38,724 bases of DNA from contig NZ_JALM01000130.1 of NCBI RefSeq assembly GCF_000737195.2, positions 1 to 38,724 of the forward strand, read 5' to 3'. Source of the DNA: Sciscionella sediminilitoris. GTDB lineage: Bacteria; Actinomycetota; Actinomycetes; Mycobacteriales; Pseudonocardiaceae. The notes beneath the pieces were generated by a model. It did not search any database and was not told the origin of the DNA. It saw nothing but the letters and a program-made list of their open reading frames with translations. Below, piece after piece: positions 1-38,724 of the stretch (positions within the stretch are counted from its first letter, which is position 1; the number at the start of each line of letters is the position of its first letter). The translations under genes were made by a program, and so were the position numbers.

Positions 1-3000
1 CGAACACTCCCCCGCAGATTGCGTGACCAGTAATCCCCCGGCAGCGCACCGGAAACCCATTCGACGTCCACAGTGGACAGCCAGCGCACCCGCGGCGGAA
101 CCGTGTCCTGCGCGTCGAAGACCAGGCCGTCGACCATCGGCGAATGCGAGGCGTAATCCACCGGGAGCACCCGCGCCCGCACCCCATCGGCCACCGCCGA
201 GGCGACCACCGTTTCCACCTCGGCCACCGGACCGGAGACCACCACCGCGGTCGGACCGTTCACCACGGCGACCGACACCCGATCCGCCACACCGCAATCC
301 GCGAGACGCTGGTACACAACGGATTCCGGTTCCGCGACCGAGGCCATCGCCCCCGAACCGGACAGCGCCCGCAAGGCCGCCGCCCGGGAGGCCACCACCC
401 GGGCACCCTGTTCGACGGTCAGCGCACCGGCCACCACCGCCGCGGCGATCTCGCCCTGGGAATGCCCGAGGACCGCGGCGGGTTCCACCCCGGCCGATTC
501 CCACAGCGCGGCCAAACCCACCATCACCGCCCAGGAAACCGGCTGCACCACACCGACATCCTCGAGTTCCGCACCGGATCGCAGCACCGCGAGCACATCC
601 ACGTCCGAGACGGCGGCGAGGGCTTGCGCGCATTCGGTGATCCGGTCCCGGAAAACCGGGGAACACTCCAGCAATTCCGCACCCATACCGGCCCACTGCG
701 CACCCTGACCGGGGAACACGAAAACCACCCCGGAGCCACGATCACGGACCGTTCCCGAGGCGATCGGTTTCCGCGTCGCCGGGTCCAGAACCGCCCGATG
801 GGTGAGCGCGGGCCTGCGGGCGAGCGCGGTCGCCACCGCGTCCACCTCGGTGCTCTCGGGCAGTTCGGCGAGCCGTTGGGTCAGGATCTCCAGCCGGTCC
901 GCCTCGGCCGCCGAGCACACCCACACCGCGCTCGTCCGCGCACCACGCTCCGGTACCGGCGCGGTCTCGGACGGCGGTTCCTCGAGGATCACGTGCGCAT
1001 TGGTGCCGCTGATTCCGAAGGAGGAAACCCCGGCACGGCGCGGACGTTCGCCACGCGGCCAGGGCCGCGGTTCGCCGCGGAGATCGAGCACGCCCGAATC
1101 CCAGTCCACGTGCGGACTCGGCGCGTCGATATTGCGCGTGGTGGGCAACTGCTCCGCATCGAAGGCGAGCACGGTGGCGATCAGACCCGCGATGCCCGCG
1201 GCCGCCTGGGTGTGACCGAGAACCGACTTGATCGAGCCGAGGGACAGCGGTGCCGCGCGCCCCTCGCCGTAGGCCTCGATCAGGGCCTGGGCCTCGATCG
1301 GGTCGCCGAGCGTGGTCCCGGTTCCGTGCGCTTCGACGGCATCGACATCCGCGGCGCGCAGCCCGGCATCGGCCAGCGCTGCCCGGATCACCCGCTGCTG
1401 GGCGACGCCGTTGGGCGCGGAAAGCCCGTTCGAGGCGCCATCGGAGTTCACCGCGGAACCCCGGATCACACCCAGGATCCGGTGCCCCTCGGCGCGTGCG
1501 ACGGAAAGCCGTTCGAGCAGCACGACACCGGCACCCTCGCCCCAGCCGGTCCCGTCGGCCGCGGCCGCGAAGGGTTTGCACCGCCCGTCCGGGGCCAGCC
1601 CGCCCTGCCTGCTGAACTCGAGGAAGATGCCGGGCGTGGCCAGTACCGTCGCCCCGCCGACCAGCGCGCGGTCGCACTCCCCCGCGCGCACACTGCGCAC
1701 CGCCAGATGCAGCGCCACCAGCGAGGAGGAACACGCCGTGTCCACGGTCAGCGCCGGGCCCTCCAGGCCGAGCACGTACGCGATCCGGCCCGAGGCGACG
1801 CTCGGACTGCTCCCGGTCAGCAGGTACCCGTCCAGACCGGCGGCCGGGCGGTCCATGGCCGGACCGTAATCCTGGGCCATGACACCGAGAAAGACCCCGG
1901 TCGTCCCGGATCCGCGCAGATCGACACCGCCGCGCTCGATCGCCTCCCAGGCGCACTCCAGCAGAATCCGCTGCTGCGGATCCATCGCCAGGGCCTCCCG
2001 GGGGGAAATCCCGAAGAACCCCGCATCGAACTCACCGGCACCGGTCAGGAAACCACCGCGCCCGGCCACCGAACCGGTGGGACCGCCGACCAGTCCCGCG
2101 GGCCACCCGCGATCGGTGGGAAAGCCGGACAGCACATCCGCGCCCCCGTGCACCACATCCCAGAGGCCCTCGGCAGAGTCCACGCCGCCCGGAAACCGGC
2201 AGCCGACCGAGACCACGACGACCGGATCCTCGGCCACCGGAGCGGAGACAACGGCCGGGGACGCCGGACCGCCCGAACCGGCACCCGCCGACTGGGAGAC
2301 CAGCCACCCCACCAGTCGGGCCGGGGACGGATGATCGAAGAGCACGATGCTGGTCAGCCGCAGGCCCACGGCGCGCCCGATGGCGGTCCGCAGTTCCACC
2401 GCGGTCACCGAATCGACCCCGAGCTCGCGGAAGGTGGTCTCGGGATCGAGTTCCTCCCGGTCCGTACCGAGCAGTTCGGCGGTGGTGTGCAGTACCAGGT
2501 TGAGCAGTTCGGCGCGCGCGGCCTCCGGGGAGAGCCCGGCGAACGGCCCGTCGACCGGCTCGGCCGCCGCGGGTCCGGGTACGAGCCGCTGCGGGGAGGC
2601 GCCGATTTCCCGCCGTCCCGGCCAGAACATCCTGTGCTGGAAGGGATACCGCGGGAGTTCGCCAGGAGGAAGGCTCGCCGGTCCCGGTGTATCGGCGACG
2701 GCGGCCCAGTCGAGCTCGATCCCGGCGATCCAGGCCTCGGCGAGCGCGCTCAGCAGCCGGTCCACATCCCCCGCATCGCGGCGCAGTGTCCCGAGCGCGA
2801 CGGTCTGTCCATCCTGGTCCCCTGCGGCAGCGGCGGTCGACTCGATCGCGCCGAGCAGCACCGGATGCGGGCCACACTCCACGAAGGCCGTGTGTCCACT
2901 GTGCACCAGTGCTTCCACCGCCTGCGCGAACCGCACCGGGGCACGCAGGTTGCGCGCCCAGTACTCGGCATCGGGTGCCGCGGTCCCGGTCATCCACTCG

Positions 3001-5249
3001 CCGGTCACCGTGGACAGCCACGGAATCCGCGGGTTTCGCGGGGCCAGTGCACCGATCCGGGAGACCAGCTGCGCGCGCACCGTGTCCACGGCGGGGGAAT
3101 GCGAGGCGTACTCGATCGGCACCCGGCCGAGGCGCACATCCTCGGCGCGCAGCGTCTTTTCGAACTCCGCCAGGTCTTCCAGGGATCCGGAGACCACACT
3201 CGACGCGGGTCCGTTGGTTGCCGCGAGCACGAGCCCGGTCCCCGCAAGGCGCTCGGTGAGTTCCGCGGGCGCGAGCGCCACCGAGAGCATGCCGCCCTTG
3301 CCGACGATCGGGGGCAGGGCCTCGGTGCGGGCGAGGATCACCCGCGCCCCCTCGGCAAGGCTGAGCGCACCGGACACCACGGCCGCGGTGATCTCGCCCT
3401 GGGAGTGCCCGAGTACGGCGGCGGGGCGCACCCCGGCGTCCTCCCAGACCGCGGCGAGCGCGACGGTCACCGCCCAGGAAGCCGCCTGCACGATCGCGAT
3501 TTCCTCGAGCCGATCGGGTTCGGCCGCGGCGAGCACGGCGTACACATCCGGGCCTCCCTCGGCCACCAGCGCCGCGGCGCATTCCCGCAGCCGCGCCCGG
3601 AACACCCGGGCCGCCCGGTCCGGGGCGGACAGCAGCGCACGTCCCATCCCGGCCCATTGCGTCCCATGACCGGGAAACACCAGCACCGGCTCGGTGACCT
3701 GACCCGCCCGGCCGGTACCGGTGAGCACCGCGGGATCGCCCGCATTGGTGGCGAGCGCGGTCAGCAGTTCCGCCGTGGGCCGGTTCGGATCGGTGAGCAC
3801 GACAGCCCGGTGTTCGAAGGCGGTCCGGCGGGCGAGCGCACCGGCCACCGCGCCCGGATCGGCCGCGGAATCGGCGAGTGGGCACAGATTCCCGGCCAGC
3901 TCGGCGAGCGCCGAGCGGGACCGCGCGGACAACACCCAGGGCACCCGGGCCCCGGATTCGGTTACCGGCGGGCGTGGCAGGTCCCGTTCCGGTGCCCCGG
4001 TCAGGACCACGTGACAGTTGGTCCCGCCCATGCCGACCGAGGAAACCCCGGCATAGCGCGGTTTCCCTTCGGGCCAGGAGCTCGTCTCGGTCTGCACGCG
4101 CAATCCGAGTTCGTCCAGCGGTATCGAGGCGGGCGGACGATGGAAGTTCAGGCTCGCCGGGATCTCCGCGTTGGCCAGCGCCAGCACGGTCTTGAGCAGG
4201 CCCACGACCCCGGCCGCGCCTTCGAGGTGCCCGATGTTCGTCTTGACCGAACCGACCGTCAGCGGCGCGCGCTCCCCGCGCTCTCCCGCGGTCCTGCCGA
4301 GTGCCGCCGCTTCGAGCGGATCCCCGACCGGGGTCCCGGTGCCGTGCAACTCCACGTAGTCCAGCTCGGCGGGCTCGATCCCGCTGCGGGCGCACGCCGC
4401 GCGGATCACCTCGGCCTGCGCGTCGGCGGACGGCGTGGTCAGGGTTTCGGTGCTGCCGTCGTTGCCGACCGCGCTCCCGGCGAGCACCGCGAGCACCGGA
4501 TCCCCGTCGCGCCGGGCGTCCTCGAGGAGTTTGAGCACCACGAAAGCGCCGCCCTCCCCACGCACATAACCGTCGGCGCGCTCGTCGAAGGTGTGGCAGC
4601 GGCCGTTCGGGGACAGTCCGCCGAAGGCCACCGAGCGGGCGGTGCTCTCCGGGGCGAGCACCAGGTTCACCCCACCGGCCACGGCGATCTCGCTTTCCCC
4701 GCTGCGCAGGCTTTCCGCGGCGAGGTGCACCGCGACGAGCGAGGAGGACTGTCCGGAGTCGACGGACATGCTCGGCCCGTGCAGGCCGAACACGTAGGAG
4801 ATGCGGTTCGCGATGACACTGCGGGCGATCCCGGTCATCGCGTAGTTGTCCGGGTCGAGGCCGTCGAGCAGTTCCGCGTAGTCGTTCCAGATCGTCCCGA
4901 CGAACACCCCGGTACGGGAACCACGCAGGGTGGCGTGATCGAGCCCGGCGGATTCGAAGGCGTGCTGGGCCAGTTCGAGACTCAGCCGCTGCTGTGGATC
5001 CATCGAAACGGCCTCGGCCGGTGCGATACCGAAGAACTCCGCGTCGAAACCGGCGACCTCGTCCAGCCAGCCACCGGCGATTCCCGGTGTCTCCCCGATC
5101 GCCTCGGCGCGTTCCGGGCTCAGCTCCCGGATGGCGTCCCGCCCCTCGCGCAGCATCCGCCACAGCGCGGCGGGATGTTCGGCACCCGGTAGCCGACACG
5201 ATGTTCCGACCACCGCGACGAGGTCAACACCGCTGCCGATTTCACTCAT
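1..5249 (-). CDS. Modular type I polyketide synthase: KSQ-AT-ACP loading module plus KS-AT of module 1 (3' end beyond window)
   Basis: First gene product of a modular PKS assembly line, beginning at ATG 5249 with GGAG at 5258-5261 as ribosome site; at least 1,749 codons lie in the window and the gene continues past base 1. Domain order: KS (about residues 8-430), AT (about 500-800), ACP (about 900-980, phosphopantetheine Ser947 in GVDSVTAVEL), second KS (about 1005-1430), second AT (from about 1530, cut). In the first KS the Cys of the active site is Gln167 (VDSGQSSSL), with His302 and His341 kept: the KSQ signature of decarboxylating loading modules. The second KS is a normal condensing domain (Cys1173, His1308, His1346). 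Both ATs have GHSQG (Ser616, Ser1597) and YASH (714-717, 1699-1702), known markers of methylmalonyl-CoA. Inferred: propionate starter and a methyl branch from module 1. No N-terminal docking helix, as expected for the first protein of the line. Confidence 0.96.
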   Translation of the reverse strand, partial: MSEIGSGVDLVAVVGTSCRLPGAEHPAALWRMLREGRDAIRELSPERAEAIGETPGIAGGWLDEVAGFDAEFFGIAPAEAVSMDPQQRLSLELAQHAFESAGLDHATLRGSRTGVFVGTIWNDYAELLDGLDPDNYAMTGIARSVIANRISYVFGLHGPSMSVDSGQSSSLVAVHLAAESLRSGESEIAVAGGVNLVLAPESTARSVAFGGLSPNGRCHTFDERADGYVRGEGGAFVVLKLLEDARRDGDPVLAVLAGSAVGNDGSTETLTTPSADAQAEVIRAACARSGIEPAELDYVELHGTGTPVGDPLEAAALGRTAGERGERAPLTVGSVKTNIGHLEGAAGVVGLLKTVLALANAEIPASLNFHRPPASIPLDELGLRVQTETSSWPEGKPRYAGVSSVGMGGTNCHVVLTGAPERDLPRPPVTESGARVPWVLSARSRSALAELAGNLCPLADSAADPGAVAGALARRTAFEHRAVVLTDPNRPTAELLTALATNAGDPAVLTGTGRAGQVTEPVLVFPGHGTQWAGMGRALLSAPDRAARVFRARLRECAAALVAEGGPDVYAVLAAAEPDRLEEIAIVQAASWAVTVALAAVWEDAGVRPAAVLGHSQGEITAAVVSGALSLAEGARVILARTEALPPIVGKGGMLSVALAPAELTERLAGTGLVLAATNGPASSVVSGSLEDLAEFEKTLRAEDVRLGRVPIEYASHSPAVDTVRAQLVSRIGALAPRNPRIPWLSTVTGEWMTGTAAPDAEYWARNLRAPVRFAQAVEALVHSGHTAFVECGPHPVLLGAIESTAAAAGDQDGQTVALGTLRRDAGDVDRLLSALAEAWIAGIELDWAAVADTPGPASLPPGELPRYPFQHRMFWPGRREIGASPQRLVPGPAAAEPVDGPFAGLSPEAARAELLNLVLHTTAELLGTDREELDPETTFRELGVDSVTAVELRTAIGRAVGLRLTSIVLFDHPSPARLVGWLVSQSAGAGSGGPASPAVVSAPVAEDPVVVVSVGCRFPGGVDSAEGLWDVVHGGADVLSGFPTDRGWPAGLVGGPTGSVAGRGGFLTGAGEFDAGFFGISPREALAMDPQQRILLECAWEAIERGGVDLRGSGTTGVFLGVMAQDYGPAMDRPAAGLDGYLLTGSSPSVASGRIAYVLGLEGPALTVDTACSSSLVALHLAVRSVRAGECDRALVGGATVLATPGIFLEFSRQGGLAPDGRCKPFAAAADGTGWGEGAGVVLLERLSVARAEGHRILGVIRGSAVNSDGASNGLSAPNGVAQQRVIRAALADAGLRAADVDAVEAHGTGTTLGDPIEAQALIEAYGEGRAAPLSLGSIKSVLGHTQAAAGIAGLIATVLAFDAEQLPTTRNIDAPSPHVDWDSGVLDLRGEPRPWPRGERPRRAGVSSFGISGTNAHVILEEPPSETAPVPERGARTSAVWVCSAAEADRLEILTQRLAELPESTEVDAVATALARRPALTHRAVLDPATRKPIASGTVRDRGSGVVFVFPGQGAQWAGMGAELLECSPVFRDRITECAQALAAVSDVDVLAVLRSGAELEDVGVVQPVSWAVMVGLAALWESAGVEPAAVLGHSQGEIAAAVVAGALTVEQGARVVASRAAALRALSGSGAMASVAEPESVVYQRLADCGVADRVSVAVVNGPTAVVVSGPVAEVETVVASAVADGVRARVLPVDYASHSPMVDGLVFDAQDTVPPRVRWLSTVDVEWVSGALPGDYWSRNLRGSV

Positions 5250-5298
5250 CGATCGCACTCCAAGAACCGTCGGGTCCGCATTGGACAGTCCGCGAGTT

Positions 5299-5317
5299 GG
5301 TCCTGCCGGGCAGGACC
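5299..5317. promoter_or_regulatory. Perfect 9-bp-arm inverted repeat 50 bp upstream of the PKS gene
   Basis: GGTCCTGCC (5299-5307) and GGCAGGACC (5309-5317) are exact inverted repeats around one base. They lie in the 195-bp gap between the 2,3-dehydratase stop and the PKS start. No T-run follows on either strand, so an operator is more likely than an intrinsic terminator, although a transcript could fold a 7-bp stem with a CCGGG-type loop. Confidence 0.5.
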
Positions 5318-5444
5318 GGAACCGGACTACCCCATCGGCGACCGTAGCCGGGAACGAGCGCCTGCCCGTAGGACGCGGGACCGAGTCTGGAACAACTCCT
5401 AGTGTCCGCGCGGGCAGCGGATTCGGGCGCGCGTCACGGCCGCT

Positions 5445-6875
5445 TCAGCCGAGCCCGCGCAGGGCCACGACGAGCGTGCGCAGCTGCACGTTGAGATAGT
5501 GGCTGAACCGCAACAGATCGGTGAGCTGGGAAAGGGTCATCCAGCGGAACTCCGCTTCCCCGGCACCGATTTCCGGATCGACCTCGATCACCCGGTACCG
5601 GCTGCGCGCGTGCAGGAAGCGCCCACCTTCCTCGGAGAGCTCGCAGTCGTAGAGGGTGTGCTCCGATTCGGCGTGCAGCACCGTGTCGAGGAATCGGGGC
5701 CAGGCGTCCTCCCCGAGGTAGGTATAGCTTTCCGGGGTGCACTGCACGGTGGGCGCGAGCTCGACGACGTCCAGGAATCCCGGCTCCACCCTGGCGTGGA
5801 TCAGCGCGTGCAGCACACCGTCCACCCGGCAGACGAGCAGCGTGACCTCGCCGATCCCGTGCGGTTCGATCAGCGGCTGGGACCAGGAGGTCACCTCCCG
5901 CGCGTTCGCGCTGACCTCGACGGCGACCACGGAGAAGAACGCCCCGGAGTCGTGCGAGATGCGGTACCCGTCCCGGCGCCAGTCGCGCACCCGGTCCAGC
6001 GCGATGAGCTCCGCCGCGCCCTCGTAGTTGGCCTGGGCCGCGGTGATCCAGCTCAGGATCTCCCGGGTGGTGTGCAGTCCGCCCCTGGTGCCGTCCGAGG
6101 ACCGGGCCACCGCGGCACCGAGCGAGCCATCGGTCCACGCCGGGCCGGGAAGCAGCCCGTAGGGCAGGCAGGACAGCACCGTCCGCGCGTCCATGTTCAC
6201 CAGGTTGGGCACCAGCAGCAGTTCGGCGAGCTGTCCGAGAGTCAGCCAGATGAAGTCCTCGGCCGCCTCGATCTCCGCGCCGATCTCCACGACCATGTTG
6301 CGGTTGCGTTTCTGGTAGAACCACGAACCCTGCTCCGACTGCAGCGCGTCGGCGAGCACGGATTCCGGTGGGGGATCCCGGAAGTACTCCAGATAGGGCA
6401 CCGGGGATCCGTTGTGCACCTGCTGATAGTTGCTCTTGGTCGCCTGCACGGTCGGGGAGAGCTGGATTCCGTTGATGTTGCCCGGTTCGATCTTCGCCTG
6501 CATGAGGCAGTGCAGGATGCCGTCGAACTCGTGCACCAGGATGCCGAGCACCCCGATCTCCGGCTGGTTGATGATCGGCTGGGTCCAGGCGGCCACCGGT
6601 GGCCGGTCGGTGCGCACCGAAAGCCCCTGCACGGTGAAGAACCGGCCGCTGTGGTGCCCGAGATCCCCGCCGGGTTCGGCGAACCGCCAGCCGGACAGTT
6701 CGTCGAACGGAATCCGCCGCACCTCCTGGAACTGCGCGATACGGCGGCCGGCCAGCCAGGTGTCGAACTCCTCGCGGCTGACCAGTCCCCCTTCGGCGGT
6801 CGATGCCGAGGCGAGCAGCCGCAGGGGGAGTTCGCTGTCGGGCTGGCGGAGAACACCGAGTCCGGCTTGGTTCAT
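5445..6875 (-). CDS. NDP-hexose 2,3-dehydratase (EvaA/TylX3 family)
   Basis: A 476-residue protein recognised as a dTDP-4-keto-6-deoxyhexose 2,3-dehydratase, the enzyme that removes the 2-hydroxyl in the first committed step to 2-deoxysugars such as mycarose or olivose. The usual length is about 470-480. The family's internal duplication is visible: two halves each with an F(F/Y)xVxxxxV..R..V..W(S/T)QP(I/L)I segment, about residues 90-120 and 320-350, and a closing TLxQL(A/T)xLL helix in each (about 245 and 455). ATG 6875 follows AAAGGGG and begins just before the conserved N-terminus. It reads toward the PKS gene with a 195-bp gap and is divergent from the P450 gene at 7134. The partner 3-ketoreductase, 4,6-dehydratase and later sugar genes are not in the window, so the sugar cannot be named. 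Confidence 0.93.
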   Translation of the reverse strand: MNQAGLGVLRQPDSELPLRLLASASTAEGGLVSREEFDTWLAGRRIAQFQEVRRIPFDELSGWRFAEPGGDLGHHSGRFFTVQGLSVRTDRPPVAAWTQPIINQPEIGVLGILVHEFDGILHCLMQAKIEPGNINGIQLSPTVQATKSNYQQVHNGSPVPYLEYFRDPPPESVLADALQSEQGSWFYQKRNRNMVVEIGAEIEAAEDFIWLTLGQLAELLLVPNLVNMDARTVLSCLPYGLLPGPAWTDGSLGAAVARSSDGTRGGLHTTREILSWITAAQANYEGAAELIALDRVRDWRRDGYRISHDSGAFFSVVAVEVSANAREVTSWSQPLIEPHGIGEVTLLVCRVDGVLHALIHARVEPGFLDVVELAPTVQCTPESYTYLGEDAWPRFLDTVLHAESEHTLYDCELSEEGGRFLHARSRYRVIEVDPEIGAGEAEFRWMTLSQLTDLLRFSHYLNVQLRTLVVALRGLG

Positions 6876-7133
6876 GTCGTGCCCCTTTCCCGGACAGCCG
6901 CGCCGCCAGGGCACGGCAGGTTCGGCGTACTGCCTCCGGCTCAGGTGTGCAGGGTCCACCCCGCACTCTAGAAACGATGGAACCGGGAATCTCCCAGTTC
7001 CGTGCGTGATCCCCCGCCCGGCCGGAGAGTCTGCGAGCCTTCCCAGGGATCGGGCCGGGAGATTGCGCCGCACGCCCGCGGCTGGGTAACCGTTGGCTGA
7101 CGCCGCCCGGGTTATCGACCGCGAGGAGAACCG
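6876..7133. promoter_or_regulatory. Divergent promoter region with a 23-bp near-perfect palindrome (6979-7001)
   Basis: The 258-bp gap must hold the promoters of the 2,3-dehydratase and P450 genes. GGAACCGGGA (6979-6988) and TCCCAGTTCC (6992-7001) pair at 9 of 10 positions around ATC. The core GGGA-ATC-TCCC resembles the site known for PimM-type PAS-LuxR regulators (GGGA-two bases-TCCC) but has one extra base in the spacer. A PAS-LuxR gene lies nearby at 8539-9285, so control by its product is a reasonable inference. Confidence 0.45.
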
Positions 7134-8396
7134 ATGTCCACCCGACCGTCGACCGACACCGCTCCGGACACCACGGAGGATGGGCCCGCTCCGATGCCCA
7201 TGGACCGGAGCTGTCCGTTCGATCCGCCCGAGGAGTACCGGCGGTGGCGCGCGGAGGAACCGATCCGCCGGATCCTGCTGCCGAGCGGTGACCACGGCTG
7301 GCTGGTCAGCGGGCACGCCGAGGTACGGCAGGTGCTGACCGATCCGCGGTTCAGCCATCGCAACGACCTGATCGAACCGCCCGTGCCGCCGGTGCCGATC
7401 AGCGAATGGGTACCGACCCCGCCCGGGCGCGGCGATTTCAACATGATGGACGCACCGGAGCACACCCGCTATCGGCGCATGCTCGCCCGGTACTTCACCT
7501 CGCGGCGGGTCGAGCGGTTCGCCGGGCGGATCGCGGAGATCGCCGCCGAACAGGCCGAGAACCTGATCGCGCTGGGGCCGGGAGCCGATCTGGTCGCCGG
7601 GTACGCGGTCCCGCTCGCCGGCCGGGTCATCTGCGAACTGCTCGGCGTTCCGGACGAGGAACGGGCGGGGCTGCAGCGCGATATCGACGCCACCTTCTGC
7701 CTCACCGTGGATGTGCAGCGCGCCTACCGGTCCATCGTGCGCATCGGCGAGGCCATCGAGCGGATCGTCACGGCGCGACTGGCCGAGGAACACCCGCCCG
7801 GGGACGGTTCGGACATGCTCGCCGATCTCATCTCCCGCGAATCGGTGGACAGCGAGGAACTGTGTTCGATCACCGGGGTGCTGCTCATCGGCGGGATGGA
7901 CACGACGGCGAACATGCTCGGCCTCGGCGCGCTCGCCCTGCTGCGAAGTCCCGAGCAGCTGCAACGGTTCCGCGCCCAGCCCGGTCCGGCACAGGTGGAC
8001 GAGCTGCTGCGCTGGCTGACCATCTCGCAGTGGGGCGCCTCGCGAAGGGCCCTCGCGGATGTGGTGCTCGGGGCGGAACCGGACGGCTCCGGCGGTCAGC
8101 GCATCGCCGAGGGGGAACTCGTCGTGCTCGCGCTCAACGCGGCCAACCGGGATCCCGCGGTCTATCCGGAACCCGACCGCCTTGACCTGAACCGCCCCGC
8201 CGAGGGGCACGTGGCGTTCGGGCACGGCGTACATCTGTGCATCGGCCAGCATCTCGCCCGGACCACGCTGCGCATCGGATGGCAGACCCTGTTCTCCCGG
8301 CTTCCCGGTCTGCGCGAGGCTGATCCGGGCACCGATCCCCGGATGCGCACGGAGATGACCCACTACGGAGTCCACGAACTACCCGTCGCCTGGTGA
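7134..8396 (+). CDS. Cytochrome P450 monooxygenase
   Basis: A 420-residue bacterial class I P450, probably a tailoring oxidase of the polyketide or its sugar. Visible signatures are the I-helix oxygen-activating segment GGMDTT (Gly in the place of the usual Ala), the K-helix ExxR as ELLR, and the haem loop FGHGVHLCIG with Cys369 as thiolate ligand. The intact Cys shows it is a true haem enzyme, not one of the Cys-less P450-like helpers of glycosyltransferases. ATG 7134 follows GAGGAG at 7123-7128. It is divergent from the 2,3-dehydratase gene and convergent with the PAS-LuxR gene. Electron-transfer partners (ferredoxin, reductase) are absent from the window. The substrate cannot be told from sequence. 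Confidence 0.95.
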   Translation: MSTRPSTDTAPDTTEDGPAPMPMDRSCPFDPPEEYRRWRAEEPIRRILLPSGDHGWLVSGHAEVRQVLTDPRFSHRNDLIEPPVPPVPISEWVPTPPGRGDFNMMDAPEHTRYRRMLARYFTSRRVERFAGRIAEIAAEQAENLIALGPGADLVAGYAVPLAGRVICELLGVPDEERAGLQRDIDATFCLTVDVQRAYRSIVRIGEAIERIVTARLAEEHPPGDGSDMLADLISRESVDSEELCSITGVLLIGGMDTTANMLGLGALALLRSPEQLQRFRAQPGPAQVDELLRWLTISQWGASRRALADVVLGAEPDGSGGQRIAEGELVVLALNAANRDPAVYPEPDRLDLNRPAEGHVAFGHGVHLCIGQHLARTTLRIGWQTLFSRLPGLREADPGTDPRMRTEMTHYGVHELPVAW

Positions 8397-8411
8397 CGCG
8401 GGAACGGAAAC

Positions 8412-8448
8412 GGCGCCGCATGCCCGGCAGGACCGGCAATGCGACGCC
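8412..8448. terminator. Stem-loop between convergent P450 and PAS-LuxR genes
   Basis: GGCGCCGCATGCC (8412-8424) pairs with GGCAATGCGACGCC (8435-8448) with one mismatch and one bulged base around a 10-base loop. It begins 16 bp after the P450 stop. There is no T-run, as is common for GC-rich actinomycete terminators. It could serve both converging genes. Confidence 0.5.
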
Positions 8449-8491
8449 GTTCGGCGAACTCGGTGATTCTCGCCTGCTGAGCGGTCGAGCA

Positions 8492-8539
8492 CCCCAGTGC
8501 GTTACCCCAGTGTGCTGCCCCAGTCGGATTCGCCCCAGT
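8492..8539. repeat. Four iterated CCCCAGT repeats
   Basis: CCCCAGT occurs at 8492, 8505, 8518 and 8533, with spacings of 13, 13 and 15 bp. The first two copies share a longer ACCCCAGTG core. The array ends on the stop codon of the PAS-LuxR gene. Function unknown. Confidence 0.6.
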
Positions 8540-9285
8540 TATCCGTTCGCTCCGCGGACGGGCCGCACGGCTTCGGGAAGCACGCGGGGCGGCCAGGAAC
8601 CGAGACCCAGTACCCCGGCCGCGTAGGCGCGGGACACCAGCGCCGCCCGGTTGGGCGCCTTCAGCCGCCGCAGCATGGTCGTCACGTGGTACTCGACGCC
8701 CTGACGGCTCAGGTACAGCTGAGTGGCCAGCTGCACGGTGGACATTCCCTTCGCGATCCCCTCCAGGATCCGCGCGTCGAGTTCGGTGAGCACGCAGCCA
8801 CGGCCGGATTTGGCGTTCGCGAGTTCGGTGCTCGCCCCTTCGGCCTCACCGCCCCGCCCCGGGCGAACCAGCACCATCACCGCGGCGGCGCGCTGGGCGC
8901 CGTTGCGCACCGCGACCCCGGTCAGTTCCCCGGTGAAGACCGTGGAACACGGCCGTACCGCGACCATGCGATCGGTGAAACTGGTCCGGCGCCCGTCGGT
9001 GAGGCGTTCGAAGTGTTTGCGGAAGAGCGGATGACTGCCCGGGTGCAGGAATTCGAAGAAATTGCGCCCAAGCACGTTCTCCGGCTTGTGGTCGAGCACC
9101 CTGGCGAACTCGGGATTGGCGTCGTGCACGGCCAGATCGGGGCCGAGGCTGGCCATACCGAGTCCGGAATTCTCGAACAGCGACCGGAACAGTGCCTCAT
9201 CGTCGACCGGCGAACAACCGCCGAGCGCGGTTCTCTCAACGATCGAGGTCTCGCCGACGAACGTAGTTTGAGCGGAAATGGTCAC
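8539..9285 (-). CDS. PAS-LuxR transcriptional regulator (PimM family)
   Basis: A 248-residue regulator with an N-terminal PAS domain (about residues 28-130, containing the FENSGLGMA and NPEFARVLDH segments) and a C-terminal LuxR-type HTH (about 165-225, with KGMSTVQLATQLYLSRQGVE). This two-domain layout, and the HTH wording in particular, is that of PimM-type activators of polyene and other polyketide clusters. No receiver-domain phosphoacceptor is present. GTG 9285 is preferred because AGGAG lies 6 bases upstream in the transcript; the frame stays open a further 20 codons. Its 5' leader carries a strong hairpin (9308-9338). Likely a pathway-specific activator of the PKS and tailoring genes (inference). 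Confidence 0.93.
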   Translation of the reverse strand: MTISAQTTFVGETSIVERTALGGCSPVDDEALFRSLFENSGLGMASLGPDLAVHDANPEFARVLDHKPENVLGRNFFEFLHPGSHPLFRKHFERLTDGRRTSFTDRMVAVRPCSTVFTGELTGVAVRNGAQRAAAVMVLVRPGRGGEAEGASTELANAKSGRGCVLTELDARILEGIAKGMSTVQLATQLYLSRQGVEYHVTTMLRRLKAPNRAALVSRAYAAGVLGLGSWPPRVLPEAVRPVRGANG

Positions 9286-9307
9286 AGCACTCCTTACATT
9301 CGAATAC

Positions 9308-9338
9308 GGGAGGCACCCCGAGTATTGCGGTGCCTCCC
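9308..9338 (-). promoter_or_regulatory. Perfect 10-bp stem hairpin in the PAS-LuxR 5' leader
   Basis: GGGAGGCACC (9308-9317) and GGTGCCTCCC (9329-9338) are exact inverted repeats around an 11-base loop. The stem ends 22 bases before the GTG start, just before the Shine-Dalgarno. It may be a translational or transcription-attenuation element, a dyad operator, or a terminator of transcription arriving from the LAL operon; no T-run follows. Confidence 0.5.
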
Positions 9339-9584
9339 ACGGCATCGTGAGTGTTCTGCACCCCGCGGTCGGGGCGTGACCGGCCAGTCATCGGCGACTG
9401 TAACGAGTATTCGCAGGCACGGACAACGATCCCGGACCAACCCTGTGGTCACGGGAAATCCGGTCGGACCCCCGCCCCATCGGTTTATCGCGGTCCCCGC
9501 ACCAATAGCCGGATCGGACGCCCGATTTTGACCGTTTTCCCTGATATCATCCGAAGAACACACCGCGAATCGCACCGCGAGAGG

Positions 9585-9623
9585 GCCGTACCGCCCCGAA
9601 GGCGGGCGCCGTACCGCCCCGAA
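9585..9623. repeat. 16-bp perfect direct repeat
   Basis: GCCGTACCGCCCCGAA occurs at 9585-9600 and 9608-9623, 23 bp apart start to start, or about two helical turns. Its position upstream of the PAS-LuxR gene fits a tandem protein-binding site. Confidence 0.55.
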
Positions 9624-9755
9624 CCACAACCGAAGTATCAGCCGCGGAACGCCTCGCGGGCACGGAAATCAATGCCGCGTGCAGGAAGTTGCAACCGCCA
9701 AGGCAGTGAATTTCCGGTGTGCCGAGCGACCGAAAACGGGCGATACGAAGGAGTT

Positions 9756-12482
9756 TCAGCCGCGCCGCGACGAGTTCGCGAGTGTCTCGGCGAGTTCCGA
9801 ACGGCCCCGCACGCCGAGTTTACGATAGCACTGGGTGAGGTGTTTCTCTACAGCGCGTACACCGACCGCGAGTTCCTTGGCGATTTCCGGGTTCGAAAGA
9901 CCGGCGGCGACCCGTTCGGCCACCACGCGTTCGGTACGGGTCAGCGTGGAACCGGCCTGGGCACCCCGCCCCCTAGCGGGAACGGCACCGGCCATGGAAT
10001 CGAAGCAGCGCAAGGCTTCCAGGCGGTGCATCCGGTGCCCGTCGAGCGCGCTCTTGGCGACCGTGATCGTGGCCCGGTCCGCGCAGCCGCGGGCGAGCAG
10101 CAGGCCGCGCTCGAGGTGTTCGGTGGCCGCCGGGTCCGCGGTGTCGCGCAGATCGATACCGAGCGCCACCGAAGCCCGCGCGGCCTCACGCGCATTGCAG
10201 CTGCCCTCGAGCAGGCTGACCGCATCGCGGAGCAGCACGCGCCCCGTGCTGCCGCCGAGCAGCATCCCGCGAATGCGCAACACCCTGCCGAGCAGCCCGG
10301 GGGCGCCCCATTCCTGGGCGCGCAGGTGCTCGTCCGCGAGCACCTCCGAGGCGGCATCCACATCCCCGACCCCGAGCAGCGCCTCGGCCAGCCCCATCCG
10401 CCACGGCAGCACGGTCGGGTTGACCCAGCCGGACTGCTCGACGAGATCGCCCGCGATGCGGAACTGGTCCACGGCGCGCCGGTGCTCGCCCTGGCGGGTG
10501 GCGGTCATCCCGGCGGCGAAGGCGGCCCCGGCGACGTGGTAGGAGGTGGAGTCGCCGCGCCGGATGGTGGTGAGCACGGCTGAGGTGAGTTCCTCGTCGC
10601 CGAGCATGGTCACCGCGGGAATCAGGAAGGGGCTCAGGACCGCTCCCGCCCCGCTTTCCTCGATCTCGGCCAGCACGGTGCGCAGGTACCGCCGCGCCTG
10701 TTCCTGGTCGCCCCGGGCGACGGCGACGATGGCCCGTTCGCCCGCGAGCAGACACCGCGCGACCACCCGCCCGCGCGCCCGCGTGTCCTCTTCCACGGCG
10801 GCCAGCCAGAAATCGAGCTCCTCGAGTCGTTCGGCGGCGGCGAGGGTGGCCACGAGCAAGGGCAGCGCGGTGTGCGTGTGTTCCGCGGACGGCCGTTCGC
10901 GTTCGAGTACCGCCAGCGCTTGGCCTGCCGCTTCCTCGGCACCGAACCGAAGGGTGAGCATCCCGGCCAGCGTCATGACGGCGAGCTGTTCCCGGCCGCC
11001 AGCCGATTCGAGCAACGGCGCGGGATCCTCGGCGAACCGGCTGGTCACCTCGGCCAGCCGGGCGGGACTGTCCAGCTCCCCGTACCACTGCCGGGCCCGC
11101 ACGCGAGCGAGCAGTTCGCTGTCCTCGCCACCCGCGCACAGTTCCCGTTCGGTCCGGTCGAGCACGGGGCCGAACGAGACCGGCGCACCGTCCAGCGCAC
11201 CGGGGCTCAACCGGGCGAGCAGCACCGCGTGTTCCCGGCCGCCAGCCGCGAGATCGAGTGTCTGCGCGGCGTGCATCAACGAGGTGGGCACATCGAACTC
11301 GCGTTCGAACTCGACCAGATCCGCGAGCAGGGCACGGCGTTCGGGGTTGTCGAACGCGACCGCCATCAGCGCGGCGCGCAGACAGCGCGCACCGGCCTGG
11401 AGCCCGTCCTCCTCGGCGGTTTCCCGTGCCGCACGGCGGAAAACCTCGCCCGCCCAGGAGGCGGACTGGTCCCCGGCGGCGATCAGCGCCCTGGCGATCC
11501 ACCGATCGCGCACCCCGGCGCGGTAGGCGAACGCCGCGGCCAGCCCATGCCAGCGCGCGAGTGCCGCGGGCCCGCGCAGCCCCTCGAGCGCGTCCGCGAT
11601 GGCCGCATGCACCGGGCGCGGGCGTTCGATGCCGTCCACCAGTCCACACCTGGCGAGTGCGGTGAGCGCGACGGAAGCGGCCGCCGGGCCCGAGCCGGTC
11701 AGCTCCGCGACCGCGGCGGTGTCGGCCACCCCGTCGAGAACGACGACGGCGGTCAGCACGTCGAGCAGGGAAGCGGGCAGACCGGCGAGCGGAGCCCGGT
11801 AACGTTCGGCCAGCCACAGTCGGCCGGTGTCGGTGACCTCCTCCGCGGCGCGGGTGTGCGCATCGGCGGCGAGCAACAACGGCCGCCCGGTCACGGCGCG
11901 GGAACCCGGATCGCCGAGCTCGGCAACCGCGGCGGCGGACAGATCGGCCAGCGTGCACACGGCGGGCACCCTGGCGTACAGTTCGCGCCAGCTCTGACCG
12001 GCGAGCACCGGATCGAGATCCGTGCTGGAGAACACCACGAGGACCGGTGTGCCGTCCGCACCCTGGATCCGGTCCACGAACCCGGAAAGCGCGGCGAGCG
12101 AGGACTCGTCCGCCCACTGCACATCGTCGAGCAGGAGCACGAGCGCGCCCCGGGGCCGCGGCGCGCTCTCCCCCTCGAGCAGCGCGGCCGCCAAGTTACC
12201 CGGCTCGGTGCGATCCCATTGCCCGGCAAGGTAACGCTGGTTCGCCAGATCGTCGAGCAACGCGGCGAGCAGAGCACCGTCCTCGGTCCGTTCCTCGAAG
12301 CTCGCGCCCGCCCGGACCACCAGGTCCTCGGCCTCGTCGCAGCGGAGGGCGAACGCTTCGAGCAGTGCCGTACGGCCACCGCCACAGGGCGCGAGTATCC
12401 CGAGGACCGCACCGCGCCCGTCCCGCGCCGCGGCGAGCGCGCGATCGAAGGCGGCCAGTTCCGTTTCCCGTTCCAGCAGCAT
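9756..12482 (-). CDS. LAL-family LuxR regulator with Arg in place of the P-loop lysine (third gene of LAL operon)
   Basis: A 908-residue large ATP-binding LuxR-like regulator. The N-terminal AAA/STAND ATPase starts LLERETELAAFDRAL; the Walker A is APCGGGRT, with Arg37 where Lys is expected, and the Walker B LVLLLDDVQWAD is intact. A long TPR-like helical region follows, and a LuxR HTH closes the protein (about 840-900: LTRTERVVAERVAAGLSN, then NPEIAKELAVGVRAVEKHL). The length suits the family (about 900). ATG 12482 lies three bases after the stop of the preceding LAL gene, so translation is probably coupled. With HTH kept and P-loop Lys changed, ATP binding may be weakened or absent. Likely a cluster activator (inference). 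Confidence 0.92.
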   Translation of the reverse strand: MLLERETELAAFDRALAAARDGRGAVLGILAPCGGGRTALLEAFALRCDEAEDLVVRAGASFEERTEDGALLAALLDDLANQRYLAGQWDRTEPGNLAAALLEGESAPRPRGALVLLLDDVQWADESSLAALSGFVDRIQGADGTPVLVVFSSTDLDPVLAGQSWRELYARVPAVCTLADLSAAAVAELGDPGSRAVTGRPLLLAADAHTRAAEEVTDTGRLWLAERYRAPLAGLPASLLDVLTAVVVLDGVADTAAVAELTGSGPAAASVALTALARCGLVDGIERPRPVHAAIADALEGLRGPAALARWHGLAAAFAYRAGVRDRWIARALIAAGDQSASWAGEVFRRAARETAEEDGLQAGARCLRAALMAVAFDNPERRALLADLVEFEREFDVPTSLMHAAQTLDLAAGGREHAVLLARLSPGALDGAPVSFGPVLDRTERELCAGGEDSELLARVRARQWYGELDSPARLAEVTSRFAEDPAPLLESAGGREQLAVMTLAGMLTLRFGAEEAAGQALAVLERERPSAEHTHTALPLLVATLAAAERLEELDFWLAAVEEDTRARGRVVARCLLAGERAIVAVARGDQEQARRYLRTVLAEIEESGAGAVLSPFLIPAVTMLGDEELTSAVLTTIRRGDSTSYHVAGAAFAAGMTATRQGEHRRAVDQFRIAGDLVEQSGWVNPTVLPWRMGLAEALLGVGDVDAASEVLADEHLRAQEWGAPGLLGRVLRIRGMLLGGSTGRVLLRDAVSLLEGSCNAREAARASVALGIDLRDTADPAATEHLERGLLLARGCADRATITVAKSALDGHRMHRLEALRCFDSMAGAVPARGRGAQAGSTLTRTERVVAERVAAGLSNPEIAKELAVGVRAVEKHLTQCYRKLGVRGRSELAETLANSSRRG

Positions 12483-12485
12483 GGA

Positions 12486-14867
12486 TCACGCCCCGACGCC
12501 GGAAAGCCGTTCGGCGGCGACCGCACTGTGCTCGTACGGTCCCGTGGCCTCGCGCAGGGTGGCCAGGAGATCGGAGCGGGCGAGATAGGCCGCGGTTGTC
12601 ATGGCCAGCGGCAGCCGGGAGCGCAGCGGGGAACCGCGCAGCAGCGCGATCCCCTCCTCCAGTTCCGCCTCCCCGCCCGGACCGAGCACCAGCGCCCGCA
12701 CCACGAGAGCCCAGCCGAGGGCACCGGGTGCGGACCAGTCCCGCGCGAGCTCCGCCTCCCGGCCGGCCAGTTCCCGCGCGGCATCCAGTTCACCGGCCGT
12801 TGCCAGACCGAGCGCGGCATAGGACCGCCACGGCACCAGGGAGGGATTGAGGCAACCGCGGGCGGCGAATCCGTGGCCACTGCGCCGAAACGCCGCCGCG
12901 GCGTCCAGCCAGGTCCCACTGGCGAGGGCATGACAGCCCCGGGTGAACTCGAGCCGGTCCCCGGACGAACCGAGGCCGTTGCGGGGCGCGCCGTCGAGCC
13001 AGCGACCGGCGCCCGCGATGTCCCCACCGGCCAGGGCCACGTGCGCGGGGAGCGCGAACCGCAGCCCGGCGGCGTGCCGCGGCAGGAACCGGCCGGGCAG
13101 CGCACGCCGTGCCTCGGCGAGGGCACGGTGTGCCGAGAACAGCCTGCCGCGGCGCACTTCGAGGCTGGTGGCGGTGAACAGGGCCGTGGCGCGCACCGCC
13201 GGTGCCCCGGTGCCGTCCATGTTCGCGGTCAGCGCGGTGAGCGCGGCACCCGCCTCGTCCAGCTCCTCGGCGATGACGAGCGCCTGACAGGCCGCGATCC
13301 GGGGCAGTACCGCACCGCCGGGTTCCAGCCCCCGCCTGGCGAGCGTGCGGGCCCTGGCCAGCGCGCCACGCCCGCCGCGGCCCGCGACCAACTTGGCGAG
13401 CACCCCCGCCCTGCTGGGATCCGCCGGTGCTTCGGGAAGCCGCTCCACGGCGGGTTCCTCGAGCGCGGGCGATTCGTGTTCCAGATTCCGCACCAGCCAG
13501 TACAGGGCCTGCATGCACCCGCGTTCCTCGGCGCCGATCCGCGAGCGGACCGCCGCATGGCCAACGGTCACCCGGGAGATCCGGGTGGCGCAGCGGAGCA
13601 CGAGCTGTTCGGCCGCCCGCACCCGAATAGCGGCATCCGCACCGCAGGAGACCAGCCCGGCCAGTTCGCGGGCCGCGCGCGCCGGTCGCCCGGCAACGGG
13701 GTGGATCGCCTCGCGCAGCCGGAGATCATCGCGATCGCGCGCGGTCAGGCCGGGAATCCCGGCGGCCCGCGGCCCGTGCTGCCCGCCGTCGAGCGCCGCC
13801 CGGTGCAGCACGGGCCCGGTCCACGCGGCTCGGGTGCCCGGTTCGAGCGCGAGGATGTCGGCAACGGACCGGTCGGGGGCACCGCGCCGATAGGCGAGCT
13901 CGGCGGCCCGCTGCACGAGTTCGGCGAGCGGGGGCAGCTCCGGAAGGCGCGCGGGCAGCTCGTAGAGCACCCGATGGGCGAGCGCCGGTTCGCGCAGTCG
14001 CGGCTGTCCCGGTACGCACAGCCGGATCGAGCTCAGCACCTCGAGCGCGGCGCAGGCGGCGAGGTCGCCGAGACCGACGAGCGCGCCCGCGGCGTCCAGG
14101 GGCAGCGCGCCCGCGGTGACCGCGAGACCGACCGCGAGTCTCGCGGATTCCCGCGGCAGCGCGGAAATCACCGTGGCCTCGAAGCGTTCACGGGCACGGC
14201 GGATGCACGATTCGAGGTGCTCCGCGCTCGGCTCGCCCCGGTCCCCGAGCTCGCGGGCGACCGCCGCGATGATCGCGGGAACCCCGTGCGCCAGCGCGTG
14301 CAGCTGCTCGGCACGGGCCCGTGAACCACCGAGCATCGCGTGCACGGCATCCACCGAGAGCGGACCGGGCCGCAGTCGCCGCGCGAACGGTTCCGGAACC
14401 CGCGGTCCCGGCCAGCGGCGCAGCACGGCGAGCAGCGGCAGGCGCAGGTTCCGCCGCACGGCGAGCTCCACCGCCTGCCGTTCCCGCTCGGGCACCCGCT
14501 GCAGATCGGGCACCGTGAGCACGGTCGGGGCGTGGCGGGCCCGCTCGGCAAGGCCACGGGGCAGCGCGGGCAGTCCGCCCTCGGCGATCCGCTCGACCGC
14601 GGGCAGCAGGCTCGGGCCGTCCGCCGTGTCCACTGGGCGCAGTTCGAGGACCGCCCAGCCCGAGGCGCGGGCGATCCGGGGAGCCGAACCGAGCAGCGTT
14701 CCGGCACCGAACCCCGGAGGGCCCTCGACGAGCAGGACTCGTGGTTCACCGGGTGCCCGGCCCGCCGCGTTCTCCGGTGGACGGAGGAACCGCCGCAGCC
14801 GCTCGTCCTGCGCGGCGCGCTCCACCCACATCGCGGGATCGGCCGCCGCGCCTCCCCCGCCCGTCAC
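12486..14867 (-). CDS. Degenerate LAL-like protein lacking P-loop lysine and LuxR HTH (second gene of LAL operon)
   Basis: A 793-residue protein with the LAL layout (NTPase-like N-terminus, winged-helix-like middle, long helical TPR-like repeats) but missing two defining parts. The P-loop reads GPPGFGAGT, with Ala55 for Lys and Gly for the next Ser/Thr. The Walker B counterpart is TVLTVPDLQRVPE, with Pro for the first acidic residue. The protein ends ...YEHSAVAAERLSGVGA with no LuxR HTH. The frame is uninterrupted, so this is not an obvious pseudogene. GTG 14867 overlaps the upstream stop as GTGA and has GGAGG 8 bases before it; an in-frame GTG at 14897 is possible. Placed between two HTH-bearing paralogs, it may act as a partner or antagonist through its TPR-like region (inference). 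Confidence 0.85.
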   Translation of the reverse strand: MTGGGGAAADPAMWVERAAQDERLRRFLRPPENAAGRAPGEPRVLLVEGPPGFGAGTLLGSAPRIARASGWAVLELRPVDTADGPSLLPAVERIAEGGLPALPRGLAERARHAPTVLTVPDLQRVPERERQAVELAVRRNLRLPLLAVLRRWPGPRVPEPFARRLRPGPLSVDAVHAMLGGSRARAEQLHALAHGVPAIIAAVARELGDRGEPSAEHLESCIRRARERFEATVISALPRESARLAVGLAVTAGALPLDAAGALVGLGDLAACAALEVLSSIRLCVPGQPRLREPALAHRVLYELPARLPELPPLAELVQRAAELAYRRGAPDRSVADILALEPGTRAAWTGPVLHRAALDGGQHGPRAAGIPGLTARDRDDLRLREAIHPVAGRPARAARELAGLVSCGADAAIRVRAAEQLVLRCATRISRVTVGHAAVRSRIGAEERGCMQALYWLVRNLEHESPALEEPAVERLPEAPADPSRAGVLAKLVAGRGGRGALARARTLARRGLEPGGAVLPRIAACQALVIAEELDEAGAALTALTANMDGTGAPAVRATALFTATSLEVRRGRLFSAHRALAEARRALPGRFLPRHAAGLRFALPAHVALAGGDIAGAGRWLDGAPRNGLGSSGDRLEFTRGCHALASGTWLDAAAAFRRSGHGFAARGCLNPSLVPWRSYAALGLATAGELDAARELAGREAELARDWSAPGALGWALVVRALVLGPGGEAELEEGIALLRGSPLRSRLPLAMTTAAYLARSDLLATLREATGPYEHSAVAAERLSGVGA

Positions 14868-17488
14868 GGCTCGGCCTCCACCCGGGTTTCCAGGCACACC
14901 GCGGGAAAGGCGGTCAGCAGCTCGGCGCGGCGCCGGGCACCGAGCTTGCGGTACACGTGGGTGAGATGCAGCTCGACCGTGCGCACCGTGACGGTCAGCC
15001 GCTTGGCGATCTCCCGGTTGGTCAGCCCGCGACAGGCGAGCTCGGCGACCTGGTGTTCGGAGGAGGTGAGCACGTTCGGGCAGTCGAAGCTCGGGGCGGG
15101 CATCCGGCCGCCCGCGGCACGCAAGGCTTCGTGTGCCCGCCCGGCGAGCGCACCGGCCCCGGCCCGGGTCGCGTTCCGCACCGCCTCCCGCAGCACCAGC
15201 CGCGCCTCCCGCCCGGATCCGGTGCGCGCCAGCAGATTCCCGTACCGGATCCGGGCCTCGATGGCCTCGAGAGGCAGGCCGAGACCCGCGAGCCGTTCTG
15301 CGGTGGACGCGACGAGCTCACGCCCGCCGCCGCCGAGCAGCACGCCGTCCGCCAGTTCGAGCAGGGCGTTCGCGTGCGCGGTCGGCCATTCGCGCACCCG
15401 CTCCCGCACCCCGGCCAGGACCTCCTTCGCCTGCTCGGTGTGCCCATCCTCGTGCAGTGCCAGCACGAGCTCGAGCCAGCCCGAAACAGCCATCGGGTTG
15501 CGTACTCCGACCGCGCCCGCGATCCGTTCCATGCGCCGCAGAATCGGCACCGCATCCGCGGGACCACCGCGGGCGCGCGCGATCCGGGCGTGCACCTCGA
15601 GCCGGGCGAGGTCGAGCCACCAGGATTCCCCGGCACCGGTCGCTTCCGCGGGATCGAGCTCCCCGAGCAGCCCGGCTGCCTCCTCGACGGCCCCGGCGAC
15701 GCAGAGCGCGCGGGCCAGTACGGCGCCCGCGAACTCGGCGATCCGCCACCCCGCCTCGCGGGCGAGCGTGTGCATCCTGCGCAGCATCCGCAGCGCCCCG
15801 GGCACGTCACCGGAGTCGAGCAACCACTGGGCGCGATAACAGCCGAGCACCGCCTCGTCGGGACCGCACGGATCGACGGCGTGCGCGGCGACCGCGTCCA
15901 CCGCCTCCCGGTGGGCGCCGCACAGCCACAGCGCCTGCGCGGCGTACAACGTGGTCGCCGCCAGTCCGGGACCACCCGCGAGGGCGCGCCGGGCCATGAT
16001 CGCCACCTGTTCGGGAGTGCAGTCCCCGGCAAGCGAGGCCAGCAGCACGCGCATCGCGAGGGCACGGCGGCCCGCGACGGTCACCCCGATCAGCTCGACC
16101 TTCTCGTGCTCCTCCACCAAGGCCTGGTCCACCCCGCCCACACAGCGCAGGAACCGGCGCGCCGATTCGAGAACCGCGTGCGATTCACCCGCATCCTGCC
16201 CGGCATCGCGCGATTCCTCGTCGAGCAGCGCCAGACCGGAACACGCCCGGCCGACATACGCGAAGGACAGGGCGATCTCCACGGCGACCGCCGAGCGGTA
16301 GGTACCGGAGAAGGCGGACAGCGCACCGCCCAGATGCGCCGCGGTGCCCGCCGGATCCACGTGCGCCCACGCCTGAACGAGCCGCACATCGTTCGGGGCC
16401 GGGACGGGATTGGCCGGGTCGAGCTCGCTCGCGGCGCGCAGCCACCGCAGATGATCCAGCCATGGCAGGAAATCCGCGTTGCGGATGCCCTCCTCCACCG
16501 ACCAGCGCACCGCCTGCACCATCCACAGTTCCCTGCTCGGGGTGGCGCGCACGAGCTGCGCGGCGATCTCGGCAGCCGGGCGCCCCGCGTCGGAGAGTCG
16601 TTCCGCGGCCCGGTACCGCCAGCGGTCCATGGCCGCGGCATCGATCCCGGCCAGTACCTGCGCGCGAACCTCGGCGTCGAAGGGGTGCACCCGGCCGTCC
16701 TCGTCCAGCCGCACCCGTTCCCGTTCGCCGAGCCTGCGCAGCGCCTCGGCCAGCGGGGCGGTACCGATTCCGGCCACCGCGGCCACCATCGACGGGCTGT
16801 CCCCGTCCAGCACGGCGACCGCGCGGAGCACGTCCGGGACGGGGGCACGCTCCGCCGTCGTGGTCGCGTTCGGTTCGTCCGCGGTGCGCCGCCATACCGC
16901 AGCGGCCCGGTGATCCCGTTGGCCCGCAAGCGTTTCCGTTCCCGCCAACCGGATACTGCTCGCCCCGATGCCACCTTCGAGCTCGGCGAACGGTCCCGGA
17001 GCGGCCACCGCGCCGAGGCTGTCGCGCACCAGTACCACGAACAACGGCAGCGTACGCACCCTGCGGAACAGCCGGTGCAGCCAGGCGAGCGAGACGGCAT
17101 CGGCCCGCTCTCCGTCCTCCACCACCAGCGCGACGGTCCCGGAACGCAGCTCGGCGAGCACCGGTTCGGTCCAGGCGGCGAACAGTTCGTTCCGGGCAGC
17201 CGCGCCGATCGGCTCCTCGGTTCCGGCGGGCCCCAGCAGCGCGGTGGCCATGGCTCCATCGGTCACCGGATCGGTACAGCGCACCCGCCGCACCTTCGCG
17301 TGCGGGAGCCGGGCGAGCGCCTCGGTGACCACTGTGGACTTTCCGGAACCGGCCGGGCCGGACAGCACGACCAGCGCGGCGGGCCGGCCCGGCCGGGGGC
17401 AACGCGCGACGAGCGCATCGACCTTGTCTTGGGCAACGGACCGTGGTGCCTCACCGGCCCGGTTTCCCCCCGGCCGATCGCTGGCCAT
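14864..17488 (-). CDS. LAL-family LuxR transcriptional regulator, canonical (first gene of LAL operon)
   Basis: An 874-residue large ATP-binding LuxR regulator. Walker A GPAGSGKST is intact (Lys50), followed by a weaker Walker B (TVALVVEDGERADA), a TPR-like helical region of about 500 residues, and a C-terminal LuxR HTH (about 805-862: LTSSEHQVAELACRGLTN, then TNREIAKRLTVTVRTVELHL). ATG 17488 is supported by GGAGGAG directly upstream. It leads the three-LAL operon and is divergent from the MDR/KAS III/SDR operon across a 456-bp AT-richer gap. Such regulators (e.g. PikD-type) commonly activate macrolide and polyene clusters. Confidence 0.93.
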   Translation of the reverse strand: MASDRPGGNRAGEAPRSVAQDKVDALVARCPRPGRPAALVVLSGPAGSGKSTVVTEALARLPHAKVRRVRCTDPVTDGAMATALLGPAGTEEPIGAAARNELFAAWTEPVLAELRSGTVALVVEDGERADAVSLAWLHRLFRRVRTLPLFVVLVRDSLGAVAAPGPFAELEGGIGASSIRLAGTETLAGQRDHRAAAVWRRTADEPNATTTAERAPVPDVLRAVAVLDGDSPSMVAAVAGIGTAPLAEALRRLGERERVRLDEDGRVHPFDAEVRAQVLAGIDAAAMDRWRYRAAERLSDAGRPAAEIAAQLVRATPSRELWMVQAVRWSVEEGIRNADFLPWLDHLRWLRAASELDPANPVPAPNDVRLVQAWAHVDPAGTAAHLGGALSAFSGTYRSAVAVEIALSFAYVGRACSGLALLDEESRDAGQDAGESHAVLESARRFLRCVGGVDQALVEEHEKVELIGVTVAGRRALAMRVLLASLAGDCTPEQVAIMARRALAGGPGLAATTLYAAQALWLCGAHREAVDAVAAHAVDPCGPDEAVLGCYRAQWLLDSGDVPGALRMLRRMHTLAREAGWRIAEFAGAVLARALCVAGAVEEAAGLLGELDPAEATGAGESWWLDLARLEVHARIARARGGPADAVPILRRMERIAGAVGVRNPMAVSGWLELVLALHEDGHTEQAKEVLAGVRERVREWPTAHANALLELADGVLLGGGGRELVASTAERLAGLGLPLEAIEARIRYGNLLARTGSGREARLVLREAVRNATRAGAGALAGRAHEALRAAGGRMPAPSFDCPNVLTSSEHQVAELACRGLTNREIAKRLTVTVRTVELHLTHVYRKLGARRRAELLTAFPAVCLETRVEAEP

Positions 17489-17944
17489 CAACTCCTCCCC
17501 CAATCCACGCCGATGTAAGACTTTTTCCACCGAACCAACCCAGGATGGCGTCAGTAAACCATATAAGTACCCCATCGGGTGTAACAGGAATGGAAACTGA
17601 CGCCCCTTGCAGATTCCTGCAAATCCCCTCGTCAGCGGGATGAAATTCCAAAAAGCGATAGCATGCCGATAATCATCAGATATTGACCATTTGGCTCGAT
17701 TCGGACAATTGCCTCGGTTTGTACACCCCTGTTTTTCTCCCGCCGCGCCGTCGAATCCAGCGGGCCGTTCCTGCTTTTCCCGCATGCCAGGCAATCGAGC
17801 CGCCACGACCACCGGCCCCGGCGGCCGGACCGGCACGGCCGGCAAAGACTAGGTCAACTACTGGAATCGGCTTCCGCTGCTACCTGGGCGTTCCGCTCGC
17901 CTGCCAGAGTCCATCGAGAGTCCATCAAGGACGGAACAACTGGT
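17489..17944. promoter_or_regulatory. 456-bp divergent control region between LAL operon and MDR/KAS III/SDR operon
   Basis: Much more AT-rich than its surroundings, with no gene. It contains a 9-bp inverted repeat with a 40-bp loop (GGCGTCAGT 17547-17555; ACTGACGCC 17596-17604), a compact palindrome TTGCAG-ATTC-CTGCAA (17607-17622), and TTGACC at 17683-17688, a fair -35 for rightward transcription with a poor -10 counterpart near 17705. These suit a regulated bidirectional promoter. Confidence 0.5.
17607..17622. promoter_or_regulatory. Perfect palindrome TTGCAG-N4-CTGCAA
   Basis: Six-base exact arms around ATTC, 119 bp upstream of the canonical LAL start, inside the divergent control region. 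Candidate regulator-binding dyad. Confidence 0.4.
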
Positions 17945-19132
17945 ATGGAGTTTGGTCCAATGCTCAAGACCGACGCCTGGGTTCTGCACCCCGGACAGGA
18001 TGGCGCCGCGCCCGCACGGACGACCGGCGAAGCACTCAGCCGTGAACAGTTCGCACTCGGCGAATTGGGCGACAACGAGGTGCTGGTGGAACCGCTGTAC
18101 GGGTCCTGGGAGGCGAACCTGGACCACGCGCTGTCCCGCAGCCCGATCGATGTGTGCCGGGCCCGGGGCGAGGACGCGGTCATCATCGGGAACCTCGGCG
18201 TGGTGCGGGTGCTGCGCACCGGATCCTCGCCGCGCGCGGAATCCTTCCAGGAGGGCGATATCTGCCTGGTGATGCCCTTCGGGAAGACCGACAGGCACGG
18301 TTACGCGGAACTGGTCTACGCCTACGACATGCCCGGCACCATCGGCTTGCTGGCCAAGCAGACGAAGCTCGAGGCGGACATTCTGCTTCGGGTGCCGCCG
18401 CTGACCCCGTACAGCCTGCCGCAGTGGGCCGCCTATGCCCGGTATTTCACTGCGTGGGACAACTGGCGCACGGCACTGCGTTGCTGGCAGGCTCAGCTGC
18501 CCGACGAACGGCCCGCGGACCATCTGGTGTTCGGCTGGGGCGGCGGGGTGACCTTCGCCGAGATGCTGCTCGCCCGCCGCGCGGGATTCCGCGTCGCCAT
18601 GACCACGAGTACCGATGAACGCATGGACATGTTGCGGCGCAACGGCATCACCGGGGTCGACCGCAGGCTGTTCCCCGATCTGGTGCACCGCCCCGAACTC
18701 GCCGGGCAGGACGCCGAGTACGACGCGCGGCACCGGGCCGCGCAGAAGGAGTTCCTCCGGACCATCGGGGAACTGAGCGACGGCGCGGGTGTGGCGATCT
18801 TCATCGACAACATGGGAGCCCCGCTGCACCGCGCCACGCTGAAGGCGCTCGCCCGGCAGGGCGTGCTCACCACCTGCGGCTGGAAGCAGGGCATGAGCAC
18901 GACCTCACTGCGAGCGTCCGAGTGCATCGGACGGCACCTGCACGTGCACACGCATGTCTGGCGGCTCCAGGACTCCGCGACGATTCGCGATCACCAGGAG
19001 AACACCGGCTGGATCCCGGACATCGACGAAACGAAGATCTACGGTTTCGACGATATCCCAGCGCTCGCCGAGGAATATTCGATCGGAAAGCTGGACACCT
19101 ATTTTCCGATCTTCCAAGTGAATCCCGTCTGA
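17945..19132 (+). CDS. MDR-superfamily dehydrogenase/reductase, distantly crotonyl-CoA reductase-like
   Basis: A 395-residue medium-chain dehydrogenase/reductase. A GroES-like N-terminal half (about 1-150: LVEPLYGSWEANLDHAL, then GNLGVVRVLRTG) precedes a Rossmann half with the nucleotide loop FGWGGG (residues 196-201) and a segment VLTTCGWKQGM near 310 typical of the MDR fold. The usual catalytic-zinc Cys/His set is not evident, which favours an enoyl or quinone reductase type. The closest familiar theme is crotonyl-CoA carboxylase/reductase, but this protein is shorter (about 445 is usual) and lacks its recognisable motifs, so carboxylation is not claimed. ATG 17945 has AAGG at 17927-17930; another ATG lies at 17960. 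First of three co-directional genes with KAS III and SDR. Likely reduces an enoyl-thioester for a special acyl unit (inference). Confidence 0.75.
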   Translation: MEFGPMLKTDAWVLHPGQDGAAPARTTGEALSREQFALGELGDNEVLVEPLYGSWEANLDHALSRSPIDVCRARGEDAVIIGNLGVVRVLRTGSSPRAESFQEGDICLVMPFGKTDRHGYAELVYAYDMPGTIGLLAKQTKLEADILLRVPPLTPYSLPQWAAYARYFTAWDNWRTALRCWQAQLPDERPADHLVFGWGGGVTFAEMLLARRAGFRVAMTTSTDERMDMLRRNGITGVDRRLFPDLVHRPELAGQDAEYDARHRAAQKEFLRTIGELSDGAGVAIFIDNMGAPLHRATLKALARQGVLTTCGWKQGMSTTSLRASECIGRHLHVHTHVWRLQDSATIRDHQENTGWIPDIDETKIYGFDDIPALAEEYSIGKLDTYFPIFQVNPV

Positions 19133-19151
19133 CCCACGGAGAGCGAAACCA

Positions 19152-20231
19152 ATGGCAGGCGATTTCAGCCACCGCACAGGCCGGATTCCCGGAGTCGGCA
19201 TCCGGGCCATCGGCCGCTACCTCCCGCAGCGCGCCGTGCCCAATTCCGAACTGGCCGCGCGGCTGCCCACCAGTGATGCGTGGATCCGGGAACGTATCGG
19301 CATCGAGAGCCGCCGGTTCGCCGCTGGGCAGGAATGGTCCTCGGACCTGGGCCGCAACGCGCTGCTCGACGCGTGCCTGCAGGCCAATGTCGAGCCGCAC
19401 GAGCTGAGCATGGTCGTCTGCGGTACGTACACGCCCGATCACCTGTTGCCGCACACCGCGGCGGCGATCACCAACAAGGCGGGAATCCCGCACACTCCGG
19501 CGTTCGACGTGAACAGCGGGGGCTGCCCCGGTTCGGTGTTCGCCCTGGATGTCGGCCGCAGGTATGTGCAGTCCGGGGAGTACCCGCTCGTCGCGGTCGT
19601 GCTCACCGATGTCAGCTCGCGCCTTTTCGACCCGGAGGACCGCACGGTCGGGGTGATCTTCGGAGACGCGGCGGCCTGCTATCTGCTCGAACCGGCCCGC
19701 CCCGATGCCGGTATCGGACCGGTGCGGCTGGGCAACGACTCCTCCCGCTACTGGTCGGTCTACGCGGCCCGGGAATCCCGCAGGGATCGCTACGACCGGC
19801 CGAAGGTATCCGGTTTCGGCGACAACTTCACCACCATGGTCGGTTCGGAAATCCGGGAATTCGTGCTGGGAACGGTCCCGGATTTCGTGCGCGAGTTCAC
19901 CGCGAAGGCCGAGGTCGACTTCGCGGATATCGATCTGTTCGCCGTGCACCAGGCGAATCTGAATCTGGTGCACGGGATCATGGACGCGCTGGACCAGCCG
20001 CGCGAGAAGGCACCGACGAACGTGGAACGGCTGGGCAACACATCCGGTGCCTCGGTGCCGCTGGTGTTGCGCGAAGCCGTCGACTCCGGCCGGTTACGGC
20101 CCGGCAAACAGGCGCTGCTGCTCGCCTTCGGCGGCGGGCTGACCTTCGGCGCCGCGCTGGTCCGCTGGTGCGGCCCGGACGACTTCCTCGCTCCACGTCA
20201 GCTCTTCGAGACAAAGGACGGCCAGACATGA
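19152..20231 (+). CDS. Beta-ketoacyl synthase III (FabH-like)
   Basis: A 359-residue KAS III, thiolase superfamily. The triad is complete: Cys125 in NSGGCPG, His266 in AVHQAN and Asn296 in GNTSGASVP. Family signatures at the N-terminus (IRAIGRYLPQRAVPNSEL, SDAWIRERIGIESR) and C-terminus are clear. ATG 19152 follows GGAGAG, 19 bp after the MDR stop; its stop overlaps the SDR start as ATGA. The active-site context differs from housekeeping FabH (usually AAC-A/S-G), suggesting a specialised substrate. With a ketoreductase and an enoyl-reductase-like partner it could make a beta-ketoacyl primer, an extender-unit precursor or an acyl side chain (inference). Confidence 0.92.
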   Translation: MAGDFSHRTGRIPGVGIRAIGRYLPQRAVPNSELAARLPTSDAWIRERIGIESRRFAAGQEWSSDLGRNALLDACLQANVEPHELSMVVCGTYTPDHLLPHTAAAITNKAGIPHTPAFDVNSGGCPGSVFALDVGRRYVQSGEYPLVAVVLTDVSSRLFDPEDRTVGVIFGDAAACYLLEPARPDAGIGPVRLGNDSSRYWSVYAARESRRDRYDRPKVSGFGDNFTTMVGSEIREFVLGTVPDFVREFTAKAEVDFADIDLFAVHQANLNLVHGIMDALDQPREKAPTNVERLGNTSGASVPLVLREAVDSGRLRPGKQALLLAFGGGLTFGAALVRWCGPDDFLAPRQLFETKDGQT

Positions 20232-20968
20232 GCACCACGACACACGACTTCACCGGGCGAACGGTGATCGTCACCGGAGCCGGCCGCGGCATCGGCCTCG
20301 CAACAGCCAGGTACTTCCACGCGGCAGGCGCGGTGGTGTGGCTGGTCGGCCGGGACGCCGAGGCCCTCAAGCAGGCCGCGAGCGATCTGGACGGTGCCCG
20401 GATCGCGCCCGCCGATGTCACCCGGACCGCGGACGTGGAGCGGGTCGTGCAGGACGCGATGGCCGACACCGGGCGGATCGACGTCCTGGTCAACAATGCC
20501 GGAATTCTGCGCGACAAGATGCTGTGGAAGCTCACCGATACGGACTGGGACGAGGTGCAGTCGGTCCATCTGGGTGCCGTTTTCCGGTTCATCCGCGCCT
20601 GTGTGCCGCATTTCCGGGAGCAGGGCCACGGCCGGATCGTCAACGTCACCTCCTATGCGGGCCTGCACGGCAACATCGGACAGGCCGCCTATTCCGCGGC
20701 GAAGGCCGGGGTCATCGGGCTCACCAGTACCGCGGCCAAGGAACTGGCGCGCTTCGGGATCACCGTGAACGCGATCTCGCCGGTCGCCGAGACCCGGATG
20801 ATCACCGAGCTGCCCGAGGCGGCGAGCGCCCAGCTGCGCACGCTCATCCCCGCGGGCCGGTTCGCCGCCCCGGAGGAGGTGTGCGCGGCCGTGGGGTTCC
20901 TTGCCTCCGACGAGGCGCACTACGTGACGGGCACGGTACTGCCGGTCGACGGGGGCATGTCGATCTGA
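20228..20968 (+). CDS. SDR-family 3-oxoacyl reductase (FabG-like)
   Basis: A 246-residue short-chain dehydrogenase. The cofactor loop TGAGRGIG is near the N-terminus, NNAG follows at about 90, the catalytic residues are Ser142, Tyr155 and Lys159 (YSAAK), and the C-terminus SDEAHYVTGTVLPVDGGMSI is typical of FabG-type NADPH ketoreductases. ATG 20228 overlaps the KAS III stop (ATGA), so the two are translationally coupled, and reduction of the KAS III product is the natural reading. It converges with the alpha/beta hydrolase gene 15 bp downstream. Confidence 0.93.
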   Translation: MSTTTHDFTGRTVIVTGAGRGIGLATARYFHAAGAVVWLVGRDAEALKQAASDLDGARIAPADVTRTADVERVVQDAMADTGRIDVLVNNAGILRDKMLWKLTDTDWDEVQSVHLGAVFRFIRACVPHFREQGHGRIVNVTSYAGLHGNIGQAAYSAAKAGVIGLTSTAAKELARFGITVNAISPVAETRMITELPEAASAQLRTLIPAGRFAAPEEVCAAVGFLASDEAHYVTGTVLPVDGGMSI

Positions 20969-20983
20969 TCGCGGGCCCGGGAT

Positions 20984-21757
20984 TCAGGGCAGCCGTTCGA
21001 GGAAATCCCGCAGTGGGCCCATGAACCGGGGCGCGCCCGCGGTACTGCGGATCGCCTCGTGATCGGCTCCCGGGATCACCGCGAGCTCACCGCGGGGCAG
21101 TGCGCGGAACAGTTCGACCGCCAGCTCCGGGCCGACCAGTTCGTCCCCATCGGCACCGAGCACCAGCGCGGGGACCTCGACGGTGGCGAGCTGTTCGGCG
21201 GAAAGCCCGGCGTAGCTCAGCCACATGTTCGCCGTGCCGAGGACGAGGGCGTCCCACTGCGGCCGTCCCCCGGGGTGCCAGGCCCGCATGGCCTCGCCCT
21301 CCGGGCCGAGGCAGTAGTCCAGCCAGGCGAGATCGGGACGGTTCCGCGCATCGGCGCCGAGCAGCATGCGGTGTTTCTCGCGGATACCGCCACGATCGAA
21401 ATCGGCAGAGGCGCCGCCGATCACCAGCGCCCCGGCGAGACCGGGATGCCGCACCGCGAGTTCGAGCGCGATCTGCCCGCCATCGCTCCAACCGCCGACC
21501 ACCGGATGGTCCAGGCCGAGTTCGGTGATCACCGCGGCGATCCGGTCGGCGATCGCCGGATAGGTCAGCGGGCCGTCGAGCGGGTCGGATTCGCCGTGGC
21601 CGGGGCTGTCCGGCAGCAGGAAGCGCACACCGGATCCGGCAGCGCCGACCAGCGGCCGCCAGGTGACGTGGCTGCCGAACCCACCGTGCAGCAGGAGAAC
21701 CGGCCGCCCCGCACCGAATTCGAACACCGCCGTTCCCGCGAGGAACCTCGCCGTCAC
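20984..21757 (-). CDS. Alpha/beta hydrolase
   Basis: A 257-residue alpha/beta hydrolase with the oxyanion segment LLLHGGFGSH, nucleophile elbow GGWSDGG (Ser91), acid Asp203 or Asp205 (GADGDELVG) and His233 (GADHEAI). GTG 21757 is chosen because it overlaps the stop of the upstream gene as GTGA, and the family N-terminus starts here; the frame extends about 50 codons further upstream with low-complexity Arg-rich sequence. Last of a three-gene operon with the type II thioesterase and the mutarotase-like protein. Could hydrolyse an ester or lactone intermediate; the substrate is unknown. Confidence 0.88.
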   Translation of the reverse strand: MTARFLAGTAVFEFGAGRPVLLLHGGFGSHVTWRPLVGAAGSGVRFLLPDSPGHGESDPLDGPLTYPAIADRIAAVITELGLDHPVVGGWSDGGQIALELAVRHPGLAGALVIGGASADFDRGGIREKHRMLLGADARNRPDLAWLDYCLGPEGEAMRAWHPGGRPQWDALVLGTANMWLSYAGLSAEQLATVEVPALVLGADGDELVGPELAVELFRALPRGELAVIPGADHEAIRSTAGAPRFMGPLRDFLERLP

Positions 21758-22524
21758 GAAAGCGGTCCCCGCAGCGCGAAGGGCTGCAATCCCCAGCACA
21801 GCATCCTGGTCTGTCCCGGTTCGAGCACGCAGCGACCGGCAGCGCCGCCGTCTCCGGGCAGCGTCCGCAATTCCAGCTCCACCGAACCATCCGCGATCCG
21901 GGCCCCGGTCCACGCGAACTCGGCCTCGCCCCAGATCCGCACACCGTCCCCGGAGCGGTCCGCACCGGAACGCAAGCGGTGCACCACATGGGTTTTACCG
22001 GGCAGCGGCCGGCCACCGCCGATCGCGAGTTGGAGCCCTGCCTCCCGGACCGGGCGACCCGGCAGCTCGGCGGAGTCGGCGCCGACCAGATCGTCCGCGG
22101 CCTCCGGCGGTTCGCCGCAGAGACCGAGAACCGGTGTCTCCCCGGCGAAGGGGTGCACCCGCGCCCGCACCCCGGCCGCGAGCGGATGCGCGGCGGTGTT
22201 CGTCAGCCCGTGCACCACGACCAGGCCGAAGCTGCCCACGCTGACCGCGGTGACCGGGGCTATCGGGGCGGTATCGGTCCTGGCGCCGAGGGTGAGCGTG
22301 CCCGCGGTGTGGTCCACGACCCGCCAGCGGGTCCGCTCGGGAACCAGTTCGGCCAGCGGGGCGTCCGCGTCCGGGGCACCGAACAGGCGGGCACCGCTCG
22401 CGGTCCCCGCGGCCAGGTAATCGGCCCCGCCGAACACCAGGGAGCGCAGCCGCGGGCCGGTCGGGTCGACCTCGGCGCGCACTCCTTCGGCCTCGAGGAG
22501 CACCACGTCCTCAGTGCTGATCAT
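21754..22524 (-). CDS. Putative mutarotase-like (aldose 1-epimerase superfamily) protein
   Basis: A 256-residue, beta-rich protein without a signal peptide. The start (VLLEAEGVRAEVDPTGPRL, SLVFGGADYL) and periodic short strands resemble the galactose mutarotase fold, including a Leu-(Gly)-(Gly)-(Ala/Asp)-type turn after the second strand. The family's catalytic His/Glu pair could not be assigned with confidence, so the call is tentative and a sugar-binding or scaffold role is equally possible. ATG 22524 overlaps the thioesterase end by 14 bp, and its stop overlaps the hydrolase start (GTGA). Its fixed place between a thioesterase and a hydrolase ties it to the pathway. Confidence 0.5.
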   Translation of the reverse strand: MISTEDVVLLEAEGVRAEVDPTGPRLRSLVFGGADYLAAGTASGARLFGAPDADAPLAELVPERTRWRVVDHTAGTLTLGARTDTAPIAPVTAVSVGSFGLVVVHGLTNTAAHPLAAGVRARVHPFAGETPVLGLCGEPPEAADDLVGADSAELPGRPVREAGLQLAIGGGRPLPGKTHVVHRLRSGADRSGDGVRIWGEAEFAWTGARIADGSVELELRTLPGDGGAAGRCVLEPGQTRMLCWGLQPFALRGPLS

Positions 22525-23269
22525 GACCGGTTTCCGCGCGCAGCAGCTCGAGTACCTCCGCCTGGTAATGGGTGAGGTAGAAATGACCGCCCGCCCAGTG
22601 CCGCATCCGGAACCGGCCGGTGGTGTGCTTCTCCCAGTCGGCGACTTCCTCCAGCGTGGCCTTCGGATCCGCGTCCCCGGTCAGCGCGGTGACCGGGCAG
22701 CTGAGGTCCGGGCCCGGCGCGTAGCGGTAGGTCTCCGCGGCGCGGTAGTCGCTTCGGATCGCGGGCAGCACCATGCGCAGCAGTTCCTCGTCCCCGAACA
22801 GCGCGGCATCGGTGCCCGCCAGCTTCTTCAGTTCCTCGATCAGGCCGTCGTCATCGCGCAGGTGCACCGATTCGTCCCGGTGCCGCGAGGGAGCGCGCCG
22901 CGCGGAGACGACCAGACCGGCGGGCGGGGTCCCCGCGGCTTCGAGCCGCCGTGCCACCTCGAAGGCCACGGTCGCCCCCATGCTGTGGCCGAACAACGTC
23001 ACCGGGCGCCCGAACCAGGACCGCAGCCAGGGCACGATCGCGTCGGCGAGCTCACCGAGGTCACCGATACACGGATCGGCCCTGCGATCCTGCCGTCCCG
23101 GGTACTGCACCGCGAGCACGTCGATATCCGGGGCGAGGGCCCGCGCGACGGGCAGGTAGAAGGTCGCCGAGCCGCCCGCGTGCGGGAAGCACACGAGCAC
23201 CGATTCGGCCTCGGGCGCCGGTGCGTAGCGTCGCAGCCACAGCTCGGTGTCCGGGGTGGTCGTCGTCAT
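22511..23269 (-). CDS. Type II (editing) thioesterase
   Basis: A 252-residue stand-alone thioesterase of the RifR/GrsT/TylO type, which removes stalled or wrongly primed acyl groups from PKS carrier proteins. The fold starts with LVCFPHAGGSATFY; the triad is Ser96 (GHSMGA), Asp199 (TGDADP) and His229 (AGGHFYL), at the standard spacing. ATG 23269 is supported by GGAGGA immediately upstream. It is the first gene of the minus-strand operon with the mutarotase-like and hydrolase genes, and is divergent from the second P450. Confidence 0.95.
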   Translation of the reverse strand: MTTTTPDTELWLRRYAPAPEAESVLVCFPHAGGSATFYLPVARALAPDIDVLAVQYPGRQDRRADPCIGDLGELADAIVPWLRSWFGRPVTLFGHSMGATVAFEVARRLEAAGTPPAGLVVSARRAPSRHRDESVHLRDDDGLIEELKKLAGTDAALFGDEELLRMVLPAIRSDYRAAETYRYAPGPDLSCPVTALTGDADPKATLEEVADWEKHTTGRFRMRHWAGGHFYLTHYQAEVLELLRAETGHDQH

Positions 23270-23484
23270 CTGTCCTCCAGGAACGGGCACTGCCTCCAGG
23301 GAACGGTCCGCACGGCGCGCGCGTCCAGCCCGGGCACCGAAGTCGAGGGGGTTCGCCAGTCTTTCCGGACCGAGGGCCACGGTGCGTCGATCCGGTACGC
23401 ACCCTCAGTTTTCGCCGATGCCCCGCGCCCGGTGCTCGATATGCTGTCCTCGTTCGTGCGCAAACACGCGGAAGGCAGGTTGCT
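23270..23484. promoter_or_regulatory. Divergent promoter region of thioesterase operon and P450-2, with inverted repeat 23381-23403
   Basis: The 215-bp gap contains GGTGCGT (23381-23387) and ACGCACC (23397-23403), exact 7-bp arms around 9 bases, a plausible operator between two divergent units. A near-duplicate CCTCCAGGAACGG / CCTCCAGGGAACGG lies at 23274 and 23293; the first copy includes the thioesterase Shine-Dalgarno. Confidence 0.4.
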
Positions 23485-24726
23485 GTGCCGGAGAAAGCCC
23501 CGTCCGTTCCCGTTGTGGATCTCCGTGACCCCGCGATCCTCGATGATCCGATGCGGGGCTACGACCGCATCCTCACCGAGTCGCCGATCTGCTGGGCGCG
23601 ACTGCCGAGCGGCGAGGAAGGCTGGCTGATCACCCGCGCCGACGATGTGCGCGCCGTGCTCTCCGATCCGGCCGTGCGCAACGATCCCACCGGCCTGCCG
23701 GGGCAGGGCGCGCAGACCCAGGAGGAGACCTTCCTGGCACTGGGCACGCCGCCGGAACACCTGCCCTATCTGCGGGCGAGCCTGCTGAGCCTGGACGGGG
23801 CCGAGCACACCCGGCTGCGGCGCAGCATCAGCCACGCCTTCAGCACCTCCCGGGTCGCGAAGCTGCGCCCACGGGTGCAGCAGCTCGTCGACGAACTGCT
23901 CGATGGGCTCGATTCCGCGTCGGGTGCCGGGAACACTCCGGTGAACCTGATCGACGAGTACGCCTATCCCCTTGCCATGACCGTGGTCTGCGAACTGGTC
24001 GGGGTGCCGGAGGCGGACCGGACGGACTGGTGGCGCTGGGGCAAGGTGCTCGTCAGCGGTACCCCGCAGGAGGCGACGGCCACGCTCGGCGAGATGTTCG
24101 CCTACTGTCACACGCTGATCGACCGGCGCCGCGCCGAACCGCGCGAGGACCTGATCAGTTCCGTTGCCGCGCAAGAGGAACTGACCGATGTGGACGCCGT
24201 CGCGGTCCTGGTGTTCCTGGTACTCGCCGGGCACGAGACGATGGCGCATCTGCTCTCCAATGCGGCGCTGGCCCTGATGCGCGATCCCGCCCACCGGGAG
24301 CTGCTGCGTACCGAGCCCGAACTCTGGCCCGCCGCGGTGCGTGAACTGGTGCGCACCGACGGCCCGGTGCAGCTGGCCCGGCTGCGCTACGCGGCGACCG
24401 ATATGGAAGTCGGCGGGGTGCGGATCAGCGCGGGGGACGCGGTGCAGGTGGTACTCGGCGCGGCGAACCGGGATCCGGCGCGATTCGCGCACCCGCGCGC
24501 GGCCGATGTGCGGTGGCAGGCCGAACACGGCCCTCGCGAGGGCAACGTCGGATTCGGCTGGGGACCGCATTTCTGTCTCGGGGTCGCCCTGGCGAAGCTG
24601 GAGGCGGAAATCGCGCTGCGCGGCCTTTTCGAACGGTTTCCCGCGGTGTCCCCGGTGACCGAGCCGGAGTGGGTGCCGTTGCCCCGCGGCAGGCACCGGG
24701 TCACCCTCGACGTACGGCTGCGCTAA
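23485..24726 (+). CDS. Cytochrome P450 monooxygenase (second)
   Basis: A 413-residue bacterial P450 with I-helix LAGHETMAH, K-helix ELVR (ExxR) and haem loop FGWGPHFCLG with Cys364. GTG 23485 is chosen because GAAGG lies upstream (23471-23475) and no closer in-frame start exists; the frame remains open far upstream but as Arg/Pro-rich sequence without a domain. The N-terminal VPVVDLRDPAILDDPMRGYD is typical of CYP105/107-like enzymes. Its stop codon overlaps that of the convergent serine hydrolase gene (CTAA). Likely a tailoring hydroxylase or epoxidase; site unknown. Confidence 0.94.
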   Translation: MPEKAPSVPVVDLRDPAILDDPMRGYDRILTESPICWARLPSGEEGWLITRADDVRAVLSDPAVRNDPTGLPGQGAQTQEETFLALGTPPEHLPYLRASLLSLDGAEHTRLRRSISHAFSTSRVAKLRPRVQQLVDELLDGLDSASGAGNTPVNLIDEYAYPLAMTVVCELVGVPEADRTDWWRWGKVLVSGTPQEATATLGEMFAYCHTLIDRRRAEPREDLISSVAAQEELTDVDAVAVLVFLVLAGHETMAHLLSNAALALMRDPAHRELLRTEPELWPAAVRELVRTDGPVQLARLRYAATDMEVGGVRISAGDAVQVVLGAANRDPARFAHPRAADVRWQAEHGPREGNVGFGWGPHFCLGVALAKLEAEIALRGLFERFPAVSPVTEPEWVPLPRGRHRVTLDVRLR

Positions 24727-26258
24727 CCGGCCGGATAGGCGAAGGCGCCGACCGGCATGGTCAGGTCGGCGCTGGAGGCCCCGCACTCGAGCATCCACAG
24801 TGCCGCGGCGGGGCCGAGTTCCCTGCCGAGCGCGCCGAGCGCCGCCGGATCGGGGGCAAGCGCCTGCGCCTGTGCCACACCGCCCACGAACGCGTCCGGG
24901 TCCCAGCCCTCCGGTTCGGGCCCGCCGAGGCAGCGCGCCCCTCGGGTCATCGCGTCCAGTGTCGCGGCCGGGAGTGGTTCGGTCACACCGAGAAGCCCGT
25001 GGGTGCGTTCCCCGGTCAGAATCCCCATCCAGCGCGAGCTTTCCTGGCTGGGCCGGGGACCGGTCCAGCGTGGCCGCCCGTCCAGCGCGCCGAACGTTTC
25101 CGGAGAACCGGATCCGGCCCAGTTCCCGGCCCAGGCGACGGCCAGCCCCGGGGCGCTGCGGGTGGCCGGATTGTGGAACCGGGCCATGTCCCAGCGGTTG
25201 CCGACGGCCACGGCGGCGAGGTCGTGCCGCGGCCAGACCCGCGCCTCCCACCAGAATCCCCAGGGGAACGCCGCGGTGTGCCCCCACCACCAGTCCTCGC
25301 CGAGCTCCGGATCGGCGAGCTCGAAGGTCAGCCCGGAGAACGAGCGGACGCCGTGCGGGCTCGGGCGGGGAACGCGCGGGGCCACCATCGCCGCGAGCGT
25401 GTCCCGCCGGACGATCCCGGCCTCGCCCGCGGTGGTGCGCAGCAGGGATTGCAGCAGCCGCCCGAAATCCGCCACGCTGGTGTGCATGCCGACGCCCGGA
25501 TAGGCCGCGGTGCGCAGTGGCGGGCTCGGCACACACCAGTCACCGAAGGCCATGTATCCCGTGGCATCGTGCGGCGCGGAGTTCGGTGCGGAGTGCGGTG
25601 CGGATCCGGTAGCCCACGGATTCCGGGTGCCGTCCGCGATACTCGTGTTCCGCATCCCGTTCGGGGTGAACACTTCCCGCTGTACGTGGGCACCGTAGGG
25701 TTCCCCGGTCAGGTGTTCGACGGCGCCACCGAGCACCCCGACGCCGAAACTGGAATACGAGTATGGACCGGGTTTCGTCCGCAACGGCAGTGCCCCGCCG
25801 TACTCCACCGCGCGACCGGTTTCGTGGCGGCGCCGGACGTAGTCGAGCACCGGTTCGGCCGGTGCCTCGTGCGCGGTGGCCGTGACGATATCGCCGTAGT
25901 AGCCGCCCTGGTGCGCGGCGAGCATGGCGGCGGTGACCGGTTCCGGTTCCGGGCCGCGCAGCCCCGAGGGCAGCAGCCGGTCGATCGGCGTGTCCGGTTC
26001 GGCCATTCCCGCCTCGACCAGCCGCATGAAGGCCAGCCCCGTCACGGGTTTGGTGAGCGAGCCCGCGGGCGCGGGGGTCTCGGCGGTCATCGGTGTTTCC
26101 GTTGCCAGGTCGGCGAAACCGGTGGCGGCGGTGCGCAGTTCGGTGCTGGTGGCCACCGCGACCGCGACTCCGGGGGTCCCGGTGACCGCGGCCAGCCGGG
26201 GCAGCACGGTGTCCAGCGCCGCCATCGTGTCCTCGAGCATGCGCGGCTTTCCGCTCAC
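24723..26258 (-). CDS. Class C beta-lactamase-like serine hydrolase/acyltransferase
   Basis: A 511-residue serine beta-lactamase/esterase-family protein. Ser67-x-x-Lys70 (SLTK) and Tyr168 in YSYSSFG supply the catalytic pieces, with Ser170 where classic enzymes have Asn (YxN); a HT-x motif (GHTAAF) stands where KTG is usual. No signal peptide is seen, so it is probably cytoplasmic, unlike resistance beta-lactamases. About 110-130 extra residues follow the core. The start GTG 26258 overlaps the glycosyltransferase stop as GTGA. The family includes esterases and acyl-transferring members such as LovD, so O-acylation or deacylation of the glycosylated product is possible (inference). Confidence 0.85.
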   Translation of the reverse strand: MSGKPRMLEDTMAALDTVLPRLAAVTGTPGVAVAVATSTELRTAATGFADLATETPMTAETPAPAGSLTKPVTGLAFMRLVEAGMAEPDTPIDRLLPSGLRGPEPEPVTAAMLAAHQGGYYGDIVTATAHEAPAEPVLDYVRRRHETGRAVEYGGALPLRTKPGPYSYSSFGVGVLGGAVEHLTGEPYGAHVQREVFTPNGMRNTSIADGTRNPWATGSAPHSAPNSAPHDATGYMAFGDWCVPSPPLRTAAYPGVGMHTSVADFGRLLQSLLRTTAGEAGIVRRDTLAAMVAPRVPRPSPHGVRSFSGLTFELADPELGEDWWWGHTAAFPWGFWWEARVWPRHDLAAVAVGNRWDMARFHNPATRSAPGLAVAWAGNWAGSGSPETFGALDGRPRWTGPRPSQESSRWMGILTGERTHGLLGVTEPLPAATLDAMTRGARCLGGPEPEGWDPDAFVGGVAQAQALAPDPAALGALGRELGPAAALWMLECGASSADLTMPVGAFAYPAG

Positions 26259-27460
26259 CGCAGGAGCTCGAGCAACCGGTTCGCGGCCACTTCCGCCCCA
26301 TCGGTGCGGATCTCGGTGCCCACCTGCCTCGCCCGGTCCCTGGCTTCGGGTGCCAGGACCGTTTTCAGCGCCGCACTCAGGGATTCCCCGGTCACCGCGG
26401 GGCCGTCGAGCGCCACCCCGATGCCCAGGTCCGCCACCCGTCCGGCCCAGTATGGGGTGTCCGCCAGCTGGATGGCCGCCACCACCTGCGGTGTGCCCGC
26501 TTTCGCCGCCGTCAGCGTGGTTCCCGCTCCTCCGTGGTGCACGACGGCGGCCACCCTGGTGAACAGCCGCTGCTGGTTCACCTCACCGAGCGCGAAGCAG
26601 TCCTCGTGCTCGCCGATGACCTCCAGATCCGCGCGGTTGCCGGAAACGAGCGCCCGTCTGCCGTGCGCGCGGATCGCCTCGACCGCCCGGCGGACGATGT
26701 CCGGGGACGGGCGCACGCTGCCGAAGCCCACGTAGACCGGCGGCTCCCCCGCGTCCAGGAACGCCACCAGCTCGTCCGGAAGCGGGCGCTCGTCCGGCAG
26801 CGTCCAGGCTCCCGTCTGCACCACGTCGAGGTCCGGGATTTCCCGCCACGGCCCCAGAACCGGGTCCGCGGCCAGCCACGGCCGTTCGGTGTAGACGTGG
26901 TCGCGCACATTGTCCACCGGGGGCAGGCCGAGCGCGGACCGATGGCCGTTGAGCGTCTCCTTGAACTGCGCGTTCACCTGCTCGGCATCGCGGCGCCACA
27001 GTGCCGGATTGTCGCTCTCCTCCGGTTCCGGCCAGCCCGAGCGCGGCGGCGGCGCGTGGTGCGGTGAGGGCAGGTTGATCGCCGAATAACTGGTGTACAC
27101 ATAGGGAATTCCCGCGGACTCGGCAACGGACCGGGTGGCGATCTGGGCCAGTCCGGCCGCCACCACGGCGTCACAGTCCTCGAACGCCGCGGGAAAGGCG
27201 GCGAACTGCGCGTCGACCAGTTCGGTCCGGTACCGGGCGAATTCCTCGGCCGATGGCGGTGTCTTCCGGCGCATCAGGTTTCCCACCGGTGGACCGACCG
27301 GGACCAGCGGTATGCCGAAACCGCCCAGTTGCCCGGCGAAATCCTCGTCCGAGGGGGTGCACATCCGCACCTGTACGCCGAGTGTCCGGAGCCGTACCGC
27401 GAGTGCCACCAACGGTTCGACGTCGCCACGTGTCCCGTACGTGGACAACAGCACTCGCAT
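26255..27460 (-). CDS. GT-B glycosyltransferase (vancomycin GtfA-E type, family GT1)
   Basis: A 401-residue glycosyltransferase, the typical length of the family. The N-terminus MRVLLSTYGTRGDVEPLVAL is that of vancomycin-type natural-product glycosyltransferases; the nucleotide-sugar domain has YVGFGSVRP (about 240) and HHGGAGTT (residues 308-315), followed by an AAIQLADTPYWAGRV donor segment. ATG 27460 follows GAGAGGGG. It probably moves a deoxysugar from its NDP form onto the polyketide. No Cys-less P450-like helper, as needed by DesVII-type enzymes, is present. Coupled with the serine hydrolase downstream and divergent from the nucleotidyltransferase. A self-protective glycosylation role cannot be excluded. 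Confidence 0.93.
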   Translation of the reverse strand: MRVLLSTYGTRGDVEPLVALAVRLRTLGVQVRMCTPSDEDFAGQLGGFGIPLVPVGPPVGNLMRRKTPPSAEEFARYRTELVDAQFAAFPAAFEDCDAVVAAGLAQIATRSVAESAGIPYVYTSYSAINLPSPHHAPPPRSGWPEPEESDNPALWRRDAEQVNAQFKETLNGHRSALGLPPVDNVRDHVYTERPWLAADPVLGPWREIPDLDVVQTGAWTLPDERPLPDELVAFLDAGEPPVYVGFGSVRPSPDIVRRAVEAIRAHGRRALVSGNRADLEVIGEHEDCFALGEVNQQRLFTRVAAVVHHGGAGTTLTAAKAGTPQVVAAIQLADTPYWAGRVADLGIGVALDGPAVTGESLSAALKTVLAPEARDRARQVGTEIRTDGAEVAANRLLELLR

Positions 27461-27507
27461 GGACGCCCCTCTCGTTCCGTTGACACAGCAGCCTCCTGTG
27501 CCCATCC

Positions 27508-27537
27508 ACACTATCCAGATGTTCCCTCTCGCGTGAA
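27508..27537 (-). promoter_or_regulatory. Possible promoter of the glycosyltransferase operon
   Basis: On the minus strand TTCACG (27537-27532) and TAGTGT (27513-27508) are separated by 18 bases, a fair sigma-70-type pair about 48 bp before the start. On the other strand a perfect TTGACA lies at 27480-27485 but without a good -10. Confidence 0.3.
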
Positions 27538-27591
27538 GCAGTCCCCGGTGGCTACGGTGGGCCTTCCCGATCGACGGTGGAGGACCAATCG

Positions 27592-28290
27592 ATGCTCGGC
27601 TCGCGCACTCCGGATGTTTCGATCGTCTTGCCCTGTGCCGGGTTCGGGACACGCTTCGGAGCGCCGTATTCGAAGGAGCTGCACTGCCTCGCCCCCGGGA
27701 TCACCGTGCTGGACCGCAGCCTGGAGGCCGTGGTCGAGCTGGCCAAGAGCGGACTGCATGTGCGTGTGGTCGTCGTGTTCGGGACACACAAGCTGGACAC
27801 GGTGAACTATCTCGCGCGCTACGCCGACCTGCTGCACTTCGTGTTCGTGTTCCAGGACGAATTGGCGCAGCCGGGGCTGGACGGGGCGGTGCGGACCGCG
27901 CTGCCGATGACTCAGGGCCCGGTCGCGCTCGTCCTTCCGGACATCGTGCTCGACGGACCGGGCAGCGCGGAAAGCCTGAGCACCGCATTACGCCGAACGG
28001 CGGTCGCGGGATGGAGCGTGGTGGCCGCGGAGGAACGGAATCCCGGAACCCTGCGGCACATGGGCGCGCTGGCACTGACCGAGGGCGACGGGTTCGTCAC
28101 CGTCGATGCGGCCACCGACAAGCCCGCGGACCCGACCGGGTTCAACGCGTTCTGGGGCATGGTGGCGGCTTCCGAGGAGCAGGCGCACCGCTTGCCCGAT
28201 GTGGTGAGCAGCGGAGTGCCCAGCCCGCTGCCCGGCGCGGTCGCCGTTCTGGTGGAGCACATCGTCAACTACAACACCACCGAGGGCTGA
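27592..28290 (+). CDS. Short nucleotidyltransferase (NTP-transferase fold)
   Basis: A 232-residue protein with the signature of sugar-phosphate nucleotidyltransferases: VLPCAGFGTRFG (GxGTRxG) near the N-terminus, then SKEL with the conserved Lys, and LVLPDIVLDGP as the metal-binding acidic segment. It is shorter than glucose-1-phosphate thymidylyltransferases (about 290), lacking the C-terminal part. ATG 27592 is preferred over GTG 27577 because GGAGG lies about 8 bases before it. It is divergent from the glycosyltransferase gene, suggesting activation of a sugar or other phosphate for that enzyme (inference). Its end overlaps the convergent amidase by 22 bp. Confidence 0.82.
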   Translation: MLGSRTPDVSIVLPCAGFGTRFGAPYSKELHCLAPGITVLDRSLEAVVELAKSGLHVRVVVVFGTHKLDTVNYLARYADLLHFVFVFQDELAQPGLDGAVRTALPMTQGPVALVLPDIVLDGPGSAESLSTALRRTAVAGWSVVAAEERNPGTLRHMGALALTEGDGFVTVDAATDKPADPTGFNAFWGMVAASEEQAHRLPDVVSSGVPSPLPGAVAVLVEHIVNYNTTEG

Positions 28291-29744
28291 TCCCACGGCC
28301 GCGCGGTTTCCAGTTCGGCGGCCAGGCGCAGCAGGAGTCCTTCCCCGCCCGGCGGGGCGATGAACTGCACGCCGAGCGGAAGCCCGTCCCCGGTCCGGTA
28401 CAACGGCACCGTCGCCGCGGGCCGTCCGGTGATGTTGGCCAGTTGGGTATAGGGCGCCCAGGAAAGCTGGCGACGGGCGATCCGGTCGAGCACGCCGAGC
28501 CGGGTGAGCAGGCCGACGGTCCCGCTCGCCAGGAAGGCCCGGGCGGCCGCGCGTTCTGCGGCCGGGGTGCGCAGGCTCCCGATCGGTAACGGTGCTCGCG
28601 CCAGTGCCGGGGTGAGCAGGACATCGAACTCGCGGTGCACCTCGGCGAGCCGGATCCGGGCGCGCTGCCAGTTCTCGATGGCCCTGCTCAGTTCCGGCGC
28701 CCGGATGCCACGCCCGGCAGCGGCCGCGAGCAGCGTATCGAGCTCGAAACCGTTGCGGCCACGCGATCCCCGCCCCTGCTCCCCGACATCGACCGCGATC
28801 TGCACCAGAAACGGCACGAGGAAATCCCGGATGGTGTCCGGGCCGTACACCTCGGTCCGCACCCGCGCCACCTCGTGTCCCAGTCCGGACAACAGGTTCG
28901 CCGCGTCCCGGAGCGCCGCGGTCGCCTCCGGAGCGGGCGCGGTGCCGAGGATCGAATCGGTCTGCCAGCCGATGCGCAACCGGCCGGGATCCTTGCCCAC
29001 CTCGCCGAGATACGAGCCCGCGGGAAACGCGGATGCGAAGGGCGCCAACGGATCCGGCCCGGTGAGCACATCGAGCATGGCCGCACTGTCGCGGACCGTC
29101 CTGGAGATCACGCCGTGCGTGGCCGAGCCGTTGATCAGTTCGCCGTTCCGGGGACCGGCCGGAATGAGCCCGCGGCCCGGTTTGAGGCCGAACACTCCGC
29201 AACACGCTGCCGGGATCCGGATGGAACCGCCCCCATCGCTGGCCCCGGCCACGGGCACGATGCCCGCGGCCACCGCGGCCGCGGCACCGCCGGAGGAACC
29301 GCCCGGGGTGCGGCGCGGATCCCACGGATTGCGCGCGGGACCGAACAATTCCGGTTCGGTCACGGCCTTCGCCCCGAACTCCGAGGTGTTGGTCTTGCCG
29401 AAGATGACGAGCCCGGCGTCGAGCCACCGTTGCACCACGGTGGCATGCTGCCCGGCGGGAGTCCCCGAGCGAGCGCGTGAGCCCGCCGTGGTCGGCGCTC
29501 CGGCGAAATCCTGGCCGAGGTCCTTGAGCAGGAACGGCACCCCGGCGAAGGGTCCGGTCAGGTTTTCCGCCAGCCGCGCGGTGGCCTGCCGTTCCAGCAG
29601 CCGCACGACCGCGTTGAGCTTCGGGTTGAGCTCCTTCGTGCGCCGCAGCGCGGTTTCCAGCAATTCGCGGGCACTCACCTGTCCGTCCGCCACCGCCGCG
29701 GCCATGCCCAGCCCGTCCAGCGCGGTGTACTCCGCGTCATGCAC
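28269..29744 (-). CDS. Amidase (amidase-signature family)
   Basis: A 491-residue amidase-signature enzyme with the full Ser-cisSer-Lys triad: Lys74 (FLLKDLG), Ser150/151 in PGGSSGG and nucleophile Ser174 in GGGSIRIPA. No signal peptide. The GTG start at 29744 overlaps the preceding small gene's stop (GTGCATGA). Third gene of an operon with SnoaL-like and small membrane protein genes. It hydrolyses an unknown amide; the family ranges from amino-acid amides to aryl amides. Whether it belongs to the polyketide cluster is doubtful. Confidence 0.93.
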   Translation of the reverse strand: MHDAEYTALDGLGMAAAVADGQVSARELLETALRRTKELNPKLNAVVRLLERQATARLAENLTGPFAGVPFLLKDLGQDFAGAPTTAGSRARSGTPAGQHATVVQRWLDAGLVIFGKTNTSEFGAKAVTEPELFGPARNPWDPRRTPGGSSGGAAAAVAAGIVPVAGASDGGGSIRIPAACCGVFGLKPGRGLIPAGPRNGELINGSATHGVISRTVRDSAAMLDVLTGPDPLAPFASAFPAGSYLGEVGKDPGRLRIGWQTDSILGTAPAPEATAALRDAANLLSGLGHEVARVRTEVYGPDTIRDFLVPFLVQIAVDVGEQGRGSRGRNGFELDTLLAAAAGRGIRAPELSRAIENWQRARIRLAEVHREFDVLLTPALARAPLPIGSLRTPAAERAAARAFLASGTVGLLTRLGVLDRIARRQLSWAPYTQLANITGRPAATVPLYRTGDGLPLGVQFIAPPGGEGLLLRLAAELETARPWDQPSVVL

Positions 29745-30135
29745 CGCCGTCGCGGGCTTTCCCCTCGGGACTGCGGGCCAGCGCGGCGAGCCCGGTCAGG
29801 GCGAAGAACGCCGCAGCCCCGCCGATCAGGGCCGCGCCCCGCGGGGTGACTCCGGAACGGCTGCCCCGCAGCACGGCCGCCGTATCGGCGGCATCGGAGA
29901 GCAGACCGAGGCGCAGCCCGCTTTCCCGGACGGCCGGATCGGCGCTGAGCGTGGCCACCGCGAGGGCCGCGTCCCGGATACCGAACATCCGCGCCAGCGT
30001 TCCGCCATCGGCCGGATCGGTACGGATACCGAGCGAGCGGGGTGCGATTCCGGGCCGGGCGAAGGTGGACAGCCCGACGATCAGCCGGGTGACCCCGAGG
30101 CCGCGGACGACCAGGGCGCGCGTACGGGGATTCAT
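29737..30135 (-). CDS. Small membrane protein (DUF4267-like)
   Basis: A 132-residue protein with an Arg-rich start, a weakly hydrophobic N-terminal helix, and a clear hydrophobic helix near the C-terminus (ALIGGAAAFFALTGLAALA). The ARPGIAPRSLGI segment and the conserved RMFGIRDAALAVATL resemble a widespread actinobacterial family of unknown function. ATG 30135 follows AGGAGA and overlaps the upstream stop (ATGA). Function unknown. Confidence 0.75.
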   Translation of the reverse strand: MNPRTRALVVRGLGVTRLIVGLSTFARPGIAPRSLGIRTDPADGGTLARMFGIRDAALAVATLSADPAVRESGLRLGLLSDAADTAAVLRGSRSGVTPRGAALIGGAAAFFALTGLAALARSPEGKARDGGA

Positions 30136-30602
30136 CGTTTCTCCTTGTCGCTGAGGAATTTCCGCCTGCCGAGCAGCGGGCCGAGCCCGGAGCGCCACCA
30201 TGGCAACCAGGTGGACGGGCGCCGGGCGAGCATGGCGGCGACCGGTGCGGGGTCGAAGAACGACTCGCGGGCCACGGCGACTCCGTTCGGATCGAGGCGC
30301 AATCGGTCCACGGCAACGAAACTCAGCGGTTTGCCGCCGAGCGTGGCGGTGAGCCGCAGCTGGATGAACAGCCGCTCCTCGGCTCCGGCCCAGTCGAGCA
30401 CTTCTCCGTGCAGGTCCGGGAGAAAAGCGAGCAGCCGGGCGATTTCCCGCTGCCACAACTGCCTTCCCCGGCCACAGCGCAGCAGTGGCTGGGTCAGCTC
30501 GATGTCCGGGGCCAGTAACCCGTCCCAGGCATGAGGCTCCGGGCGGCGCCAGCCCTTCGCGAAGGCCTCGACGGCCTGCTCGTGCAGCGCGGCCCAGCTC
30601 AT
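30132..30602 (-). CDS. SnoaL/NTF2-like protein
   Basis: A 156-residue protein with the length and pattern of the NTF2-like (SnoaL, polyketide cyclase-like) fold: an N-terminal helix with HAWDGLLAPDIELTQPL, a middle strand pair EERLFIQLRLTATLGGKPL, and VAVDRLRLDPNGVAVARESFFDP. ATG 30602 follows CGGAGTG. First of three coupled genes under a divergent TetR. Folds of this kind include cyclases and hydrolases, but many are uncharacterised, and a polyketide cyclase role is not shown here. Confidence 0.78.
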   Translation of the reverse strand: MSWAALHEQAVEAFAKGWRRPEPHAWDGLLAPDIELTQPLLRCGRGRQLWQREIARLLAFLPDLHGEVLDWAGAEERLFIQLRLTATLGGKPLSFVAVDRLRLDPNGVAVARESFFDPAPVAAMLARRPSTWLPWWRSGLGPLLGRRKFLSDKEKR

Positions 30603-30618
30603 CGGACACTCCGGTTGA

Positions 30619-30649
30619 TACCTTTGGTACCGGTGATACTCATAGTATC
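30619..30649. promoter_or_regulatory. Tandem palindromes between SnoaL operon and TetR gene
   Basis: TACC-TTT-GGTA (30619-30629) and GATACT-CAT-AGTATC (30635-30649) are perfect inverted repeats in the 66-bp divergent gap. They are typical of TetR operators and probably let the TetR protein control both itself and the SnoaL operon. Confidence 0.55.
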
Positions 30650-30668
30650 GCAGTATATGGTGGGTACC

Positions 30669-31268
30669 ATGACCGAAGTCAAGCCTCAACGCCTCGACTA
30701 CGTGGAGCAGACCCGGACCTCCGTGCTCGAGGCTGCCGAACGGTTGTTCATCGAGGACGGTTACCGCCGTACCTCACTGGACGCGGTCGGCGCCGCGGCC
30801 CGGTTCACCAAGGGCGCGGTCTACCGGCATTTCAAGGACAAACAGACCCTGTTCGAGGCGGTCTTCGAACGCGTGGAGACCGAGACCATGGCCGCCCTGC
30901 TCGCCGAGACGAAGCGGGGCGGCGATCTGTGGGGCTCGGCCATCGGTGCCATGGCGGGTTATCTGGAAGCCTGCACGGCGAGCCGGTACCGGCGCATCGT
31001 GCTCGAGGAGGGTCCGACCGTGCTCGGCTGGGCACGGTGGCGGGAGCTGGACCGGCGGTTCACCGAGGCGCTGCTGGACCGGCTGCTCGAAGACCTGATG
31101 AACGAGGGCCACATCCCGCGGTATCCGGTCGATCTGCTCGCCCGCCTGTGCTGCGCGCTGATCGGCGAGGCGGGCCTGGCCATCGCGGCCACCGAGGATC
31201 CCGGGCAGGCGCGCGAGCAGACCCTGGACATCCTCACCCGTCTACTGTCCGGCCTGCGCCTGAACTGA
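30669..31268 (+). CDS. TetR-family transcriptional regulator
   Basis: A 199-residue TetR repressor. The N-terminal HTH (about 18-60) contains AAERLFIEDGYRRTSLDAVG and TKGAVYRHFKDKQTLFEAVF, both standard for the family; the rest is the ligand-binding helical domain. ATG 30669 has GGTGGG upstream; ATG 30657 is an alternative. It diverges from the SnoaL-like/membrane protein/amidase operon. Its end overlaps the convergent sensor-domain gene by 35 bp. Confidence 0.92.
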   Translation: MTEVKPQRLDYVEQTRTSVLEAAERLFIEDGYRRTSLDAVGAAARFTKGAVYRHFKDKQTLFEAVFERVETETMAALLAETKRGGDLWGSAIGAMAGYLEACTASRYRRIVLEEGPTVLGWARWRELDRRFTEALLDRLLEDLMNEGHIPRYPVDLLARLCCALIGEAGLAIAATEDPGQAREQTLDILTRLLSGLRLN

Positions 31269-31887
31269 CCGGCTCCACGGGCCGACCCCGCACGACGGGC
31301 GGGTTCAGCACGGCGCGGCCGATGCGCGCGCCGAGAAGGGTCAGCGGCGGCACGACGAGGATCCACACCGCGGCGGCGAGCACCAGCTGGATGGCACCCC
31401 ATTCCAGCGCACCCGGCCAGTCGGTCACCGCGACCCCGAGGAACTGCACTTCCCCGGCCAGCGGCGGGGTCCACCAGAACGCCGCCGCGAGCACGGTCCC
31501 GATGGAGACCCCGGCCCCGGCGAGGGCCACGATCCCGGTCAGCACACCGGCAATGGCGTGGGTGCACAGCCAGCCCAGCTCCCGCCGGGTCGCCGGGTCG
31601 GCCAGCTGACGCCGCAGCACGGCCCAGCCGGATCCGGCCTGCTGTGGCCGGGACGTGCTGTCCTGCCCGAGCAGCCCGGCGGCGCGCCGTTCGTGCCAGC
31701 AAGCCCAGACACGCAGGAAACGCAATGCGGCAGGCAACAGCACGAGGCCGATACCGAGCAGGCAGGTCAACGCACAGACCAGCAGCACGGGCAGGAAAAC
31801 CAGGCTGGCCAGGCCGGTGAGCAGGCCGAGAAGGGCGTGCACGGTGGTCTCGCCGATACGGGATCCATAGTGATTCATCGGGTTCAT
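31234..31887 (-). CDS. Stand-alone membrane sensor-domain protein
   Basis: A 217-residue integral membrane protein with about four transmembrane helices in two hairpins: residues 15-60 (LLTGLASLVFLPVLLVCALT and following) and 105-185. It resembles the putative sensor domain usually fused to actinobacterial histidine kinases, but no kinase domain follows and none is nearby. ATG 31887 overlaps the upstream stop (ATGA); ATG 31878 is an alternative. Function unknown; perhaps it relays a signal through its partner gene or ArsR-type neighbour. Confidence 0.75.
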   Translation of the reverse strand: MNPMNHYGSRIGETTVHALLGLLTGLASLVFLPVLLVCALTCLLGIGLVLLPAALRFLRVWACWHERRAAGLLGQDSTSRPQQAGSGWAVLRRQLADPATRRELGWLCTHAIAGVLTGIVALAGAGVSIGTVLAAAFWWTPPLAGEVQFLGVAVTDWPGALEWGAIQLVLAAAVWILVVPPLTLLGARIGRAVLNPPVVRGRPVEPVSSGAGRTVDG

Positions 31888-32258
31888 CTCCGATCTCCGG
31901 TCAGCACTCGCAGCTCGTCGACAAGGGAATGGGCCGCCGTCGTGGAAAGCAGGAGTTCGTCGAAATCGGCTCCACGGGACCGATCGCAGCCCAGTCGCAG
32001 GATGGGCGTGCCGCGCCGGATCGTCACGAGGCGGCGTTCCCCGCGCCGCGCGCGGATCCAGATGCCGATCCTGACCAGGCCGGAGACGACCAGCCCCCCA
32101 TGGCGCAGTCCCATCGGTTCGGCGATCCAGTCGTCGACCGCCTCGGCGGTACACACCGCGTCGAGCGGAACATCCACGGCGCGGCGGCGGATCAGCGGCA
32201 CCTCCCAACCGGACAACCGCACCAGCACAGAGTTCGCCGTGACCGTCACGTCAGCCAT
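31884..32258 (-). CDS. Hypothetical beta-rich protein
   Basis: A 124-residue soluble protein beginning MADVTVTANSVLVRLSGWEV, with alternating short strands and paired basic patches (LIRRRAVDVPLDAV; RRGERRLVTIRRG), somewhat like a bacterial PH domain. No known motif. ATG 32258 follows AGGAGA, and its stop overlaps the sensor-domain start, so the two are coupled. Divergent from the ArsR-type regulator. Confidence 0.7.
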   Translation of the reverse strand: MADVTVTANSVLVRLSGWEVPLIRRRAVDVPLDAVCTAEAVDDWIAEPMGLRHGGLVVSGLVRIGIWIRARRGERRLVTIRRGTPILRLGCDRSRGADFDELLLSTTAAHSLVDELRVLTGDRR

Positions 32259-32351
32259 CTTTTCTCCTGTTCCCGCGCGTTGACCCGCAGCGTCAGGACC
32301 ATTATTATCATGCTTGATAGTATTCGCAAGTATGAGAACGGAACTTCTGTG

Positions 32352-32897
32352 ATGGCTGCCTGGTCGACGCTCGAGACGGTGCTGCATCCGGTCCGGCTGC
32401 GGATTCTGCAGCTGGTGGCCGGCAGGACGATCACCACAAGTGAGCTCAACAAGGCACTGCCGGACATCGCGCCCGCGACGATCTACCGCCATGTCGCGGC
32501 ACTACTGGACACCGGCGTGCTGACCGTGGTCGCCCAGCGTCAGCTCCGCGGCGGCACCGAACGCACGCTCGCCCTCGGCGACGAAGCCGCCCAGGGAGAC
32601 CAGGAGGACATCGGCGCCCTCTCCACGGAACAGCACCAGCGCTTGTTCGCGGTCTTCCTCGCACACCTGGCCACGGAGTTCGACGGGTTCATCGAATCCG
32701 AGCAGGACGACCGGATGGACCTTTTCGGGTACCACCAGTCGATGCTGTACCTGAGCCCGGAGGATCTGCCGCACCTGCAGACCCGGCTGATGGAGCTGCT
32801 CTCGCCCTATCTCGCCCCGCGCAGCGGCACCGAGCACCGGGTGAGCCTGGCGACGCTGCTGATCCCGGAGACCGACCACTCGAAGCCGGAGGAATGA
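32352..32897 (+). CDS. ArsR-like winged-helix regulator
   Basis: A 181-residue winged-helix protein. The DNA-binding domain is at residues 3-75 (VLHPVRLRILQLVAGR, then ATIYRHVAALLDTGVLTVV), typical of ArsR-related HTH proteins acting on a neighbouring membrane gene; the C-terminal half is helical. No metal-binding Cys pair is seen. ATG 32352 or GTG 32349 fits the family N-terminus; an ATG at 32310 would add 14 residues. Divergent from the sensor-domain pair, which it probably controls (inference). Confidence 0.85.
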   Translation: MAAWSTLETVLHPVRLRILQLVAGRTITTSELNKALPDIAPATIYRHVAALLDTGVLTVVAQRQLRGGTERTLALGDEAAQGDQEDIGALSTEQHQRLFAVFLAHLATEFDGFIESEQDDRMDLFGYHQSMLYLSPEDLPHLQTRLMELLSPYLAPRSGTEHRVSLATLLIPETDHSKPEE

Positions 32898-32906
32898 CCG
32901 GCCGCG

Positions 32907-33404
32907 TCAGCGCGTGGGGCGGGCCTGCTGTTCGCGCAGCGCGCGCATCACCGGACGGCGGCGCTCCGGTGGAAGCCGGTCCAGGTAAAGGATTCCGGCG
33001 AGGTGGTCGGTCTCGTGCTGCAGACAGCGGGCGAGTTCACCGGTCCCCTCGACGCGTATCGGCTCGCCGTGCCGATCGAGCCCGGAGACGATCACGTGCC
33101 ACGCGCGCGGTGTCTCGGCTTGGACCCCGGGAACCGAAAGGCACGCTTCCGGCCCGTCGTAATCCCCCTCGGTGTGGGTGATCTCCGGGTTGAGCACACA
33201 ACCGAGTTCGCCGTCCACGTTGTAGGCGAACGCGGCCAGAGAGACCCCGATCTGCGGTGCGGCGAGCCCGGCGCGACCGGGAAGCTGGACGGTGTCGAGC
33301 AGGTCGGTCACGAGCCCTTGCAGGCCGTCGTCGAACCGGGTGACCGGCGAGCAGGGGTCGCGGAGGACGGGATCGCCGTGCAGGCGCAGTGGCCGGACGG
33401 TCAT
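32907..33404 (-). CDS. def: Peptide deformylase
   Basis: A 165-residue polypeptide deformylase, a metalloenzyme that removes the N-formyl group from nascent proteins. Its three motifs are GLAAPQIG (G-motif), EACLS with Cys88 as a metal ligand (usual form EGCLS, so Gly is Ala here), and HETDH with ligands His130 and His134 and catalytic Glu131. ATG 33404 has a strong AAGGAGGG and overlaps the PadR stop (ATGA). Pairing with a PadR regulator rather than fmt suggests an accessory, regulated copy, possibly for tolerance to a deformylase inhibitor (inference). Confidence 0.94.
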   Translation of the reverse strand: MTVRPLRLHGDPVLRDPCSPVTRFDDGLQGLVTDLLDTVQLPGRAGLAAPQIGVSLAAFAYNVDGELGCVLNPEITHTEGDYDGPEACLSVPGVQAETPRAWHVIVSGLDRHGEPIRVEGTGELARCLQHETDHLAGILYLDRLPPERRRPVMRALREQQARPTR

Positions 33405-33979
33405 GCGGAACCCTCCTTGGTGTGCTGCCGATGTTCGCTTTCCGCGGTGAGCTTGCCCAGCCGGTCCAGCACTTGCTCGTGCCAAGTCAGTTCCGCGGTG
33501 ATCCGGGCGATGGCGTGCTCGATGATCAGGTCGTCCGCGACGGTCTGTTCCGGCCAGGCCCGTTCGCGCTCGTGCCGGAACACCGCCAGCTGCGCGGTGA
33601 GCGCGTCCCGGCGATCCTCGACGAAGCCCCGCAGCGTGTCCTCGTCCAGGTCATGGCTCATGACCAGGGCCAGATCCACCGGATCAGGGGCCAGGGTGAC
33701 CTCGCGCAAGGCATCGGCGCGCAGGCCGTGCAGTTCGCGCCTGCCCTCCTCGGTGATCGCGTACACGGTGCGGGCGGGCAGCTTGCCGTCCTGCTCGGTG
33801 CGCACGACATCGACCAATCCCTCGCGCTGCATCCGGTGCAGCGCGCCGTACAACGAGCCGGGTTTCACCTGCGACCACAGCGTGGTGCGGTCGATGCGGG
33901 CATCACGGCGGATCTGATGGCCGTGCATCGGACCACGGCGGTCCAAGGCGCCGAGCACGAACAGCCGAACGGGGTTCAC
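33401..33979 (-). CDS. PadR-family transcriptional regulator
   Basis: A 192-residue PadR regulator. The winged helix (about 1-80) contains VLGALDRRGPMHGHQI, SLYGALHRMQREGLVDVV and AITEEGRRELHGL, and the C-terminal PadR helical dimer domain spans about 95-180. GTG 33979 is chosen as the only suitable in-frame start near the conserved N-terminus; no good Shine-Dalgarno precedes it, so it may be leaderless. Coupled to the peptide deformylase gene. A TGAG-TG-CTCA dyad lies just upstream. Confidence 0.92.
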   Translation of the reverse strand: MNPVRLFVLGALDRRGPMHGHQIRRDARIDRTTLWSQVKPGSLYGALHRMQREGLVDVVRTEQDGKLPARTVYAITEEGRRELHGLRADALREVTLAPDPVDLALVMSHDLDEDTLRGFVEDRRDALTAQLAVFRHERERAWPEQTVADDLIIEHAIARITAELTWHEQVLDRLGKLTAESEHRQHTKEGSA

Positions 33980-33994
33980 CCATGCAGTAAAACA

Positions 33995-34004
33995 TGAGTG
34001 CTCA
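33995..34004. promoter_or_regulatory. Short dyad upstream of PadR gene
   Basis: TGAG (33995-33998) and CTCA (34001-34004) flank TG, within an ACAT-N8-ACAT frame that recalls PadR sites, although those are usually ATGT-N8-ACAT. It lies 16 bp before the PadR start, suitable for autoregulation. Confidence 0.3.
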
Positions 34005-34011
34005 CATATGA

Positions 34012-34698
34012 CTAGTCTGGCGCGATGCCGCCCAGCAAGGAGCGGAGCCCGTTGGTGAAGCTCCGGTCCCAGTCGGCGTCCGGGGTACCGCGGTGCGCTG
34101 CGAGGGTGGGATAGGCCTCGCTCCGCTCGGCGATGTGCCCCGCGGCGGCATGGCGCACCGATTCGTCCTGCTGCTGCCAGGCGACCTGCATGAGCAGCGA
34201 ACCGATCACGTAATTCGACAGCGCGTACGCGGCATCCTGCAGTTCCGGCGCGGTGAGCCCGCCTGCGGCCAGCAGCGCGTAGAGGCGCTCCTCGCGGGCC
34301 AGCATGTGCGGGCCCAGCTGGGGACGGCCGAGGACGGTCGCGGACCACGGATGCCGCAGCAGCGCGTTCCGCCAGGCGTGCAGCAGCTCGGCCACTTCCG
34401 CACTCCAGTCCTCGTACTCCTCGCCGATCCGCACCTCCGCGTAGACCGCGTCGAGGGCGAGGTCCAGCACATCCTCTTTGGTGCGCACGTATCCGTAGAG
34501 GGTCGCGGGCGCCACCCCGAGCTGTTCGGCGAGCCGGCGGACCGTGAGTGCCGCCGCCCCGTGCGCATCCAGGAGTTCGAGCGCCGCCCCGACGATGCGC
34601 TCCCGGGTCAGTGGGTCGCGTTTCTTGCTTTCCGGCTGGAGCCACAGACTCCCCGCCCGATCGTCCCGCCCCCGGGATGCCTGCTCTCTTCTCGCCAT
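34012..34698 (-). CDS. TetR-family regulator of the adjacent MFS pump
   Basis: A 228-residue TetR regulator. The HTH lies at about 30-75 (RERIVGAALELLDAHGAAAL, VRRLAEQLGVAPATLYGYV), and the C-terminal domain resembles that of tetracycline-repressor-type members. It diverges from the MFS gene across 74 bp containing a 15-bp palindrome that overlaps the likely -35 of its own promoter. Almost certainly the local repressor of the pump and of itself (inference from layout). Confidence 0.93.
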   Translation of the reverse strand: MARREQASRGRDDRAGSLWLQPESKKRDPLTRERIVGAALELLDAHGAAALTVRRLAEQLGVAPATLYGYVRTKEDVLDLALDAVYAEVRIGEEYEDWSAEVAELLHAWRNALLRHPWSATVLGRPQLGPHMLAREERLYALLAAGGLTAPELQDAAYALSNYVIGSLLMQVAWQQQDESVRHAAAGHIAERSEAYPTLAAHRGTPDADWDRSFTNGLRSLLGGIAPD

Positions 34699-34704
34699 GC
34701 GGCC

Positions 34705-34732
34705 AGTGTAGTACGGTGTTTATTCTTCCGAA
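34705..34732 (-). promoter_or_regulatory. Likely promoter of the TetR gene
   Basis: On the minus strand TTCGGA stands 16 bases before TACACT (34710-34705). The -35 overlaps the palindromic operator at 34728-34742. Confidence 0.4.
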
Positions 34733-34758
34733 CACTGTTCGGACTACCAAACACTGTT
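34728..34758. promoter_or_regulatory. Duplicate TetR operator, CCGAACA-C-TGTTCGG and AACA-C-TGTT
   Basis: A perfect 15-bp palindrome (34728-34742) and a second copy of its core (34750-34758) have centres 19 bp apart. The second ends one base before the AAGGAGG Shine-Dalgarno of the MFS gene. Two sites about two helical turns apart suit repression by two dimers. Confidence 0.7.
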
Positions 34759-34772
34759 CAAGGAGGTAGTCG

Positions 34773-36236
34773 ATGGCGGAACGGCTCGGCGAAGCACAGC
34801 GAGGGCGCGCCATCCGGTGGTGGCCCCTGGTCGTCCTCGGTCTGGTGCAGCTCATGGTGGTGCTGGACGCCACGATCGTGAACATCGCGCTGCCCTCGGC
34901 CCAGGCCGATCTGCGGCTCTCCGAGGGCGAGCGGCACTGGGTCATCACCGCCTATGTGCTGCTCTTCGGCGGGCTGCTGCTGCTCGGCGGGCGTATCGCG
35001 GACCGGTGCGGCACTCGCCGGGTTCTGCTGCTGGGACTGGTCGCGTTCGCCGCCACATCCGCGCTCGGCGGTGCGGCCCTCGGTGGCGAGATGCTGTTCG
35101 TGGCGCGCGGACTGCAGGGCGCGTCCGCCGCCCTGATCGCGCCCGCGGCGCTGTCCCTGTTGAGCCGCATCTACGTGTTGCCCGCCGAGCGCGGCATCGC
35201 GTTCGGCGTCTACGGGGCACTGTCCAGCGCTGGTGCTGCCATCGGCCTGCTCGCCGGAGGGGTGCTGACCGAACTGCTCGACTGGCGGTGGTGCCTCTAC
35301 GTGAACATCCCGATCGCGGCGGCCGCGGTGCTCGGTGCGCTCCTCGCGATCCCCGGGACTGCGCCCGAGAACACCGTCCGCCTGGATGTTCCGGGAGCGG
35401 TGCTCGGCTGCGGCGGGCTGACCGCGATCGTTTTCGGATTCACCCGGACCGAAGCGCACGGCTGGGCCGATCCGCTGGTACTCGTCCTGCTCGGCGCGGG
35501 TGCCGTGCTGATCCTCGCGTTCGTGTTCACCCAGTCGCGCGTACCGCAACCGTTGCTGCGACTGCGTATTCTCACCGACCGGGCCCGTGGCGGCGCGTTC
35601 CTCTCGGTCGCATGCACCCAGGTAGCCCTGTTCGGGTTCTTTCTCTTCATGACCTTCTACATGCAGGCGGTGCTCGGGTATTCGCCGGTCGTGGCGGGCC
35701 TGGCATTCCTGCCGCTGACGGTGGCCACCGCACTCGGTGCCAGTGTGCTCGGCGCGCGTGCCCTCCCCCGCTCCGGACCACGCCCGCTGATCGTCTCCGG
35801 CCTGCTCATCGCCGCCGCGGGCTCGGCGTGGCTCACCGCGCTGCGACCGGATACCGAGCTGGTCTACCCGCTGTTCCTGCTCCCCGGGCAGCTGGCCATC
35901 GGCCTGGGACTCGGGCTGGTCATGATGCCCGCGATGAGCACGGCGACCGCGGGGGTGGACGCCGCCGACACCGGTGTCGCCTCCGCCACGGTGAACGCCG
36001 CCCAGCAGGTCGGTGGCGCCTTGGGCACCGCGCTGCTGAACACGATCGCAGCCGGGGCCACCGCAACGGCATTGGCCACCGGCGAGGACCACACCGCGGC
36101 CGAGGTCACCGGTTACACCACCGGAGTGGCCGTCGGCGCGGGAATCCTTACCGCGACCGCCCTCGCGGGCTTTCTCATCCTCCCGGGAAAGTCCGTCAGC
36201 GCGCCGGAACCCGCTCACGGAGACGTCGCGCGCTAG
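34773..36236 (+). CDS. MFS multidrug efflux transporter (DHA2, 14-TM)
   Basis: A 487-residue proton-driven drug exporter with about 14 transmembrane helices. Signatures are LDATIVNIALPSAQ in helix 1, GGRIADRCGTRR (motif A) in the first cytoplasmic loop, and GALSSAGAAIGLLAGGVL (motif C) in helix 5. Length and motifs match the DHA2/EmrB-QacA branch. ATG 34773 follows AAGGAGG (34760-34766). Controlled by the divergent TetR through the twin operator. It may export the cluster product, but lies about 7 kb from the last clear biosynthetic gene, so general drug efflux is equally likely. Its end overlaps the convergent amidohydrolase by 41 bp. Confidence 0.94.
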   Translation: MAERLGEAQRGRAIRWWPLVVLGLVQLMVVLDATIVNIALPSAQADLRLSEGERHWVITAYVLLFGGLLLLGGRIADRCGTRRVLLLGLVAFAATSALGGAALGGEMLFVARGLQGASAALIAPAALSLLSRIYVLPAERGIAFGVYGALSSAGAAIGLLAGGVLTELLDWRWCLYVNIPIAAAAVLGALLAIPGTAPENTVRLDVPGAVLGCGGLTAIVFGFTRTEAHGWADPLVLVLLGAGAVLILAFVFTQSRVPQPLLRLRILTDRARGGAFLSVACTQVALFGFFLFMTFYMQAVLGYSPVVAGLAFLPLTVATALGASVLGARALPRSGPRPLIVSGLLIAAAGSAWLTALRPDTELVYPLFLLPGQLAIGLGLGLVMMPAMSTATAGVDAADTGVASATVNAAQQVGGALGTALLNTIAAGATATALATGEDHTAAEVTGYTTGVAVGAGILTATALAGFLILPGKSVSAPEPAHGDVAR

Positions 36237-37464
36237 CTTCGGCTTCCTCGAGCAGGCGGGAACTGTCCGCGACGGGACGGCCCGCACGGACGTGGTCTTG
36301 TCCGGCCGCGGTGACCGTGTCGATGTGCGCCCGGTCCATCTGCAGCACGACGGTGCCGTACGGGTCGTGGACCGGTGCCACATCGGGCCGGTCGGCGCGC
36401 AGCACGATCAGATCGGCCTGTTTGCCGGGAGTGAGTGAGCCGGTGCGGTCGTCGAGGCCGAGGGAACGGGCACCGTCCACAGTGGCCATCCGCAGCACAT
36501 CGCGCACGGTCACGGCCTGCCCGGTGCCGTGTGTGGCCTGCCGTCCGGCTTGATAGGCGGCGCGCAGCTGGGTGAACATGTCGCCGGCCACGGTGACCTC
36601 GACGTCGACGCTGAGACTGATCGGCAGTCCGGGTTGGGCCAGCGCGGGGGCGACCATCGGATATCCGTGTCCCATGATCATCTCGATGGCGGGCGAAAGG
36701 GAGACGCTGCCACCGGAATCGGCGATCACGGCGAGTTCCGCGGCACCGAGACCGTTGGCGTGGATGAAGGTGGTGCCCGGGAGGATCGCGCCGATCCCGT
36801 GCAGGTGGGCGATATCCATCCGGGAGGAGAAGTGCCGGGATACGGGCACATCGAGTTCGCGGGCCAGTGCGGCATTGGCGAGCTCCTCGTCATCGCTGCC
36901 GCCCTCGGCGACCAGGGCCATGGTCACCGCACCGGGCAGCACCTCACGCACCCGGCGGATGTCCGCGGGCAGCACGGTTCCCTGCGCGAGAATCGAGGGG
37001 AAACTCTTGCCATAGGCGAAAACCGCGCGGATCCCGGACTCGCCGAGCGCGCCGAGCAGCGCATCGCTGTGTTCGGGCGTGTCCTGGATGTTGGAAAGGT
37101 CCTGGATAGTGGTGACCCCGGAAGCCAGGGCCGCGCGTGCGCTGAGCAGTTCGCCGAGATACAGCTCGTGCGGGGTCATGACGGGACCGAAGTCGCCGAG
37201 GATGTTCTCCATGTACTGGCCGAAAGTGTGCATCGGCGCGACACCGCGCAGCACGCCCTGCCACATGTGCCGGTGGGTGTCCACGAACCCGGGAACGATG
37301 ATGCGGCCGCGCGCCTCGACGATCTCGGCGCCCCGCGGGGCTTGCAGTGCGGTGCCGATCGCGGCGATGCGGTCGCCGTCCACGAGCAGATCACCGTTGT
37401 CGAAATCGCCGATTTCCGGGTCCATGGTGAGAATGCGGGCGTTGCGGTAGAGCCGGACGGTCAT
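36196..37464 (-). CDS. Amidohydrolase (AtzA/TrzN/SsnA-like metal-dependent deaminase or hydrolase)
   Basis: A 422-residue amidohydrolase-superfamily enzyme. Likely metal ligands and catalytic residues are His64 and His66 (DTHRHMW), His211 (SRHFSS), His235 (FIHANGLG) and Asp287 (SLSVDVE). The N-terminal and C-terminal strands form the usual small beta domain (ARILTMDPEIGDF; LTPGKQADLIVLRAD). The HxH-H-H-D set matches the cytosine-deaminase/chlorohydrolase branch. ATG 37464 has GAGGAGTG. Divergent from the Lrp-like gene that probably controls it. Substrate unknown; a purine, pyrimidine or triazine-like ring is typical. Confidence 0.9.
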   Translation of the reverse strand: MTVRLYRNARILTMDPEIGDFDNGDLLVDGDRIAAIGTALQAPRGAEIVEARGRIIVPGFVDTHRHMWQGVLRGVAPMHTFGQYMENILGDFGPVMTPHELYLGELLSARAALASGVTTIQDLSNIQDTPEHSDALLGALGESGIRAVFAYGKSFPSILAQGTVLPADIRRVREVLPGAVTMALVAEGGSDDEELANAALARELDVPVSRHFSSRMDIAHLHGIGAILPGTTFIHANGLGAAELAVIADSGGSVSLSPAIEMIMGHGYPMVAPALAQPGLPISLSVDVEVTVAGDMFTQLRAAYQAGRQATHGTGQAVTVRDVLRMATVDGARSLGLDDRTGSLTPGKQADLIVLRADRPDVAPVHDPYGTVVLQMDRAHIDTVTAAGQDHVRAGRPVADSSRLLEEAEASARRLRERVPAR

Positions 37465-37596
37465 GATCACTCCTCGTTGGTCCTCGGCAGGGCGCCGACA
37501 CCGCCCACTCTGCGATCTCGCGGTCGAGCACTTCCAGCCAGCATGACAACATCGGGAATATTGAACTTTTTCTCCTTTCCAGCGACGATATGAACC
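37465..37596. promoter_or_regulatory. Divergent promoter region of amidohydrolase and Lrp-like genes
   Basis: A 132-bp gap with an AT-rich stretch near 37550-37580. TTGAAC (37561-37566) and ACGATA (37585-37590), spaced 18, form a weak promoter for the rightward gene. It would start transcription at or near ATG 37597, which has no Shine-Dalgarno, so a leaderless message is possible. Confidence 0.3.
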
Positions 37597-38556
37597 ATGA
37601 CTGATGATCTGGACAGGAAAATTCTCCACGCCCTCCAGCTCGACGGGCGGGCCTCGTTCCGGGCCATCGGCCAGGTCATCGGGGTATCCCCGCAGACGGT
37701 CACCCGCCGCTACGCCCACCTGCGCAGCACGGCCGCACTGCGCATCCTCGGCCGCACCCAGTCCTTCGCACTCGGCGACGAGGAATGGTTCCTGCGCGTG
37801 CGATGCTCCCCGGACACCACCGTCCAGGTGGCCCGCGCACTGGCCAGGCACGAGGAAACCGTCTGGACCCACATCACCTCCGGTGGCACGGAAATCGTGT
37901 GCACCACCCGCAATCCCGAGGGGCACGAATCGCTGCTGCTGCGCAAGCTGCCCAAGACGCCCCGGGTCACCTCCGTGACCGCGCACTGCCTGCTGTACAG
38001 CTACTACGGCGGCCCGCAGAACATCGTCGACAAGGTCCGCCCGCTGAGTCCCGAACAGATCGACGCGCTCACCGTTGCCGGTGGGCCGCCGCAACCCACC
38101 CGGATCACCGAGACCGACCGCGCCATCCTCGCCGTGCTGTACGAGGACGGGCGCGCCGGTAACCAGCAACTCGCCGCCGCGGCCGGATGTTCCCAGTCCA
38201 CCGCGCAACGCCGGGTCGCCGAACTGCGCCGCGCCGGTGTTCTCTACCTCGACGTCGACTACGACCCGCGGGTGCTCGCCCGCTCCCGCCTCGCCATGCT
38301 GTGGGCCACCGTTGCCCCCGCCCACCTCGAGGCCGCGGGCAACGCGCTCGCCCAGCACGACGAGGTGTCCTTCGCCGCCTCCACCACCGGCCCCACCAAC
38401 CTTTATGCCGCCGTCAACTGCACCGACAACCGTGCCCTGCACAACTACCTGACCGGTCCCATCGCCACCCTTCCCGGACTCACTCAGGTGGAGAGCGCAC
38501 CCGTCGCCCGCACCCTCAAACGCGCCGGGCTGCTCCGGTCAGGCGATTCGTCGTAG
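37597..38556 (+). CDS. Lrp/AsnC-family regulator with two HTH units
   Basis: A 319-residue regulator, about twice the usual Lrp length (about 150). It has two AsnC-type HTHs: residues 5-50 (DRKILHALQLDGRASFRAIG, VSPQTVTRRYAHL) and about 172-220 (DRAILAVLYEDGRAGNQQLA, CSQSTAQRRVAEL). Each is followed by a RAM-like ligand-sensing segment, e.g. EEWFLRVRCSPDTTVQVARA after the first. Tandem Lrp proteins of this type are widespread in actinomycetes. Divergent from the amidohydrolase, the likely target. Confidence 0.9.
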   Translation: MTDDLDRKILHALQLDGRASFRAIGQVIGVSPQTVTRRYAHLRSTAALRILGRTQSFALGDEEWFLRVRCSPDTTVQVARALARHEETVWTHITSGGTEIVCTTRNPEGHESLLLRKLPKTPRVTSVTAHCLLYSYYGGPQNIVDKVRPLSPEQIDALTVAGGPPQPTRITETDRAILAVLYEDGRAGNQQLAAAAGCSQSTAQRRVAELRRAGVLYLDVDYDPRVLARSRLAMLWATVAPAHLEAAGNALAQHDEVSFAASTTGPTNLYAAVNCTDNRALHNYLTGPIATLPGLTQVESAPVARTLKRAGLLRSGDSS

Positions 38557-38644
38557 AGCGGCGGTCTTCGGAAAGCGCGGTTCACGTTCGGGCGATTTCT
38601 GGTGAATGGCGGGAATCCGCGTTGGTGGTTGGTATTATAGATGT

Positions 38645-38724
38645 ATGAACACTGGGGAAATGGGAACGCTGTTGTCGAGTCGGGAGCGGTTGGACCGCTT
38701 TGTTGAGCAGGCTGTTGTGGTGCG
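38645..38724 (+). CDS. 5' end of an unidentified gene (cut by window edge)
   Basis: ATG 38645 opens a frame (MNTGEMGTLLSSRERLDRF...) to the right edge. There is no Shine-Dalgarno, but TATTAT at 38633-38638 is well placed for a leaderless start. The sequence here is noticeably less GC-rich than the window. The opening recalls DUF222/HNH endonuclease-type proteins, which often carry such starts, but 26 residues are too few for a firm call. Confidence 0.35.
   Translation, partial: MNTGEMGTLLSSRERLDRFVEQAVVV

Follow-up and report, generated by a model that had tools for sequence, protein, structure and literature searches.

The 38,724-nucleotide stretch of Sciscionella sediminilitoris DNA analyzed here (the window) carries a gene for a LAL homologue with a dead P-loop and no HTH, which by tree, profile scores, and gene order is the middle member of an old and widespread three-LAL cassette, placed here in a macrolide-type PKS cluster. 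Loss of the Walker A lysine is the rule for this middle position and no peculiarity of the window locus. Compared with it, loss of the HTH is a rarer, derived step. We propose, at about even confidence, that the middle protein may serve, without ATPase function, as one subunit of a hetero-oligomeric LAL switch and would interact there with the other two LALs.

A LAL homologue without lysine and HTH

The trio is transcribed from the minus strand (9756-17488) in the order first, middle, third, and a PAS-LuxR gene follows it (Table 1). By gene content, these four genes are a nystatin-type regulatory cassette. The reading frame of the first LAL opens at a TTG at 17845; we preferred the ATG at 17488, which matches the length of homologues better. 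The preliminary description had claimed Ala55, a degraded Walker B, and a missing LuxR HTH for the middle protein, and all three are borne out by the sequence and by Pfam. The P-loop stretch reads GPPGFGAGT, with Ala55 at the lysine position, and the Walker B stretch is TVLTVPDLQ in the middle protein versus LVLLLDDVQ in the third, which leaves the middle protein one Asp. With E values up to 1, Pfam returned only a subthreshold AAA_16 match for the middle protein and no GerE; both neighbors have GerE and AAA_16 above the Pfam cutoffs. Its placement "between two LAL regulators" is right in that both neighbors are LALs. However, the third LAL is itself without the P-loop lysine (Arg37).

The open frame of 793 codons, the coupled start, and the short downstream gap were described correctly as well. 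The junction between the first and middle genes is GTGA, in which the GTG start of the middle gene overlaps the TGA of the first, and the TGA of the middle gene is followed by TCC, a 3-base gap, and the ATG of the third gene. The middle protein thus stops before the HTH would start. An HTH hidden in another frame near the gene end, a concern raised earlier, is absent from all six frames of 12301-13000, where the best score was 1.3 bits. The open frame alone is weak evidence here because a frame of 1150 codons is open on the opposite strand too. What counts as real evidence is homology over the whole length of the protein.

Table 1. Features of the regulatory cassette in the window
Feature	Position	Strand	Remarks
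PAS-LuxR regulator	8539..9345	-	PAS_4 and GerE above Pfam cutoffs
Third gene, LAL with HTH	9756..12482	-	Arg37 in P-loop
P-loop of third protein	12369..12392	-	APCGGGRT, residues 31-38
Middle gene, P-loop-dead LAL homologue without HTH	12486..14867	-	793 amino acids
TPR-like helical-repeat region of middle protein	12543..13742	-	residues ~376-775; AlphaFold2 model
Walker B equivalent of middle protein	14505..14525	-	TVLTVPD, residues 115-121; Pro for first acidic residue
Walker A equivalent of middle protein	14700..14723	-	GPPGFGAG, residues 49-56
Codon 55 of middle gene	14703..14705	-	GCC (Ala) where Walker A Lys is expected
First gene, canonical LAL	14864..17488	-	GPAGSGKST P-loop; GerE HTH

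The neighborhood is a glycosylated type I PKS cluster of macrolide type, with genes for PKS (KS, AT, and ACP domains), an NDP-hexose 2,3-dehydratase, a P450, a ketoacyl-ACP synthase III, a thioesterase, and an EryCIII-like glycosyltransferase. Allowing up to three mismatches, the PAS-LuxR operator pattern gave 9 matches against 2.7 expected, and 9 was reached in 1 of 100 shuffles. No match to the pattern lay just upstream of the trio, and no sigma-70-like promoter was found in 8300-18100. At 24723-26258 and 26255-27652, both on the minus strand, a gene for a beta-lactamase-family serine hydrolase overlaps a glycosyltransferase gene. In NCBIfam, the glycosyltransferase is best matched by the rifamycin-inactivating Rgt, at a score below the cutoff; the pair perhaps has a role in self-protection or tailoring.

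The cassette in other genomes

With the middle protein (P0001) alone as the query, matches at an E value of 1e-12 were found in 5 of the 41 genomes of a set that spans genus, family, and order and includes the own genome. All six matches outside the window (6/6) sit in the middle of three LAL genes arranged as in the window. The same query returned no relative from the named genome contigs and none from plasmids. An HTH-bearing middle protein matched 87 plasmid records, all with less than 60% identity, and 1 of them covers at least 80% of the query. A profile built from seven middle proteins found 21 named loci, 18 of them with a middle gene. At an E value of 1e-100, it also matched 17 of the 150 genomes from a single large genus; close grouping of some of these rows with named Streptomyces is our reason for presuming that the genus is Streptomyces. 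When 98 genomes were sampled evenly across the class, that level was reached by the own genome only.

The middle proteins compared below number 37 with that of the window, and near-copies occur among them, so that the rows are not independent. The preliminary description had proposed a search for orthologous trios in other genomes, and these exist: the order first-middle-third is kept on the same strand in 32 of 34 assessable loci, a count that leaves out G148, G162, and G196, each with a neighbor lost at a contig end. The two exceptions are Mangrovihabitans, where the first gene was not seen, and G272, where the third gene lies on the other side and on the opposite strand. In Amycolatopsis sp. 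NBRC 101858, the third gene is present. A small LuxR open reading frame of the PAS-LuxR type accompanies 15 of the 21 named loci; the PAS domain was checked by Pfam in the window and three related loci.

Three Streptomyces loci, from S. sioyaensis (L032), S. cellulosae (L033), and S. kronopolitis (L034), have first- and third-like LALs and no middle gene, possibly as a natural two-LAL version of the cassette. A genome can carry the trio twice. Contig 81 of the own genome (L014) has a second trio, nearly identical to the Sciscionella marina one; its middle protein has an HTH, and two more LAL genes with GRS P-loops lie downstream. Lentzea aerocolonigenes (L029 and L015) has one middle protein with an HTH and one without, which makes this pair a natural test of the role of the HTH.

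In a FastTree phylogeny of 127 rows, a branch sets the first proteins apart from the rest, and the same holds for the middle and for the third proteins, with support values of 92, 100, and 100. This is the only tree method used; it flags the rows of the window as long branches, and the grouping of the middle proteins of the window and G272 as possibly false. Clade profiles built without the window rows gave the same assignment: P0001 scored 335 bits against the middle profile (36 rows) versus 118 against the first and 103 against the third, P0002 scored 531 bits against the third profile, and P0003 scored 408 bits against the first. Tree distances among the three groups correlate at 0.89 to 0.93 over 32 loci, as is expected for any co-inherited operon. 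The trio seems, from the trees, to be older than its copies in the sampled genera, and the three genes seem mostly to have traveled together.

Walker A lysine and HTH by position in the trio

Not one of the 37 middle proteins has the Walker A lysine; the column holds R in 20, Q in 12, H in 2, A in 2, and L in 1. First proteins have K in 27, R in 8, and S in 1 (36 scorable of 38), and third proteins have K in 12, R in 24, and T in 1 (37 rows, the window's third protein being among those with R). Three rows were added later, namely the third protein of Amycolatopsis and the first and third proteins of S. cellulosae (K in the first; K and R in the third), and they are outside the tree, the HTH counts, and the locus patterns. 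With them, lysine is present in 28 of 37 first and 13 of 39 third proteins. On the tree, the lysine column changes 0 times within the middle clade, 3 times in the first, and 6 times in the third. Ser/Thr after the lysine is also gone in 13 of the 37 middle proteins, most of which retain the Walker B Asp or Glu, and the window's middle protein is among the most eroded.

Read per locus, lysine is kept in the first or the third protein in 28 of the 31 loci in which all three P-loops are readable (G272 is included, and Pseudonocardia endophytica, with its first gene cut, is left out). The patterns for first, middle, and third are K/-/- in 18, K/-/K in 5, -/-/K in 5, and no lysine in 3. The middle-less loci have lysine in both LALs (3/3, at most two independent cases, as S. 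sioyaensis and S. kronopolitis are close kin), which fits a division of labor within the trio. Lysine-to-arginine exchange as a general habit of LALs was considered and rejected, with lysine present in 15/15 of the non-trio LALs sampled, a background chosen by similarity to the middle profile and not at random. Three other full-length LALs of the own genome with a readable P-loop all have lysine. The pair of LAL genes next to the second Sciscionella trio carries Arg at the lysine position in both Sciscionella genomes, so Arg occurs outside the trio too and lysine loss is not confined to the middle position.

A good HTH is present in 28 of the 35 assessable middle proteins (G148 and G162, cut by contig ends, are excluded) and absent from 6: those of the window, L. 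aerocolonigenes b, P. endophytica, S. bungoensis, S. graminilatus, and G255. The Actinophytocola protein has a weak HTH of 21 bits. By parsimony, the losses need 4 changes, or 5 when the weak Actinophytocola row is counted. Among rows with intact ends, the HTH is missing from 0 of 37 first and 0 of 36 third proteins. The total branch lengths of the three clades are similar (25.1, 26.7, and 22.5), so the excess of HTH losses is not due to more sampled evolution in the middle clade.

Selection, erosion, and predicted fold

For eight pairs of relatives, Nei-Gojobori dN/dS values, calculated without a significance test, were 0.16 to 0.57 for middle genes, 0.16 to 0.53 for first genes, and 0.13 to 0.37 for third genes. 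In the three HTH-less pairs, the middle genes gave 0.50 to 0.57, their first genes 0.43 to 0.53, and their third genes 0.33 to 0.37. Some relaxation is thus possible in the HTH-less middle genes, whose values lie above those of the third genes. Values below 1, as purifying selection on the middle gene would give, are seen in the relatives; the window's own gene was judged indirectly, through conserved positions, because it has no close relative in the searched sets. Positions conserved in at least 80% of the other proteins are kept in the window at 109 of 162 in the first protein, 77 of 105 in the middle one, and 133 of 183 in the third (0.67, 0.73, and 0.73), and the end branches of the first, middle, and third proteins are 1.60, 1.63, and 1.39 long. 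By these measures, all three genes of the window's trio are divergent, and erosion has gone no further in the middle one than in the other two. That the middle gene has decayed beyond its two partners was rejected on the same grounds, retention and branch length being comparable.

G+C content at codon positions 1 and 2 is 0.84 and 0.60 in the middle gene versus 0.79 to 0.80 and 0.54 to 0.55 in the partners. In a rough drift simulation of 300 runs, the share of runs in which the frame stayed free of stops fell from 57% with 0.02 changes per site to 25% with 0.05 and 7% with 0.1; with 0.2, every run had acquired a stop. Decay, if any, would therefore be recent only.

An AlphaFold2 model of the middle protein, made with 19 sequences, has a mean pLDDT of 84.9 and shows an NTPase-like core, a helical middle part, and a long helical repeat. 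The helical-repeat region is mostly above 80, with a few blocks of 61 to 79, and only the two ends of the model are below 50. The best PDB match of the model is a STAND protein with TPRs at a low TM-score of 0.18 to 0.21, which may reflect a differing orientation of the domains.

Proposed role and alternatives

In the reading we prefer, the three proteins would assemble through their NTPase and TPR regions, as STAND proteins do. The first protein would provide ATP switching and DNA contact; the third would also contact DNA and would act as a second ATP switch in some loci. The middle protein would be a non-switching subunit that gives an interface, a TPR sensor, or both; ATP hydrolysis would not be needed in it, nor, in the window's lineage, an HTH of its own. 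In the simplest mechanism, the middle protein would join the canonical first protein in a mixed oligomer; the middle HTH would then be dispensable, and this fits the repeated HTH losses. In MilR, function is reported to be abolished by K37A and by K37R (PMC5015266). Given this requirement, the absence of lysine from 37/37 middle proteins, and dN/dS values below 1, members of the middle clade probably do not switch on their own by the known mechanism. Findings that count against the subunit reading include the good HTH of 28/35 middle proteins, which could bind DNA alone, and the loss of lysine in most third and some first proteins, with 3/31 loci lacking any lysine.

NysRII, judged by gene order and numbering, is presumably a member of the middle clade. 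Its effect on nysRI and nysRIV is said to be positive. A close relative, WysPII, is described as having an HTH. For NysRII, full regulation of nysRI is described, and also regulation of nysRIV transcription together with NysRI and NysRIII (PMC9774167). All three Ttm LALs are reported there to act directly on some ttm genes (PMC9774167), while ttmRII mutants are cited as without effect on antibiotic production (PMC6207912), contrary to the network in PMC9774167.

The middle protein might be a dominant-negative or titrating inhibitor that, in mixed oligomers, keeps the first and third proteins off DNA or RNA polymerase until a signal arrives. A protein with no HTH and no ATP site does look like a poison subunit, and the tree asks for at least 4 losses of the HTH. 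However, the HTH is kept in most of the assessable relatives, and nysRI and nysRIV are described as requiring NysRII, probably the counterpart in position, for their regulation; with the sign of its effect reportedly positive, an activator subunit is likelier. We therefore think an inhibitor unlikely, and by analogy with NysRII the middle protein is more likely needed for activation than inhibiting. We hold equally improbable that middle LALs are nucleotide-independent DNA-binders acting on their own, the HTH-less ones being remnants with reduced or no function. The majority with an HTH, the direct action of all three Ttm LALs, and the dN/dS of the HTH-less genes at the high end of the range, above that of the third genes, agree with this reading. 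Yet those dN/dS values are still below 1 and near those of the first genes, and the window copy keeps its conserved core like its partners and is modeled as a folded protein.

The combined loss of Walker A, Walker B, and the HTH, and a G+C content at codon positions 1 and 2 above that of the partners, speak for a decaying pseudogene still free of stops. We consider this very unlikely nonetheless, since conserved positions and branch length equal those of the partners, the start and stop couplings are intact, and drift leaves room for recent decay only. The conserved trio, the dN/dS values below 1 in relatives, and the lack of extra erosion make a partner role likelier than decay. An assembly or sequencing error that hides the P-loop lysine or the HTH is hardly credible, and nothing in the data speaks for it: no HTH appears in six frames, the next gene begins 3 bases after the stop, and the state without HTH and lysine recurs in Lentzea, P. 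endophytica, S. bungoensis, and S. graminilatus, in which at most about 70 bases lie between the middle gene and a start codon of the third.

A fuller version of the subunit reading, which we advance tentatively as possible rather than probable, is a switch in which three LAL proteins have fixed, separate tasks. It would combine an ATP-switching DNA-binder, an often non-switching DNA-binder, and an obligate pseudo-ATPase whose DNA-binding domain has been lost on at least four occasions because its partners give DNA contact in trans. If true, the trio would amount to a hetero-oligomeric STAND transcription factor of bacteria, in a group of regulators usually treated as self-sufficient ATP switches, and nystatin-type cassettes would act as a mixed complex. 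The proposal makes it testable why such clusters have three LALs and suggests which gene to vary for waking silent macrolide clusters.

Comparison with known systems

The preliminary description knew of no described example of such a trio. LAL trios are in fact known as NysRI-III, AmphRI-III, and TtmRI-III, and a LAL trio with a PAS-LuxR gene is described for nystatin, amphotericin, candicidin, and tetramycin (PMC9774167 and PMC9942304). A middle LAL without lysine or without HTH was not found in the titles and abstract openings of open-licence papers among the matches listed. The introduction of PMC3282765 names NysRI/NysRIII and AmphRI/AmphRIII as LALs and not the RII proteins, so others may have noticed.

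The window resembles the NysRI-IV, AmphRI-IV, FscRI-IV, and TtmRI-IV systems in having three LAL genes and a PAS-LuxR gene in a type I PKS cluster, and the C terminus of its PAS-LuxR protein is similar to the published consensus. Compared by description, NysRII is counted among the LAL regulators, whereas the window's middle protein has neither the lysine nor the HTH. MilR is likewise a cluster-situated, canonical LAL of a macrolide cluster, but it needs its Walker A lysine. MalT-type proteins are described as oligomerizing in the ATP-bound form (PMC5015266). With MalT and the LAL STAND ATPases, the middle protein shares size class, domain order, a helical-repeat C-terminal half, and homology to LALs; it differs in the missing Walker A lysine, the eroded Walker B, and the absent LuxR HTH. 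Heterodimeric ABC exporters with one degenerate site, as described, offer an analogy, in that one subunit keeps fold and interface but not catalysis, although they are an unrelated family and the complex of the LAL trio is here a proposed one.
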